DNA from: Azoarcus sp. Aa7
GTDB taxonomy: Bacteria > Pseudomonadota > Gammaproteobacteria > Burkholderiales > Rhodocyclaceae
Direction of reading: 5' to 3'
Length of the DNA stretch: 64,000 bases
Assembly (NCBI RefSeq): GCF_014822185.1
Contig: NZ_QVLR01000056.1
Location: 62,001 to 126,000 of the forward strand
The notes under the pieces are model-generated. The model was given only the letters and a program-made list of their open reading frames with translations. It was not told where the DNA came from and made no database searches. The position numbers were made by a program, and so were the translations under genes. Shown piece by piece: positions 1 through 64,000 of the stretch (position 1 is its first letter; every line of letters starts with the position of its first letter).

Positions 1-1201
<1,201 letters not shown>

Positions 1202-1627
1202 ATGCAGATCGGTGTCGATACCCAGAGGGCAGTCGAGAACAAGCGCATCTTCGTCGTCGATGACGACGAGGTCAGCGGCATCGCGCTGCAGTTCATGCTT
1301 GCCGACGAAAACGAGACGCACGTGTTCGAGGCGCTCGACGCCGCGCTCGACAAGGCCAGCGCGTGGCCGCCGCAGCTGATCCTGCTCGGGCGCGGGCTGT
1401 GCGTCGGGCAGGAGGCGGCGCTGATCGCGCGCATCAAGGCGAATCTCGCCGGGGTGAAGATCCTGCTCGTGTGCGACGCCTGCAGCGCGCCCGACGTGGC
1501 GATGCTGCGCGCATCGGGCGCCGACGGCATCCTCACGCGACCACTGGATCTGGCGAGCGTACGGCGTAAAGTGGACGGCCAGCTCGGGCGGCGCATGTCG
1601 CTCGGCATCCCTCTCGTCGTCCTCTGA
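1202..1627 (+). CDS. Degenerate response-regulator receiver domain protein next to nifH
   Basis: A stand-alone protein of 141 aa with a CheY-like receiver fold and no output domain. The acidic pocket D20-D21-D22 is kept. The phosphoacceptor aspartate after strand 3 is replaced by glycine (LILLGRG, G63), the usual Thr/Ser is cysteine (C91 in VCDAC), and the conserved lysine is arginine (R113 in TRPLD). It therefore probably cannot be phosphorylated in the standard way and may act by protein-protein contact. ATG 1202 was chosen for its AGGAG site; longer frames upstream lack one. It is divergent from nifH and 10 bp upstream of the globin gene, probably in one transcript with it. A nif link is inferred from position only. 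Confidence 0.8.
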   Translation: MQIGVDTQRAVENKRIFVVDDDEVSGIALQFMLADENETHVFEALDAALDKASAWPPQLILLGRGLCVGQEAALIARIKANLAGVKILLVCDACSAPDVAMLRASGADGILTRPLDLASVRRKVDGQLGRRMSLGIPLVVL

Positions 1628-1637
1628 GGCCGCTCCG

Positions 1638-2045
1638 ATGCACGCTCCCATCCCGAAAATTGTCGCGAATGTGAACCCGCACTACGAGAGGCTCGGTGGC
1701 GAGCCTGCGGTGCGCCGGCTGGTCGAGCGCTTCTATGCGCTGATGTGCGAACTGCCCGAGGCGGAGAAGATCCGCGCGATGCATCCGCAAGACCTGGCGC
1801 ACGCGAAGGAGAAGCTCTTCATGTTCCTGGCCGGCTGGCTGGGCGGGCCGCCGCTGTACGCCGAGCGCCACGGCCCCCCGCGCCTCGGACGCGCCCACGC
1901 CGGCTTCGGCATCGACCGCTCCGCGCGTGACGCGTGGATGCTGTGCATGACGCGCGCGCTCGACGAGCAGGTGGCCGACGCGGAGCTGCGAGCGCAACTC
2001 GTCGCAGCGTTCGCCAAAGTGGCAGATTCGATCACGCGGCACTGA
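1638..2045 (+). CDS. Group 2 truncated haemoglobin
   Basis: A haem protein of 135 aa, matching the size of bacterial truncated globins (2/2 fold). Seen: N-terminal NPHYERLGG, the E-F region LFMFLAGWLGGPPLY, a proximal histidine in RAHAGFGI, and Trp in RDAWMLCM at the G8 position typical of group 2. Such globins bind O2 or NO; near nif genes a role in oxygen buffering or NO removal is plausible but inferred. The gene lies 10 bp after the pseudo-receiver stop, with GAGG overlapping that stop as a ribosome site, so the two are probably co-transcribed. Confidence 0.9.
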   Translation: MHAPIPKIVANVNPHYERLGGEPAVRRLVERFYALMCELPEAEKIRAMHPQDLAHAKEKLFMFLAGWLGGPPLYAERHGPPRLGRAHAGFGIDRSARDAWMLCMTRALDEQVADAELRAQLVAAFAKVADSITRH

Positions 2046-2186
2046 GCGGGAATGCGCCACTGCGTCTGCCTATGGCGCAGGCGCCGCCGCTGTTGGTATC
2101 GTGCTGGTTTCGCGGCCACCGGCTGCCGCGGTGACCCGCGCTGACCCGCAGTGCGCGCCCGCATCCGCTCCGCGCCAGACCAGATC

Positions 2187-3347
2187 ATGCCCCCCGACAA
2201 CCGATACCCGCCTTCCGCGCCGCCGCGCGACCGCTTCCTGCAGCGCCTGCTCGTCGTCGCGCTCGCACTCGCTGCCTTGATGCTGCTGTGGAGAGTGCTG
2301 CCCGCCATTGAGGACTGGTTCAGCCCGAAACAGGCGGCCGAGCGCACCGTCACGCCGCGAGGCGACCTCGCCGCCGACGAGAAGTCGACGATCGAGTTGT
2401 TCGAGCACGCGCGCAATTCGGTGGTGTACATCAGCACCGCCGAGTTCGTGCGCGACGCGTGGACGCGCAACGTGATGACGGTGCCGCGCGGCACCGGGTC
2501 GGGCTTCATCTGGGACGATGCCGGGCATGTGGTGACGAACTTCCACGTGATCCGCGGTGCTGCGCAGGCGACCGTGAAGCTCGCGGACGGGCGCGATTAC
2601 CAGGCGGCGCTGGTCGGCGTGAGCCCCGCGCACGACATCGCGGTGCTCAGGATTGGCGTGGGTTTCAAGCGTCCGCCGCCGGTGCCGGTCGGCACCAGCG
2701 GCGACCTCAAGGTCGGGCAGAAGGTATTCGCGATCGGCAACCCCTTCGGCCTCGACTGGACGCTCACGACCGGCATCGTGTCGGCGCTGGACCGCTCGCT
2801 GCCGGGCGAAGACGGCGGGACCAACATCGAGCACCTGATCCAGACCGACGCGGCGATCAATCCGGGCAACTCGGGCGGGCCGTTGCTCGACTCCAACGGG
2901 CGGCTGATCGGCATCAACACCGCGATCTACAGCCCCTCGGGCGCGTCGGCGGGCATCGGCTTCTCGGTCCCGGTCGATACCGTGATGCGCGTGGTGCCCC
3001 AGCTGATCAGGAACGGGAAGTACGTGCGCCCGGTGATGGGTATCGAGATCGACGAGGGTGTGAACGCGCGCCTCGTGCGCGAGCTCGAGGTCGAGGGCGT
3101 CGTGGTGCTGCGTGTCGTGCCCGGCTCGGCCGCTGCCAAGGCCGGCCTGCGCGGCATCCGGCAGGACCGCGACGGCAGCCTGTATCCGGGCGACATCATC
3201 GTGTCGGTCGACGGCAAGGCGGTCGATACCGTCGCGAAGCTCTCCGCGCTGCTCGACGAGCGCCGTGTCGGCGACACCGTCGCGATCGGCGTGCTGCGCG
3301 AAGGCAAGGAGCAGACCCTGTCGGTGACGCTGCAGCCGGGCATCTGA
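2187..3347 (+). CDS. HtrA/DegS-like trypsin-fold periplasmic serine protease
   Basis: About 386 aa: a short cytoplasmic N-terminus, one membrane anchor (about residues 20-36, LLVVALALAALMLLW), a trypsin-like protease domain and one C-terminal PDZ domain. The single anchor and single PDZ are DegS-like. The triad is visible: His in VTNFHVI, Asp in HDIAVL and Ser in GNSGGPL. It would be tethered to the inner membrane and act in the periplasm on misfolded or regulated substrates. The start is uncertain: ATG 2187 lacks a good ribosome site and a GTG at 2151 is in the same frame. It follows the globin gene after 141 bp and converges on clpX 14 bp away. Confidence 0.92.
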   Translation: MPPDNRYPPSAPPRDRFLQRLLVVALALAALMLLWRVLPAIEDWFSPKQAAERTVTPRGDLAADEKSTIELFEHARNSVVYISTAEFVRDAWTRNVMTVPRGTGSGFIWDDAGHVVTNFHVIRGAAQATVKLADGRDYQAALVGVSPAHDIAVLRIGVGFKRPPPVPVGTSGDLKVGQKVFAIGNPFGLDWTLTTGIVSALDRSLPGEDGGTNIEHLIQTDAAINPGNSGGPLLDSNGRLIGINTAIYSPSGASAGIGFSVPVDTVMRVVPQLIRNGKYVRPVMGIEIDEGVNARLVRELEVEGVVVLRVVPGSAAAKAGLRGIRQDRDGSLYPGDIIVSVDGKAVDTVAKLSALLDERRVGDTVAIGVLREGKEQTLSVTLQPGI

Positions 3348-3361
3348 GCCGCGGTCCGCGC

Positions 3362-4648
<1,287 letters not shown>

Positions 4649-4665
4649 TTTGCAGGACTCCCCGG

Positions 4666-5295
<630 letters not shown>

Positions 5296-5340
5296 GGGGT
5301 GCTCTCCTTTTCCGGGAGGGGGACCTGTTGTGGGGGGGGG

Positions 5341-6189
5341 TTATGCCGCCGTCGCCTCGGCGCCGAGCGTGGCGAACCGCGCCCCGAATTCGGCCAGCGG
5401 CAGGTCGATGCGCGTGATGTTCTGTTCGGCGAGGAAGCGCAGCTCGTTGCGCGTCGGCTCGCCCGGCAGCACCGCCCAGTGGCGGTCCGACGAGCGTTTC
5501 ATGATCTGGCGCGCGAAGGTGCGCTGCAGCTGGTCATTGAAGCGGCAGCCGAGGAAGAGGAAGTTGCGTCCGTCGCGCAGCACCTGCACGGCCTGCGGGA
5601 TCGGCGTCTGGATGTCGATCTCGGTCAGCACTTCGACGTAGTCGGAGTCGGAGATGAGGTAGTTGCCGGCCGGCGCGCGCGCGCCCAGCGGCTTGTAGAG
5701 CAGCGTCGTCCAGCCCGACGCGTATTCGTCGGGCACCACCGTGCCGTCGGCGCCGTAGAAGCCGAACCAGTTGCCGAAATGCTCGGACTGCGACAGGCCC
5801 TGCACCTGGCCCCAGTCGGCACGCGGGGCGAGGGCGGCCTGCATCGCGTCGTCGTACCAGGCATCGACGACGAGCGGCAGCGGCAGTTCGGCGAGACGGC
5901 GGTGCAGGGCGCCGGGTGGCACGCTCGCCGCGTAGGCTTCGTTCATCAACGCGACGAGGCTCTTGCGGTGCTTGAAGTTCTCGATGTATTGCGCCGCGGC
6001 GGTGAGTTTGTTGCGGATCTTGTGCGGCACGGTGGTCTTCGCGGTGAGCTGCGCGACGAGCCGCTCGGGCGAGGGCGGCACCGGTGCGTCGGGCACGAGG
6101 TCCAGCAGGCCGGGGCCGAGGTAGGGGATCAGCGCGCCGCGTGCGAGCGAGGCGGCAATGTCTTCCAGCAGTTGCGCGTTGGCAGTCAT
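5341..6189 (-). CDS. SIR2-fold protein of the nif operon, catalytic histidine missing
   Basis: 282 aa, cytoplasmic. Matches the SIR2-like layout: an N-terminal GALIPYLGPGLL nucleotide loop, then LLYKPLGA and ISDSDYVEV where active members read K-L-H-G followed by an (S/T)-x-x-D-Y segment, then NFLFLGCRFNDQ. In this alignment the catalytic His is L168, so NAD-dependent deacetylase or NADase chemistry is unlikely. It may still bind a nucleotide. ATG 6189 is chosen over an upstream in-frame ATG because GGAGA lies 8-9 nt before it. It lies 22 bp after the DegT-like gene. Function unknown. Confidence 0.75.
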   Translation of the reverse strand: MTANAQLLEDIAASLARGALIPYLGPGLLDLVPDAPVPPSPERLVAQLTAKTTVPHKIRNKLTAAAQYIENFKHRKSLVALMNEAYAASVPPGALHRRLAELPLPLVVDAWYDDAMQAALAPRADWGQVQGLSQSEHFGNWFGFYGADGTVVPDEYASGWTTLLYKPLGARAPAGNYLISDSDYVEVLTEIDIQTPIPQAVQVLRDGRNFLFLGCRFNDQLQRTFARQIMKRSSDRHWAVLPGEPTRNELRFLAEQNITRIDLPLAEFGARFATLGAEATAA

Positions 6190-6211
6190 TTTTCGGTCTC
6201 CGTGGGATGGA

Positions 6212-7360
6212 TCAGTAGATCGCCGCGCCGGCGCCGACATTCACCGACGAATCCTTGGCGGTCTGAACGATGAAGCGCACCTGGTCTTCGCTCAGGTGGG
6301 CATGGAAGGGCAGCGCCAGCGCGCGATCGGCGATCTTTTCGGTGACCTTCAGGTCGCCGCGCTTGTAGCCCAGCGTGGTGTAGAAGTACTGCTGGTGCAG
6401 CGGGTTGCAGAAGGCCGCGGCCTCGATCGATTCGGTGCCGAGGTCGTCGACGATCTGGTTACGCGCGCTCTTCGTGAAGCGCGTGCCCAGATGCACGAGG
6501 AACAGCATCCAGTGGATCTCGTCGACCTCGGGCGCGAGGTAGGGCGGCTTGATGCCTTCGAAGGATTGGATCTGGCCGAGGTAGTGGATCTCGACCGTCT
6601 TGCGCCGCGCGAGGATCTCGTCGATGCGCGCGAGCTGTGCGAGGCCCAGCGCGGCGGTGAGGTCGCTGATCGCGGCCTGGGCGGGCACGCGGTTGGCGAT
6701 CGAGATCGAGAAGCGCTCGTCGAGGGCGCGGCTGCGGTGGTAGCGCAGCTCGCTCGCGAGTTCCGGGTCGTCGGTGACGATCATCCCGCCTTCGCCGCAG
6801 CACAGGGCCGAGGGCTGCGAGAAGTCGAAGATCGCGAGGTCGCCGAAGCCGCCGACAAGCCTGCCCTGGTAGCGCGAGCCGATCGCCTCGGTGGAGTCCT
6901 CGATCAGCTTCAGGCTGTGCGTCGTCGCGAGCTGGCGGAACTCGTTCCACGCCGCCGGGTGGCCATTGGTGTTGCCGGCGACGATCGCGCGGGTGCGCGG
7001 CGTGATCTTCTGCGCGGCCTTGTCCGGCGCGAGGCAGCCGGACCAGTAGTCGATCTCGGCGAACACCGGCGTCGCGCCGGCGAGCACGATGGCGTGGGCG
7101 ATCTGGTGCCAGCCGTAGGCCGACGCGATCACCTCGTCGCCGGGGCCGATGCCCAGCGCGCGCAGGCCCAGCATCAGGCCCAGCGTGCCGCTCGCGACCG
7201 CGACGCCGTAGCGGCGGCCGACGTAGTCGGCGAACTCGTCCTCGAAGGCTTCGAGCCGCGGGCCGGCCGAGACGCGCGACGATTTCAGCACCGCGCTCAC
7301 CGCGTCGATCTCGGCGTGGCTCATGTCCGGGTCGGCGAGGGGGATCCAGTCGTCGTCCAT
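6212..7360 (-). CDS. DegT/DnrJ/EryC1/StrS-family protein lacking the PLP lysine
   Basis: 382 aa, the usual size for this fold type I aminotransferase family. Family features seen: VASGTLGLMLGLRALGIG, PGDEVIAS, an ED dyad (IEDSTEAIGS) and the GEGG turn. The PLP-binding lysine normally five residues before GEGG is serine here (S184 in QPSALCCGEGG; codon TCG confirmed). It cannot form the internal aldimine by the normal route. Some family members without the lysine are dehydratases or binding proteins. Its place between the SIR2-like gene and a small unknown in the nif operon suggests an accessory role in fixation, but none can be named. Confidence 0.85.
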   Translation of the reverse strand: MDDDWIPLADPDMSHAEIDAVSAVLKSSRVSAGPRLEAFEDEFADYVGRRYGVAVASGTLGLMLGLRALGIGPGDEVIASAYGWHQIAHAIVLAGATPVFAEIDYWSGCLAPDKAAQKITPRTRAIVAGNTNGHPAAWNEFRQLATTHSLKLIEDSTEAIGSRYQGRLVGGFGDLAIFDFSQPSALCCGEGGMIVTDDPELASELRYHRSRALDERFSISIANRVPAQAAISDLTAALGLAQLARIDEILARRKTVEIHYLGQIQSFEGIKPPYLAPEVDEIHWMLFLVHLGTRFTKSARNQIVDDLGTESIEAAAFCNPLHQQYFYTTLGYKRGDLKVTEKIADRALALPFHAHLSEDQVRFIVQTAKDSSVNVGAGAAIY

Positions 7361-7376
7361 GATGGAACTCCGGTGG

Positions 7377-7640
7377 CTATTTGTGTGCGGCGATCACGAC
7401 GCCGCCGGCGCGCTGCGGGTCGGCAGTGATGCGCCAGCAGTGGTCGGAGTTGTCGACGAGGAAGAGGTCGTAGCCGCCGGCGTGCAGCGCGGGCGTCTCG
7501 CCGTCCATGTCGGAGGCGTCGCAGCGCGTGAACACCATGCCGGGAAACGCGGCGCGCAGCACCGGCAGCGGGTTCTCGGCGGGGGTGGCGCGGCCCAGCA
7601 GCGAGCACACGTGTTCGAGTTGTTGGGGGGACATCGACAT
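7377..7640 (-). CDS. Small nif-operon protein of unknown function
   Basis: 87 aa starting MSMSPQQLEH; soluble, with no cysteine cluster (two lone Cys), and containing FTRCDASDMDGETPAL and VDNSDHCWRITAD. It resembles short proteins found in nif clusters of Azoarcus relatives, possibly those named DUF6129, but I cannot confirm that family. Two in-frame ATGs, 7640 and 7634, are possible starts; GAGG upstream favours 7640. It lies 16 bp before the DegT-like gene and 83 bp after nifT, with a palindromic repeat in that gap. Confidence 0.7.
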   Translation of the reverse strand: MSMSPQQLEHVCSLLGRATPAENPLPVLRAAFPGMVFTRCDASDMDGETPALHAGGYDLFLVDNSDHCWRITADPQRAGGVVIAAHK

Positions 7641-7655
7641 ATCAGGCCTCCCGCC

Positions 7656-7696
7656 GGGCCGCCCCAAGGGAGGCCTGCGCCCCCTTGGGGGGCCGC
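7656..7696. repeat. Palindromic repeat inside the nif operon
   Basis: Left arm GGGCCGCCCCAAGGG (7656-7670) and right arm CCCTTGGGGGGCCGC (7682-7696) form an imperfect inverted repeat between nifT and the next gene. Elements of this kind are commonly dispersed in Rhodocyclales and Burkholderiales intergenic regions. It could form an mRNA hairpin that tunes downstream expression. Confidence 0.6.
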
Positions 7697-7723
7697 GAAC
7701 AAAGTGAGCGTGGGGGTCTCATA

Positions 7724-7933
7724 TCAGTCTCCCAGGCGCCGCGCTTCGACCGTGATCGGCAGCCGCGTGTCGGCCGCGAGGTCCGGCAGCTCAAGCTGCC
7801 AGCCGTTGCCGAGCGTGATCTTGCCGCCCCACATGCCTTCCTTCTCCATCGCGACGATCGGCTCTTCGAGGTCCTTCTTCGGCACGTAGGCCGACAGCGC
7901 GCCGGCGTGGTCCTTGCGGATCATGACTTTCAT
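7724..7933 (-). CDS. nifT: NifT/FixU protein
   Basis: 69 aa, matching the size of NifT/FixU. It begins MKVMIRK and contains KDLEEPIV, GMWGG and NGWQLELPD, which are family hallmarks. The function is unclear in all species, and mutants usually still fix nitrogen. It usually follows nifHDK; here it sits 31 bp after nifS in the nifB operon. Longer frames upstream overlap nifS and were not used. Confidence 0.92.
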   Translation of the reverse strand: MKVMIRKDHAGALSAYVPKKDLEEPIVAMEKEGMWGGKITLGNGWQLELPDLAADTRLPITVEARRLGD

Positions 7934-7964
7934 GGTGCGAACTCCAGGTTTGCGTGAATCGGAT

Positions 7965-9110
7965 TCATGCCGCCTTCCCGAGCAGCGGGCGGACGATGCC
8001 GGGCAGCAGGTCGAGCACCCGGTCGATGTCCTCTGCGGTCGTATCGCGCCCGAGCGAAAAGCGCACGGCGGCGAGCGCCTCGGCGCGGCTCCGGCCCATC
8101 GCGAGGAGCACCGGCGAGGGCTCGGTGCCGCCCGCGGCGCAGGCCGAACCGCTGGAGGCGCACACGCCGGCGCGGTCGAGGCGGTCGAGCACGATCTCGG
8201 CGTCGATCGACGCGAAGCGCAGGTTCGAGGTGTTGGCGAGGCGCCCGGCCGGCGCGCCGTTGATATGCACCTGCGGCAGGCGCTGCAGCAGGCCGAACTC
8301 GAGCCGGTCGCGCAGCGCGGCGATGCGGGGAACGTCCTCGGCCACGGCGCGGGCCGCAAGTTCCGCGGCGACGCCGAAGCCGACGATCGCCGCGAGGTTC
8401 TCGGTGCCGCCGCGCCGGCCGCGTTCCTGGTGGCCGAAGACGAGCGGCGGCAGCGCGAACTCCTTGCGCACGTGGAGCGCGCCGACGCCCTTGGGGCCGT
8501 GCAGCTTGTGCGCCGACAGCGTCAGCAGGTCGACCGGCAGCTGCGACAGGTCGATCGGCACGCGTCCTGCCGCCTGCACGGCATCGCAGTGGAACAGCAC
8601 GCCGCGGCGCTGCGCGATCGCCGCGATGTCGGTGACCGGGAACAGCACGCCGGTCTCGTTGTTGGCCCACATCAGGCTCACGAGCGCGGTGTCGTCGCCG
8701 ATCGCGTCATCCACTCCGGCGAGGTCGAGGCGGCCTTCCGCATCGACGCCGAGCGTCGTCACGCGCACGCCGCGGCTTTCCAGATGGCGGAAGAGCATCT
8801 GCGAGGACGGATGCTCGACCGCGCTGGTGACGACGTGGCGCCGGTCCGGCCGCGCGGCGAGGGCGCCGAGGATCGCCATGTGGTTGGCTTCGGTGGCGCT
8901 CGCCGTGAACACGATGCGCGCGGCGGCGCTGCCGATCATGGCCGCGACCTGCGCGCGCGCGGCGTTGAGCCGCGCCTTCGCCGCCGTGCCGAGGCGATGC
9001 GCGCTCGACGGATTGCCCCAGCAGTCGGCGAGGCACGCCGTCATCGCCGCGACGACTTCCGGCGCGGGCCGCGTCGTCGCGTTGTGGTCGAGGTAGATCG
9101 GCGCGTCCAT
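7965..9110 (-). CDS. nifS: Cysteine desulfurase NifS
   Basis: PLP enzyme (381 aa) that takes sulfur from cysteine for nitrogenase Fe-S clusters. Seen: N-terminal IYLDHNATT, SATEANHMA, PLP lysine K202 (LSAHKLHGPKG) and the persulfide cysteine C324 in SSGSACAAG. It is separated from nifU, which is not in the window, and lies 16 bp after the DUF3024-like gene. The short loop around the active Cys and the NifS-like order of motifs favour NifS over IscS. Confidence 0.96.
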   Translation of the reverse strand: MDAPIYLDHNATTRPAPEVVAAMTACLADCWGNPSSAHRLGTAAKARLNAARAQVAAMIGSAAARIVFTASATEANHMAILGALAARPDRRHVVTSAVEHPSSQMLFRHLESRGVRVTTLGVDAEGRLDLAGVDDAIGDDTALVSLMWANNETGVLFPVTDIAAIAQRRGVLFHCDAVQAAGRVPIDLSQLPVDLLTLSAHKLHGPKGVGALHVRKEFALPPLVFGHQERGRRGGTENLAAIVGFGVAAELAARAVAEDVPRIAALRDRLEFGLLQRLPQVHINGAPAGRLANTSNLRFASIDAEIVLDRLDRAGVCASSGSACAAGGTEPSPVLLAMGRSRAEALAAVRFSLGRDTTAEDIDRVLDLLPGIVRPLLGKAA

Positions 9111-9126
9111 GATCGCGGGCCGGGGC

Positions 9127-9510
9127 TCAGGGCCAGAAGACGCGGAAGGGGTCGGCGAGCAGCGCCATCAGCACGGCGTCGAGCTGGCGGCCGCGGTCGT
9201 AATACATCCACTCGCCACCTGAATGATCCTTCGAGTACAACCGCCAGTGGCCGTCGGCGGCGTCCCAGGCGAGGCGCGCGATGTCGATGTCGCCGCCGCT
9301 CTCGTCCACGTTGCGCGAGCAGCACGGGCTGACGACGCGGTAGCCGTCGTCGCAGGCTTCGACGCGCGGCGACACGTAGCGGTAGCGGATGCGCTTTTCG
9401 AGCAGGCGCTCGATGCGCCGCAGGTCCAGTTCATTGGGCTGGGCGCGGAAGCCGAAGCGCGGCGTCGCGGCCGCCTTGACCGGGGCAGGAGCGGGGGCGG
9501 AGGGGTTCAT
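9127..9510 (-). CDS. DUF3024-like nif-associated protein
   Basis: 127 aa: a Pro/Ala-rich N-terminus followed by a domain with RIRYRYVSPRV, YRVVSPCCSRNVD and a C-terminal ALLADPFRVFW. This fits the DUF3024 proteins that recur in nif clusters; that assignment rests on memory of the motif. The paired cysteines (CC in SPCCSRN) could bind metal. Start ATG 9510 has GGGAG 8 nt upstream; two earlier ATGs in frame (9531, 9525) lack one. Function unknown. Confidence 0.75.
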   Translation of the reverse strand: MNPSAPAPAPVKAAATPRFGFRAQPNELDLRRIERLLEKRIRYRYVSPRVEACDDGYRVVSPCCSRNVDESGGDIDIARLAWDAADGHWRLYSKDHSGGEWMYYDRGRQLDAVLMALLADPFRVFWP

Positions 9511-9527
9511 CGCAGGGGCTCCCATGA

Positions 9528-9770
9528 TCACGACGCCCGGGCGATTTCGTCTTCGAGGCAGCCGATCACGCTGCCGTCGGGGAACTCGACCAGATACACC
9601 GGGGTGTCGGTCTCGGTGTGGCGGCCCACCTGCACGACCTCGCCGACGGTCCCCGCGCCCGCGAGCAGCGCGTCGGGCTCGCGGTCGGGGTAGGAGCCGT
9701 CGTTGATCAGGTCGGCGAGGGCGACCACGCGCATGCCCCAGTCGAATTTGGGCAGTTTCGGATCGATCAT
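9528..9770 (-). CDS. Second NifZ-like protein
   Basis: 80 aa with the NifZ fold pattern: LPKFDWGMRVVAL, INDGSYP, GTVGEVVQVG and VYLVEFPDGSVIGCLEDEI. It overlaps nifZ by 4 bp (ATGA), which implies translational coupling. NifZ helps build the P-cluster of NifDK. This gene may represent the second half of longer NifZ proteins carried as a separate gene, or a duplicated copy. Confidence 0.85.
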   Translation of the reverse strand: MIDPKLPKFDWGMRVVALADLINDGSYPDREPDALLAGAGTVGEVVQVGRHTETDTPVYLVEFPDGSVIGCLEDEIARAS

Positions 9771-10129
9771 GACGATGCTCCCGCAGAGTGTTCGAGATCG
9801 GCCACGGCCGTTTCGCCCGCGGCCTCGTCTTCGTCCGCGTCCTCGTCCTCGTCCTCGTCGTAGTCGAGCGATTCCAGCTCGCGCCCCTTCATGCCGACGC
9901 GGTAGCCGTGATCGACGAATTCGACGCCGTAGATGTAGAACTGCTGCAGGAAGGTGCCGATGCTGCTGACGTAGCCGACATCGCCCTTCTTCACGAGGAT
10001 GTCGCCGATCTCGCGGCCCGGAAAGGTGCCGTCGTTGCGTACCGTCTTCGTGCTCATCACCTTCTCGCCGTAACCGAAGCGCGGGGGGCTGTTGAGTTCG
10101 ACGATGTCGCCGTCACGATTGATCTTCAT
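9767..10129 (-). CDS. nifZ: NifZ
   Basis: 120 aa. NifZ is needed for maturation of the second P-cluster pair of the MoFe protein. Seen: FGYGEKVMSTKTVRNDGTFPG, GDVGYVSSIGTFLQ and YGVEFVDHGYRVG, followed by a very acidic low-complexity stretch (DYDEDEDEDADEDE, about residues 89-102). That acidic tail is unusual, and the gene stops where longer NifZ proteins continue. It lies 25 bp after the LRV gene. Confidence 0.93.
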   Translation of the reverse strand: MKINRDGDIVELNSPPRFGYGEKVMSTKTVRNDGTFPGREIGDILVKKGDVGYVSSIGTFLQQFYIYGVEFVDHGYRVGMKGRELESLDYDEDEDEDADEDEAAGETAVADLEHSAGASS

Positions 10130-10154
10130 GGCCTTGTCCTCGGGTTGGTCGGGT

Positions 10155-10925
10155 TCATGCGACGCGATCCTCGCTGCGTGCGCGCGCGGCCTCGCGCACC
10201 GCCGCGTCCTCGTCCTCGAGCAGCGGGCCGAGGCGCGCGGGCTCGATGCGTTGTGCGACTTCGTAGCGGATGCGCCAGTCGGGGTCGTCGATCAGCAGCG
10301 GCAGCTGCGCCGCAGGCAGGCGCTGCGCGACCACCAGGCGCACCGCCGGGTCGGCGTCGTCCGCCATCCTGCGCAGGCTGTCGGCGTCGATGCGCCGCGC
10401 GACCTCGGCGCGCACTTCGCGGTCCGGGTCGCGCAGCAGCAGTCGCAGCAGGCCGGGCGGCAGGCGGCGCGCGATCACCGTGCGCACGTAGTAGTCGGGG
10501 TCGTCGAGCATGGTCTTCAGCGACGACGGTTCCATCCGCGCCGCGACGCGGATGCGCACCTCGCGATCCGGGTCGTCGCGCAGCTGCAACAGGTAGCGCT
10601 GCGGCAGGCGCTGCGCGACGCTCCAGCGCACCGTCTCGTCGGGGTCGCCCAGCAGGCGCGGCAGCAGGAAGAGGTCGGCGTGCTTGGCGGCGACCGCGCG
10701 CACCTCGAAGTACGGGTGGTCGAGGCAGGCGTCGGCCACCTTCGGGTTCCACGCGAAGAAGCGGTCGATGCGCTTGGCGTAGCGGTCGGCGACGCAGGCG
10801 TGGCCCGGTTCGCAGCGCCCCGCGGCGCGCAGCTCGCGCTGCGGGCAGATGTCGCAGTCGAGCGCCCGACCCTGCCAGTCGACGGCGGGGATGCCGTCGG
10901 AGGGGGTGTCGGGGGCGGGGGCCAT
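10155..10925 (-). CDS. LRV-repeat iron-sulfur protein
   Basis: 256 aa. The N-terminal Fe-S segment has C24-x2-C27-x10-C38-x5-C44. The rest is a run of about 24-residue leucine-rich-variant repeats (DDPDREVRIRVAARM, DDPDYYVRTVIARRL, RDPDREVRAEVARRI and similar). The same type of protein was first described from an Azotobacter vinelandii nif region. It probably acts as a scaffold or electron/cluster carrier in NifB or cofactor assembly; this is inference. It lies 10 bp after the IscA-like gene. Confidence 0.9.
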   Translation of the reverse strand: MAPAPDTPSDGIPAVDWQGRALDCDICPQRELRAAGRCEPGHACVADRYAKRIDRFFAWNPKVADACLDHPYFEVRAVAAKHADLFLLPRLLGDPDETVRWSVAQRLPQRYLLQLRDDPDREVRIRVAARMEPSSLKTMLDDPDYYVRTVIARRLPPGLLRLLLRDPDREVRAEVARRIDADSLRRMADDADPAVRLVVAQRLPAAQLPLLIDDPDWRIRYEVAQRIEPARLGPLLEDEDAAVREAARARSEDRVA

Positions 10926-10935
10926 GACCGGTGCC

Positions 10936-11310
10936 TCAGGCCTTGCGGCGGATCGAGTCGATGCTGACCGCAGTCACCCCTGCCGGGCCGGCCGGCGCGC
11001 TGGTGCTGCAGCCGCAGCTGCTCGCGTTGGGGTTGATGAAGGTCAGCCCCGAGCTCATCGGCGTGTCGGCGAAGTCGATCGTCACCCCTTCGAGCAGCAG
11101 GCGCGACTCGGCGGGCAGGATCAACCTGAGGCCGTTCCAGTCCAGCGTCGCATCGCCGTCGCGCGCGGTTTCGACGTTGAACTCCGACGCGTAGCCGGAA
11201 CAGCCGCCGGCGCTCACCTGCAGGCGGAAACCGGCGTCCGGTCCGCCGCCGCCGAAGCGCACCATGCGGCGCATGAATTTTTCGGCGGCGGGAGTGATGG
11301 AAATGTTCAT
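10936..11310 (-). CDS. IscA/HesB-like Fe-S carrier of the nif operon
   Basis: A-type Fe-S carrier, 124 aa. Conserved cysteines are C37 (GGCSGY) and C99/C101 (SCGCS). It overlaps the ferredoxin gene by 4 bp (ATGA). It probably carries clusters from NifU/NifS to NifB or nitrogenase. The C-terminal extension after CGC (about 23 residues) is longer than in housekeeping IscA. Confidence 0.93.
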
Positions 11311-11543
11311 GAACTGATCTCCTCAACGGCCTCTTGGCGGGGCCAGGTTTCATCGATGATGCAGGTGTCGTCGATCGGGCAGACGGCGACGCACTGCGGT
11401 TCGTCGAAGTGCCCGATGCATTCGGTGCACTTCTCCGGGTCGATCACGAAGATGCTCTTCTCCGCGCTGATCGCCTTGTTCGGGCATTCCGGCTCGCATG
11501 CGCAACAGCCGGTGCATTGGTCGGCAACGATCGTGTAGGCCAT
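11307..11543 (-). CDS. fdxN: 2[4Fe-4S] ferredoxin, FdxN type
   Basis: 78 aa with two clusters: C10-x2-C13-x2-C16-x3-C20 and C39-x2-C42-x8-C51-x3-C55. The x8 spacing in the second motif is typical of ferredoxins encoded beside nifB. It probably supplies electrons for NifB radical-SAM chemistry. It is 36 bp downstream of nifB and overlaps the IscA-like gene by 4 bp. Confidence 0.93.
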
Positions 11544-11579
11544 GCTGTTCTCCTGACGATTCGGGGGACGCCGCGCCGC

Positions 11580-13133
11580 TCACGCGGCGGCGACGTAGGC
11601 CCCCTGGCGGATGTCGGCATCGCCGCGCGACTCATGCACGATCTCGCCGGCCGCGACCTTGTCCAGGTATTCGCGGAAGTACGCGATCGCCGAGCGCTCG
11701 ATGAACTCGTAGGCGTAGCGGTCCACCGGGTCGATGCCCGCCGCCTTCAGCTCGTCGCGCGGACAGCCGCCGATCTTCGCGACGAACACCGCATGGCAGT
11801 CGTTGATCGCGCGCACCACGGTCGGCAGCGTGTCCTCGTCGCCGAAGCCGCCCTGGCAGTAGAGATCGACGCGGCGATGGCCGACGAACTTGGCCCCGCC
11901 GGTGGAGAGCTCGTACACCTGGAACTCGCTCGCATGGCCGAAGTGCTCGTTGATCTTGCCTTCGCCCTTGGTCGCGACTGCGATCAGCAGCTTGATGTCG
12001 CTTTCCGCTCCGGCGAGGCCGGCCAGTTCCTCCTGCTTCGCCGCGACCTTCGCCTGGCGCTGTTCCTCGACCAGATCCTGATAGGCCTGGCGCGTCGTCG
12101 CGTCGTACTCGACCTCCATCGCGTCGATCTTCTCGGTCGTGAACTCGGCGCTGCGGTCCTCGCCCAGCAGCCCCACCGCGTCGGCGCGGCACTGGCGGCA
12201 GTGGCGCATCATGTTCATCTCGCCCTCGCAGGCGTCCTGCAGCGCCTTCAGCTCCTGCGCGGTGGGCCCGCGCTGGCCGGTCAGGCCGAACACCGTGCCG
12301 TGCTCGGGCGCCGAGATCAGCGGCATGATGTTGTGCAGGAAGGCCCCGCGCGACTTCACCGCGCGATTCACCTCGACCAGGTGGTGGTCGTTGATGCCCG
12401 GGATCATCACCGAGTTGACCTTGCACAGGATGCCGTTGGCGGTGAGCATCTCCAGCCCCAGCAGCTGCCGTTCGCTGAGGATGCGCGCCGCCTCGATGCC
12501 TTTCCAGCGCTTGTTCTGGTAGTAGATCCACGGGTAGATGTGCTGTCCCACCTCCGGATCGACCATGTTGATGGTGATCGTCACGTGGTCCACGTTGAAG
12601 GACTTGATCGTGTCGATGTGGTCCGGCAACGTCAGGCCGTTCGTCGACAGGCACAGCTTGATGTCGGGCGCCGTCTTCGAGATCAGCTCGAAGGTCTTGA
12701 AGGTCTTTTCCGGGTTCGCGAGCGGGTCCCCCGGTCCGGCGATGCCCAGCACCGTCATCTGCGGGATCGCCGAGGCCACCGCGAGCACCTTCTTCGACGC
12801 CTGCTCCGGCGTCAGCTTCTCGCTGACGACGCCGGGGCGCGACTCGTTCGCACAGTCGTACTTGCGGTTGCAGTAGTTGCACTGGATGTTGCACGCCGGC
12901 GCCACCGCGACGTGCATGCGCGCGTAGTGGTGATGGGCTTCCTCGCTGTAGCAGGGATGGTTCTTCACCTTCTCCCACACTTCCGGCGACATGTCGGCCG
13001 GGCCGGCCGAGGAGCCGCAGCTCGATTTGCCGCTGCCGCCCGAAGTGCCGCAGCCCTTGTGTTCGGCGACCTTGTCGAGCAGTTGCTGCAGCGGTTTGAT
13101 TTCCTGCACACCAACGTAGGCGGTAGCTTCCAT
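11580..13133 (-). CDS. nifB: NifB, FeMo-cofactor core synthase (NifB-co)
   Basis: Radical-SAM enzyme that makes the [8Fe-9S-C] precursor of FeMo-co. 517 aa from ATG 13133, chosen because AGAGG lies upstream and because this start falls 44 nt after the predicted transcription start. An N-terminal Gly/Ser/Cys stretch ([16 protein letters not shown]) is followed by the radical-SAM cysteines C81, C85 and C88 (CNIQCNYC). A NifX/NafY-like C-terminal domain starts near residue 395 ([21 protein letters not shown]). It is the first gene of the long operon. Confidence 0.98.
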
Positions 13134-13186
13134 GGTGACCTCTGACGATGAATGGTGACGGGCGGAATTCCCTTCAGGCATGCATC

Positions 13187-13202
13187 AGCCAGAACCGTGC
13201 CA
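13187..13202 (-). promoter_or_regulatory. Sigma-54 promoter of the nifB operon
   Basis: Minus strand TGGCAC-GGTTC-TGGCT: the -24 box is perfect, and -12 is TGGC instead of TTGC with the invariant GC kept at correct spacing. Predicted transcription start is near 13177, about 44 bp before the nifB start codon. Confidence 0.88.
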
Positions 13203-13238
13203 CTAGCTGAATTAAAATAAAAACAATGACTTGCGTGT

Positions 13239-13254
13239 TGTTTGGTGCGCTACA
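13239..13254. promoter_or_regulatory. NifA binding box (UAS) upstream of nifB
   Basis: TGT (13239-13241), ten bases, ACA (13252-13254): an exact TGT-N10-ACA NifA upstream activator sequence. It is centred about 70 bp upstream of the predicted nifB transcription start, somewhat closer than the usual 80-150 bp. Confidence 0.8.
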
Positions 13255-13332
13255 GCGAGGTGACAAACCGGACATTTGCAACGGCTCCGGGCGATTTGTC
13301 GAAGGATCGACATTCGCCCCGTCGCGCAGGCG

Positions 13333-13371
13333 AAAAAAAGCCACGGCGCCGGGAGAGGGAGCGCCGTGGCT
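13333..13371 (-). terminator. Rho-independent terminator of nifA
   Basis: On the minus strand a stem AGCCACGGCGC / GCGCCGTGGCT (11 bp, 11-nt loop) is followed by a run of T. It lies 27 bp after the nifA stop and separates nifA from nifB transcription. Confidence 0.92.
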
Positions 13372-13397
13372 TCGACCACCCGCAGCCGCTGCGGACG

Positions 13398-15020
<1,623 letters not shown>

Positions 15021-15430
15021 GGGGCCCTCCTGACAGAAAAGCTGCGATTCGGCGATGCGGCCCCAATGATCATTCCCGGCTGCGCCCTGACGCACGACGC
15101 ATGCGTCGGCCGCGGGCGGCCGGGAACACAAGACCGCACAAGTATTGGGGAAATAAAGCAATTTTTGCGCCGCAGCATTTGCGGGCAACCCGACCCGGTG
15201 CACGGCAGTCCCGTTTCCGCCGCCGGCGCGGGACCGCCCGGCGCCCGGTGTGATCCGGCACGCGAGTCGCCGTCTTCGCGGTAGCCCGCGCTGCCGCGTG
15301 GCAAAGTCGACAAACGCGACAGGAGCGTGCGCGCGCGCCGCCATGCCTCGTTACGCCCCGCTACGGGTGTGACGGTTGCGTTGAGCCATAATGGAAAAAG
15401 TTACAAACCAGCGAACGACGAGGGAAAGGC
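15021..15430. other. nifA upstream region with a sigma-54-like element
   Basis: A 410 bp gap between the divergent nifA and metallopeptidase genes. On the minus strand at 15157-15172, CGGCGC-AAAAA-TTGCT keeps GG and GC at sigma-54 spacing, about 125 bp before the nifA start, and could allow sigma-54-dependent expression of nifA. The -24 box is imperfect (CGGCGC for TGGCAC). No clear sigma-70 promoter or NifA box was found. Confidence 0.45.
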
Positions 15431-16294
15431 ATGCTGTTTCGCGACGGACGGGAAAGCGACAACGTCGAGGACCGCCGGGGGGAAGGAGGCGGCGGCTTCG
15501 GCGGCGGACGTTCCATCGGCGTCGGCACGATCGTGATCGCGCTGGTGGCGATGTATTTCGGCATCGATCCGCGCGTGATCCTCGACACCGCGAGCGTCAG
15601 CCAGTCGCCACCGCCGGCCGCGAGTCGCGCGGCGCCACGCTCGCCCGCCGAGGACGAGCTCGCACGCTTCGCGTCCATGGTGCTGGCGGATACCGAGGAC
15701 ACCTGGGGCACGATCTTCAAGTCGGGCGGCGGGCGGTACGAAGAGCCGCGCATGGTGCTGTATACCGGCGCGACGCGCAGCGCCTGCGGCGTCGGCCAGG
15801 CGGCGATGGGGCCGTTCTACTGTCCCGCGGACCAGAAGGTCTATCTCGACCTGTCCTTCTTCAACGAATTGAAGAACCGCTTCCGCGCGCCCGGCGACTT
15901 CGCTCAGGCCTACGTGATCGCGCACGAGGTCGGCCATCACGTGCAGAACCTGCTGGGGATCTCGGAGAAGGTGCAGCGGGCGCGCGAGCGCGTGTCGGAG
16001 CGTCAGGGTAACCAGCTGTCGGTGCGGCTGGAACTCCAGGCAGACTGTCTGGCGGGCGTATGGGCGCATCACGCCGATCGCAGTCGCCAAGTGCTGGAGG
16101 CGGGCGACGTCGAGGAAGCGCTCGGCGCCGCGACGGCAATCGGTGACGACCGCCTGCAGAAGCAGACGCAGGGGCAGGTGGTGCCCGACAGCTTCACGCA
16201 CGGCAGTTCCGCGCAACGCGTGCGCTGGTTCCGCACCGGGCTGGAGAAGGGCTCGCTGAAGGCGTGCGACACCTTCAATACGGCGAGGCTCTGA
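15431..16294 (+). CDS. YpfJ-family neutral zinc metallopeptidase
   Basis: 287 aa, full length. A Gly-rich N-terminus (GGGGFGGG) is followed by one membrane segment (about 30-44, GTIVIALVAMYFGI) and a catalytic domain with zinc motif HEVGHH. Other family blocks are visible: ACGVGQAAMGPFYCP, LELQADCLAGVWAHH and DSFTHGSSAQR. Probably anchored in the inner membrane facing the periplasm; physiological substrates of this family are not established. It is divergent from nifA and has no evident nif link. Confidence 0.92.
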   Translation: MLFRDGRESDNVEDRRGEGGGGFGGGRSIGVGTIVIALVAMYFGIDPRVILDTASVSQSPPPAASRAAPRSPAEDELARFASMVLADTEDTWGTIFKSGGGRYEEPRMVLYTGATRSACGVGQAAMGPFYCPADQKVYLDLSFFNELKNRFRAPGDFAQAYVIAHEVGHHVQNLLGISEKVQRARERVSERQGNQLSVRLELQADCLAGVWAHHADRSRQVLEAGDVEEALGAATAIGDDRLQKQTQGQVVPDSFTHGSSAQRVRWFRTGLEKGSLKACDTFNTARL

Positions 16295-16299
16295 CGTTT

Positions 16300-16332
16300 C
16301 ACGCAGGGCGGGATGCCATCCCGCCCTGCGTG
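16300..16332. terminator. Perfect hairpin after the metallopeptidase gene
   Basis: A 16-bp arm CACGCAGGGCGGGATG (16300-16315) and its exact complement (16317-16332) are separated by one base. It starts 6 bp after the stop codon. There is no T-run, so it may be a Rho-assisted terminator or 3'-end stabiliser; the core GGGCGGGAT is shared with the REP-like repeat that follows. Confidence 0.6.
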
Positions 16333-16363
16333 GTGTGTCAACTAGCGCATCGCAGGCACGGAC

Positions 16364-16470
16364 CGTAGGGCGGGAGGAGCGCAGCGCATCCCGCCACATC
16401 GGCGGTGGAGCCACCCCTTGCGTTCGATTGGCGGCATCCGCCTTCGGCTACTCCCGCCGCGTCCATATCG
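16364..16470. repeat. REP-like repeat cluster, copy 1
   Basis: A unit at 16364-16394 (starts CGTAGGGCGGGAGGAGCGC, ends ATCCCGC) recurs at 50010-50040 with two differences. It is followed by a related inverted unit (GGCGGCATCCGCC ... CTACTCCCGCC) up to 16460, so the block is paired like a bacterial interspersed mosaic element. It lies between convergent genes, in a typical REP position. Confidence 0.7.
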
Positions 16471-16474
16471 ACGG

Positions 16475-16951
<477 letters not shown>

Positions 16952-17143
16952 GGAAATCTCCGAGGTCTAGGTTTGGATTAAGAATTCATAATTATGGCTA
17001 TTTCGCCCGCCAGCGTCGAGAGGGATGCAAGCGGGCGTGGCAAACGTCGCACCCGGCCGCCTGCACGGGCGGAGGCATTCGCCTGCGCCCGCCTTCCGTG
17101 ATTACACTGGCGCATCCGGCTCCCCTCCCGACAGGTTCCCGCG

Positions 17144-18808
17144 ATGGCCGACAGTCAGGCTCACGATCCCGTTGTGCGGCATTTCAACCTGACGCTGCTG
17201 TGGCCGCTGCGGCTGCTGCCGGTCGCGGACGCGTCGGGAGCCCGGCAGCGCCCATGGTGGATGCTGCAACAGGCGGCCGGGACCACGGCGTGGCGCGAGT
17301 ACGCGCGCGAGCAGGAGCATTTCTCCGAGCGGCACTACAACGAATTCGTCACCTTCCTGCCCTACGTGCAGCGCTTCCTGTACGGGGACGGGGTGTCCGG
17401 GCGCAGCGGGGAGGGGGGCTATGAGGAGTCCCCGATGCGCATCTTCGAGCGCGGTGACATCGTCGCGGCGCGCGTCGCCGTGCGCGACGGGGACGAGCCG
17501 GTGTGCCTCGACGTTACGCAGATGCGGCTGCACTTCTTCTTCGATGTCGACGTCGTGCTTTTGAAGGTGGCGCTGCGGGCCGAGGATCTGCCGCTGTCGC
17601 TCGCCCAGGAACTGATGTACCGCTTGGGGCGAGCCTATCCGTCCGGCTGGAATGCCGGCGGCCGAACGATGCACGGTCTGACCCGCTTCGACTGGTTGGG
17701 CGCCAATGGTGCGGTGCTCGCCGCTTCCGACGAGCAAAGGCGCGACGACTTCCTCGCCCATGTCCGCCAGCATCGCGCGCCGCGCATCGCGGCGCACTGG
17801 GCCTTCGCGCTGGAACCTCTGGTGAGCGACCGCTCGGAGCGCGACGGTGACCTGCGCTACCGTCAGATCGAGTATTACCGCATGCCCTTGATGGCCTACC
17901 TCGCCGTCGATGAGCCGGCTGCACTCGCGCGCAGCGACTTCATCCGCCTGGGGCTCGTGAGCGGACCCGCGCCACGGCAGGACCCGCTTGCGCCCGGCGG
18001 CGGCGAGTGCGATCTGTTCGCCGAGTCGCAGATAACCGACTTCGAGCGGCGCTATTGCTATGACCGTTTCTGGAGCGACAGCGGCGCCGCGCCGTATACG
18101 CGCTATCTGTGCAGCGGCCACTCGATCGTGGTCGTCGGCGATGCGCGTTCGGCCTACTTCACGAGCCGCGAATACGGCGTGCTGGCGCAGTTCCGGCACC
18201 AGCACTTCCTGCTGTTCCTGATCGCGCATTTCCAGAAGGCGGCGCTGCTGATGTTCTCGGACCGCCTCGTCGAGGCGCTGAAGCGGCTGCATGTCACCGA
18301 TCCGGCCAGCGTGCGCCGTTTCAAGCGCGCCATACGCGGCTGTTTCGAGGGTTTCCTGCGCTTCACGCACCGCTACTGGTTCCACGAAATCGCCGAGCAG
18401 GCGCAGGCGCGTACGCTGTTCCGCATGACGGCGTCGCATCTGGAACTCGATCCGCTGTATGCGGAAGTCAAGGAGCGCATCGCCGACATGGACGACTACC
18501 TCGCCGCGGACAGCTTGCGGCGGCAGGCCAACACGGTCGTGCGCCTGACCGTTGTCACGGTGTTCGGCCTGATCGGCTCGATCACCACGGGCTTTCTCGG
18601 CATGAATCTGCTGGCCGAGGCCGACGCGCCAATCGCGCAGCGGCTTGCGATGTTCGGCCTCGTCGGTACGGCCACCGCGGCGGTGACGCTGTACACGATG
18701 GCGAAGTCCAAGCGCCTGTCGGACTTCCTCGATGCGCTGTCGGACGATCGTCTGTCCGTGTGGTTGAAGGCGAAGGCGTTGGCTGCGGTATGGCGGCGCG
18801 GCTCCTGA
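17144..18808 (+). CDS. CorA-like membrane protein
   Basis: 554 aa. A long soluble N-terminal part and a predicted coiled region (RIADMDDYLAADSLRRQANTVV) precede two C-terminal membrane helices; the first ends in GFLGMNL, containing the GMN signature of CorA-type Mg2+/divalent-cation channels. It is much longer than the roughly 316 aa of classical CorA, and the N-terminal domain is unlike it, so the transported ion is unknown. Stand-alone, convergent with the response-regulator gene. Confidence 0.75.
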   Translation: MADSQAHDPVVRHFNLTLLWPLRLLPVADASGARQRPWWMLQQAAGTTAWREYAREQEHFSERHYNEFVTFLPYVQRFLYGDGVSGRSGEGGYEESPMRIFERGDIVAARVAVRDGDEPVCLDVTQMRLHFFFDVDVVLLKVALRAEDLPLSLAQELMYRLGRAYPSGWNAGGRTMHGLTRFDWLGANGAVLAASDEQRRDDFLAHVRQHRAPRIAAHWAFALEPLVSDRSERDGDLRYRQIEYYRMPLMAYLAVDEPAALARSDFIRLGLVSGPAPRQDPLAPGGGECDLFAESQITDFERRYCYDRFWSDSGAAPYTRYLCSGHSIVVVGDARSAYFTSREYGVLAQFRHQHFLLFLIAHFQKAALLMFSDRLVEALKRLHVTDPASVRRFKRAIRGCFEGFLRFTHRYWFHEIAEQAQARTLFRMTASHLELDPLYAEVKERIADMDDYLAADSLRRQANTVVRLTVVTVFGLIGSITTGFLGMNLLAEADAPIAQRLAMFGLVGTATAAVTLYTMAKSKRLSDFLDALSDDRLSVWLKAKALAAVWRRGS

Positions 18809-18846
18809 GGGGATGCGCCCCGGCCGTCCGGGCTCGCCCCGCGCGC

Positions 18847-19599
18847 CTATTCCCAGCCGACCTGCGCGGCGAAGAGATAGCCCGCGCCATACACCGTCTT
18901 GATCAGCTTGGGGCTGTGCGGGTCGTCGCCGAGCTTGCGGCGCAGGCGCGAGATGCGCACGTCGATGCTGCGGTCGAACGGGTCGACGTCGCGCTCGCCG
19001 AGCAACTGCTCGCGGCTGAGGATCTTGTTCGGGCGGCGCACCAGCGTCAGCAGCAGGGCGGCTTCGGCCGACGACAGGGCGGTCTCGCTGCCGTCCGCGT
19101 GCACCAGCGAGTGGCGTCCGGTGTCGAAGCGCCAGTCGCCGAAGCAGGCGACGGTGCGTTCGGCGGGCGCCTCGCCGCCGGCCTCGGGCGTGGCCGAGCG
19201 GGTGTAGCGGCGCAGTATGGAACGCACGCGGGCGACCAGTTCGCGCGGTTCGAAGGGCTTGACGATGTAGTCGTCGGCGCCGAGTTCGAGGCCCAGCACG
19301 CGGTCGGTGACGTCGTTGCGGCCGGTGAGGATCAGCACCGCGCAGGGGCTGCCGTCCTGCAGTTCGCGCACGACCTGCATGCCGTCCATGTCGGGCAGGC
19401 CGAGGTCGACGATCACGAGGTCGGGCGAGGTCTGGTGCGCACGCGCGAGCAGGTCGCGCCCGGTGCGCAGGTGTTCGCTGCGGAAGCCGTAGCCGGACAG
19501 CGCGCTGCAGATGATGCGGGCGATGTCGGGCTCGTCTTCCAGCACGAGGATCAGCGGCGAGGAGGTCTCTTTAAGCTGCGAGGTCTCTGGTCCGGTCAT
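18847..19599 (-). CDS. OmpR/PhoB-type response regulator
   Basis: 250 aa: a receiver with phosphoacceptor Asp in VIVDLGLPDMDG and lysine in VKPFEP, then a winged-helix DNA-binding domain (SLVHADGSETALSSAEAALL ... VRISRLRRKLGDDP). The start ATG 19597-19599 overlaps the upstream kinase stop by 4 bp (ATGA), which fixes both the start and the pairing with that kinase. Target genes are unknown. Confidence 0.95.
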   Translation of the reverse strand: MTGPETSQLKETSSPLILVLEDEPDIARIICSALSGYGFRSEHLRTGRDLLARAHQTSPDLVIVDLGLPDMDGMQVVRELQDGSPCAVLILTGRNDVTDRVLGLELGADDYIVKPFEPRELVARVRSILRRYTRSATPEAGGEAPAERTVACFGDWRFDTGRHSLVHADGSETALSSAEAALLLTLVRRPNKILSREQLLGERDVDPFDRSIDVRISRLRRKLGDDPHSPKLIKTVYGAGYLFAAQVGWE

Positions 19600-21704
19600 C
19601 GGTCGGGGGCTTCCTCTCTCTGGATGGCTGTGGTTCCCGGGTGTTCGAGCAACTCGTCGAGCGCGGCGGCGAGCGCAGCCTGGTCGAAGGGCTTGCGCAG
19701 TACGGGCACGTCGAGTTCGGCGGTGCCGGCGAGGACGTTGTCGCTCGCGTAACCGGTAATCATGAGGATGGGCATGTCGGGACGCAAGGCGCGCGTGCGC
19801 GTCACGAGTTCGCGCCCGCCGATGCCGCCGGGCATGATCGTGTCGGTGACGAGGATCGCGATGTCGGACACCGCTTCGAGCAGCAGCCACGCTTCGACAC
19901 CGTCGGCCGCCTCGATCACCGTGTAGCCCAGCGCGGTGAGCTGCAGGCGGATGATACGCCGCACTTCGGGCTCGTCCTCGACCAGGAGGACCGGGCCGGA
20001 CACGCTGCGACCCGCTCTCACGGCCGGGGCCGCGCCGCTCTCGTCGGTCGGCGCGGGGGCGTCCGCGCGCGGCAGCACGAAGGTGACCGTCGTGCCCTTG
20101 CCGGGCGTGCTGCGGATGCGGATGTTGCCGCCGGACTGGCGCACGAAGCCGTACACCATCGCCAGGCCCAGCCCGCTGCCGCGCCCGAAGGGCTTGGTCG
20201 TGAAGAAGGGTTCGAAGAGGCGTGGCAGCAGTTCGGGGGCGATGCCGCTGCCGGTGTCGGTGACGTCGATCTGCACGTAGTCGCCCGCCGGCAGTTCGGC
20301 CAGCGTGGCGACGCTTTCGTCGAGGTGGCGCTCGCTGATCGCGATCGTCAGGTCGCCGCCGTCGGGCATCGCGTCGCGCGCGTTGAGGGCGAGGTTGAGC
20401 AGCGCGTTCTCGAGCTGGTGGGCGTCGACGAAGGCGAACAGCGGCGCGCCCGGCAGGCTCGTGTGCAGGCGCACGTTCTCGGTCAGCGAGCGCGCCAGCA
20501 GCTGCGCCATGTCCTGCACCAGCGCACCGACCTCGACCGCGCGCGGTTCCAGCGCCTGGCCGCGCGAGAAGGTCAGCAGGCGCTTGATGAGTTCCGCGCC
20601 CCGGCGCGCGGCGTGCAGCGCGGGATCGAGGTGCTCGGCGAGCGCGCCCGGCGGGGCCTGCGCCTGCAGGGCTGCGAGGTTGCCGATGATGATCGTCAGC
20701 AGGTTGTTGAAGTCGTGCGCGAGGCCACCGGTCAGCTGGCCCACGGCCTCCATCTTCTGCGCCTGGATCAGCGCGGCCTGGTTTGCCTTCTGCTCGGTGA
20801 TGTCGTTCGACAGCACGAAATAGCCCAGCACTTCGCCCTGCGCGGACAGCTCCGGCACGATCACGCTGCGCGCATGCACCGTCCGGCCGTTGGCGAGCTT
20901 GCGCGCGTATTCGTAGCTGACGCGCTCGCCGCGGTCCACGACCGCCAGGCGTTGCCGCACGAGCGGATAGAGCTCGGGGCCGAACACGCTTGCGATGGTG
21001 CGTCCGACGATCTCGTCCTTGCTCAGTCCGAACCACTCGGCATAGCCGCGGTTCGCGAACTGGTACACCTCGTTGCGATCGACGTAGGCAATCAGCGCCG
21101 GAATCGAGTCGATGATGGTCTTGAGCTTTTCCTCGCTGTGGCGCAGCGCGCCGGCGATCTCGTCGATCTCCGCGTTGGCGTGGGCGAGGCGGGCGTTGGC
21201 GTTCTCGAGTTCTTGGGTGCGCGCCTTCACGCGGCCTTCCAGTTCGAGGTTCTGCTGGTGGATCACCTCCTCGGCGCGGCGCTGCTCGGTGATGTCGGTC
21301 CACAGCGAGACGAAACCGAGGTTGGGAATCGGCACGCCGCGGATCGCGAGGATCTTGCCGTTCGGGCGCTTGCGCTCGGCGTAGTGCGGCAGGAAGGCGC
21401 GCGCCGCCGCCATGCGCTCGGACACCAGCTTCTCCAGCTCGCCGTCGCCGTATTCTCCGCGCTCGGCGTTGAAGCGCACGAATTCCTCGAACGGCGTGCC
21501 GACACGCACCATGCTCTCGGGAAAATCGAGCAGGCGCAGCATCGCCTTGTTCCAGGTGACGAGTTTCGGTGTCGCGTCGAACACCGCGATGGCCTGGTCG
21601 AGCAGGTCGAGGCCGGCGAGCAGCAGGTCGTAGCGGCGCAGCTCGTGCGAGGACATGCGCGATTGAGGTTTGGGAGACTCGGGCGAAGGGGCGTTGCGTA
21701 GCAT
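19596..21704 (-). CDS. Hybrid sensor histidine kinase with PAS domains
   Basis: 702 aa: PAS-type domain (about 25-145), coiled linker, second PAS (about 195-310), HisKA with GGLAHDFNN, HATPase (NALLNLALNARDAM, GSGIAPE, GSGLGLAMVYG) and a C-terminal receiver (about 560-690; Asp in ILVTDTIMPGG). No membrane segment is seen, so it is probably cytoplasmic with redox or small-ligand sensing through PAS. It would pass phosphate to the OmpR-type regulator it overlaps by 4 bp. Confidence 0.93.
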   Translation of the reverse strand: MLRNAPSPESPKPQSRMSSHELRRYDLLLAGLDLLDQAIAVFDATPKLVTWNKAMLRLLDFPESMVRVGTPFEEFVRFNAERGEYGDGELEKLVSERMAAARAFLPHYAERKRPNGKILAIRGVPIPNLGFVSLWTDITEQRRAEEVIHQQNLELEGRVKARTQELENANARLAHANAEIDEIAGALRHSEEKLKTIIDSIPALIAYVDRNEVYQFANRGYAEWFGLSKDEIVGRTIASVFGPELYPLVRQRLAVVDRGERVSYEYARKLANGRTVHARSVIVPELSAQGEVLGYFVLSNDITEQKANQAALIQAQKMEAVGQLTGGLAHDFNNLLTIIIGNLAALQAQAPPGALAEHLDPALHAARRGAELIKRLLTFSRGQALEPRAVEVGALVQDMAQLLARSLTENVRLHTSLPGAPLFAFVDAHQLENALLNLALNARDAMPDGGDLTIAISERHLDESVATLAELPAGDYVQIDVTDTGSGIAPELLPRLFEPFFTTKPFGRGSGLGLAMVYGFVRQSGGNIRIRSTPGKGTTVTFVLPRADAPAPTDESGAAPAVRAGRSVSGPVLLVEDEPEVRRIIRLQLTALGYTVIEAADGVEAWLLLEAVSDIAILVTDTIMPGGIGGRELVTRTRALRPDMPILMITGYASDNVLAGTAELDVPVLRKPFDQAALAAALDELLEHPGTTAIQREEAPDR

Positions 21705-21788
21705 CGGGCGGGCAGCTCCAGCAGAGTCCGCACCATTCTAGAGCAGGACGTGGATGTGGCGGCTGCCGCTCCCACATGAAACTTCTCC

Positions 21789-22883
21789 CTACGAGGTACG
21801 GCGGCCGGCCGGCTGATGGTGAAGCTGCTGGCGGAAGCGCTCGGGCGAGAGCCCCGTCCACGCGACGCAGGCGCGGTAGAAGGCGGACGTGTCCGCATAG
21901 CCGAGTTCGGCCGCGATCGTGGCGACGGGCTGTTGCGTCTTGGTCAGCCGCGACAAGGCGATGTCGCGCCGCAGCGCGTCCTTGATCGAGCGGAAGGTCG
22001 CGCCCTCGTCATCGAGGCGGCGGTGCAGCGTGCGCGGCGAAAGATGCAGGCGAGCGGCGATGTCCTCCAGCGCCAGGCTCGCCGGCAGCGCGTCGCGCAG
22101 CAGGTCGCGCACGCGCAGCACCATGTCGCGGTCGCGCCGGTACAGCATCGTGATCTTGCCCGGCGCGCCGTCGAGGAAGGCGTTCAGCGCCGCCTCGTCG
22201 CGCCGCACCGGCAGGTCGAGCAGGTTGTCGCGCAGGCGCGCGACCAGCGTGCCGGCATCGAAGAAGGAATGCTCCGTATAGACCAGCGCGTAGTCGTTGG
22301 CGTGGGCCGGGCGGGGATAGGGGAAATGCACCGAGTCGAGCGCCAGGCCGCGGCCGACGAGCCAGCACGACACCGCGTGGATCAGGCGCAGCAACCATTC
22401 GAACGCGAACACGCGCGCCGGGTCGCCGCGGTAGTCCGTGAGGCGACGCGTCTCCGAGATGCGCAGTTCGGCGCGCTCGTCGTCGGGGTCCTCGGCGCGG
22501 CGCACGCTCACGGCGAGGTCCGGCAGCACGATGCGCAGGAAGCGCGCCGCGCGGTCGAGCGCCTCGCCCAGCGTCGCCGCCCCCAGCATGCCGCGGCACA
22601 GGAATTCGAAGCTGCCGGTGCGCATCGGCTGCGCGAACAGCGCGAAGCCCTCGTCGTCGAGCGCGCGCGTGATGTCGTTGTACAGCCGCGCGTAGCGATC
22701 GATCGGGATGCGTGTGGCGGGGTCTGCAAGGTCGATGCCGGCCGCGGCGAGGAAGGGCGCCGCGTCGCGCCCGCGCCGCGGCAGGCCAGACAGCATGCCG
22801 GTGACGAACCCCATGGCCACCGTGGCGCGCTTCGGGCGAAGCGGCGCGGCATCGGTACCGGGAGGCGGCGGGGGGGCAGGCAT
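21789..22883 (-). CDS. AraC-family transcriptional regulator divergent from icmF
   Basis: 364 aa: an N-terminal ligand domain of the OruR/ArgR-like arabinose-binding-type AraC regulators (about 20-215) and two C-terminal HTHs ([42 protein letters not shown]). It is divergent from icmF with a 150 bp shared intergenic region, so control of the mutase gene is the obvious hypothesis. The Pro-rich N-terminus makes the exact start uncertain; M24 is an alternative. Confidence 0.9.
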
Positions 22884-23033
22884 GCGAAAGCGTCCGGACG
22901 GTCACTGAGCGATTGGCGGATTTTGCACGATTGTCGTCGGTACGCACAATGGCAAATGCCTCGTCCGCCTTCTACCATTAAGCCCACAAACATGACCGAG
23001 CGCCGTCCGGGCGCCAACCAGAGGGAAGAAGGC

Positions 23034-26000
23034 ATGACCAATCTCAGCGAAGCCAAGAAGCTCGTCGCCTACAAGCCGCAGCACAAGGTGCGTTTCGTCA
23101 CCGCCGCAGCGCTGTTCGACGGCCACGACGCATCGATCAACATCATGCGGCGGATTCTGCAATCGACCGGCTCCGAGGTCATCCACCTGGGCCACAACCG
23201 CTCGGTCGGCGAGATCGTCAACGCCGCGCTGCAGGAAGACGTGCAGGGCATCGCGATCACCAGCTACCAGGGCGGTCACGTCGAGTTCTTCAAGTATATG
23301 ATCGACCTGTTGAAGGCCAACGGCGGCGAGAACATCAAGGTGTTCGGCGGCGGCGGCGGCGTGATCGTGCCGTCCGAGATCAAGGAGCTGCACGAGTACG
23401 GTGTCACGCGCATCTACTCGCCGGAAGACGGCGCGATGATGGGCCTGCAGGGCATGATCAACGATCTGGTTGCGAACTCGGACTTCGACCTGACCAGCGC
23501 CGCGCCGGGTGCGGCCGATGCGGTCATCAAGCAGCTCACCACCGGTGAGCGCAAGACGCAGCTGCGCAGCCTGTCGCGCATCATCACCGCGCTGGAAAAC
23601 GGCGCCTACGGCGACGACGTCAAGAAGGCGCTGGTCGAGGCCGCGGCCAAGCTGAAGACCCCGACGCTGGGCATCACCGGCACCGGCGGCGCGGGCAAGA
23701 GCTCGCTCACCGACGAACTGGTGCGCCGCTTCCGCCTCGACCAGAACGACAAGCTGCGTGTGGGCATCGTCTCGATCGACCCCTCGCGCAAGCGCACCGG
23801 CGGCGCGCTGCTCGGCGACCGCATCCGCATGAACGCGATCGAGCACGAGAACATCTACATGCGCTCGCTGGCGACGCGCGACACCGGCTCGGAAATCTCC
23901 GCCGCGCTGCCCGAAGTCATCGCCGCCGCCAAGCTCGCCGGCTTCGACCTCGTCATCGTCGAAACCTCCGGCATCGGCCAGGGCAACGCCGCGATCGTGC
24001 CCTTCGTCGACCTGTCGCTGTACGTGATGACCCCCGAATTCGGCGCCGCGAGCCAGCTCGAGAAGATCGACATGCTCGACTTCGCCGACTTCGTCGCGAT
24101 CAACAAGTTCGACCGCAAGGGCGCCGAGGACGCGCTGCGCGACGTGCGCAAGCAGTACCAGCGCAACCGCGAACTCTTCAGCACGCCGACCGACGAAATG
24201 CCCGTGTTCGGCACGATGGCGGCGCGCTTCAACGACGACGGCATCACCGCGCTGTACCAGGCGATCTTCCCGCGTCTGATGGAGAAGGGTCTGAAAGCCA
24301 AGCCGGGTTCGCTGCCGAAAGTCACGATCAAGGCCTCGAGCCGCGGTCGCGCGATCGTTCCCGCCGAGCGTGTGCGCTACCTCGCCGAGATCGCCGACTC
24401 GGTGCGCGACTACCACAAGCACGTGCAGCAGCAGGCCCGCGTCGCCCGTGAGCGCCAGTCGCTGAAGATCGCGAAGGGCCTGTTCGAGCAGTGCGGCAAG
24501 GAAGCCGGCTCGTTCGCCGAAATGATCGACTGGAAGGACGGCGAGCTCACCCCGGCGGCGAAGAAGCTGCTCGAGATGTGGCCGCGCACCAAGGAGCTGT
24601 ACGCGGCCGACGAATACGTCGTGAAGATCCGCGACAAGGAGATCCGCACCAAGCTGACCTCGGATTCGCTCTCCGGCACCAAGATCCGCAAGGTCTCGCT
24701 GCCGAACTTCGATGACGACGGCGAATCGCTCAAGTTCCTGATGAAGGAAAACGTTCCCGGCTCCTTCCCCTACACTGCGGGCGTGTTCGCGTTCAAGCGC
24801 GAGGGCGAGGATCCGACCCGCATGTTCGCCGGCGAAGGCGACGCCTTCCGCACCAACCGCCGCTTCAAGCGCGTGTCCGAAGGCATGCCCGCGCACCGTC
24901 TGTCGACGGCGTTCGACTCGGTGACGCTGTACGGCTGCGATCCCGACCCGCGTCCCGATATCTACGGCAAGATCGGCAACTCCGGCGTGTCGATCGCGAC
25001 GCTCGACGACATGAAGGTGCTGTACGACGGCTTCGACCTGTGCGCGCCGACGACCTCGGTGTCGATGACGATCAACGGCCCGGCGCCGATCATCCTCGCG
25101 TGTTTCTTCAACACCGCGATGGAGCAGCAGGTCGCCAAGTTCAAGGCCGACAACGGCCGCGAACCGACCGAGACCGAATTCCAGAAGATCAAGGAATGGA
25201 CGCTGTCCTCGGTGCGCGGCACCGTGCAGGCCGACATCCTCAAGGAAGACCAGGGCCAGAACACCTGCATCTTCTCGACGGAATTCGCGCTGAAGATGAT
25301 GGGCGACATCCAGGAGTTCTTCGTCCATCACAAGGTGCAGAATTTCTACTCGGTGTCGATCTCCGGTTACCACATCGCCGAGGCCGGCGCGAACCCGATC
25401 TCGCAGCTCGCCTTCACGCTGTCGAACGGCTTCACCTACGTCGAGTCGTACCTCGCGCGCGGCATGCACATCGACGACTTCGCCCCGAACCTGTCCTTCT
25501 TCTTCTCCAACGGCATGGACCCGGAATACTCCGTGATCGGCCGCGTTGCGCGCCGCATCTGGGCCGTCGCGATGAAGAACAAGTACGGCGCGAACGAGCG
25601 CAGCCAGAAGCTCAAGTACCACGTGCAGACTTCGGGCCGTTCGCTCCACGCGCAGGAGATGGACTTCAACGACATCCGCACGACGCTGCAGGCGCTGATC
25701 GCGATCTACGACAACTGCAACTCGCTGCACACCAACGCCTACGACGAGGCGATCACGACGCCGACCGAGGAATCGGTGCGCCGCGCGATGGCGATCCAGC
25801 TGATCATCAACCGCGAATGGGGTCTGGCGAAGAACGAGAACCCGAACCAGGGCGCCTTCATCATCGACGAGCTCACGGATCTGGTCGAGGAAGCGGTGCT
25901 CAAGGAGTTCGAAGCCATCGCCTCGCGCGGCGGCGTGCTCGGCGCGATGGAGACCGGCTACCAGCGCGGCAAGATCCAGGAGGAGTCGCTCTACTACGAG

Positions 26001-26312
26001 CACAAGAAGCACGACGGCTCCTACCCGATCATCGGCGTGAATACCTTCCTCAACCCGAAGGGCCAGGCGCAGCAGGAGATCGAGCTTGCCCGTTCGACCG
26101 AGGAAGAGAAGCAGGGCCAGCTCACTCGCCTCGCGGACTTCCACGCCCGCAACAAGGCCGAGGCGCCGAAGTGGCAGGCCAAGCTGCGCCAGACGGTGAT
26201 CGAGAACGGCAACGTGTTCGAAGTGCTGGTCGATGCGGTGCGTTACTGCTCGCTGGGTCAGATCACTAGCGCGCTGTACGAGGTGGGCGGGCAGTATCGT
26301 CGCAGCATGTAA
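23034..26312 (+). CDS. icmF: Fused isobutyryl-CoA mutase IcmF
   Basis: 1092 aa, the normal size for IcmF. Adenosylcobalamin-dependent interconversion of isobutyryl-CoA and n-butyryl-CoA; some homologues act on pivalyl-CoA. Domain order: B12-binding with FDGHDAS (H31 is the lower axial ligand), G-protein chaperone with P-loop GTGGAGKSS (about 219) and NKFD, then the mutase barrel ([29 protein letters not shown]). ATG 23034 is chosen over ATG 22992 for alignment with the family start and GGGAAG upstream. Flanked by a divergent AraC regulator and a terminator. It links branched-chain acid breakdown to butyryl-CoA metabolism. Confidence 0.96.
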
Positions 26313-26335
26313 GCGCTCGACGCTTCGGCATCAAG

Positions 26336-26362
26336 AAAACGGCGCCCGCGAGGCGCCGTTTT
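26336..26362. terminator. Bidirectional terminator between icmF and higA-like gene
   Basis: AAAACGGCGCC - CGCGA - GGCGCCGTTTT: an 11-bp perfect stem with an A-run before and a T-run after, able to end transcription from both sides. Confidence 0.95.
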
Positions 26363-26377
26363 GCTGTCCGGAACTAA

Positions 26378-26662
26378 TCAGGCGACCGCAAGCTCGACCC
26401 GGCGGCCGGCTCGCGTGGCGAGCGTGACCAGCATGTCGAGGCTGAACTTGTCGTACTTGCCGCGCATCAGGTCCGATACGCGCGACTGCCCGATACCCAG
26501 CCGGTTTGCCGCCTGTACCTGCGTCCATCCCGCCTGCTCGATGGTTTCGCGCAGGCGTGCGATCAATTCGGCGCGCATTGCCAGCAGCGCCGCTTCTTCG
26601 GGCGAAAACCCCAGATCGGCAAACACATTGCCACTCGATTCGACGATTGCTTCCTTGGTCAT
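26378..26662 (-). CDS. XRE-family antitoxin, HigA-like
   Basis: 94 aa with a helix-turn-helix (WTQVQAANRLGIGQSRVSDLMRGK). It overlaps the upstream toxin gene by 4 bp (ATGA). The toxin-first order is that of higBA-type systems. Predicted to neutralise the toxin and repress the operon. Confidence 0.88.
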   Translation of the reverse strand: MTKEAIVESSGNVFADLGFSPEEAALLAMRAELIARLRETIEQAGWTQVQAANRLGIGQSRVSDLMRGKYDKFSLDMLVTLATRAGRRVELAVA

Positions 26663-26979
26663 GTCCGGACTCCGATCTGCTTGTACCGTCGTGCCGCCAG
26701 TTCGATATCGTGCTGCGGGGTCTTCTGCGTCTTCTTCTGGAAAGCGTGGAGCACGTATACCGCGTCTTCAAACCTGGCGACGTAGATGACGCGCCACTCG
26801 CCGAGAACGTGCAGCCGGATTTCGTGGGCGCCCGGGCCGACGGCCAGCATTGGCTTGAAGCCGGTGGGCATCAGTCCGCGCTGCACCGCAAACAGCTCGA
26901 AGCCGGCTGCCCTGCGAGCGTCGGCGGGAAAATCCTGCAGATCATCGAGGCTCGAACCGACGAAGCGTAGCGTCTTCAT
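26659..26979 (-). CDS. RelE/HigB-like toxin (phage Gp49-like family)
   Basis: 106 aa: MKTLRFVGSSLDDL, LHVLGEWRVIYVARFEDAVYVLHAFQKKTQKTP, and a C-terminal RRYKQIG, the pattern of PF05973-type ribosome-dependent RNases. ATG 26979 is preferred; an upstream extension of the frame to 27066 has no family similarity. Paired with the antitoxin by a 4-bp overlap. Confidence 0.88.
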   Translation of the reverse strand: MKTLRFVGSSLDDLQDFPADARRAAGFELFAVQRGLMPTGFKPMLAVGPGAHEIRLHVLGEWRVIYVARFEDAVYVLHAFQKKTQKTPQHDIELAARRYKQIGVRT

Positions 26980-27043
26980 GTAATCGATTATCAAAGTATT
27001 TAGATAGTGGGTCAAGTTCTGGCGCGCACCCGGTTGGTGACCG

Positions 27044-27178
27044 TCAGGCCCGTTTTTTCTCTCCATACGCGATCACGAACGTCTGCATCAGCGCGCACAG
27101 CAGCTTGCGCTTGTCCATCTGCAGTTGCAGGTAGTCATCTGCGTGACTGGCGCGCGCAGCGCGGTGAGTTGGAGGAGC
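27044..27178 (-). pseudogene. Degraded tail of an unidentified gene
   Basis: On the minus strand a frame ending at the TGA at 27044-27046 encodes a protein-like tail with DDYLQLQMDKRKLLCALMQ and FVIAYGEKKRA. Upstream, the plausible continuation (QQLLQLTALRAPVTQ) lies in another frame, suggesting a frameshift. No function recognised. The extent is approximate. Confidence 0.35.
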
Positions 27179-27265
27179 TGTTGAATTTCGCTCGTGTCAG
27201 GAGCGGCGTGTTGCCGGGAGGACAGGTGCTGCTGGCATTGTAGGTGAATGATGAGAGGGTGAATC

Positions 27266-27616
27266 CTACGTTTGCTTCCCCACAAAGCGAACGCCGGCCA
27301 CACCGTCAAAATGCGAGCCCTGGGTCCACAGAGTGGCGTGGTGTTGGCGAGCAGTGCATAAGATCACGCTGTCGGCCATCGCCAATTTGAGATCGACCGA
27401 CAAACGGGCCGCATTCAGTGCAATGTGGTCGGTCAGGTCGATGCAGCGCAGGGCGTCGCTCTCGCTGGGTTGCTGCAATACGCGCTTGAAAACCTCAAAC
27501 AGGCAGAGACTCGGAACGAGCAACTGATCGATGTCTTCAACGGCGGGTGCAAAAAAATCGGCGTTCGCGCCGTTGGCAAAGTATTCCAGCCAGCCGCATG
27601 AATCGACCAGGTTCAT
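27266..27616 (-). CDS. PIN-domain (VapC-type) toxin
   Basis: 116 aa. Acidic residues of the PIN active site are visible: D5 (LVDSCGW), E41 (LFEVFKR), D82 (MADSVIL) and D104 (GSHFDGV). Predicted RNase toxin. The ATG overlaps by 4 bp the stop of an antitoxin frame that appears broken (27613-27738). Confidence 0.87.
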   Translation of the reverse strand: MNLVDSCGWLEYFANGANADFFAPAVEDIDQLLVPSLCLFEVFKRVLQQPSESDALRCIDLTDHIALNAARLSVDLKLAMADSVILCTARQHHATLWTQGSHFDGVAGVRFVGKQT

Positions 27617-27738
27617 ACGCGGTCATCTTCGCGACCGACCGTGGTGTCGATTCCGGCAAGAAATCCACGCAACTGCCGGGGCGATTCGATCGGCAGCAAT
27701 TCGATCCTGCCGTCGATCGCCAACACCTGCAGCTTCTG
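27613..27738 (-). pseudogene. Truncated AbrB-type antitoxin remnant
   Basis: An open frame of 41 codons (KLQVLAIDGRIELLP ... GREDDRV) ends in TGA overlapping the toxin start. It matches the C-terminal half of AbrB/Vap-type antitoxins; the N-terminal DNA-binding half is cut off by an in-frame TGA at 27739-27741. A one-base change would open the frame further upstream. It could still be read from GTG 27726 as a short peptide. Confidence 0.5.
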
Positions 27739-27951
27739 TCATCGATAAAATGCCCGCCCGGCGCCAGCCATCATCGGTATCCCGCCAGCGGTCGCCGTCT
27801 TGTTCCTGCCGTCATGTGACGTATGTGCGCACCAGAATGGGGCAATAGTTAATAGAAACTTAAAAAATCGTTGATCATGCGCCCTGCAATGGTGCATAAA
27901 GGCGGGCGATCCACCGCAGATACGTCCGAATGCACCATTTGAGGGATTTCG
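27617..27951. other. Gap between the toxin gene and gdhA
   Basis: 335 bp holding the antitoxin remnant and an AT-richer stretch at 27840-27880 just upstream of gdhA, where its promoter probably lies. I could not pick a convincing -35/-10 pair. Confidence 0.4.
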
Positions 27952-29295
<1,344 letters not shown>

Positions 29296-29323
29296 CGCCT
29301 GCGTACGGGTGGGGGCGCGGCGC

Positions 29324-31204
29324 TCAGTGCAGTGCGACGTCGCCGCCCGGCGAACGGCTCCACGGCGACTGCGCCTCCCATTCGTCGAACTGTTCGGTCG
29401 GGAGCGGCCGGCCGACGAAGTGGCCCTGGGCGGTGTCGCAGCCCAGTTCCAGGAGCCGGTCCCACAGCGCCTCGCTCTCCACGCCCTCGGCGACCACGCC
29501 CAGCCCAAGGTTGTGCCCGAGTTCCACCGTCGAGTGAACGATGACCGCGGAGCCCGCGTTGGTCAGCATGCTGGTCACGAAGGAATGGTCGATCTTCAGT
29601 GAATCGACCGGCAGCTTCTGCAGGTAGCTCAGGCTGGAATAGCCGATGCCGAAGTCGTCGATGAAGAGCTCGACGCCGAGATCCTTGAGCTGCGCGAGCG
29701 TTTCCAGCGCGCCGGCAGGGTCTTCCATCAGCGCGCTTTCCGTGAGTTCGAACTGAACCAGCTCGGGCGGCAGCGCCCAGGTTGCGAACAGGCCGCTGAT
29801 GCGGTCGATCAGGCGCGGATCGCGCAGGTCCTGTGCCGACAGATTCACCGACAGCGGCCGCTTGATGCCCCTTTCGTGCCACGCATAGGACTGGCGGAAA
29901 GCGGCTTCGAGCACCCAGCGCGTCAGTGGCATGATCAGGCCGGCGTGTTCGGCGAGTGCGATGAACTCGCCGGTGGCGATCATGCCGTGCTGCGGGTGCT
30001 GCCAGCGCACCAGCGCCTCCGCGCCGCAGATCTCGCCGCTGCGGATCGCCACCTTGGGCTGGCAGTACAGCAGCAGCTCGTTCTGGTCGATCGCGTGGCG
30101 CAACTCGCTCATCAGCTCCAGCCGGCGCGTGCTCTCGCGATCTTCGGTGCCCTTGTACAGCGTGTATTTGCACGCCGTCCTGCGGGCCTGCACCGCGGCG
30201 ATCTTCGCACGCCGCAGCAGCGCCTCCGGCGTATTGCCATGCCCGGGGTACAGCGAGATGCCGATATGGGCGTGCGGATCCATCGCCAGCCCGGCAAAGA
30301 TCACCGGGTCGCACACCTCGCGCATCGCATGGTGCGCCACGCGCATCGCCGCCTCGGCGCTCGAGCGCGGCATGATGATCGCGAACTCGTCCTCGCCGAC
30401 GCGCGCGACCGACTTGTTCGGGCCGGCGATGTGCTGCAGGCGCCCGGCCATCTCGACGATCAGATGGTCGCCCTCCTGGTAGCCGAGCGTGTCGCTGATC
30501 TCCTGGAAGCGCCCGACCTTCAGCAGCAGCACCGCCATCGACTGGTTTTCCTGTTGCGCCTGTGCGATCTCCGCAGCCAGCGTCTCGCCCACCGAGCTGC
30601 GGTTGGGCAGGTCCGTCAGCGCGTCGAAGAACGCCATGTGGCGTATCGTTTCCTCCGCCTCGCGATGGCGCTCGCGCATGCGCAGCGTTCCGATGCCGAA
30701 GGCCAGGTCGTCCGCCATTTCGGCCAGGAGCCGGGTCTCGCATTCGTCGAAGGCGTCCGCTTCGGCGGCGAAGATCGTCAGGTTGCCGATCGTCTCGCCC
30801 TCGATGATCAGCGGAAAGGCGGCGAGCGACGCGTATCCGCGCCTGAAGGACTCATTGAGCGAAATCGGCAGCTGTACGTCGGGGATGTTGTGCAGGTCCT
30901 GGATGACGACCGGCTTGCCGCTGCGGATCGCCGCTGCTGTCGGACCACGCGCGTCGGGGGTGTCGCCTTCGGCCCAGCTGAAGTGGCCGAGTGTCAGGAA
31001 TCCCTCCTCGACGCCGTGGTGTGCCATCGGGCGGATGGTCCGCGCCTCGTCGTGTTCGGCGTAGCCGACCCACGCCATGCGGTAGCCGCCGAGCTCGACG
31101 ATCACCCGGCACATATCCTGCAGCAGCGTTGGTTCGTCCTGCGCCCGCAACAGCGTGCGGTTGCCCGCGCTCAGCGTGCGCAGCGCGCGTTCGGCGTAGC
31201 TCAT
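29324..31204 (-). CDS. GAF-GGDEF-EAL protein, probable c-di-GMP phosphodiesterase
   Basis: 626 aa: GAF domain (about 10-175), GGDEF domain (190-350), EAL domain (365-610). The EAL part keeps its catalytic set: GAEALVRW, VNLSAQDL, ELTES, DDFGIGYSSL and AEGVE. The GGDEF part is degenerate: signature GEDEF (270-274) and LLLKVGRF in place of the metal-binding FDLDRF motif, so it is probably not a cyclase and may bind GTP as a regulator. No membrane segment. The GAF ligand is unknown. Confidence 0.9.
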   Translation of the reverse strand: MSYAERALRTLSAGNRTLLRAQDEPTLLQDMCRVIVELGGYRMAWVGYAEHDEARTIRPMAHHGVEEGFLTLGHFSWAEGDTPDARGPTAAAIRSGKPVVIQDLHNIPDVQLPISLNESFRRGYASLAAFPLIIEGETIGNLTIFAAEADAFDECETRLLAEMADDLAFGIGTLRMRERHREAEETIRHMAFFDALTDLPNRSSVGETLAAEIAQAQQENQSMAVLLLKVGRFQEISDTLGYQEGDHLIVEMAGRLQHIAGPNKSVARVGEDEFAIIMPRSSAEAAMRVAHHAMREVCDPVIFAGLAMDPHAHIGISLYPGHGNTPEALLRRAKIAAVQARRTACKYTLYKGTEDRESTRRLELMSELRHAIDQNELLLYCQPKVAIRSGEICGAEALVRWQHPQHGMIATGEFIALAEHAGLIMPLTRWVLEAAFRQSYAWHERGIKRPLSVNLSAQDLRDPRLIDRISGLFATWALPPELVQFELTESALMEDPAGALETLAQLKDLGVELFIDDFGIGYSSLSYLQKLPVDSLKIDHSFVTSMLTNAGSAVIVHSTVELGHNLGLGVVAEGVESEALWDRLLELGCDTAQGHFVGRPLPTEQFDEWEAQSPWSRSPGGDVALH

Positions 31205-31257
31205 GACGCTCTCCTTGGCGCGTGCACCGCAACGGCTTCTGTCGGCCCGAGCGCCGT

Positions 31258-31285
31258 GCCGTCGGCGCGCGCTCGCGCCGACGGC
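31258..31285. terminator. Hairpin between dedA and the GGDEF-EAL gene
   Basis: A perfect 12-bp stem GCCGTCGGCGCG / CGCGCCGACGGC with loop CGCT. It lies 59 bp downstream of the dedA stop on the minus strand; there is no T-run, so it may be a Rho-dependent stop or a leader hairpin for the next gene. Confidence 0.5.
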
Positions 31286-31344
31286 AATTCATCCTAGTGC
31301 CCGGCGCGCGGCGGCGCAACGCTGCGCCGCCACTTACGTCACGC

Positions 31345-31986
31345 TCAGGACGCGGTCGAGCGCGCCTTCAGTGCGCCGATTACCACCGGCAGCAGCGACA
31401 GAACGATGATGCCGACGATCACCAGCGTGAGGTTCTGCTTGATCCACGGCATGTTGCCGAACCAGTAGCCGGCGAGCGTCAGCGACACGACCCAGGCCAC
31501 CGCGCCGACCACGTTGAACAGCGTGAAGCGCGCGTAGCTCATGCTGCCGATGCCCGCGACGAAGGGGGCGAAGGTGCGGAACAGCGGCAGGAAGCGCGAG
31601 ATCACCAGCGTCTTGCCGCCGTGCTTCTCGTAGTACAGGTGCGTCTTCATCAGCGCTGCCTTGTTGAAGAGACGCGAGTTTTCCCAGTGGAAGACCTTGG
31701 GGCCGAAGTAGCGGCCGATCGAGTAGTTGACGGTGTTGCCGAGTATCGCGGCGGCGGTCAGCGTCAGGATCAGCAGCGAGATGTCCATGTTGCCCAGCGC
31801 CGCCAGCGCACCGGCGATGAACAGCAGCGAGTCGCCGGGCAGGAAGGGGGTCACGACGAAGCCGGTCTCGCTGAAGATCACCGCGAACAGAATCGCGTAA
31901 ATCCAGATGCCGTAGGTGCTGACGAGCACTTCGAGGTGCTTGTCGAGGTGAAGGACGATGTCGAGCAGCGGGGCGAGAAATTCCAT
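31345..31986 (-). CDS. DedA-family membrane protein
   Basis: 213 aa, full length for DedA. Seen: FSETGFVVTPFLPGDSLLF, the cytoplasmic-side ISRFLPLFRTFAPFVAGIG re-entrant motif, and several membrane helices. DedA proteins act as undecaprenyl-phosphate or phospholipid flippases and affect the proton-motive force. The start ATG 31986 corresponds to MEFLAPLLD; upstream extension is not protein-like. Confidence 0.93.
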   Translation of the reverse strand: MEFLAPLLDIVLHLDKHLEVLVSTYGIWIYAILFAVIFSETGFVVTPFLPGDSLLFIAGALAALGNMDISLLILTLTAAAILGNTVNYSIGRYFGPKVFHWENSRLFNKAALMKTHLYYEKHGGKTLVISRFLPLFRTFAPFVAGIGSMSYARFTLFNVVGAVAWVVSLTLAGYWFGNMPWIKQNLTLVIVGIIVLSLLPVVIGALKARSTAS

Positions 31987-32141
31987 GGATGGGCGCGCAG
32001 GTGGGAAAGGCCGGAATTCTACCCGACGCCCGGGCCGGCGACCGGAATGCCGGGCGGCGGCTTCGCGAACGGATAGCGTGGCCGCGCATTCTGGCAGGCG
32101 ATTGTTGCAGGAACTGCCACGATGAATTGTCTGTTTCAAAC

Positions 32142-32170
32142 TTGCCGAGCACGGCCGCGCCTTCTATAGT
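32142..32170 (+). promoter_or_regulatory. Sigma-70-type promoter of the NarL-type two-component system
   Basis: TTGCCG (32142-32147), 17-bp spacer, TATAGT (32165-32170). Predicted start near 32177, at the foot of a long leader hairpin. Confidence 0.7.
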
Positions 32171-32178
32171 CCGCCCGC

Positions 32179-32224
32179 ACCGGCGGGCCGCGTCCGACGA
32201 TCGGGTCGGAAGGGGCCCGCCGGT
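32179..32224 (+). promoter_or_regulatory. Stable hairpin in the kinase mRNA leader
   Basis: Outer arms ACCGGCGGGCC (32179-32189) and GGCCCGCCGGT (32214-32224) enclose inner arms TCCGAC (32193-32198) and GTCGGA (32205-32210). It begins right after the predicted transcription start and ends 19 nt before the start codon, so the whole leader folds into one structure. No T-run follows. Confidence 0.6.
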
Positions 32225-32243
32225 CTTGTCTCGGGAACTCCGG

Positions 32244-34268
32244 ATGTCAGGCCTGTTACGCAAGTTCTGGATCGAGCCGCCCGTGCGCGCGGTGATGCTG
32301 CTGACCGCGCTGATGCTGGCCGTGCTGGCCGGCGGCACCGCCTTCCTGCTGTACGACATGCGCCAGCGCGAAATCGAATACGCGCGCAGCGAGATCTCGA
32401 CCCTGAGCCGCATCCTCGCGGAGCAGACGGGGCGCACGCTCGACGGTGTCGCGATGGCGCTGCGCGGCGCCCAGGACAGGCTGTCCGACAGCATCGGGAT
32501 GCAACTCGAACTCGACAGCTTCCCCGTCCAGGCGCTCCTCAAGGCCCGCGCCGAAGGCTTGCCGCAGTACTCGTCGATGTTCGTCGTCAATTCCAGCGGC
32601 GTCGTCATGAACTCGACCCTGCTCGGCACCCGTCCCGGCTTCAACGAAGCGGACCGCGACTACTTCGCGAGTCTCGTGCGCAAGGATGAAGGGCTCTTCG
32701 TCAGCCAGATGTATCGCCGCCGCTTCGACGGCGAGTGGACCTTCTACCTCAGCGCGCGCCTCGTCGATGCCGGCGGCAATTTCCGTGGCGTGGTTGCGGC
32801 GGCGGTCGTGGCGAACTATTTCGAATCGTTCTACCGCCGGCTCGACCTGCGCTTCGGCAAGCAGATCCAGCTGATCAACGCGCGCGGCAACCTGGTCGCG
32901 AGCTTCCCCAGCGACATGGACAAGGTCGACCAGCCGGTCACGGGGCTGCCTACGCTCACCGAGAAGGCGGCCGACCCGACGGGCACGATCCGCGTCACCG
33001 AGACCCTGGCCGGCGAGAACCGCTTCGTCGCCTACCACCCCGTGCCGCGCTATCCCTTCCTGATCGGCGTCGCCGTCGATCAGGACTCGGCGCTGGTGTC
33101 CTGGCCGATGAGCGCGCGTCCCATCGTGGCGGGCGCCGGCATCGTCGCCGCGCTGCTGCTGGCGGCCTCCTGCGGTGTGGTGTGGAGCATGCGCCGCCGG
33201 GCGCTGATGGCGAGCGCGCTGCAGCACAGCGAAGAGCGCCTGCGCGAGATGGTCGAGTCGGTGATGGATGCGATCGTCACGATCGACGAGGACCTGTCCG
33301 TCGTGCTGTTCAACCGCGCGGCCGAGCACCTGTTCGGCGTCCGCGCCGACGATGCGCTCGGCAAGCCCTTCGACCGCCTGCTCGGCAACGAGTCGCGTGG
33401 CGCCTATCACGCCATCGTCGGGCGGCGGCGCAACTCGGGCGAGCCGCGGCAAGCGCGCCGCGGCCGCGCCGAACTCACCGCCCGCCACGCCGACGGCCGC
33501 GAATTTCCCGCCGACGCCACCTTCTCGTCCACCGAGACCCAGGGGCGGCGTTTCCTCACCGTGGTCCTGCGCGACCTGACCGAGCGCAAGCGCATCGAGA
33601 CCCATCTGCGCGAAACCAATCGCCAGCTGCAGGAACTGTCCACCGCGCTGCAGCGGGTGCGCGAGGACGAACGGGCCGGCATCGCGCGCGAAATGCACGA
33701 CGAACTCGGGCAGCGGCTCACCGCGATCAAACTCGAACTCTCGTGGCTGGGCAGCCGCCTGCCGGGCGAGCGCGCCGACCTGCAGGACAAGGTGGGCGTC
33801 ATCAAGGAGCAGCTCAACCAGACGATCGCCTCGGTGCGGCGCATCACCTACGAGCTGCGGCCGCTGATCCTCGACGACCTCGGGCTGCGCGCAGCGATCT
33901 CGTGGCTCACGGACGATTTCTCCAAACGGACCGGCATCGAACTGGTGCTGGACCTGGACGACGACGAACCCGAGCGGGGCAGCACGGAGGCGACGACGCT
34001 GTTCCGCGTGCTGCAGGAATCGCTCACCAACGTCACGAAGTACGCGCAGGCGAGTACCGTATGGGTCGCGTGTCGGCGCGACGGCGACGACTGGCGCCTG
34101 ACCGTGCGCGACGACGGCGTCGGCTTCGTGCTCGATGCGGCGAACCAGGCAGGATTCGGCCTGCTCGGCATGCGCGAGCGCATCCGCCTGGTGCAGGGAA
34201 CTTTCGCGATCCATTCCACGCCCGGCGACGGCACGACAATCGACATCACCGTGCCCGCCCGGCAATGA
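32244..34268 (+). CDS. Membrane sensor histidine kinase, NarL-partner type
   Basis: 674 aa: membrane helix (about 16-35), periplasmic dCache-like sensor (about 40-285), second helix (about 295-315), PAS domain (about 325-450), HisKA_3 dimerisation domain with the phosphorylated His in REMHDELGQRL, and a HATPase domain (DDGVGF, GFGLLGMRERI). Probably senses a small periplasmic molecule. Its regulator follows 10 bp downstream, and the electron-transfer gene group is next. Confidence 0.92.
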   Translation: MSGLLRKFWIEPPVRAVMLLTALMLAVLAGGTAFLLYDMRQREIEYARSEISTLSRILAEQTGRTLDGVAMALRGAQDRLSDSIGMQLELDSFPVQALLKARAEGLPQYSSMFVVNSSGVVMNSTLLGTRPGFNEADRDYFASLVRKDEGLFVSQMYRRRFDGEWTFYLSARLVDAGGNFRGVVAAAVVANYFESFYRRLDLRFGKQIQLINARGNLVASFPSDMDKVDQPVTGLPTLTEKAADPTGTIRVTETLAGENRFVAYHPVPRYPFLIGVAVDQDSALVSWPMSARPIVAGAGIVAALLLAASCGVVWSMRRRALMASALQHSEERLREMVESVMDAIVTIDEDLSVVLFNRAAEHLFGVRADDALGKPFDRLLGNESRGAYHAIVGRRRNSGEPRQARRGRAELTARHADGREFPADATFSSTETQGRRFLTVVLRDLTERKRIETHLRETNRQLQELSTALQRVREDERAGIAREMHDELGQRLTAIKLELSWLGSRLPGERADLQDKVGVIKEQLNQTIASVRRITYELRPLILDDLGLRAAISWLTDDFSKRTGIELVLDLDDDEPERGSTEATTLFRVLQESLTNVTKYAQASTVWVACRRDGDDWRLTVRDDGVGFVLDAANQAGFGLLGMRERIRLVQGTFAIHSTPGDGTTIDITVPARQ

Positions 34269-34278
34269 GGGAAGCAAG

Positions 34279-34929
34279 ATGGAAAAACTCAGGGTATTGC
34301 TCGCCGACGACCACGCGATCATCCGCGACGGCCTGAAGCAGATCCTCGCCGACACGGAAGACCTCGCGGTGTGCGGTGAGGCCGCCAACGGCAGCGAGGC
34401 CCTGCAGCTCGTGCGCGAGCAGGAGTGGGACGTCATCGTGCTCGACATCTCCATGCCGGGGCGCAGCGGCCTCGATCTCATCCGCCTGATCCGTGACGAG
34501 AAACCCAAGCTCCCCATCCTGATCCTGAGCATGCATCACGAGGAGCAGTACGCGGTGCGCGCGCTGCACGCCGGTGCGTCGGGCTATCTGACCAAGGAGA
34601 GCGACGCCGACCTGCTGGTGCAAGCGATCCGCCGCGTCGCGCGTGGCGGCGTGTACGTGAGCGACACCGTCGCCCAGCTGATCGCGCGCGGCCTCATGCC
34701 CGCCGCGAGCGAGCTGCCGCACACCACCCTGTCTGACCGCGAATACCAGATCTTCCACCGCCTCGTGCTCGGGCAGGGTCTCACCGACATCGCCAACGAG
34801 CTGTCGCTCAGCGTCAAGACCATCAGCACGCACAAGACGCGCATCCTGCAGAAGATGGCGATGACGAACAGCTCCGAGCTGATCCGCTACGCCGTCGCGC
34901 ACCACCTGGTGAAGTCCACCGACGTGTAA
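34279..34929 (+). CDS. NarL/LuxR-type response regulator
   Basis: 216 aa: receiver with Asp in VIVLDISMPGRSG and Lys in LTKESD; C-terminal LuxR-type HTH (LTDIANELSLSVKTISTHKTRILQKM). Co-transcribed with the kinase. An inverted repeat of the type bound by regulators of this class sits 150 bp downstream, in front of the cytochrome cluster, suggesting it controls that cluster. Confidence 0.94.
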   Translation: MEKLRVLLADDHAIIRDGLKQILADTEDLAVCGEAANGSEALQLVREQEWDVIVLDISMPGRSGLDLIRLIRDEKPKLPILILSMHHEEQYAVRALHAGASGYLTKESDADLLVQAIRRVARGGVYVSDTVAQLIARGLMPAASELPHTTLSDREYQIFHRLVLGQGLTDIANELSLSVKTISTHKTRILQKMAMTNSSELIRYAVAHHLVKSTDV

Positions 34930-35075
34930 GCCTGCGCCGCACCCGCGCGACGCCTCCCGCTTTCTCCCCCTCTCCGGTCCCGCCGGAACCTGTCGCAATG
35001 CCGTGCAGGCCGTGGCGCGCCCGCGCGCGTCCTGCTGTTCCGCGTCATCGCACGCGGTCGCGGACCGCGGCGCAT

Positions 35076-35089
35076 TAGGAATTTTCCTA
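35076..35089. promoter_or_regulatory. Palindromic operator candidate upstream of the cytochrome cluster
   Basis: TAGGAATTTTCCTA: half-sites TAGGAA and TTCCTA around a TT spacer. It resembles inverted heptads bound by NarL-family regulators such as BvgA (TTTCCTA). A second, looser inverted repeat AAACCC-N12-GGGTTT lies at 35100-35123. Both are in the 283 bp leader of the cytochrome gene at 35213. Confidence 0.5.
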
Positions 35090-35212
35090 CACGCAATTTA
35101 AACCCTGTCCGATATATGGGTTTGCGCGAATTCGTGAAAATTCCGTCACGTCGGACCGCGTCCCCGACTGCGATCGATACGACGAAAGTCCAGCTTCAAC
35201 AGGAGAGTTCAA

Positions 35213-35560
35213 ATGCAATTCCGTCTCAACCGCGTGTCGCTGCTCGTTGCCGCCACCGCCGCGATCCTCGCCTCGTCCTCGTCCTACGCCGTGGATGCCG
35301 ACGCCGCCAAGTCGCTCGCGAAGGACAACGACTGCTTCAAGTGCCACGCCATCGACAAGACCAAGAAAGGCCCCTCGTACAAGAAGATCGCCGCCAAGTA
35401 CAAGGGCAAGGAAGCCGAAGGCTTCGAGAAGATGAAGAAGAACATCACCACCGGCCCGAAGGTGAAGCTCGAGGACGGCACCGAAGAAGAGCACAAGGTC
35501 ATCAACACCAAGAACGAGGCCGAGATCAAGAATCTGATGGAGTGGATTCTTTCGCAGTAA
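35213..35560 (+). CDS. Small monohaem c-type cytochrome
   Basis: 115 aa: Sec signal peptide (cleavage near SSYA-VDA, residue 26), then one haem site CFKCH. Overall c551/class I-like with C-terminal EIKNLMEWILSQ. Where class I cytochromes have the axial Met (an MPPN-like motif), this protein reads EEHKVINTKN, so the sixth ligand may be His. It is lysine-rich. Probably a periplasmic electron carrier for the decahaem cytochrome encoded next. A GGAG ribosome site precedes the ATG. Confidence 0.88.
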   Translation: MQFRLNRVSLLVAATAAILASSSSYAVDADAAKSLAKDNDCFKCHAIDKTKKGPSYKKIAAKYKGKEAEGFEKMKKNITTGPKVKLEDGTEEEHKVINTKNEAEIKNLMEWILSQ

Positions 35561-35577
35561 GCCGCGTGGCCTGAATC

Positions 35578-35599
35578 GCGCCGCCCGGCCGGGCGGCGC
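35578..35599 (+). terminator. GC hairpin between the cytochrome and MtrA-type genes
   Basis: GCGCCGCCC-GGCC-GGGCGGCGC: a 9-bp perfect stem with no T-run. It may reduce read-through or protect the upstream mRNA so the small cytochrome is made in excess over the downstream proteins. Confidence 0.5.
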
Positions 35600-35629
35600 G
35601 GCAATGACGTTTGGTAACAAGGGGGTAAT

Positions 35630-36634
35630 ATGAGAAAAATGCGAAGCTTGCTTGCAGTGCTGGCCTGTATCGGCAGTGTCTGCTCCGGGGCGGTGTTCGC
35701 CGCGGATGCGCCGAAGGAGGCGCCCAAGGACATCGTCCTCGCCGGTGATGCCAAATGCACGTCCTGTCACGACGAGGCGGATGCCCCCGGCGTGCTGCAC
35801 ATCGGCAAGACCAGGCACGGCACGCGCGCCGACGGCCGCACGCCGACCTGTACCGACTGCCACGGCGACAGCGACAAGCACGTGAATTACAAGGGCAGCG
35901 ACAAGCCGCCCAAGCCCGACCGTACCTTCGACAAGAAGTCGGCGACCCCCGTTGCCGAGCGCAACGCAGCCTGCCTGTCCTGTCACCAGACCGATCCCAA
36001 GCGCCACCTGTGGGCCGGCAGCACGCACGAGCGCCGTGACGTCGCCTGCAGCTCCTGCCACGACACGCACACCGCTGACGACAAGGTCCGCGACAAGCGC
36101 ACCCAGGCCGAAGTCTGTTTCGCCTGCCATAAGGAACAGCGCGCGCAGGTCAACCGTCCGTCGCACCACCCGATTCCTGAAGGCAAGATGTCCTGCTCGG
36201 ACTGCCACAACCCGCACGGCACCACCGGTCCCAAGCTGCTCGTGAAGGACAGCACCAACGCGACCTGCTACACCTGCCACGCGGAGAAGCGCGGTCCGTT
36301 CGTGCATAACCATGCTCCGGTTACCGAAGACTGCGCCAACTGCCACAACCCGCACGGCACCGTCGCCGACGCGATGCTCAAGACCCGTCCGCCCTTCCTG
36401 TGCCAGCAGTGTCATGACCCCGCCAACCACCTCGGCACGATTCCGGGTGTCGCGGCGAATACCGATCTCAGCCGCAACGTAAACGGCGTATCCATCAATT
36501 CGCCAGCGGTTCAGAACAACGGCCTCAACTCGGTCGGCGTCACCCAGGGCCGGGCCTGCCTGAACTGCCACACCGAGATCCATGGCAGCAACAGCCCGTC
36601 GGCGAGTTCGAAGGCTGCACGCTTCTGGCGTTAA
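35630..36634 (+). CDS. Decahaem c-type cytochrome, MtrA/PioA/DmsE family
   Basis: 334 aa: signal peptide (cleavage near VFAA, about residue 25), then ten CXXCH motifs (C43, C74, C115, C140, C163, C189, C213, C235, C258 and one in ACLNCH near the C-terminus). Ten haems and this length match the DmsE/MtrA family that threads through an MtrB-type barrel to move electrons across the outer membrane. AAGGGGGT precedes the ATG. The barrel gene follows 17 bp downstream. Confidence 0.95.
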   Translation: MRKMRSLLAVLACIGSVCSGAVFAADAPKEAPKDIVLAGDAKCTSCHDEADAPGVLHIGKTRHGTRADGRTPTCTDCHGDSDKHVNYKGSDKPPKPDRTFDKKSATPVAERNAACLSCHQTDPKRHLWAGSTHERRDVACSSCHDTHTADDKVRDKRTQAEVCFACHKEQRAQVNRPSHHPIPEGKMSCSDCHNPHGTTGPKLLVKDSTNATCYTCHAEKRGPFVHNHAPVTEDCANCHNPHGTVADAMLKTRPPFLCQQCHDPANHLGTIPGVAANTDLSRNVNGVSINSPAVQNNGLNSVGVTQGRACLNCHTEIHGSNSPSASSKAARFWR

Positions 36635-36651
36635 GAGTCAGGGAGAACGAA

Positions 36652-38772
36652 ATGGACAACAATCGCAATTTCAAGCGGACCGTGCTCGCGCTGGCCGTGT
36701 CGATGGCCTTCCCCGTCTCATCCGCGCTCGCGCAGGAAGACGTCGCCGAGCTGATCAGCCCGAACACCGCCGAGGCGGGCGTCAAGCTGCAGTACCTCGA
36801 CGACGTCAATCCGCTGTACCGCCAGTATCACGGCCTCAATGACGATGGCGTGAACGCCAGTGCCGACCTGAAGGTCATTCGCCGCTCCGACGAGGGCCGC
36901 TGGCTGCGCATCGAGGGCCGCGACCTCGGCCTGCGCACGCAGGAGTTCGGGGCGTCGATCGAGCAGCAGGGCGACTGGAAGATCGGTATCGATTACAACC
37001 AGATCCCGCGCTTCGCGCCGTTCGAGGTCTCCACGCGCGTCACCGGCATCGGCCACGACACGCTCAACCTCGGCACCCGCTTCGATGACAAGGACCTCAA
37101 GACCGAGCGCACCGCCACGTCCCTGACCGCCACCAAGTTCATCAGCAAGAACCTGCAGGCGAACGTCTCGTTCAAGAACGAGGACAAGAAGGGCGAGCGC
37201 CTGTTCGGCTCGAACGGCAACGTCGGTGGGTACCTCGGCCAGCTGTTCGCGCCCGAGCCGATCGACTCGAACCACAAGCAGATCGAGGCCTCGCTCGACT
37301 ACGCCACCGAGAAGTTCTACGTCTCGGGCAGCTACTACGGCAGCTTCTTCGAGAACAAGGCGGGCAAGGGACTGTTCGTCAATTACGGCACCACCGGTGG
37401 TGCGGGCAACCCCGTAGCGGTCCAGGGCACGCCGACGGCGATGAGCCCGCTGTCGCTCGCGCCCGACAACCAGGCCCACCAGTTCGCCCTGGCGGGCGGC
37501 TACAACTGGAGCCGCGACACGCGCGCGAACCTGAAGGTCAGCAAGACCTTCGCGACGCAGGACGACAGCTTCCTGCCGGCCTCCGTGGTTCCCTACCTGC
37601 CGGGCATGACCCGCAGCGACCTCGGCGGCAAGGTCGACACGACCAACGTGTTCGGGTCGCTGACTTCGCGCGTGACGGACAAGCTCAACCTGCTGGCATC
37701 GTGGGCGTACGAGGACAGGGATGACAGAACGCCGCAACTGGATTACGCGAATTACAACGGCAAAATCCTGCAGAACAACCCCGAGTCGCAGAAGACGCAT
37801 CGCGGCAAGTTCGAGGCGAGCTATCGGCTGCCCCGGGGTTACAACCTGACCGCCGGCTACGACTATGACTTCAGGAAGTACGAAGGCATGGACGAGTTGT
37901 ACCGTGACGAAATGACGGAGAACACCTACCGCATCGACGTGCGCAAGTCGTTCAGCGATACCGTGAACGGCAGCCTGACGCTCGCGCACAGCGAGCGCGA
38001 TGGTTCGCGCTGGGGCACTTCGCCAATCCTCGTGAAGACCAGCACGGGAGCGGTCGGTGAGCACTGGACGGCGCCGCTACAGTTCTCCGACCGCGAGCGG
38101 GACAAGGTCAAGTTGATGGTCGACTGGATGCCCATCGATCCGCTGTCGGTGCAGTTTGCCTACGAATACGCGCTGGACGACTACAAGACGCGCATCTTCG
38201 ATATCGGCGTGAACGAGGGGCGTTCCGAGCTGTTCTCGCTCGATGCGTCGTACCGCTTCAGCGACCGCTGGAAGGCGAACATGTGGTATTCGCACGGGAC
38301 CAACGACATCGAGCAGAACTCGTTGAACAGCACGTATGGCTCGAAGTGCGACGGGACGACGCTCGGATACACCTGCGTCCCCTGGGGCGCAGACCTCGAG
38401 CTGAGTTCGAACGCGTTCGGCGCCGGCTTCGACGGGCAGATCAGTTCGAAGTTCTCGGTCGGCGGGCAATACCTCTACAGCCGCGATGTGAACAAGTACG
38501 ACATCTCCTATGCGGATGCCGGTACGCTGTCGTCGATCCGCCAGGGCGCGGGGATTCTCCCGGACACCGAGTACACGCTGAATACCCTGCGGCTATTCGC
38601 GAAGTACGCAGTGACCAAGGCCACGGCTATTCGTTTAGACTATGTCTGGGACCGGCGCGAGCTGGACGACTACACGTGGTCGAGCTGGACCTACTCGGAC
38701 GGGACCAAGGTCCTCGTGAATCCTGATCAGATAACGCGCGTGATTGCGGTGACGCTCTCGCACGCATTCTGA
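36652..38772 (+). CDS. MtrB/PioB-family outer-membrane beta-barrel
   Basis: 706 aa: signal peptide (to SSALAQ, residue 28), then alternating amphipathic strands ending in a C-terminal aromatic (LSHAF), the outer-membrane barrel signature. The size fits MtrB/PioB. The N-terminal CXXC present in Shewanella MtrB is absent, as in Pio-type proteins. It would sheath the decahaem cytochrome. A GGGAG site precedes the ATG. Confidence 0.92.
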   Translation: MDNNRNFKRTVLALAVSMAFPVSSALAQEDVAELISPNTAEAGVKLQYLDDVNPLYRQYHGLNDDGVNASADLKVIRRSDEGRWLRIEGRDLGLRTQEFGASIEQQGDWKIGIDYNQIPRFAPFEVSTRVTGIGHDTLNLGTRFDDKDLKTERTATSLTATKFISKNLQANVSFKNEDKKGERLFGSNGNVGGYLGQLFAPEPIDSNHKQIEASLDYATEKFYVSGSYYGSFFENKAGKGLFVNYGTTGGAGNPVAVQGTPTAMSPLSLAPDNQAHQFALAGGYNWSRDTRANLKVSKTFATQDDSFLPASVVPYLPGMTRSDLGGKVDTTNVFGSLTSRVTDKLNLLASWAYEDRDDRTPQLDYANYNGKILQNNPESQKTHRGKFEASYRLPRGYNLTAGYDYDFRKYEGMDELYRDEMTENTYRIDVRKSFSDTVNGSLTLAHSERDGSRWGTSPILVKTSTGAVGEHWTAPLQFSDRERDKVKLMVDWMPIDPLSVQFAYEYALDDYKTRIFDIGVNEGRSELFSLDASYRFSDRWKANMWYSHGTNDIEQNSLNSTYGSKCDGTTLGYTCVPWGADLELSSNAFGAGFDGQISSKFSVGGQYLYSRDVNKYDISYADAGTLSSIRQGAGILPDTEYTLNTLRLFAKYAVTKATAIRLDYVWDRRELDDYTWSSWTYSDGTKVLVNPDQITRVIAVTLSHAF

Positions 38773-38786
38773 TTCACGGCAGCAAC

Positions 38787-38810
38787 GACCGGGCCGCGAT
38801 CGGCCCGGTC
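38787..38810 (+). terminator. Hairpin after the MtrB-type gene
   Basis: GACCGGGCCG-CGAT-CGGCCCGGTC: a 10-bp perfect stem 15 bp after the stop; only a weak T-rich tail (TCGTCC). Possibly a partial terminator within the electron-transfer cluster. Confidence 0.55.
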
Positions 38811-38951
38811 TCGTCCGGGGACAGGAAGTCGCCGGGCAGGGGGCCCACGAGCACATATGACGCTTGCGCGTCTGGAGATTGGCGTGCGACGTGCCGGCCC
38901 CCTTATTTTGTCTGCGGCGCGCTGGCCGCGCCGAGAAACGGGAGCAATAAC

Positions 38952-40931
38952 GTGAAAATACGCAACATTCGGGGCCTGCTGGCGGCGGTCGCGTCTGCCG
39001 CGCTGCTCTGGCCTTTGGCGGGCCATGCGGCCGGCAGCGACGCGCCAGCCACGCTCGATAACGCGACCTGTCTGCAGTGTCACCAGAGCGGGAAGCCGGA
39101 GATCAAGATCGAGGATGCCGAGGGCGAGAAGGTCGCCCTGCCGGCCGTCGATACCGCCAAGCTCGCGAAGGGTGTGCACGCGAAGCTCGACTGCGTCGCC
39201 TGCCATACCGACATCGTCGACGCGAAGGAAAAGCACGAGAAGGCGGCCAGTTCCGCGAAGCCCGACTGTGCCGGCTGCCACGAGAAGCTGTGGGACGAGG
39301 CGAAGAAGAACAACCAGGCCGCGGGCAAGGAGCGCCTGGGCATCGTCGTCGAGAACATCGCGGCCTACAAGGAGTCCTACCACGCTCGCCCGGACACGGA
39401 TTATCCCGACCGTCCGAAGGCTTACTGCAATCAGTGCCACGCGACGCACGACTTCGCCGTGCCGCCGGCCGGGACGCCCGAGCGCGAAAAATGGCGCATG
39501 ACGATCCCCGAAACCTGCGGTGCCGCCTGTCACGAGGATCAGCTCGACGACTTCACGAGCTCCGTGCATGGCGCGCTGATCGAGAAGGGCGACCCGAAGG
39601 GGGCAGTATGTACCGACTGCCACACGACGCACGAGATCCGCAATTCGTCGTCGGAGGCCTTCAAGCTCAAGAACGTGCTCGCCTGCGGCGACTGCCACCA
39701 GGAAGAACTGCACAGCTACCGCGATACCTACCACGGACAGGTGAACCGTCTCGGCTTCGTCTATACGGCCAAGTGCGCCGACTGCCACGGCAGCCACGGC
39801 ATCAAGGCGGGCGACGACCCGAAGTCGCGCGTGCATCCGGACAACCGCCTGAAGACCTGCCAGAAGTGCCACGACGACAAGAAACCGGGCATGGTGAAGG
39901 CGACGGCGGGCTTCGTGACCTTCGGCCCGCACGCCAACACGCACGATTTCGACAAGTATCCGAAGATGTGGATCGCCGGCAAGTTCATGACGGCGCTGCT
40001 GATCGGCGTGTTCGCCTTCTTCTGGCTGCACAGCGGCCTGTGGTACTACCGCGAGTGGCAGGAGCGCAAGGAACGCAAGACCGTGGCGCACGTGCGTACC
40101 GGCGCACTGGGCATCGATGAAGGCAAGCATTTCGTACGCTTCGCCCGCGGCTGGCGCATCGCGCACCTCGCGTTCGCGCTGGTGACGATGACCCTGGTGC
40201 TGACCGGCACGACGGTGATGTTCGCCGACAGCGCATGGGCGCCCACGGTTGCCGCGGCGCTGGGCGGGCCGAAGGCCATGGGCATCATCCATCGCGTGGC
40301 GGCTGCGCTCTTCGTCGGCATCTTCCTCATCCACTTCGTGTACGTGATGTCGCGCCTGCTGCGTGATCGCAAGTTCCGCTGGTTCGGGCCGGATTCGCTG
40401 ATCCCGAACTGGAAGGACCTGGCCGACTGCGTGGGCATGTTCAAGTGGTTCTTCGGCAAGGGCCCGCGGCCGCAGTTCGATCGCTGGACCTACTTCGAGA
40501 AGTTCGACTACTGGGCGGTGTTCTGGGGTGTGAACATCATCGGCTGGAGCGGCCTGATGCTGGCCTTCCCGCATGTGACGGCAAGTTTCCTGCCGGGCTG
40601 GGTGTTCAACGTCGGCACCCTGGTGCATGGCGAGGAAGCCTTCCTTGCGGCGGTGTTCCTCTTCACGGTGCACTTCTTCAACAACCACTTCCGTCCCGAC
40701 AAGCTGCCGCCGCCGGACGTGGTGATGTTCACCGGCACGCAGTCGCTGGAAGAGTTCAGCCGCGAGCACCCGGCGCACTACCAGCGCCTGGTGGAGTCCG
40801 GCGAACTGGAGAAGTACCTGGTCGATGCGCCGTCGCGCCAGCTGCATGCCGGCTCGGTGATCCTCGGCCTCACGCTGATCACCGTCGGCCTCGTGCTGCT
40901 GGTGCTGGTGGTGACCGGTTTCTTCAGCTGA
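38952..40931 (+). CDS. Nine-haem cytochrome c fused to a membrane cytochrome b domain (CbcL-like)
   Basis: 659 aa. Signal peptide (to about 27); a periplasmic multihaem part with eight CXXCH (C40, C81, C106, C159, C220, C245, C275, C303) plus one CX3CH at C189; then six membrane helices (about 341-362, 402-422, 446-466, 520-540, 563-580, 634-657) with His residues for b-haems, as in HydC/FdnI-type cytochromes b. The layout matches Geobacter CbcL, an inner-membrane quinol oxidase used for low-potential extracellular electron transfer. It probably feeds the periplasmic cytochromes encoded upstream. GTG start with GGGAG upstream. Confidence 0.9.
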   Translation: MKIRNIRGLLAAVASAALLWPLAGHAAGSDAPATLDNATCLQCHQSGKPEIKIEDAEGEKVALPAVDTAKLAKGVHAKLDCVACHTDIVDAKEKHEKAASSAKPDCAGCHEKLWDEAKKNNQAAGKERLGIVVENIAAYKESYHARPDTDYPDRPKAYCNQCHATHDFAVPPAGTPEREKWRMTIPETCGAACHEDQLDDFTSSVHGALIEKGDPKGAVCTDCHTTHEIRNSSSEAFKLKNVLACGDCHQEELHSYRDTYHGQVNRLGFVYTAKCADCHGSHGIKAGDDPKSRVHPDNRLKTCQKCHDDKKPGMVKATAGFVTFGPHANTHDFDKYPKMWIAGKFMTALLIGVFAFFWLHSGLWYYREWQERKERKTVAHVRTGALGIDEGKHFVRFARGWRIAHLAFALVTMTLVLTGTTVMFADSAWAPTVAAALGGPKAMGIIHRVAAALFVGIFLIHFVYVMSRLLRDRKFRWFGPDSLIPNWKDLADCVGMFKWFFGKGPRPQFDRWTYFEKFDYWAVFWGVNIIGWSGLMLAFPHVTASFLPGWVFNVGTLVHGEEAFLAAVFLFTVHFFNNHFRPDKLPPPDVVMFTGTQSLEEFSREHPAHYQRLVESGELEKYLVDAPSRQLHAGSVILGLTLITVGLVLLVLVVTGFFS

Positions 40932-41245
40932 TCGCAGTCTGAAGGTGTGACGAAGAAGGGGAGGGCGACCTCCCCTTTTTTCGTCCACGGCCCGGCGCGC
41001 AAGGCGCCACCGGGCGGTCTTCGGGCCGTCGCGACGGTGTTACGGCCGGTTGTTACGATTCACTACATTTCACAAACAGTTGCGCAAACATGGCTTGCGA
41101 GACTGCACGCACACCAAAGCGCGAGCGGCAGCCACGATGTTGCCGCCGACGCTGTGGCGCACACGATTGCGCCGAATCCCGGACCCGATAACGACAAACA
41201 AGGGCCGGGCGGAGACGAAGGATCAAACCAAAGGAGGAGGTGGGT
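40932..41245. other. Gap between the cytochrome cluster and the CoA-ligase/ABC cluster
   Basis: 314 bp: the terminator above, then a leader for the acyl-CoA synthetase gene with AAGGAGGAGG (41231-41240) as a strong ribosome site. I see no convincing promoter. Confidence 0.5.
40956..40981 (+). terminator. Terminator of the electron-transfer cluster
   Basis: AAGGGGAGG-GCGA-CCTCCCCTT followed by a T-run: a strong Rho-independent terminator 25 bp after the stop codon. Confidence 0.95.
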
Positions 41246-43222
41246 ATGTCCGACACCAACGGGCAAGCCGCGCAAACGGTCGCGCTGGATACTTTTCCGC
41301 GGCTGCTGATGCATCATGCCGCGGTGCGGCCCGGTCGGCCGGCGATGCGCGAGAAGGAATTCGGCATCTGGCAGACCTACAGCTGGGCCGATGTCGCACG
41401 CAGCGTCCGGGCAATCGCTTGCGGCCTCGCCGAGCTCGGCTTCAAGCGTGGCGACCGGCTTGCCATCATCGGCGACAACCGTCCGCGCCTGTACTGGTCG
41501 GTGGCGGCCTGCCAGTGCCTCGGTGGCATCCCGGTGATGCTGTACCAGGACGCGGTCGCGCAGGAAATGACCTACGTGCTGGAGGACGCCGAGATCAAGT
41601 TCGCCGTCGTCGAGGATCAGGAACAGGTCGACAAGATGCTCGAGATCCTGCCCGACGTGCCCTTCCTCGAGCACGTGATCTACGACGACCCGCGCGGCCT
41701 GCGCCACTACAGCCAGCCGCTGCTGAAGGGGCTGGACGAGCTGCAGGAGATGGGCAGCATCCACGATCGCAACCACACCGATTTCCTCGACGCGGAGATC
41801 GACAAGGGCGCGAGCGACGACATCTCGGTGATGCTGTACACCTCCGGTACCACCGGCAAGCCGAAGGGCGTTTGCCAGACTCACGCGGCCTTCATCGCCG
41901 CGGCGACCGGGGCGACGGGATTCGACAAGCTCACCGACCGGGAGGACATCCTGTCCTACCTGCCGATGGCCTGGGTCGGCGACCACCTGTTCTCGTTCGC
42001 GCAGGCGACGGTCGCAGGCTTCACGATCAATTGCCCGGAGTCGGGCGACACCGTGATGACTGACCTGCGCGAGATCGGCCCGACCTATTACTTCGCGCCG
42101 CCGCGGGTGTTCGAGAACCTGCTGACGCAGGTCATGATCCGCATGGAGGACGCAAGCGCGTTGAAGCGCAAGCTGTTCGCCCACTTCATGGACGTCGCCC
42201 GCCGCTGCGGCGCCGACATCCTCGACGGCAAGCCGGTGTCGGGAGGCGACCGCCTGCAGTACTGGCTCGGCAACCTGCTGATCTACGGCCCGCTGAAGAA
42301 CGTGCTGGGCATGAGCCGCATCCGCGTCGCCTACACCGCGGGCGCGGCGATCGGCCCGGATCTCTTCCGCTTCTACCGTTCGATCGGCGTGAACCTGAAG
42401 CAACTCTATGGCCAGACCGAGACCTGCGCCTACGTGTGCCTGCAGCCCGACGGCCAGATCAAGCTCGATTCGGTCGGCAAGCCCGCGCCCTTCGTCGAGG
42501 TGAAGCTCGCCGGCAACGGCGAGATCCTGGTGAAGGGGCCGATGCTGCTGAAGGCCTACTACAAGCGCCCGGACGCGACCGCCGAGTCGATCAACGCCGA
42601 GGGCTACTTCATGACCGGCGATGCGGGCTACTTCGACGAGGACGGCCACCTGAAGATCATCGACCGCGCCAAGGACGTCGGCAAGCTCGCGACCGGCTCG
42701 ATGTTCGCGCCCAACTACATCGAGAACAAGCTCAAGTTTTTCCAGCACATCAAGGAAGCGGTCGCCTTCGGCAACGGCCGCGACTGCGTCACCGCCTTCA
42801 TCAACATCGACCTCGAAGCGGTCGGCAACTGGGCCGAGCGGCGCGGGCTCGCGTACTCGGGCTACACGGACCTGGCCTCGCAGTCGGCGGTGTACGAGCT
42901 GATCCGCGACTGCGTCGAGAAGGTGAACGCCGACCTCGCGGCCGATCCGCAGATGAGCGGCTCGCAGATCAAGCGCTTCCTGATCCTGCACAAGGAACTC
43001 GACGCCGATGACGGCGAGCTGACGCGTACGCGCAAGGTGCGCCGCAACTTCATCGCCGAACGCTACGCGGTGCTGATCGAGGCGCTGTTCGAAGGGAAGG
43101 CGGCGCAGCACATCGAGACGGTGGTGAAGTACGAGGACGGGCGCGAGGGCCGCATCAGCGCCGACCTGCGTATCGAGGAAGCGAAGACCTACGCGCCGCA
43201 GGCGGCGAAGCGCGCGGCGTGA
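41246..43222 (+). CDS. AMP-forming acyl-CoA synthetase
   Basis: 658 aa, in the size range of long-chain-type synthetases. Seen: P-loop YTSGTTGKPKG (about residue 197), YGQTETCAYV (A5), YFMTGDAGYFDEDGHL and IDRAKD (A7-A8). ATG 41246 follows AAGGAGGAGG. It is the first gene of an operon with a branched-chain-type ABC importer and is close to a second CoA ligase, so it probably activates the imported acid. The substrate cannot be read from the sequence. Confidence 0.92.
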   Translation: MSDTNGQAAQTVALDTFPRLLMHHAAVRPGRPAMREKEFGIWQTYSWADVARSVRAIACGLAELGFKRGDRLAIIGDNRPRLYWSVAACQCLGGIPVMLYQDAVAQEMTYVLEDAEIKFAVVEDQEQVDKMLEILPDVPFLEHVIYDDPRGLRHYSQPLLKGLDELQEMGSIHDRNHTDFLDAEIDKGASDDISVMLYTSGTTGKPKGVCQTHAAFIAAATGATGFDKLTDREDILSYLPMAWVGDHLFSFAQATVAGFTINCPESGDTVMTDLREIGPTYYFAPPRVFENLLTQVMIRMEDASALKRKLFAHFMDVARRCGADILDGKPVSGGDRLQYWLGNLLIYGPLKNVLGMSRIRVAYTAGAAIGPDLFRFYRSIGVNLKQLYGQTETCAYVCLQPDGQIKLDSVGKPAPFVEVKLAGNGEILVKGPMLLKAYYKRPDATAESINAEGYFMTGDAGYFDEDGHLKIIDRAKDVGKLATGSMFAPNYIENKLKFFQHIKEAVAFGNGRDCVTAFINIDLEAVGNWAERRGLAYSGYTDLASQSAVYELIRDCVEKVNADLAADPQMSGSQIKRFLILHKELDADDGELTRTRKVRRNFIAERYAVLIEALFEGKAAQHIETVVKYEDGREGRISADLRIEEAKTYAPQAAKRAA

Positions 43223-43233
43223 GGAGGGGGGCA

Positions 43234-44064
43234 ATGATGATGAACGACATGCCGCAAGTAGCGCAGGCCCAGGAACAAGCGAGCGCGCGCCGCATCGGCG
43301 ACGTGGTGCTCGACCTGCAGAACATTTCGCTGTCCTTTGGCGGCGTGAAGGCGCTGACCAACATCAGCTTCGACGTGCGCGAGCACGAGATCCGCTCGAT
43401 CATCGGCCCGAACGGCGCCGGCAAGAGTTCGATGCTGAACGTGATCAACGGCGTCTACCACCCGCAGGAAGGCCGCATCCTGTTCCGCGGCGAGCCGCGG
43501 CAGAGGATGGAGCCGCACATGGCGGCGGCGCAGGGCATCGCGCGCACCTTCCAGAACATCGCGCTGTTCAAGGGCATGAGCGTGCTCGACAACATCATGA
43601 CCGGGCGCAACCTGAAGATGAAGTGCGGTCTGCTGGCGCACGCCCTGTACTGGGGCCGCGCGCAGAAGGAAGAGATCGAGCACCGTGTGAAGGTCGAGGA
43701 GATCATCGACTTCCTCGAGATCCAGGACATCCGCAAGACGCCGGTCGGCGCACTGCCCTATGGCCTGCAAAAGCGTGTGGAACTGGGCCGGGCGCTCGCC
43801 GCCGAGCCGAACCTGCTGCTTCTCGATGAGCCGATGGCGGGCATGAACGTCGAGGAGAAGCAGGACATGTGTCGTTTCATCCTCGACGTGAACGACCAGT
43901 TCGGCACCACCATCGTGTTGATCGAGCACGACATGGGGGTCGTGATGGACATCTCCGACCGCGTCGTGGTGCTCGACTACGGCAAGAAGATCGGCGACGG
44001 CGTGCCCGACGAGGTGCGCTCGAACGAAGACGTCATCCGTGCCTATCTCGGCACGTCGCACTGA
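43234..44064 (+). CDS. livG: ABC transporter ATP-binding protein, LivG type
   Basis: 276 aa: Walker A GPNGAGKS, signature PYGLQKRVELGRAL, Walker B LLLLDEP and H-loop IEHD. The insertion between Walker A and the signature is typical of LivG. Part of a complete livGHMKF-type operon; 11 bp after the synthetase gene. The symbol refers to family, not to proven leucine transport. Confidence 0.94.
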   Translation: MMMNDMPQVAQAQEQASARRIGDVVLDLQNISLSFGGVKALTNISFDVREHEIRSIIGPNGAGKSSMLNVINGVYHPQEGRILFRGEPRQRMEPHMAAAQGIARTFQNIALFKGMSVLDNIMTGRNLKMKCGLLAHALYWGRAQKEEIEHRVKVEEIIDFLEIQDIRKTPVGALPYGLQKRVELGRALAAEPNLLLLDEPMAGMNVEEKQDMCRFILDVNDQFGTTIVLIEHDMGVVMDISDRVVVLDYGKKIGDGVPDEVRSNEDVIRAYLGTSH

Positions 44065-44077
44065 GCGGGAGCATCAC

Positions 44078-45007
44078 ATGGGATTCTTTCTTGAAACCTT
44101 GTTCGGCGGACTGATGGCCGGCATGTTGTACTCGCTGATCGCGCTGGGCTTCGTGCTGATCTACAAGGCCTCCGGCGTGTTCAATTTTGCGCAGGGCGCA
44201 ATGGTGCTGTTCGCGGCGCTGGCAATGGCGCGCTTCGCCGAGTGGATTCCGAAATGGCTGGGCTTCGACAACCTGGTCGTCGCGAACCTGCTGGCCTTCG
44301 TCGTGGCGATGGCGCTGATGGTGGTGCTGGCGTGGGTGATCGAGCGGCTGTGCCTGTCGAAACTCGTGAACCAGGAAGGCATCACGCTGCTGATGGCGAC
44401 CCTCGGGATCAGCTACTTCCTCGACGGCCTGGGCCAGACGCTGTTCGGCAACGACATCTACAGCATCAATGTCGGCATGCCCAAGGAACCGGCGATGATC
44501 CTCGAAGGCATGTTCGAGGGCGGCCTGCTCATCAGCAAGGAAGACCTCGTCGCCGCGATCATCTCCGCCGCGCTGGTGCTGGCGCTGGCGCTGTTCTTCC
44601 AGAAGACCGCGACCGGCCGGGCGCTGCGCGCCGTGGCCGACGACCATCAGGCAGCCCAGTCGATCGGCATCCCGCTGAATCGCATCTGGGTGATCGTGTG
44701 GTCGGTCGCGGGCTTCGCCGCGCTGGTCGCCGGCATCATCTGGGGGTCCAAGCTCGGTGTGCAGTTCTCGCTCTCGCTGGTCGCGCTGAAGGCGCTGCCG
44801 GTGGTGATCCTGGGCGGCCTGACCTCGGTGCCCGGGGCGATCCTCGGCGGCCTGATCATCGGCGTCGGTGAGAAGCTGTCGGAGATCTACCTCGGCTCCT
44901 TCTTCGGCGGCGGCATCGAGATCTGGTTCGCCTACGTCCTGGCGCTGGGCTTCCTGCTGGTGCGTCCGCAGGGCCTGTTCGGCGAAAAAATCATCGACCG
45001 CGTCTGA
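44078..45007 (+). CDS. livH: ABC transporter permease, LivH type
   Basis: 309 aa integral membrane protein with about eight helices, including LYSLIALGFVLIYKASGVFNFAQG near the N-terminus and RAVADDHQAAQSIGI, the cytoplasmic coupling loop. ATG 44078 is preceded by GCGGGAG. Lies 13 bp after livG. Confidence 0.94.
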   Translation: MGFFLETLFGGLMAGMLYSLIALGFVLIYKASGVFNFAQGAMVLFAALAMARFAEWIPKWLGFDNLVVANLLAFVVAMALMVVLAWVIERLCLSKLVNQEGITLLMATLGISYFLDGLGQTLFGNDIYSINVGMPKEPAMILEGMFEGGLLISKEDLVAAIISAALVLALALFFQKTATGRALRAVADDHQAAQSIGIPLNRIWVIVWSVAGFAALVAGIIWGSKLGVQFSLSLVALKALPVVILGGLTSVPGAILGGLIIGVGEKLSEIYLGSFFGGGIEIWFAYVLALGFLLVRPQGLFGEKIIDRV

Positions 45008-45037
45008 CGCGGCCGCACAACCCGGGAGAGTTTCCTG

Positions 45038-46102
45038 ATGCTGTACAGAGAAAACGGCCAGTTCAAGACGAGCTACGTGGCCGACCAGCAGATCTTCCCC
45101 ATCGCCCAGGATCGCATCGCGATCGGCCTGCTGCTGCTCGTCGCCTTCGTGGTGATGCCGCTGGCGGGCTCGGAGTACCTGTTCCGTGCGGTGCTGATTC
45201 CGTTCCTGATCCTCGCGCTCGCGGCCCTGGGGCTGAACATCCTCGTCGGCTATTGCGGGCAGATCTCGCTCGGTACCGGCGCCTTCATGGCGGTCGGCGC
45301 ATACGGCGCGTACAACTTCCTGGTGCGCATCGACGGCATGCCGCTGATCGGCGCCATGCTGCTGGGCGGCCTTTCCGCAACCGTCGTCGGCGTGTTGTTC
45401 GGTGTGCCGTCGCTGCGGATCAAGGGGCTGTACCTCGCGGTGGCGACGCTCGCTGCGCAGTTCTTTACCGACTGGGCCTTCCTGCGCGTGGGCTGGTTCA
45501 CGAACAACTCGACCTCCGGTTCGGTCAGCGTCGCCGGTCTCAACGTGTTCGGCCTGCCGATCGAATCGCCCGTCGCGAAATACCTGTTCTGCCTCAGCGT
45601 CGTGTGCGTGTTCGCGCTGGCGGCGAAGAACCTCACGCGCAGCGCCACCGGCCGGCAGTGGATGGCGATCCGCGACATGGACGTCGCCGCCGCGGTGATC
45701 GGTATCCGTCCGGTGTATGCGAAGTTGACCGCCTTTGCGGTGAGCTCCTTCATCGTCGGTGTCGCCGGCGTGCTGTGGGCCTTCGTGCACCTGGGTGCGT
45801 GGGAGCCCGCCGCATTCAGCATCGACCGCTCCTTCCAGCTGCTCTTCATGGTCATCATCGGCGGCCTGGGTTCGATCATGGGGGCCTTCTTCGGCGCGGC
45901 CTTCATCGTGATCCTGCCCATCATCCTGGACCAGGTTCCGCATTGGTTCGGCATCCCCTTGTCGACGGCGACGACCTCGCACCTCGTGCACATGATCTTC
46001 GGGGCGCTGATCGTGTTCTTCCTCATCGCCGAGCCGCACGGGCTCGCGAAGCTGTGGAGCATCGGCAAGCAGAAGCTGCGCCTGTGGCCCTTCCCGCACT
46101 GA
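45038..46102 (+). CDS. livM: ABC transporter permease, LivM type
   Basis: 354 aa membrane protein; contains GYCGQISLGTGAFMAVGAYGAYN and the coupling segment GRQWMAIRDMDVAAAVIGI. Partner of the LivH-type permease. CGGGAGAG lies before the ATG. Confidence 0.94.
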   Translation: MLYRENGQFKTSYVADQQIFPIAQDRIAIGLLLLVAFVVMPLAGSEYLFRAVLIPFLILALAALGLNILVGYCGQISLGTGAFMAVGAYGAYNFLVRIDGMPLIGAMLLGGLSATVVGVLFGVPSLRIKGLYLAVATLAAQFFTDWAFLRVGWFTNNSTSGSVSVAGLNVFGLPIESPVAKYLFCLSVVCVFALAAKNLTRSATGRQWMAIRDMDVAAAVIGIRPVYAKLTAFAVSSFIVGVAGVLWAFVHLGAWEPAAFSIDRSFQLLFMVIIGGLGSIMGAFFGAAFIVILPIILDQVPHWFGIPLSTATTSHLVHMIFGALIVFFLIAEPHGLAKLWSIGKQKLRLWPFPH

Positions 46103-46192
46103 CGCGGGCGCCACCGGTTCAACGTAGTCGTAGTTCGGCAACAGAAAGGCAGGCACGCCGAAAGTGCCACCTAAAATCAAGGAGGAGACACC

Positions 46193-47518
46193 ATGAAACA
46201 CAAGGCTTTCGCGCTCGTCGCCGCACTGGCGGCATTCGGTGCAGGCACCCTGTCGGCGCCGGTGGCGGCGCAACAGGAAAACGAGCAGTTCTTCCCGCTG
46301 CTCGTGTATCGCACCGGCGCGTATGCCCCGAACGGCACGCCCTGGGCCAATGGCAAACAGGACTACGTCAAGTATGTGAATGCGACCGGCGGCATCAACG
46401 GCGTGAAGATCGCGTGGGAAGAATGTGAGACCGGCTATGCGACGGACAAGGGCGTCGAATGCTACGAACGCCTGAAGGGCAAGAAGGGCGCGGTGATCGA
46501 CCCGCAGGCCACCGGCATCACCTTCGCGCTGACCGACAAGGCGCCGGTCGACAAGATCCCCCTCATCACGCTCGGCTACGGACTTGCCGCGTCGCAGGAC
46601 GGCGGCGTGTTCAAGTGGAATTTCCCGCTGATGGGCAGCTACTGGACCGCCGCCGATGCGCTGATCCAGCACCTCGGCAAGAAGGAAGGTGGCCTCGACA
46701 AGCTCAAAGGTAAGAAGATCGCGCTGGTCTATCACGACTCGCCCTTCGGCAAGGAGCCGATCCCGCTGCTGCAGAAGCGCGCGCAGATGCACGGCTTCGA
46801 GCTCGTGCTGCTGCCGGTGACCGCGCCGGGCGTGGAACAGAAGGCGACCTGGCTTCAGGTGCGCCAGCAGCGTCCGGACTACACCTTGCTGTGGGGCTGG
46901 GGCGTGATGAATTCCACCGCGCTGAAGGAAGCGGTCGCGACCGGCTACCCGCGCGAGAAGCTGCTCGGCGTGTGGTGGTCGGGCTCGGAGCCGGACGTCA
47001 AGGACGTCGGCGCCAATGCCAAGGGCTACAGCGCGCTGGCGCTGAACCCGCACGGTACGGACTCGGTGCTCGTCAAGGACATCCTCAAGAAGGTGCACGA
47101 CGGCGGCAACGGCAGCGGCCCGCGTGAGGAGGTCGGTTCGGTGTTGTACATGCGCGGCCTGCTGATCCAGATGCTGGCGGTCGAAGCGGTGCGCACGGCG
47201 CAGGCGAAGTTCGGCAAGGGCAAGGTCATGACCGGCGAGCAGGTGCGCTGGGGCCTCGAGAACCTCAACGTCGATGAGAAGCGCATCGGCGAACTGGGGC
47301 TGGCCGGCCTGATCCGTCCGATCAAGACCAGCTGCACCGACCACATGGGCTCGACCTCCGTGCGCATCCACTCGTGGGACGGCACGACGTGGAAGATGCA
47401 GCCCGACTGGTACGAAGCCGACAAGAGCGTGATCGACCCGCTGGTGAAGGAAGCGGCCGACAAGTACGCGACCGACAAGCAGCTCAAGCGTCGCGACGCG
47501 AGCGACTGCGCGGCCTGA
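46193..47518 (+). CDS. livK: ABC transporter periplasmic substrate-binding protein, LivK type
   Basis: 441 aa: Sec signal peptide (cleavage near VAAQ, residue 26), then a type I periplasmic-binding fold (RTGAYAPNGTPWANG, KIALVYHDSPFGKEP). Longer than classical LivK and closer to the branch found beside CoA ligases in aromatic degraders; it may bind an aromatic or branched acid. Strong AAGGAGGAG site upstream. Confidence 0.92.
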   Translation: MKHKAFALVAALAAFGAGTLSAPVAAQQENEQFFPLLVYRTGAYAPNGTPWANGKQDYVKYVNATGGINGVKIAWEECETGYATDKGVECYERLKGKKGAVIDPQATGITFALTDKAPVDKIPLITLGYGLAASQDGGVFKWNFPLMGSYWTAADALIQHLGKKEGGLDKLKGKKIALVYHDSPFGKEPIPLLQKRAQMHGFELVLLPVTAPGVEQKATWLQVRQQRPDYTLLWGWGVMNSTALKEAVATGYPREKLLGVWWSGSEPDVKDVGANAKGYSALALNPHGTDSVLVKDILKKVHDGGNGSGPREEVGSVLYMRGLLIQMLAVEAVRTAQAKFGKGKVMTGEQVRWGLENLNVDEKRIGELGLAGLIRPIKTSCTDHMGSTSVRIHSWDGTTWKMQPDWYEADKSVIDPLVKEAADKYATDKQLKRRDASDCAA

Positions 47519-47629
47519 TCGCCGCATCCGCGCGCTGCGACCCGGCTTCGGCCGGCCGCGGCGCGCGGCTCCGCAGATTCCGGACGCGCTCGCGCGACCG
47601 GAGCGAAAACGAGCCTACCGGATGAACCG

Positions 47630-48439
47630 ATGAATACGTCGAACCTCCTCCTCAATGTGAATGGCATCGAGGTGATCTACAACCACGTCGCGCTGGTGCT
47701 CAAGGGCGTGTCGCTGCAGGTCCCCGAAGGCCGCATCGTCGCGATTTTGGGCGGCAACGGCGCGGGCAAGACGACGACGCTGCGCGCGGTATCGAACCTG
47801 CTCAAGGGCGAGCGCGGCGAGGTCACGAAGGGCACGATCGAGCTGCAGGGCGAGCGCGTCGAGAGCCTGTCGCCGTCCGAACTGGTACGCCGCGGCGTCG
47901 TGCAGGTGATGGAGGGGCGGCACTGCTTCGCCCACCTGACGATCGAGGAAAACCTGCTGGCCGGTGCCTACACGCGCAAGGACAAGGGCGAGGTCGCCGC
48001 CAACCTCGACAAGGTCTACACCTACTTCCCGCGCCTCAAGACCCGTCGCACCAGCCAGGCCGCCTATACCTCGGGCGGCGAGCAGCAGATGTGCGCGATC
48101 GGCCGCGCGCTGATGTCGAACCCGCGCATGGTGCTGCTCGACGAGCCTTCGATGGGCCTTGCGCCGCAGATCGTCGAGGAGGTGTTCGAGATCGTGAAGG
48201 ACCTCAATGTGAAGGAAAAGGTGAGTTTCCTGCTCGCCGAACAGAACACGATGGTGGCGCTGCGCTACTCCGACTTCGGCTACATCGTCGAGAACGGCCG
48301 CATCGTCATGGAAGGCGAGGCGAAGAGCCTGGCCGATAACGAGGACGTCAAGGAGTTCTACCTGGGCCTGTCGGGCGAGGGGAGGAAGAGCTTCCGCGAC
48401 GTGAAACATTACCGCAGGCGCAAGCGCTGGCTGTCTTGA
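47630..48439 (+). CDS. livF: ABC transporter ATP-binding protein, LivF type
   Basis: 269 aa: Walker A GGNGAGKT, signature YTSGGEQQM, Walker B MVLLDEPS, followed by LGLAPQIVEEVF-like SMGLAPQIVEEVF. C-terminal KSFRDVKHYRRRKRWL is an extension. The ribosome site before ATG 47630 is weak. Completes the importer. Confidence 0.94.
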   Translation: MNTSNLLLNVNGIEVIYNHVALVLKGVSLQVPEGRIVAILGGNGAGKTTTLRAVSNLLKGERGEVTKGTIELQGERVESLSPSELVRRGVVQVMEGRHCFAHLTIEENLLAGAYTRKDKGEVAANLDKVYTYFPRLKTRRTSQAAYTSGGEQQMCAIGRALMSNPRMVLLDEPSMGLAPQIVEEVFEIVKDLNVKEKVSFLLAEQNTMVALRYSDFGYIVENGRIVMEGEAKSLADNEDVKEFYLGLSGEGRKSFRDVKHYRRRKRWLS

Positions 48440-48747
48440 CGACGGGAGATCGCGGCACGATGCGGCGTTGCTCGGGCGCTTGTGTGCAGCAGCACACGGC
48501 GCGCTCTCGCGCCTTGCCTCGCACCGCGCTTTCCCCGTCGTCCTGCCCAACAGCCGGCGGTTCCGGATTCGAGAGGCAAGAACAGTCGCTGTTGCTTTAC
48601 TCCCTCCCCTTCAAGGGGAGGGTTGGGGTGGGGATGGGTTAAGCAACCGAGGCAGAAACCCATCCCCCTCCTGACCTCCCCCTTGAAGGGGGATGAACGC
48701 GGTGCCCGCGGAGGCTTCACCTGCTATCGGTGTGCAAGGACTTTGAG
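48440..48747. other. Gap between livF and the PaaK-like gene
   Basis: 308 bp. Its second half is the nested palindromic repeat at 48601-48694; the first half (48440-48600) shows no gene, promoter or repeat that I can support. Confidence 0.5.
48601..48694. repeat. Nested palindromic repeat element
   Basis: Two arms, 48601-48640 and 48657-48694, are inverted copies of each other, each ending in ATGGGTT / AACCCAT next to the 16-nt centre. Each arm itself contains a palindrome (CCCCTTCAAGGGG; CCCCCTTGAAGGGGG). The whole can fold as one long hairpin. Resembles intergenic MITE/REP-type elements of Proteobacteria. Confidence 0.7.
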
Positions 48748-49980
48748 ATGAATTTCTACGACGCCAGAGAAACCCGTGACCCCGCCGAGCGCGAGCGGGA
48801 GCTGATGGCCCGCCTGCCGGCCCAGATCGCCCATGCGCAGGCGAATGCGCCGGCTTTTGCGGGGCTGCTGGAGGGCGTCGATCCGGCCACGATCGCGAGC
48901 CGCGAGGCGCTCGCCCGCCTGCCCGTGACGCGCAAATCGGAGCTGCTCGAATGCCAGAAGGCGGCCCGCCCGTTCGGCGGCTTCGCTGCGACAACCTGGG
49001 GCGCCGGCTGCCGCCGGGTGTTCGCCTCGCCGGGCCCCCTCTACGAACCGGAAAGCGCCCGGCCGGACTACTACCGCCTCGCGCGCGCATTCTTCGCGGC
49101 CGGTTTCCGTGCGGGCGACCTCGTGCATAACACCTTCTCCTACCACTTCACGCCGGCCGGCTCGATGATGGAGACGGCCGCCCACGCGCTGGGCTGCACG
49201 GTCTTCCCCGCGGGCGTCGGCCAGACCGAGCAGCAGGTCGCCGCAGTCGCCGACCTGGGGCCGAACGCCTACGTCGGCACGCCGTCCTTCCTGCGCATCA
49301 TCCTCGACAAAGCCGAAGAGCTGGGTATCGCGCACAGCTTCAAGAAGGCCTTCGTCTCCGGCGAGGCCTTTCCCCCGGCGCTGCGCGACGCCTTCGCCGC
49401 CCGCGGCATCGCCGCCTACCAGGCCTACGCGACCGCCGATATCGGCCTCATCGCCTACGAGACGCCTGCGCGCGAGGGCATGGTGCTCGACGAGGACGTC
49501 ATCCTCGAGATCGTGCGCCCCGGCACCGGCGACCCGGTGGCGCCGGGCGAGGTCGGCGAGGTCGTCGTGACGACCTTCAACCCCGACTACCCGCTGATCC
49601 GCTTCGGCACCGGCGACCTCTCGGCGGTGATGTCCGGCCCCTCGCCCTGTGGCCGCACGAACGTGCGCATCAAGGGCTGGATGGGCCGCGCCGACCAGAC
49701 CACCAAGGTCAAGGGCATGTTCGTGCATCCCGGCCAGATCGCGGCGGTCGCGAAGCGCCACCCGGAGATCGTGCGTGCGCGCCTCGTCGTCGACAACCCG
49801 GACCTCAACGACCGCATGACCCTGCACTGCGAGACGGCCTGGCCGGACGACGACCTGGCCGGCGCGATCGCGGCGAGCATCCGCGAACTCACGAAGCTGC
49901 GCGGCGAAGTGAGCTTCTGCACGCCCGGCAGCCTCGCCAACGACGGCAGGGTCATCGACGACGTGCGCAAGTACGACTGA
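48748..49980 (+). CDS. Phenylacetate-CoA ligase-like (PaaK family) enzyme
   Basis: 410 aa, near the 430-440 aa of PaaK. Seen: TRKSELLECQK, NTFSYHFTPAG, a tyrosine-rich AYQAYATADIGLIAYE acceptor loop, and RIKGWMGRADQTTKVKGMFVHPGQ in the C-terminal domain. The usual glycine-rich AMP loop reads FASPGPLYEPE here, so the P-loop is divergent. Probably activates an aromatic or similar acid with CoA and ATP; substrate unknown. ATG 48748 follows AAGGA. Confidence 0.85.
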   Translation: MNFYDARETRDPAERERELMARLPAQIAHAQANAPAFAGLLEGVDPATIASREALARLPVTRKSELLECQKAARPFGGFAATTWGAGCRRVFASPGPLYEPESARPDYYRLARAFFAAGFRAGDLVHNTFSYHFTPAGSMMETAAHALGCTVFPAGVGQTEQQVAAVADLGPNAYVGTPSFLRIILDKAEELGIAHSFKKAFVSGEAFPPALRDAFAARGIAAYQAYATADIGLIAYETPAREGMVLDEDVILEIVRPGTGDPVAPGEVGEVVVTTFNPDYPLIRFGTGDLSAVMSGPSPCGRTNVRIKGWMGRADQTTKVKGMFVHPGQIAAVAKRHPEIVRARLVVDNPDLNDRMTLHCETAWPDDDLAGAIAASIRELTKLRGEVSFCTPGSLANDGRVIDDVRKYD

Positions 49981-50009
49981 AGGCCGGGACGGTCCCCCTC
50001 GGAGCGACT

Positions 50010-50040
50010 CGTAGGGCGGGAGCAGCGCAGCGTATCCCGC
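50010..50040. repeat. REP-like repeat, copy 2
   Basis: 31 bp nearly identical to 16364-16394 (differences at positions 14 and 24 of the unit). Inner inverted repeat GCGGGA ... TCCCGC. Lies 30 bp after the PaaK-like gene. Confidence 0.75.
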
Positions 50041-50177
50041 TATACACCCGTCGATGAACCCGTCGATGAACCCGCACGGCCGGGTCGGCCGCAGGCCCCG
50101 CGCGCCCTCCCGCGGGAACGGTTCCAGCCGCGAAACCGCTTAGAATCTGCTCTCCAACGCCACCAGACACCGACAGC

Positions 50178-51344
50178 ATGAGACAGAAGCCCCTCGCGAA
50201 CCTGCGCGTCCTCGACCTCACGCGCCTCCTTCCCGGCCCCCTCGCAACCCAGCACCTCGCCGACTACGGCGCCGAAGTCATCAAGATCGAAGACACCGGC
50301 GCCGGCGACTACGCGCGCACCATGGGCGCGATGAACGGCGACACGAGCTTCTTCTACCAGGTGTGCAACCGCGGCAAGAAAAGTGTGCGCCTCGACCTCA
50401 AGCAGGCCGAAGGCCGCGATCTGCTCCTGCGCCTCGTCGACACCGCCGACGTGCTCATCGAAGGCTTCCGCCCCGGCGTGATGGACAAGCTGGGCCTCGG
50501 CTACGACGCGCTCTCCGAACGCAATCCGAAGATCGTCGTGTGCAGCATCTCCGGCTACGGCCAGACCGGCCCCTACGCGCTGCGTGCCGGCCATGACATC
50601 AACTACATCGGCTACGCCGGCGTGCTCGACCAGATCGGCGTCGCCGGTGCGGCACCGGCACTGTCGAACCTGCAGATCGGCGACCTCCTCGGCGGCACGA
50701 TGTCCGCGCTGTTTGGCCTGCTCGTCGCCGTGCTCGATGCGCGTGCGAGCGGGCGGGGCCGGCACGTCGACGTCTCGATGACCGACGCGGCAATGGCGCA
50801 CGCGATCTTCCCGCTTGCCGAAGTGCTCGCGCACGGGGCCGTGAAGCCGCGTGGCGAGGACCTCCTGACCGGCGGCGTGCCCTGCTACGGGGTGTACGAG
50901 ACCGCCGACGGACGTCACATGGCGGTCGGCTCGCTGGAGGAGAAGTTCTGGCACCTCGTGTGCGACACCCTCGGCCGGCCGGACCTCAAGCCCGCGCACC
51001 TCGCGACCGGCGACGAGGGCGCCCGCGCGCGCGCCGAGGTCGCTGCGATCTTCCGCAGCCGCACGCAGGCCGAATGGACGACGATCTTCGACGGTGTCGA
51101 CTGCTGCGTGACGCCCATCCTGCGCCTCGAGGAAAGCCTGGAGAATACGCAGCTGCGCGCACGCGGCATGGTTGCCACGGTCGACGGCGTGCGCCAGTTC
51201 GGCCCCCCGGTGCGCCTGTCGGGCTTCGAGCCCGGCCCCTTCGCGCCTGCGCCGCAGGCCGGTGCCGACAACGACGCGGTGCTGGAGTCGCTCGGTCTCG
51301 ACGCGGGACAGATCGAACGCCTGCGGGCGGCCGGCGTGATCTGA
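50178..51344 (+). CDS. Family III CoA transferase (CaiB/BaiF type)
   Basis: 388 aa, full length. Seen: N-terminal LRVLDLTRLLPGPLATQHLADYGAEVIKIE, ISGYGQTGPYALRAGHD, and the catalytic aspartate in QIGDLLGGTMSA. Members move CoA between acids or racemise 2-methylacyl-CoA; either is possible here. Gene context (two CoA ligases, importer) suggests a role in acid breakdown. Confidence 0.9.
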   Translation: MRQKPLANLRVLDLTRLLPGPLATQHLADYGAEVIKIEDTGAGDYARTMGAMNGDTSFFYQVCNRGKKSVRLDLKQAEGRDLLLRLVDTADVLIEGFRPGVMDKLGLGYDALSERNPKIVVCSISGYGQTGPYALRAGHDINYIGYAGVLDQIGVAGAAPALSNLQIGDLLGGTMSALFGLLVAVLDARASGRGRHVDVSMTDAAMAHAIFPLAEVLAHGAVKPRGEDLLTGGVPCYGVYETADGRHMAVGSLEEKFWHLVCDTLGRPDLKPAHLATGDEGARARAEVAAIFRSRTQAEWTTIFDGVDCCVTPILRLEESLENTQLRARGMVATVDGVRQFGPPVRLSGFEPGPFAPAPQAGADNDAVLESLGLDAGQIERLRAAGVI

Positions 51345-51418
51345 GCCGCCGCGGGGACCGGGAGTAGGGGGTGGAAGCCGCAGTCGCGGCGCAGCCGGCC
51401 ACGCGATAAGCTTCACCG

Positions 51419-52309
51419 ATGCAAAGCCTGCTCCTGCTTCTTCCCGATTTCTCGCTGATCCTCCTCGGCACGGCCCTGCGCCGCCACCTCGTCGACGGCG
51501 AGGCCTTCTGGAGCGGCGTCGAGAAGCTGGTCTACTTCGTGCTCTTCCCTGCGTTGCTGTTCAACGCGCTGGCGACTGCCGACATCGACCCCGGCCGCGC
51601 GCTGCCGCTCTTCCTATCCGGGCTCGGCACGATGATCGCAGGCTTCGCGCTCGGCTGGCTCGGGCGCGGCCTCATGGGGCTCGATGCGATGGGCTTCGCC
51701 TCGCGCCTGCAATGCGCCTATCGCTTCAACACCTATATCGGCATCGCGATCGCCGGCAAGCTGCACGGCGCTGCGGGCATCGCGCTGATGGGCGGGTTGT
51801 GCGGCGCGATGGTGCCGTTCGCCAACGTGATGGCCGTCGGCATGCTCGCGCGCCACGGGCAGGGCAGCCTGCTCCGGGAACTCTCGCGCAACCCGCTGGT
51901 GCTCGCGACGCTCGCCGGTCTGCTGTTCAACCTCGCCGGGCTCGATCTGCCCGGTCCGCTGGCGGCGTTCCTCAAGCGTCTCGGCGATGCCGCGGTGGCG
52001 CTGGGGCTGCTCGCGGTCGGGGCTGCGCTGCGCTGGGCGATGGTGGGTGGACGCTGGACCGGCTCCGCATGGATCGTCGCGGTGAAGCTGCTGTTCCTGC
52101 CTGCAGTGGCCTGGCAGATCGGCCGCGCGCTGGGGGTCGAGGGCGTCGCCTTCGATACGCTGGTGCTGTTCGCCGCGCTGCCGAGCGCGAGTTCCGCCTA
52201 CATCCTCGCAATGCGTATGGGGGGCGACGGCGCCGGCGTCGCGTGGCTGATCTCGGCGACCACGCTCCTCGCCGTTCCCTCGCTGACGTTCTGGCTGCAC
52301 CTCCTGTGA
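51419..52309 (+). CDS. AEC-family membrane transporter
   Basis: 296 aa with about ten hydrophobic helices; FLFPALLFNALATAD-like start (VLFPALLFNALATAD), RFNTYIGIAIAGKLHG and LPSASSAYILAMRMGGD near the end, as in auxin-efflux-carrier/malonate-type permeases. The substrate is probably an organic acid; not determinable here. Confidence 0.9.
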   Translation: MQSLLLLLPDFSLILLGTALRRHLVDGEAFWSGVEKLVYFVLFPALLFNALATADIDPGRALPLFLSGLGTMIAGFALGWLGRGLMGLDAMGFASRLQCAYRFNTYIGIAIAGKLHGAAGIALMGGLCGAMVPFANVMAVGMLARHGQGSLLRELSRNPLVLATLAGLLFNLAGLDLPGPLAAFLKRLGDAAVALGLLAVGAALRWAMVGGRWTGSAWIVAVKLLFLPAVAWQIGRALGVEGVAFDTLVLFAALPSASSAYILAMRMGGDGAGVAWLISATTLLAVPSLTFWLHLL

Positions 52310-52361
52310 AAGGCAGCGCAGTGCACGGGGGCGGCGCCTCGGCGTCCGCCCCCTCGATGGC

Positions 52362-52796
52362 TTATTTCTTTTCCGCCGCAGACTTGCGCGGACCCGGGGC
52401 CGGATCGGCGCCGGCCGCGGCAGGACTCGCAGCACCTGCCTGGGCGCCGGGAGCCTGGGCCCCGGTCATCGCGGCCCACGGCCACATCGCCGCCGATGCG
52501 AACGGATTGGCCTGCGCTTCGGCCTGCCCCTGAGCCCCCGCTTCACGCGCCTGCTGGCTCATCGCCTGCACGGCAGCAATCGCCGCGCGCTGTACCTCCA
52601 GCCCCTGCGTCGTCATCTGCAGCATGCTGAGATTCATCTTCAGCCAGTTCTCCACCGCCTTCAGGTCGGCAATGCGCTTGTCCAGCTCGCCGACATCCAG
52701 CGTCGGCGTGATCATGCCGGGCAGGGAGAAACCCATGCTGCTCCACATGCCGCGCACGAATTCGAGCGGATCCTTCGCCGAGTTGTCATTCGCCAT
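52362..52796 (-). CDS. phaM: PhaM-like polyhydroxyalkanoate granule regulator
   Basis: 144 aa. The N-terminal half matches PhaM: DPLEFVRGMWSSMGFSLPGM, TPTLDVGELDKRIADL and VENWLKMNLSMLQMT. The C-terminus is Ala/Pro/Gln-rich and ends KSAAEKK, like the PhaM tail that binds DNA. PhaM activates PHA synthase and links granules to the nucleoid. ATG 52796 follows GGGGGAG; the in-frame ATG 52811 lacks one. Confidence 0.85.
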   Translation of the reverse strand: MANDNSAKDPLEFVRGMWSSMGFSLPGMITPTLDVGELDKRIADLKAVENWLKMNLSMLQMTTQGLEVQRAAIAAVQAMSQQAREAGAQGQAEAQANPFASAAMWPWAAMTGAQAPGAQAGAASPAAAGADPAPGPRKSAAEKK

Positions 52797-52885
52797 GCCG
52801 CTCCCCCTCAAGTGAATACATTTTCATCTTACTCCTCCCGCGTATCGACGGGACGGGGACGAACCCTCATGCGGCTGCGTCGCGC

Positions 52886-54811
52886 CTAGTCCCGGCTTCC
52901 CGGCAGTCGATTCAACAAGGCCCGCAGGCGTGCCGGGCGCACTGGCTTGTGCAGCAGGGGCAGGCCTTCCTCCTGGGCCTGGCGCAGCGTGTCCGGCCCG
53001 GTGTCGCCCGTCACGAGTACTGCAGGAATTTCCGTGCCCTGCCATGCGCGCAGACTGCGGATCACCTCGATGCCGTTGCAGCTGCCGTCCAGACGGAAGT
53101 CGCTGATGATCAGTTCCGGAATGGCCCCCTCCCGGTTCAGCTGGTCGACGAGCGATTCGGCGTCGCCGGCCGCCGCGACCTTGCAGCCCCACGATGTGAG
53201 CAGGCTCTGCATGCTGCCGCGCGCCAGCGGATCGTCGTCCACCAATGCCACGTGCAAGCCGCCCAGATCGCCGGGCATGCGTCCCGCCTCGCCGCCGACC
53301 GGGGCGGCCTCGGGCCGTGCGAGCGGGACTTCGATCGCGAAAACCGAGCCCCGTCCCGGGCTGGAACATAGCGTCAGATGGTGACCGAGCAGCTCGGTCA
53401 GGCGCCGTACGATGGGCAGACCGAGTCCCAGACCCTTGTCGCGGGAGCGCTCGGGGTTATGCAGTTGCACGAACTCCTGGAAGATCGCTTCGTGCGATTC
53501 CGCCGGAATGCCGACGCCGTTGTCGCGCACTTCGATGCGCAACCGGTCGCCGCGCCTGCGGCACGCCACCAGCACGCGCCCCTTGCGCGTGTAGCGCACC
53601 GCATTGCTCACGAGGTTGCTGAGGATGCGCTCGAACAGCACGGGGTCGCTGCTGATCCACGCATCGGTCGGCCGCGCCTTCAGCTCGAGGTCGCGGGCGT
53701 CCGCTCCGGGGCGCTCGTCGGCCGCAATGCGGTCGAGCAGCGGTTGCAGCGGGAAGGCGCGGACATTGGGCTGCACCACGTTGGCATCGAGGCGCGAGAT
53801 GTCCAGCAGGCTGTCGAGCAGGTTCTCCATCGCCGCCGCAGAGGCGGCGATGCGCTCGACGAGCCGGTGCGCGTCCGCTGCGTGCTCGTGCTGCGAGAGT
53901 TCCGCGATGAAGAGGCCCAGCGCATGCATCGGTTGGCGCAGGTCATGGCTTGCCGCCGCCAGGAAGCGCGATTTCGACAAAGTCGCGCGCTCGGCTTCGT
54001 CCTTGCTCGCGCGCAACTCGGAGGTTGCCTCGGCAATCTGGCGGCTCATGTCGTCATGAGCGCTCGCGAGCTGTGCCGCCATCTGGTTTACGCCATCCGT
54101 CAGCGTGCGCAAGGTGCCGCCGCCGACCGGCGGCACGCGGGCGGAGAACTGCCCTCTGCCGATGCGCTCCACCGTCACCGCAACCTGGCGGATCGGGCCG
54201 GTCACGCCGCGACTCATGTAATTGGCCAGCATCATGCTGCCCACGAGCACGAGCACGATCGCGACGCTTCCAGTCAGCAGCAGTTCGCGCTGGCGGTCGT
54301 CGAGGCGTGCGCGCGACATGTCGACCACCACCGCGCCCAGCATCGGTGGCGGAGCGGCGGCCTGCGCGGTGCCCGGCGAGTGCCCTGACAGGTCGTCATC
54401 GAGATCGACCGTGCTCGGAACGACCGGCTCGATGATGCGCAGCGTGTTCGGCGTGTCGAGCAGGCGTCGTGAAGGCGTCAGCTGGGAGAGCACGGGCAGC
54501 GACTCGTCCAGGTATCCGCTGCGCGCCAGCACTTCGCCGCCGCGGTCGACGATCAGCACGCCGGTCACGTCGTCTTCGGCGAGCATCGTCGTTGCCAGGC
54601 GATGCAGCGTGTCGCGGTTGCCCGAAAACAGCGCGTACTCGCTCGCTGCCGCAAGCTGCCGGGCGAAGGCCTGCCCACGGGCGTGATACGCCTCCTCGTG
54701 GTCGGCGACGCGCGAGCGGGTGTAGAAGGCCGTAAGCACGATGGCCAGCACCAGCATCGGCAGCACGGCCACCAGCATGACCCGCGCGCGGACTCCCCAG
54801 GTGTCGATCAC
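52886..54811 (-). CDS. Hybrid sensor histidine kinase
   Basis: 641 aa: membrane helix (about 9-27), periplasmic sensor (about 30-180), second helix (about 180-200), HAMP (to about 250), coiled coil, HisKA (AASHDLRQPMHALGL), HATPase (NLVSNAVRYTRKG, DNGVGIP, GLGLGLPIVRRL) and a C-terminal receiver (Asp in LIISDFRLDG). Overlaps the upstream substrate-binding gene by 4 bp, implying that the binding protein presents a ligand to this kinase. Confidence 0.92.
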   Translation of the reverse strand: MIDTWGVRARVMLVAVLPMLVLAIVLTAFYTRSRVADHEEAYHARGQAFARQLAAASEYALFSGNRDTLHRLATTMLAEDDVTGVLIVDRGGEVLARSGYLDESLPVLSQLTPSRRLLDTPNTLRIIEPVVPSTVDLDDDLSGHSPGTAQAAAPPPMLGAVVVDMSRARLDDRQRELLLTGSVAIVLVLVGSMMLANYMSRGVTGPIRQVAVTVERIGRGQFSARVPPVGGGTLRTLTDGVNQMAAQLASAHDDMSRQIAEATSELRASKDEAERATLSKSRFLAAASHDLRQPMHALGLFIAELSQHEHAADAHRLVERIAASAAAMENLLDSLLDISRLDANVVQPNVRAFPLQPLLDRIAADERPGADARDLELKARPTDAWISSDPVLFERILSNLVSNAVRYTRKGRVLVACRRRGDRLRIEVRDNGVGIPAESHEAIFQEFVQLHNPERSRDKGLGLGLPIVRRLTELLGHHLTLCSSPGRGSVFAIEVPLARPEAAPVGGEAGRMPGDLGGLHVALVDDDPLARGSMQSLLTSWGCKVAAAGDAESLVDQLNREGAIPELIISDFRLDGSCNGIEVIRSLRAWQGTEIPAVLVTGDTGPDTLRQAQEEGLPLLHKPVRPARLRALLNRLPGSRD

Positions 54812-55755
54812 GGCCTCACCTCCGGGCGCCCTTCGCGCTGGCGCAGGCGGGCGGCGATGCGCTCCGCCGACTCGAGTTCGATCGCCAGCGAGCGTGCCAC
54901 GCTGGGGTTCGTCGCGATCTCGAACTCGCGCGGCGCCTGCGGCGGGGGCAAGCCTCCGCCGGCGAGCACGCGCCGCACCGCATCGGCGGCCTGGCGGGCG
55001 ATCTGTGCCGGGGTCGAATACAGCGCCAGCAGCGCCCCCGCCCGGACATAGGCGGGCGAGAATCCGACCAGCGGCGCGCGGCGTCGGTAGCTCGTCAGCA
55101 GCACGTTCTGGATCGTATAGCTATTGAACAGCACGCTGTCGGGCAAAGCCAGCAGGACTGCGGGTTCGGCCAGCAGGCGTTCCAGCGCGGGGTAGATCTC
55201 GTCCACGGTGGAGATCTTCTCGATCGTCGCCCGCAGCTGCTGTTCCCGCGCGACCGACGCCAAGCGGCGCGCCAGATCGTCCGAGGCGGGACTCGCGAGC
55301 AGGGCCACGTTGGGCGTGTGCGGAAGGGCAATGTTCAGCAGCGCGATCTGCCGGTGCACGGGTTGGTCGAGGAAGATCGCCGAATACCGGTCGGAATGCG
55401 GCCCGTACTGGATCAGGTCGAACGCCTCGCGGGGGATCAGCGTGTGCAGCACGGGCGCCGCGGGCGCGCGGATGCCGACGGCCTTCGCCGCCTGCGTGCC
55501 TATCGTGACGACGATGCGCGCATCGGCCAGCGACCCGCGTTCGAGGTCGCGCAGGCCGAACACAGCCACGTCGCCATCGGGGACGTCCGGAGCCAGCGCA
55601 TTGCGCAGTGCGACGAGGGTTTCCTCGTGGGCGCCGCTGCGTTCGGCAGTGACCACCACGACGCGCGGGCCCGCGAATGCGCGCCCGCAACAGACTGCAA
55701 GGATGGCAAGCGCCAGCAACAAGGCGCGCAGAAGGCGATGGTCGAACTGCGGCAT
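54808..55755 (-). CDS. Periplasmic ABC-type substrate-binding protein (sensor partner)
   Basis: 315 aa: signal sequence (about 1-27, LLLALAILAVCCGRAFAG), then a type I binding fold of the ABC_sub_bind (PF04392-like) class: RVVVVTAERSGAHEETL, VTIGTQAAKAVG, SDRYSAIFLDQPVHRQI. No permease or ATPase gene adjoins, but a kinase gene overlaps by 4 bp, so it is probably a sensing rather than transport protein. ATG 55755 is chosen because the signal peptide then starts correctly. Confidence 0.85.
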   Translation of the reverse strand: MPQFDHRLLRALLLALAILAVCCGRAFAGPRVVVVTAERSGAHEETLVALRNALAPDVPDGDVAVFGLRDLERGSLADARIVVTIGTQAAKAVGIRAPAAPVLHTLIPREAFDLIQYGPHSDRYSAIFLDQPVHRQIALLNIALPHTPNVALLASPASDDLARRLASVAREQQLRATIEKISTVDEIYPALERLLAEPAVLLALPDSVLFNSYTIQNVLLTSYRRRAPLVGFSPAYVRAGALLALYSTPAQIARQAADAVRRVLAGGGLPPPQAPREFEIATNPSVARSLAIELESAERIAARLRQREGRPEVRP

Positions 55756-56102
55756 CGGCGCTTCAGCGGGGCCGCTCCGTGAGCGTGGCGCCGAGTGCGT
55801 GATCACCCGCAGGGGCAGGCAAACGACGGGCTCCGTCCCCTCGCGCGGATGTCGCAGCAGGTGTCGGCCGAAGCTCGACCGGATGCGGAACTCGTATGCT
55901 CATCGAGTGATAATAGTTTCCGGACACCCGCCATGACAATGCGTGATGTCCGTGTGGCGGTCGTTATGATGGGGCGTCTGAATATAACAGGGTGATTTTC
56001 CCCGATTTCTTGCCGACAAGGGGGGAGTTTGCTCCTATCATTTGAGACAGTCCCCGCATGCTATCCTCACGCCTTTGGAATTGCAGCATAGCGGAGCGCG
56101 TC
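55756..56102. other. Divergent intergenic region before the NarL-type regulator
   Basis: 347 bp between divergent signalling genes. It contains an AT-richer stretch (55910-56060), where promoters probably lie, but no box matches well enough to call. Confidence 0.4.
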
Positions 56103-56732
56103 GTGACCCGGATTCTCATCGTCGAAGACCATGCCCTTGTCCGTGAAGCCATGGCGCAGACCCTTGTGCGCCTCGAGCCCGGCGTCGAGTGCGTGGAGGC
56201 AAAAGGTTCCGAGGACGCGCTCGCCAAACTGGAGGCCAACCCTGACTGGGATCTGGCCGTGATCGACCTGATGCTGCCGGACCTGAACGGCTTCTCGCTG
56301 CTGGGCGTCCTCGCGAAGCGCTTTCCGGACGTCCCCACGATCGTCGTCTCCGCCCTCGACGACCCGGCTTCGATCCGGCGTGCGATGAAGGGCGGCGCGT
56401 CGGGTTTCGTGTCCAAGGCGGATTCGGGCGAAACGCTGCGCGCAGCAGTGCGTTGCGTGCTCGACGGCGGCGTTTATGCGCCCGACATTGCCAATGACCC
56501 GGCCGCCAAACGCTCGGGTGCGCCCGTGAGCGAACGCTTCGGCCTGACCGCCGGCCAGACCCGCGTGCTGGAACTCCTCGCCCAGGGGAAGACCAATCGC
56601 GAGATCGCCGACCTGCTCGGCCTGTCCGAAGGCACCGTGAAGGTGCATATGTCGGCGATCTTCCGCGCGCTCAACGTCAACAGCCGCGCCCAGGCGCTGA
56701 TCGTCATCGCCCGCCACGGTTCGCGGCTCTGA
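56103..56732 (+). CDS. NarL/FixJ-type response regulator
   Basis: 209 aa from a GTG start with GGAG six bases upstream. Receiver with Asp in LAVIDLMLPDLNG and Lys in VSKADS; LuxR-type HTH (GKTNREIADLLGLSEGTVKVHMSAIFRAL). Divergent from the binding-protein/hybrid-kinase pair, and probably its output. Confidence 0.92.
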   Translation: MTRILIVEDHALVREAMAQTLVRLEPGVECVEAKGSEDALAKLEANPDWDLAVIDLMLPDLNGFSLLGVLAKRFPDVPTIVVSALDDPASIRRAMKGGASGFVSKADSGETLRAAVRCVLDGGVYAPDIANDPAAKRSGAPVSERFGLTAGQTRVLELLAQGKTNREIADLLGLSEGTVKVHMSAIFRALNVNSRAQALIVIARHGSRL

Positions 56733-56784
56733 TCCGCGGCCGGCGCAGCCCGGCTGCGCTGGCGGGGGCCATGGCAAAGCTTCG

Positions 56785-57498
56785 TCAGTGGGTGCGCCGG
56801 TTCGCCTGCAGTCGCATCGGCATGTCGGCCGGCGACAGCCGGCCGCTCAGTTGCGGCTCGTCCTCGTCGTTCGCTGCGGCCGTCGTTTCCGCGTGTTCGA
56901 TGTCCATGAGATCGAGAACCTGCCGCGCCAGCGCGCGACACGCGTTCGCGACCGCCGTCGGCAGGTGTTCCGGAATCTGTTTCTGCAGCAGCAGCTTGGT
57001 GCCCGATAGCGCCAGCACCGGATTCAGGATGCGGTGGCGGTACGCCCCCATCAACTGCGCGACGTTGCGATCGACCGCCTCGCGCTGCCACGCGTTGGTT
57101 GGCCACTGCGTCGGCACCGCATAGGCGCGCGGAAACATCTCCAGGTCGCGCACGACGGTGCGGATGTCCTCATGCGACTCGCGGAAGGGCAGCAGCACGA
57201 TGTCCGACATCGCGTACAGCTTGCGGTCCATCTCCGTGCGGTTGCCGCCGCCGTCGATCACGCCCAGCCAGCCTTCGAGCGAGCGCAGCTTGTCGACGAC
57301 CTTCGCGAGCGCATCGCGCGTGCGCGCGTCCGCCGTGATGTATCGGCGCCCCGCGGGACTCAGCGGTTCGCGCGACGTGTCGGTCAGCACGCACGCGGCG
57401 CGGTGGCCCAACAGGCCCAGCCCCTGCGACAGCATGTGCGACAGGGTGGTCTTGCCCGTACCGCCCTTATTACCGATCACACAGATGATTTCAGCCAT
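56785..57498 (-). CDS. ParA/MinD-like P-loop ATPase, orphan
   Basis: 237 aa. Deviant Walker A GNKGGTGKTT near the N-terminus and an aspartate in WLGVIDGGGNRTE at the Walker B/A' position. C-terminal region low complexity (HAETTAAANDEDEPQ). No ParB gene or parS-like site nearby. It could position a cellular object, such as PHA granules given PhaM 4 kb away, but that is speculation. ATG 57498 is preferred over 57513 by domain alignment. Confidence 0.85.
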   Translation of the reverse strand: MAEIICVIGNKGGTGKTTLSHMLSQGLGLLGHRAACVLTDTSREPLSPAGRRYITADARTRDALAKVVDKLRSLEGWLGVIDGGGNRTEMDRKLYAMSDIVLLPFRESHEDIRTVVRDLEMFPRAYAVPTQWPTNAWQREAVDRNVAQLMGAYRHRILNPVLALSGTKLLLQKQIPEHLPTAVANACRALARQVLDLMDIEHAETTAAANDEDEPQLSGRLSPADMPMRLQANRRTH

Positions 57499-57594
57499 GC
57501 CGGTGTTCCTCACTCGCGGCCTCCACGCCGCACGATTGCATTATCGGCGCGGGAGGCGGCGTGCAAGGGGCGAAAAAGCGCCCGGATAAGCCCG

Positions 57595-58350
57595 CTATTT
57601 CGACGCCCGCCCGTCCGCCACCCGATACACGTACAGCCGCGTCGCCCGCCTGTCGCCGACCTCCACGACCTCGTCCGGTTTACGGCCGGGAATCGGAAAA
57701 CTGTTGCTTACGACGAGCGCGCCGGGCATGAGTTCCTGTTGCGCCTTGGCCCACACGCGCGCCATCGGCACCGGCGACAGGAACGCATAGACGACGTCGT
57801 AGGGGGCCCACGACCCCGCGAAGAAATCCCCGCGCCGCACGGCGATCTGCCCCGCCGCGCGGGCGAGCAGGCGGCTCAGCAGCCACGGCGCGGGTGCGGC
57901 CTCCACGCCATCGAAGCGGCAGTCCGGGCGCAGGCGCGCCAGCCCCCGCAGCAGCGAGCCCGTGCCGCTGCCCAGGTCCAGCACCCGCAGCGGCCGCCCG
58001 ACCGGCAGCAAGCCTGCCAGCGCGGCAATCGTCGCGCGGTTCGACAGGTAGAGCGGCACCTGCGTGCGAAAGCTCGTCCAATACACGACGAGCAGTAGCG
58101 CAAACGCGGCGAGATACCACGCCGGAGCGATGTCCGCCCGCCCGGCGACGACCAGCAGCGGCGCGAATGCCGCATGGATCGCCAGCCACCAGCGCGCGCT
58201 GCGCATCGCCGCCGCCGCCGCCGTCGCGCACAGCGCCTGCATGCCGGCCAGCGGCCAGATGCCCGGCGGCAGCCATCCGGCGCCGGCGAGCAGCAGGGCG
58301 CAGGCCCAGCCGGCAATCTGGGCGAACAGGGCTTTGAGCGCAGGCGGCAT
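57595..58350 (-). CDS. Membrane-anchored class I SAM methyltransferase
   Basis: 251 aa: three to four N-terminal hydrophobic helices (residues 10-95) then a Rossmann methyltransferase with motif I LRVLDLGSGTGSLLRGLA and acidic FDGVEAAP. Short for a complete enzyme but the core is there. Substrate unknown. Confidence 0.82.
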   Translation of the reverse strand: MPPALKALFAQIAGWACALLLAGAGWLPPGIWPLAGMQALCATAAAAAMRSARWWLAIHAAFAPLLVVAGRADIAPAWYLAAFALLLVVYWTSFRTQVPLYLSNRATIAALAGLLPVGRPLRVLDLGSGTGSLLRGLARLRPDCRFDGVEAAPAPWLLSRLLARAAGQIAVRRGDFFAGSWAPYDVVYAFLSPVPMARVWAKAQQELMPGALVVSNSFPIPGRKPDEVVEVGDRRATRLYVYRVADGRASK

Positions 58351-58409
58351 CCGGGGACGAGGAAGGGCAGGGGACGGCGATCATACCGCGCCCCCGCGCC
58401 CGCGACCCC

Positions 58410-61400
58410 TCAGGCCGCCTGCGAGGCTCCTGCATGCCTCTCTCCGACGGGCTCGCGCCACGCTGCCAGCAATTCGGCCCGCCGCGTCGCCGCCTCCTCC
58501 GTGTTGCGTGCCTTGATGTGACCGTAGCCGCGGATCTGCCCGGGCAGTTGCGCGATCTCGACCGCCGCCGGCAGGCGCAGGAAGGACAGCGTCTCCAGCA
58601 GTTCGAGGACGTCGTGCTCGTACTGCGCGATCAGCGCCCGCTCGGCGCGCCGCTCGGCGCTGTAGCCGAAGATGTCCCAGGCCGTGCCGCGCAGGCGCCG
58701 CAGCCGCGCAAGCCAGCGGAACGCCGTCAGCATGCCGGGGCCGTAGGCCTTCTTGCGCAGTTTTCCCGTGGCGGGGTCGGGGCGCGCGAGCAGCGGGGGC
58801 GCGAGGTGGAAGCGCACCTCGTAGTCCCCCTCGAAACTCGCCTCGACGCGCTCCCAGAAGGCCGGGTCGGTGTAGAGCCGGGCGACTTCGTACTCGTCCT
58901 TGCAGGCCATCAGCTTGAAATAGTTGCGCGCCACGGCGTCCGTGAGTCGCAGCGTCGCGCCGGTCCCGGCAATGCGCGTCTCCGCTTCCCTGACCCGTTC
59001 GACGAGACGGCGGTATCGCACCGCGTAAGCCGCATCCTGGTACGCCGTCAGCGTCTCCTCGTGCAGCGCGATCAGCCCGTCGAGCGTCTCCGCCCGGATC
59101 GGGACGACCTTCGCCGGTTCCAGCACCCGCGCGATCGCCTCGGGTTCGACTGCCGCGCGCCGCCCCCACGCGAAGGCCTGCGTGTTCATCGCCACGGCCA
59201 CCGCGTTGAGCTCGATCGCCTTCAGCAGCGCCGCGCGCGTCACCGGCACCATGCCCTTCTGCCACGCGTAGCCGAGCAGGAAGGCGTTGGTTGCGATGGC
59301 GTCGCCCATCAACGCAGTCGCCATCCGCTGCGCGTCGATGAAATCGGCCGCCTGCAGTTCCGGCCCGTCGCCGACCGCCTCGCGGATCGCGCGCTCCATA
59401 CGGCCGATCGGGAAGCTCCAGTCGGGATTGCTCGCGAATTCCGAGGTCGGCGTCTCCGCGGTATTCACGATCGCCCGCGTACGCCCGGCTGCCATCTTCG
59501 CCAGCGCCTCGACGCTCGCCGTGACGACCAGATCGCCGCCGATCACCGCCTGCGCCTCGCCTGCCGCGATGCGCACCGCGTGCAGGTCTTCGGGGCGATC
59601 GGCGACGCGGATGTGGCTGAACACCGAGCCGCCCTTCTGCGCGAGGCCGGTCATGTCCAGCACCGTCACCCCCTTGCCGTCGATGTGCGCCCCCATGCCG
59701 ATGAGCGCGCCGATCGTCACGACCCCCGTCCCGCCCACGCCGGTGACCAGGATGCCGAAGGGCGCGGTCGTCCCCGGCAGCTCCGGTTCGGGCAGCGCGC
59801 CGATCCACGCGTCGTCGGCCGCCTGCGCGCTGCCCCTGCGCAAACGCCCGCCCTCGATCGTGATGAAGCTCGGGCAGAAGCCCTTGAGGCACGAGAAATC
59901 CTTGTTGCATGCCGACTGGTCGATCTGGCGCTTGCGCCCGAAGGGGGTCTCGACGGGCACCACCGCCATACAGTTCGACTGAACGCCGCAGTCGCCGCAG
60001 CCCTCGCACACTGCCTCGTTGATGAACACCCGCCGCGCCGGATCGGGGAAGGCACCGCGCTTCCTGCGCCGGCGCTTCTCGGCCGCGCAGGTCTGGTCGT
60101 AGATCAGCGCCGTGACGCCCGGCGACGCGCGCAGCTCGCGCTGCACCGCATCCAACTCGTCACGATGCCGCACCGGGACGTGCGGAATGTCCGACGGCCC
60201 GAAATGGCGCTCGGTGCCGTCGGTCACGACGACGATGTTGCTCACGCCCTCGGCCTGCAGCTGGCGCACGATCTTAGGTACCGTCAGCCCGCCGTCCAGC
60301 GGCTGTCCGCCCGTCATCGCCACCGCGTCGTTGAACAGGATCTTGTAGGTGATGTTCACCCGCGCCGCGACCGCCTGGCGGATTGCCAGCGACCCCGAGT
60401 GGAAGTAGGTGCCGTCACCGAGGTTCGCGAACACATGCTGCTCGTGCGTGAACGGCGCCTGCCCGACCCACGGCACGCCCTCGCCGCCCATCTGCGTGAA
60501 GGTGCCGGTGCGCCGTTCCGGCATCCACGTCGCCATGTAGTGGCAGCCGATGCCGGCCACCGCGCGGCTGCCCTCCGGTACGTTCGTCGATGTGTTGTGC
60601 GGACAGCCGGGGCAGAAGGTCGGCACGCGGTCGATCGCGAAGAAGCGCTCCGCCAGCGCCTTCTCCTTCTCCTGCAGGAAGGCGAGCCGCGCCTCGATGC
60701 GCGCCGACGTGAAGAAGCGCCCGACGCGGGCCGCGATCACCCGCGCAATCATCGCCGGCGTCAGCTCGCCGGCCGCCGGCAGCAGCCATTCGCCGTGATC
60801 CACGCCCCCGCCTTCCTGCGGGATCATCGCCCATTCGCCTTTCTCGTCGAACTTCCCGACCACGCGCGGTCGGACATCTTCACGCCAGTTGTACAGCTCC
60901 TCCTTCAGCTGGTACTCCAGCAACTGGCGCTTCTCCTCGATCACGAGGATCTCGTCCAGTCCCTCCGCGAAGCGGCGCACCCCCTCGGCCTCCAGCGGCC
61001 ACACCATGCCTACCTTGAACAGGCGGATGCCGATCTCTGCCGCGAGCGCCTCGTCGATGCCCAGGTCGTCGAAGGCCTGGCGCACATCGAGATAGGACTT
61101 GCCGCAGGTGATGATCCCGAGCCTTGGCGCCGGCGAATCGATCACGATGCGGTTGAGCCCGTTGGCGCGGCAGTACGCCAGCGCCGCGTACAGCTTGTAG
61201 TGCAGCAGGCGCTTTTCCTGCACCAGCGGCGGATCCGGCCAGCGGATGTTGAGGCCGTCGGGCGGCAGCGCGAAGTCGGTCGGGATCACGACCGCCACGC
61301 GGCGCGGATCGACATCCACCGATGCCGAGGTCTCCACCGTGTCCGCGAGCGCCTTGAACGCCACCCAGCAGCCCGAATAGCGCGACAGCGCGTAGCCATG

Positions 61401-61982
61401 CACGCCGAAGTCGACATATTCCTGCACGCCGGCCGGTGCCAGCACCGGCATCATCATCGCCTTGAAGAAATGATCCGTCTGGTGCGGCAAGGTCGAGGAC
61501 TTCGCCGCGTGATCGTCTCCCGCCACCACCAGCACGCCGCCATGCGGCGAGGTCCCGGCCGCATTCGCGTGGCGGAACACGTCGCCGCTGCGATCGACGC
61601 CCGGCCCCTTGCCGTACCACATCGCGAACACGCCGTCGTATTTCGCCTGCGGTGACAGGTTGACCTGCTGCGAGCCCCACACGGCCGTGGCCGCGAGATC
61701 CTCGTTCACGCCCGGCTGGAACACGATGTCGTGGCTGGAAAGATGCGCCTTCGCCTTCCACAGCGTCTGATCCAGCCCGCCCAGCGGCGAGCCGCGGTAA
61801 CCGGACACGAAGCCGGCGGTATTCAGTCCGGCCGCACGGTCGCGCTCCTTCTGGATCATCAGCAGGCGTACCAGCGCCTGGTACCCGGTCAGATACACGC
61901 GCCCCGACGCCAGCGTGTACTTGTCTTCGAGACTGACGTTCCTCACCGTCGATGAACGGCTGCTCGGATCGGCTTCGGCCAT
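58410..61982 (-). CDS. Indolepyruvate:ferredoxin oxidoreductase, fused alpha-beta form
   Basis: 1190 aa. Oxidises arylpyruvates to aryl-acyl-CoA with ferredoxin reduction. The N-terminal IorA-like part has a CoA/TPP domain (GYRGSPLGGLD; PTFCPGCPHNT; GDGTYFHSGSLAIRQA), then a cysteine-rich Fe-S segment (CEGCGDCGVQSNC; CNKDFSCLKGFCP), then an IorB-like gamma domain (GVGGTGVVTIGALI). This fused form is typical of Betaproteobacteria. Besides aromatic amino-acid breakdown, reduced ferredoxin could support nitrogenase. ATG 61982 follows GGGAG; upstream ATG 62045 lacks family similarity. Confidence 0.94.
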   Translation of the reverse strand: MAEADPSSRSSTVRNVSLEDKYTLASGRVYLTGYQALVRLLMIQKERDRAAGLNTAGFVSGYRGSPLGGLDQTLWKAKAHLSSHDIVFQPGVNEDLAATAVWGSQQVNLSPQAKYDGVFAMWYGKGPGVDRSGDVFRHANAAGTSPHGGVLVVAGDDHAAKSSTLPHQTDHFFKAMMMPVLAPAGVQEYVDFGVHGYALSRYSGCWVAFKALADTVETSASVDVDPRRVAVVIPTDFALPPDGLNIRWPDPPLVQEKRLLHYKLYAALAYCRANGLNRIVIDSPAPRLGIITCGKSYLDVRQAFDDLGIDEALAAEIGIRLFKVGMVWPLEAEGVRRFAEGLDEILVIEEKRQLLEYQLKEELYNWREDVRPRVVGKFDEKGEWAMIPQEGGGVDHGEWLLPAAGELTPAMIARVIAARVGRFFTSARIEARLAFLQEKEKALAERFFAIDRVPTFCPGCPHNTSTNVPEGSRAVAGIGCHYMATWMPERRTGTFTQMGGEGVPWVGQAPFTHEQHVFANLGDGTYFHSGSLAIRQAVAARVNITYKILFNDAVAMTGGQPLDGGLTVPKIVRQLQAEGVSNIVVVTDGTERHFGPSDIPHVPVRHRDELDAVQRELRASPGVTALIYDQTCAAEKRRRRKRGAFPDPARRVFINEAVCEGCGDCGVQSNCMAVVPVETPFGRKRQIDQSACNKDFSCLKGFCPSFITIEGGRLRRGSAQAADDAWIGALPEPELPGTTAPFGILVTGVGGTGVVTIGALIGMGAHIDGKGVTVLDMTGLAQKGGSVFSHIRVADRPEDLHAVRIAAGEAQAVIGGDLVVTASVEALAKMAAGRTRAIVNTAETPTSEFASNPDWSFPIGRMERAIREAVGDGPELQAADFIDAQRMATALMGDAIATNAFLLGYAWQKGMVPVTRAALLKAIELNAVAVAMNTQAFAWGRRAAVEPEAIARVLEPAKVVPIRAETLDGLIALHEETLTAYQDAAYAVRYRRLVERVREAETRIAGTGATLRLTDAVARNYFKLMACKDEYEVARLYTDPAFWERVEASFEGDYEVRFHLAPPLLARPDPATGKLRKKAYGPGMLTAFRWLARLRRLRGTAWDIFGYSAERRAERALIAQYEHDVLELLETLSFLRLPAAVEIAQLPGQIRGYGHIKARNTEEAATRRAELLAAWREPVGERHAGASQAA

Positions 61983-62089
61983 GGCGACTCCCTGCGCAAG
62001 AACTGCGTTTCCGGAACACCGCGCGGACAAGTCGCCGCGACTCAAGCCAGCCTAGCCCCTCCCCTCGGGCATGGCAATGGGGCGGGCGT

Positions 62090-63496
62090 TCAGCCCGCGG
62101 GGACGACCTTGCCCGGATTCATCAGGTTGTGCGGATCGAGCGACAGCTTCAGCGCGCGCATCGCGTCCACCGCGGCGTCCCCGTGCTCGACGACGAGGAA
62201 ATCCTTCTTCCCGAAGCCGATTCCGTGTTCGCCCGTGCAGGTTCCGTCCATCGCCAGTGCCCGCTCGACGATCCTGCGGTTGAGCGCTTCGGCGCGTGCG
62301 ATCTCGTCGGGGCTTTCCGGATCGACCAGGATCACCGTATGGAAATTGCCGTCGCCGACGTGGCCGACGATGGGCGCGATGAATCCGCTCGCGGCGATGT
62401 CTTCGCGTGCGCCGGCGATGCAGTCCGCGAGGCGCGAAATCGGCACGCACACATCGGTGGTGACTCCGCGGCAGCCCGGGCGCAAGTTGATCGACGCGAA
62501 ATACACGTCATGGCGCGCCGCCCACAGCCGGCTGCGGTCCTCCGGGCGCGTCGCCCATTCGAAGTCCTGCCCGCCGTTCTCGCGCGCGATCTCCTGCACG
62601 GTCTGCGCCTGCTCCTCCACGCCCGCCGTGGAGCCGTGGAACTCGAAGAACAGCATCGGCGCCTCGCGCAGGCTCGTCTTGCTGTAGCGGTTGATCGCCT
62701 GCACGGTCAGCGTATCCAGCAACTCGATGCGCGCCACCGGCACGCCGAGCTGGATCGTCTGGATCACCGTGCGCACCGCGTCATCGACGTCCGGGAAGGC
62801 GCACACCGCTGCGGACACCGCCTCCGGCAGCGGGTGCAGCCGCACCGTCAGCTCGGTGATCAGACCCAGCGTGCCTTCCGAGCCGACCATCAGCGCGGTG
62901 AGATCGTAGCCCGCCGAGGATTTTCGCGCCCGCCCGCCGGTGCGGATCACGCGCCCGTCCGCGAGCACCACCTCCAGCGCGAGCACGTTGTCGCGCATCG
63001 TCCCGTAGCGCACCGCATTCGTCCCGGAGGCGCGCGTCGAAGCCATCCCCCCGAGGCTCGCATCGGCGCCGGGATCGACGGGAAAGAACAGTCCCGTGCC
63101 GTGCAGCGCCGCGTTGAGCTGCTTGCGCGTGATCCCCGGCTGTATCACCGCATCCATGTCGTCGCCGTGGATCGCGAGCACCCTGCTCATCTGCGCGAAG
63201 TCCACGCTCAGGCCGCCTTGCAGCGCGAGCACGTGCCCCTCCAGCGAACTGCCGACCCCGAACGGAACGATGGGTACGCGATGCGCATGGCACGCGCGAG
63301 CGATCTCGACCGTCTCTTCGGTGGTGTGCGGCCATACGACGGCATCCGGCAGCATGTCGGGGAAATGCGACTCGTCATGCCCGTGATGCGCGCGCACGGC
63401 CTCCGCCGTCGAAAAGCGTTCTCCGAAGCGCGCACGCAGCGCATCGACAAAGCTGGCGGGAAGTGGCGCGCGCAAACCGGGGGAGGGGACCGTCAT
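62090..63496 (-). CDS. FAD-linked oxidase, GlcD/D-lactate dehydrogenase type
   Basis: 468 aa. FAD-binding half (VVWPHTTEETVEIARACHAHRVPIVPFGVGSS; GMASTRASGTNAVRYGTMRDNVL) and C-terminal FAD-oxidase domain (GHVGDGNFHTVI; GEHGIGFGKKD). Similar to cytochrome-linked D-lactate dehydrogenases. Oxidises a 2-hydroxy acid; the exact substrate is unclear. Lies 107 bp downstream of the oxidoreductase start on the same strand. Confidence 0.92.
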   Translation of the reverse strand: MTVPSPGLRAPLPASFVDALRARFGERFSTAEAVRAHHGHDESHFPDMLPDAVVWPHTTEETVEIARACHAHRVPIVPFGVGSSLEGHVLALQGGLSVDFAQMSRVLAIHGDDMDAVIQPGITRKQLNAALHGTGLFFPVDPGADASLGGMASTRASGTNAVRYGTMRDNVLALEVVLADGRVIRTGGRARKSSAGYDLTALMVGSEGTLGLITELTVRLHPLPEAVSAAVCAFPDVDDAVRTVIQTIQLGVPVARIELLDTLTVQAINRYSKTSLREAPMLFFEFHGSTAGVEEQAQTVQEIARENGGQDFEWATRPEDRSRLWAARHDVYFASINLRPGCRGVTTDVCVPISRLADCIAGAREDIAASGFIAPIVGHVGDGNFHTVILVDPESPDEIARAEALNRRIVERALAMDGTCTGEHGIGFGKKDFLVVEHGDAAVDAMRALKLSLDPHNLMNPGKVVPAG

Positions 63497-63626
63497 TGCC
63501 TCAACTCCAGGGGAAAGATGCGCAATCTTCCCCCATTTTCATTCCTGCGGCACGATGGGTCGCCCCATGGGCGTCCGTACCGAAGCCGGGAAACGCGGGC
63601 TGTCTGCAAAAAAGTTCAAACAGTGT

Positions 63627-63655
63627 TTGACACGCGCGAAATGATCCCCTATAGT
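63627..63655 (+). promoter_or_regulatory. Promoter of the tRNA operon
   Basis: TTGACA (63627-63632), 17-bp spacer, TATAGT (63650-63655), followed by the GC-rich discriminator GCGCG typical of stringently controlled stable-RNA promoters. The first tRNA starts 15 bp later. Confidence 0.93.
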
Positions 63656-63670
63656 GCGCGTCTTCCGTTT

Positions 63671-63756
<86 letters not shown>

Positions 63757-63818
63757 GTTTTGCGGTCGGCTCGCTGTTCGAGCTGGCCAGGGTGTAAAGC
63801 GTTTCGTCTGCGTTGTAT

Positions 63819-63892
63819 GCGGGTGTAGCTCAATGGTAGAGCAGAAGCCTTCCAAGCTTATGACGAGGGTTCGATTCCCTTCACCCGCTCCA
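63819..63892 (+). tRNA. tRNA-Gly (TCC)
   Basis: Acceptor GCGGGTG pairs with CACCCGC; anticodon loop CTTCCAA with TCC; T-arm GGTTCGATTCC; encoded CCA at 63890-63892. Confidence 0.96.
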
Positions 63893-63919
63893 GGCTTGGT
63901 GTGCTTAGGTTTTTACGGA

Positions 63920-63994
<75 letters not shown>

Positions 63995-64000
63995 CAGTTT

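Follow-up and report, generated by a model that had tools for sequence, protein, structure and literature searches.

What role does an Mto-type conduit play outside the known iron oxidisers? The question is raised by a gene cluster at 32244-40985 of the window, by which we mean the whole stretch of 64,000 nucleotides analysed here (contig C56, 62001-126000, of the 5.39 Mb, 107-contig genome of Azoarcus sp. Aa7). All on the plus strand, the cluster comprises genes for a histidine kinase, a response regulator, a monohaem cytochrome c, a decahaem cytochrome, an MtrB/PioB porin and a nine-haem/cytochrome b fusion (Table 1). The original prediction had placed such a gene set beside a two-component system and before a strong terminator, and the families, haem counts and hairpin statistics bear this description out. 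With fair confidence we assign the cluster to extracellular electron transfer, as an Mto-type operon (mtoD-mtoA-mtoB-mtoC) with a two-component system of its own to control it.

Table 1. Features of the cluster in the window and gene content of the four other conduits of the genome
Feature	Position	Strand	Evidence or content
Sensor histidine kinase	32244-34268	+	Pfam dCache_1, PAS, HisKA_3, HATPase_c; ATG at 32244
Response regulator, NarL/LuxR type	34279-34929	+	Pfam Response_reg and GerE; receiver plus LuxR-type HTH
Putative operator TAGGAA-N2-TTCCTA (TAGGAANNTTCCTA)	35076-35089		124 bp before mtoD start; only site with at most one mismatch genome-wide; linkage to two-component system
Partly conserved block past the operator, ending CCGAT (+33 to +37)	35098-35113	+	17 operator sites from 16 loci side by side
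MtoD-type monohaem cytochrome c	35213-35560	+	One CXXCH; PDB 4xxl, E 1.2e-31
MtoA/MtrA-type decahaem cytochrome	35630-36634	+	10 CXXCH; TIGR03508 281 bits (cut-off 192); 6r2q chain A, E 1.4e-67
MtoB/MtrB-type outer-membrane porin	36652-38772	+	PF11854 455 bits; TIGR03509 361 (cut-off 240); 6r2q chain B, E 3.4e-36
Perfect 9-bp inverted repeat without T-run, mtoB/mtoC interval	38787-38810	+	Read from sequence
MtoC/CbcL-type fusion, 659 residues	38952-40931	+	8 CXXCH and 1 CXXXCH, then cytochrome b domain
Intrinsic terminator	40950-40985	+	-31.4 kcal/mol, z -5.4, 0/200 shuffles as good
Conduit on contig C57			monohaem-tetrahaem-mtrA-mtrB (content like Sideroxydans mto with CymA)
Conduit on contig C14			chemoreceptor-monohaem-mtrA-mtrB; chemoreceptor with periplasmic c-haem motif
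Conduit on contig C60			monohaem-mtrA-mtrB
Conduit on contig C92			mtrA-mtrB among ketoacyl-synthase, MMPL and LolA-like genes

Results

A gap of 283 bases separates the response regulator gene from that of the monohaem cytochrome; inside the cytochrome operon, neighbouring genes are 69, 17 and 179 bases apart. The terminator was missed by a simple consensus scan. A sigma-70 scan gave nothing near mtoD; its sole match lies at 32142, before the kinase, with 1.2 expected. Downstream follow an acyl-CoA ligase gene (Pfam) and a frame that by eye resembles an ABC-transporter ATPase, and upstream, on the opposite strand, lie genes for a DedA protein and a GGDEF-EAL protein. Elsewhere in the window, frames 3-776 and 11580-13181 resemble NifH and NifB by eye, in keeping with the nitrogen-fixing host that had been proposed.

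The cluster is of the Mto type, a known kind. It joins a decahaem cytochrome of the MtrA family to an adjoining MtrB/PioB porin, an MtoD-type cytochrome, whose ligation is predicted from its sequence, and a nonahaem MtoC fusion. The conduit pair matches chains A and B of 6r2q, which we take to be the Shewanella MtrCAB complex; the NCBI family matched by the decahaem protein carries the name DmsE family. As had been predicted, the conduit comes without an outer-surface MtrC: for MtrC/OmcA, no TIGR03507 match rose above the cut-off genome-wide (best 27.1 bits, cut-off 209.3). The monohaem protein has two histidines in all, and the second, beyond the haem motif, aligns with a histidine of MtoD, for which structure 4XXL gives His/His ligation (PMC4412085); the protein here is probably bis-His ligated.

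According to published descriptions, CbcL, MtrH and MtoC form one family found in 15 phyla, and mtrH or mtoC is clustered with mtrAB or mtoAB in seven species (PMC6295460). The mto clusters of Dechloromonas aromatica RCB and Gallionella capsiferriformans ES-2, compared here by description, hold the same four parts, mtoC with mtoA, mtoB and mtoD (PMC6295460); their MtoC is nonahaem, the D. aromatica operon is mtoABCD, and the inner-membrane modules beside mtoAB differ between organisms (PMC5566968). In Sideroxydans lithotrophicus ES-1, MtoD, MtoA and MtoB are the same, whereas a tetrahaem NapC-type CymA (ImoA) replaces MtoC. Shewanella MtrCAB shares MtrA and MtrB (6r2q A, B) and uses CymA as its quinol module, whereas no MtrC was recognised here. 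PioABC of Rhodopseudomonas palustris likewise has a conduit of decahaem cytochrome and porin, with the iron-sulphur carrier PioC in place of MtoD and MtoC.

The original prediction had read the locus as a CbcL-type inner-membrane quinone module combined with an MtrAB/MtoAB conduit lacking a recognised MtrC, which stands, and as a little-described combination, which has to be given up, because mtoABCD with a CbcL-homologous nonahaem MtoC is published (PMC6295460, PMC5566968). The order monohaem-mtrA-mtrB-cbcL recurs in related genomes: of 41 loci read in the family, namely the window and 40 places with a fusion match, 14 have it (13 found by script, plus L068, whose mtrB the gene caller had missed and which was added from its MtrB match). 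It recurs likewise in 13 of 80 named loci, and a decahaem mtrA-type gene lies somewhere in the locus in 36 of these 80; the two sets share some records.

The fusion does have the nine haem sites ascribed to it, with the correction that the ninth is CX3CH (CGAACH, residue 189) and not CXXCH. Across 27 aligned sequences, the window's included, the two cysteines and the histidine of this motif are invariant, some sequences having CX2CH, and so are nine further N-terminal histidines (H76, 95, 144, 166, 206, 227, 261, 282 and 327), as expected if all nine c-haems are bis-His ligated. An AlphaFold model from the same alignment (mean pLDDT 74.6, pTM 0.64) has six long membrane helices, and among PDB structures it comes closest to FdnI from formate dehydrogenase N (1kqf_C, TM by target 0.70, Foldseek E 1.5e-3; none below 1e-3). 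The b domain scored 25.8 bits with PF01292, under the cut-off of 30.1, and 29.1 bits with TIGR01583, far under its cut-off; searched as a sequence against the PDB, the whole MtoC had no relative (best E 0.095). Invariant histidines 360, 405, 447, 461, 559 and 574 sit in helices according to alignment and model, and could bind haem b. Nine c-haem sites, nine extra histidines and a six-helix FdnI-like domain, with the haems predicted from sequence and model, fit the CbcL/MtrH/MtoC family. CbcL has nine bis-His c-haems, six membrane helices and two b-haems (PMC9129911); the fusion is like CbcL of Geobacter sulfurreducens in its nine c-haems and six membrane helices, its FdnI-like b domain being a model. 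For MtoC, an identity of about 35% to Geobacter CbcL is published (PMC6295460).

The nearest named homologues of the fusion, from Aromatoleum toluolicum (91%) and A. toluvorans (89%), stand in the same gene order, so that the host is probably an Aromatoleum. At E<=0.001, a match to the fusion turns up in 58 of the 199 genomes surveyed in the family; the lowest-scoring matches are short partial stretches. A second copy in the host genome, on contig C10 and 55% identical, is paired with an ethylbenzene-dehydrogenase-family haem protein, and at other loci the fusion accompanies a monohaem cytochrome alone, a haem protein of that same family, or other genes. With partners so varied, the fusion appears to be a quinone module of general use and not specific to MtrAB.

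The best solved relative of the response regulator is NarL (1a04, E 2.1e-29). Between its gene and mtoD lies the palindrome, which reads TAGGAATTTTCCTA at 35076-35089 and presumably resembles the inverted heptads bound by NarL-family regulators, BvgA being one. Allowing one mismatch, there is a single occurrence in the window (0.01 expected) and a single one in the 5.39 Mb genome, against five occurrences of a reversed control pattern; exact copies number 26, in 21 of 199 family genomes, against 12 for the control. These counts mean that location, not abundance, carries the case.

Linkage was assessed in 112 distinct cbcL-type loci gathered by the fusion protein alone; loci whose cbcL shares its last 200 residues with an earlier one, a second L050 copy and four own loci without cbcL are left out of this set. 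Kinase and regulator are present in 16 loci, all 16 with mtrA. The palindrome TAGGAANNTTCCTA, with at most one mismatch and within 8 kb upstream of the fusion, was found in 16/16 loci with the two-component system and in 0/96 without it, 31 of which carry mtrA (Fisher 1e-19, or 7e-13 for loci with mtrA, uncorrected for kinship, with 5 of the 16 loci from one genus). Among 36,864 hexamer-and-gap combinations it ranks first (11/16 exact, 0/96). The positive loci include Aromatoleum, Dechloromonas hankyongensis, Pseudothauera nasutitermitis and MAGs named Gallionellaceae, Rhodocyclales and Comamonadaceae. Most MtrAB clusters have no such regulator: among the set's 47 mtrA-bearing loci, 31 are without it. 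In a table based on mtrA, 22 of the 27 loci that have the two-component system carry the palindrome, and 0 of the 40 that lack it; the table omits five of 72 distinct mtrA genes, which lack a two-component system and have <5 kb upstream, L199 (palindrome present) among them. Since this table includes loci fetched by kinase or palindrome, the cbcL-based test is the cleaner one.

At E<=1e-60, the kinase has matches in 24 of the family's 199 genomes, the host's among them, with a single match of at least 398 bits in 18 of the 24; a class-wide search (369 genomes, about three candidates scored per genome, E<=1e-90) returned the own genome only. Seven of these 18 kinase loci were already in the cbcL-type set, and the other 11 were fetched separately. 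There, mtrA adjoins the kinase in nine; L192 has kinase and palindrome sites without mtrA in 19 kb, and in L193 the contig ends 0.9 kb past the regulator. Six of the 11 have the palindrome with at most one mismatch, and the remaining five have two (L187, L194), four (L190, L196) or five (L193); in the L187 genome an exact copy precedes a second mto cluster (L199).

By reading, 11 of the 26 exact places lie at MtrAB or monohaem genes, nine before nosZ-like operons and six elsewhere. A related regulator (52-57% identical) is in the locus in eight of the nine nosZ-like cases, and Pfam, run on three such loci, recognised nos_propeller in L204, NosD in L205 and a two-domain cytochrome c in L208. 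All 39 regulators of at least 50% identity share the recognition-helix stretch, including six without the palindrome within 4.5 kb, so this comparison adds no separate proof; four regulators at 28-40% identity differ. The partly conserved block past the operator is possibly a promoter core, and if its CCGAT were the -10 region, the operator would be centred near -40, a usual place for an activator. A limited look through the open-licence literature yielded no description of two-component control of mto clusters, and the terms two-component, histidine kinase and response regulator do not occur in the available text of PMC6295460, PMC5566968 and PMC13390432. Control by the kinase and regulator through the palindrome is the part for which this limited search did not find a published account. 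The palindrome, the recurring tie of two-component system and conduit, and the four other MtrAB pairs had no place in the original prediction.

Behind this one regulator the inner-membrane module varies, which is what we add to the published variation beside mtoAB. Kinase, regulator and conduit occur with fused MtoC in the window, L067-L071, L074, L086, L087, L089 and others; with a heptahaem protein and a separate cytochrome b561-type protein in L198 (Pfam) and in L190 and L195 (size and haem count); and with a tetrahaem CymA-type protein in L196 and L197. L189 has the heptahaem protein only, before the contig end; in L191 no inner-membrane module was recognised, and L194 is cut by the contig end.

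Genome-wide, five full-length MtrB matches were found, all of them next to a ten-haem MtrA. These five pairs share 33-56% identity in MtrA and 22-37% in MtrB, and the palindrome is present at the window cluster only. An MtrB match is present in 65 of the family's 199 genomes, and five separate full-length ones occur only in the own genome and in G167, of the same genus; G006 and G183 reach five when partial matches are counted.

Discussion

From the parts, their order, the haem-site counts, the membrane-domain fold, the terminator and the regulator-palindrome linkage, which sequence or model provides, we infer a scheme of regulator binding, activation and electron path. In the outer membrane, MtoB would form a sheath around the ten-haem wire MtoA. 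Through its cytochrome b domain, which is FdnI-like in the model, MtoC would link the quinone pool to a periplasmic arm of nine haems, and MtoD would be a monohaem periplasmic carrier, probably bis-His ligated. The kinase would sense a signal via its dCache domain, and the phosphorylated regulator would bind TAGGAANNTTCCTA ahead of mtoD and so switch the operon on, transcription stopping at the hairpin after mtoC. Sideroxydans MtoD (+155 mV) is reported not to interact with MtoA or with ImoA of the inner membrane, and is proposed to feed a high-potential acceptor (PMC13390432); the monohaem protein here therefore need not sit between MtoA and MtoC, and by analogy MtoC may meet MtoA by a route other than MtoD.

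The direction of flow can be approached through the quinone. In the genome, no MenD rose above the cut-off (six weaker matches) and neither MqnA nor MqnD was matched. The quinone is thus probably ubiquinone, with a potential near +0.1 V. Given no recognised menaquinone pathway, we lean, loosely, towards flow inward, from Fe(II), reduced minerals or humics and feeding respiration, or outward to high-potential acceptors, as likelier than flow to low-potential Fe(III) oxides. Sideroxydans, also without menaquinone genes, has been read as an electron importer (PMC13390432). A less probable reading, which still deserves serious weight, is that of outward respiration, with MtoC oxidising quinol and MtoAB handing the electrons on to an anode, to humics or to Fe(III) or Mn(IV), a role attributed to CbcL in Geobacter and to MtrH in Rhodoferax. 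Both of these proteins belong to Fe(III) reducers (PMC6295460), and lithoautotrophy by way of RuBisCO has no obvious basis here, since no CO2-fixing form was recognised; the single match resembles a RuBisCO-like protein and by eye adjoins a sugar-acid-kinase-like frame, so that autotrophy by RuBisCO was rejected. An outward route sits less easily with the failure to find an MtrC above the cut-off, with the lack of recognised menaquinone genes, which would make low-potential acceptors hard, and with the report of the same gene set in Fe(II) oxidisers (PMC5566968). That the conduit serves a soluble-acceptor reductase (for DMSO, iodate or similar), as DmsEF does, and not a mineral, appears improbable to us. 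The DmsE name of the matched family and the mention of an iodate-reducing Aromatoleum (PMC11302344) speak for it, but no molybdoenzyme, including the DmsA/DmsB-type reductase of DmsEFAB clusters, was found among the ten proteins scanned from 27952-43222, where the neighbours of the cluster are glutamate dehydrogenase, GGDEF-EAL, DedA and acyl-CoA ligase; this counts weakly against it.

As to control, on balance we favour the view that, in this family, some of the MtrAB conduits are under a dedicated sensor-regulator pair with the operator TAGGAANNTTCCTA, while the inner-membrane module next to them is exchanged. Related regulators would act through this operator upstream of nosZ-type operons, so that one regulator subfamily would govern alternative electron routes. 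With five conduits in the host, one of them next to a chemoreceptor that bears a c-haem motif in its periplasmic part, these would be chosen and sensed separately. It could instead be that shared descent only has tied palindrome and two-component system to the cluster, the site having some other function; the linkage statistics ignore kinship, and L192, L200, L201 and L203 have the palindrome without mtrA. We judge this unlikely, as related regulators (56% in L204, 52% in L208) and nosZ-like operons likewise have the palindrome between them, so that it seems to follow the regulator, not the cytochromes.

In summary, our results suggest control of this Mto-type operon by a kinase with a sensor domain and by a regulator that, as far as the palindrome tells, has one target in the genome. 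The inducing signal, once found, should point to the natural electron donor or acceptor, and the palindrome allows the operons of the regulon to be recognised in genomes. Five conduits in one genome offer, in addition, a natural comparison of inner-membrane partners.

Besides the copy in the window, the genome of the strain encodes on contig C10 a second MtoC-type fusion, which is 55% identical to the window fusion of nine c-haem sites with a cytochrome b domain and adjoins an ethylbenzene-dehydrogenase-family haem protein. As judged by eye, proteins similar to the latter are found upstream of the fusion at five further loci (L075, L078, L083, L053, and L052). At another seven (L047, L050, L051, L130, L136, L138, and L157), the monohaem cytochrome or the fusion is preceded by three genes of about 850–960, 265–270, and 235–256 residues, which perhaps code for a three-subunit enzyme served by the fusion. 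Both fusion genes of L050 have monohaem cytochromes on either side, and between them lie a 591-residue gene, a response regulator-like gene, and a gene for a seven-haem protein.

Features at the loci compared
Feature	Locus	Coordinates	Strand	Domains
Two fusion genes	L050	6515-16899	+	
Second MtoC-type fusion and adjoining ethylbenzene-dehydrogenase-family haem protein	L066 (G000:C10)	8230-11638	-	
RuBisCO-like protein gene	L224	1489-2778	-	
Chemoreceptor gene	L006 (G000:C14)	6791-8452	+	HAMP, MCPsignal
Divergent MtrA/MtrB pair	L009 (G000:C92)	5643-9338	-	

The putative operator palindrome (TAGGAA-N2-TTCCTA) also precedes operons resembling those of nosZ, nitrous oxide reductase (L204, L205, and L207–L213), with a related regulator in eight of these nine loci; the L204 kinase carries a Tll0287-like domain and a CXXCH motif. 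In the window itself, the mtoB/mtoC gap contains a perfect 9-bp inverted repeat without a T-run (38787-38810). Elsewhere, the RuBisCO-like gene of L224 adjoins a frame resembling four-carbon sugar-acid kinase.

On contig C92, the divergent MtrA/MtrB pair is surrounded by genes for ketoacyl synthases and a short-chain reductase, together with those for an MMPL exporter and a LolA-like protein, a setting that resembles an aryl-polyene-type cluster. The pair is retained in two further genomes of the same genus (L214 and L215). On contig C14, monohaem cytochrome, mtrA, and mtrB genes lie directly 3' of a chemoreceptor gene, an arrangement kept in L220. The N-terminal part of this chemoreceptor, apparently periplasmic, bears a CTECH c-haem motif, and the protein is possibly a redox-taxis receptor for the adjoining conduit.
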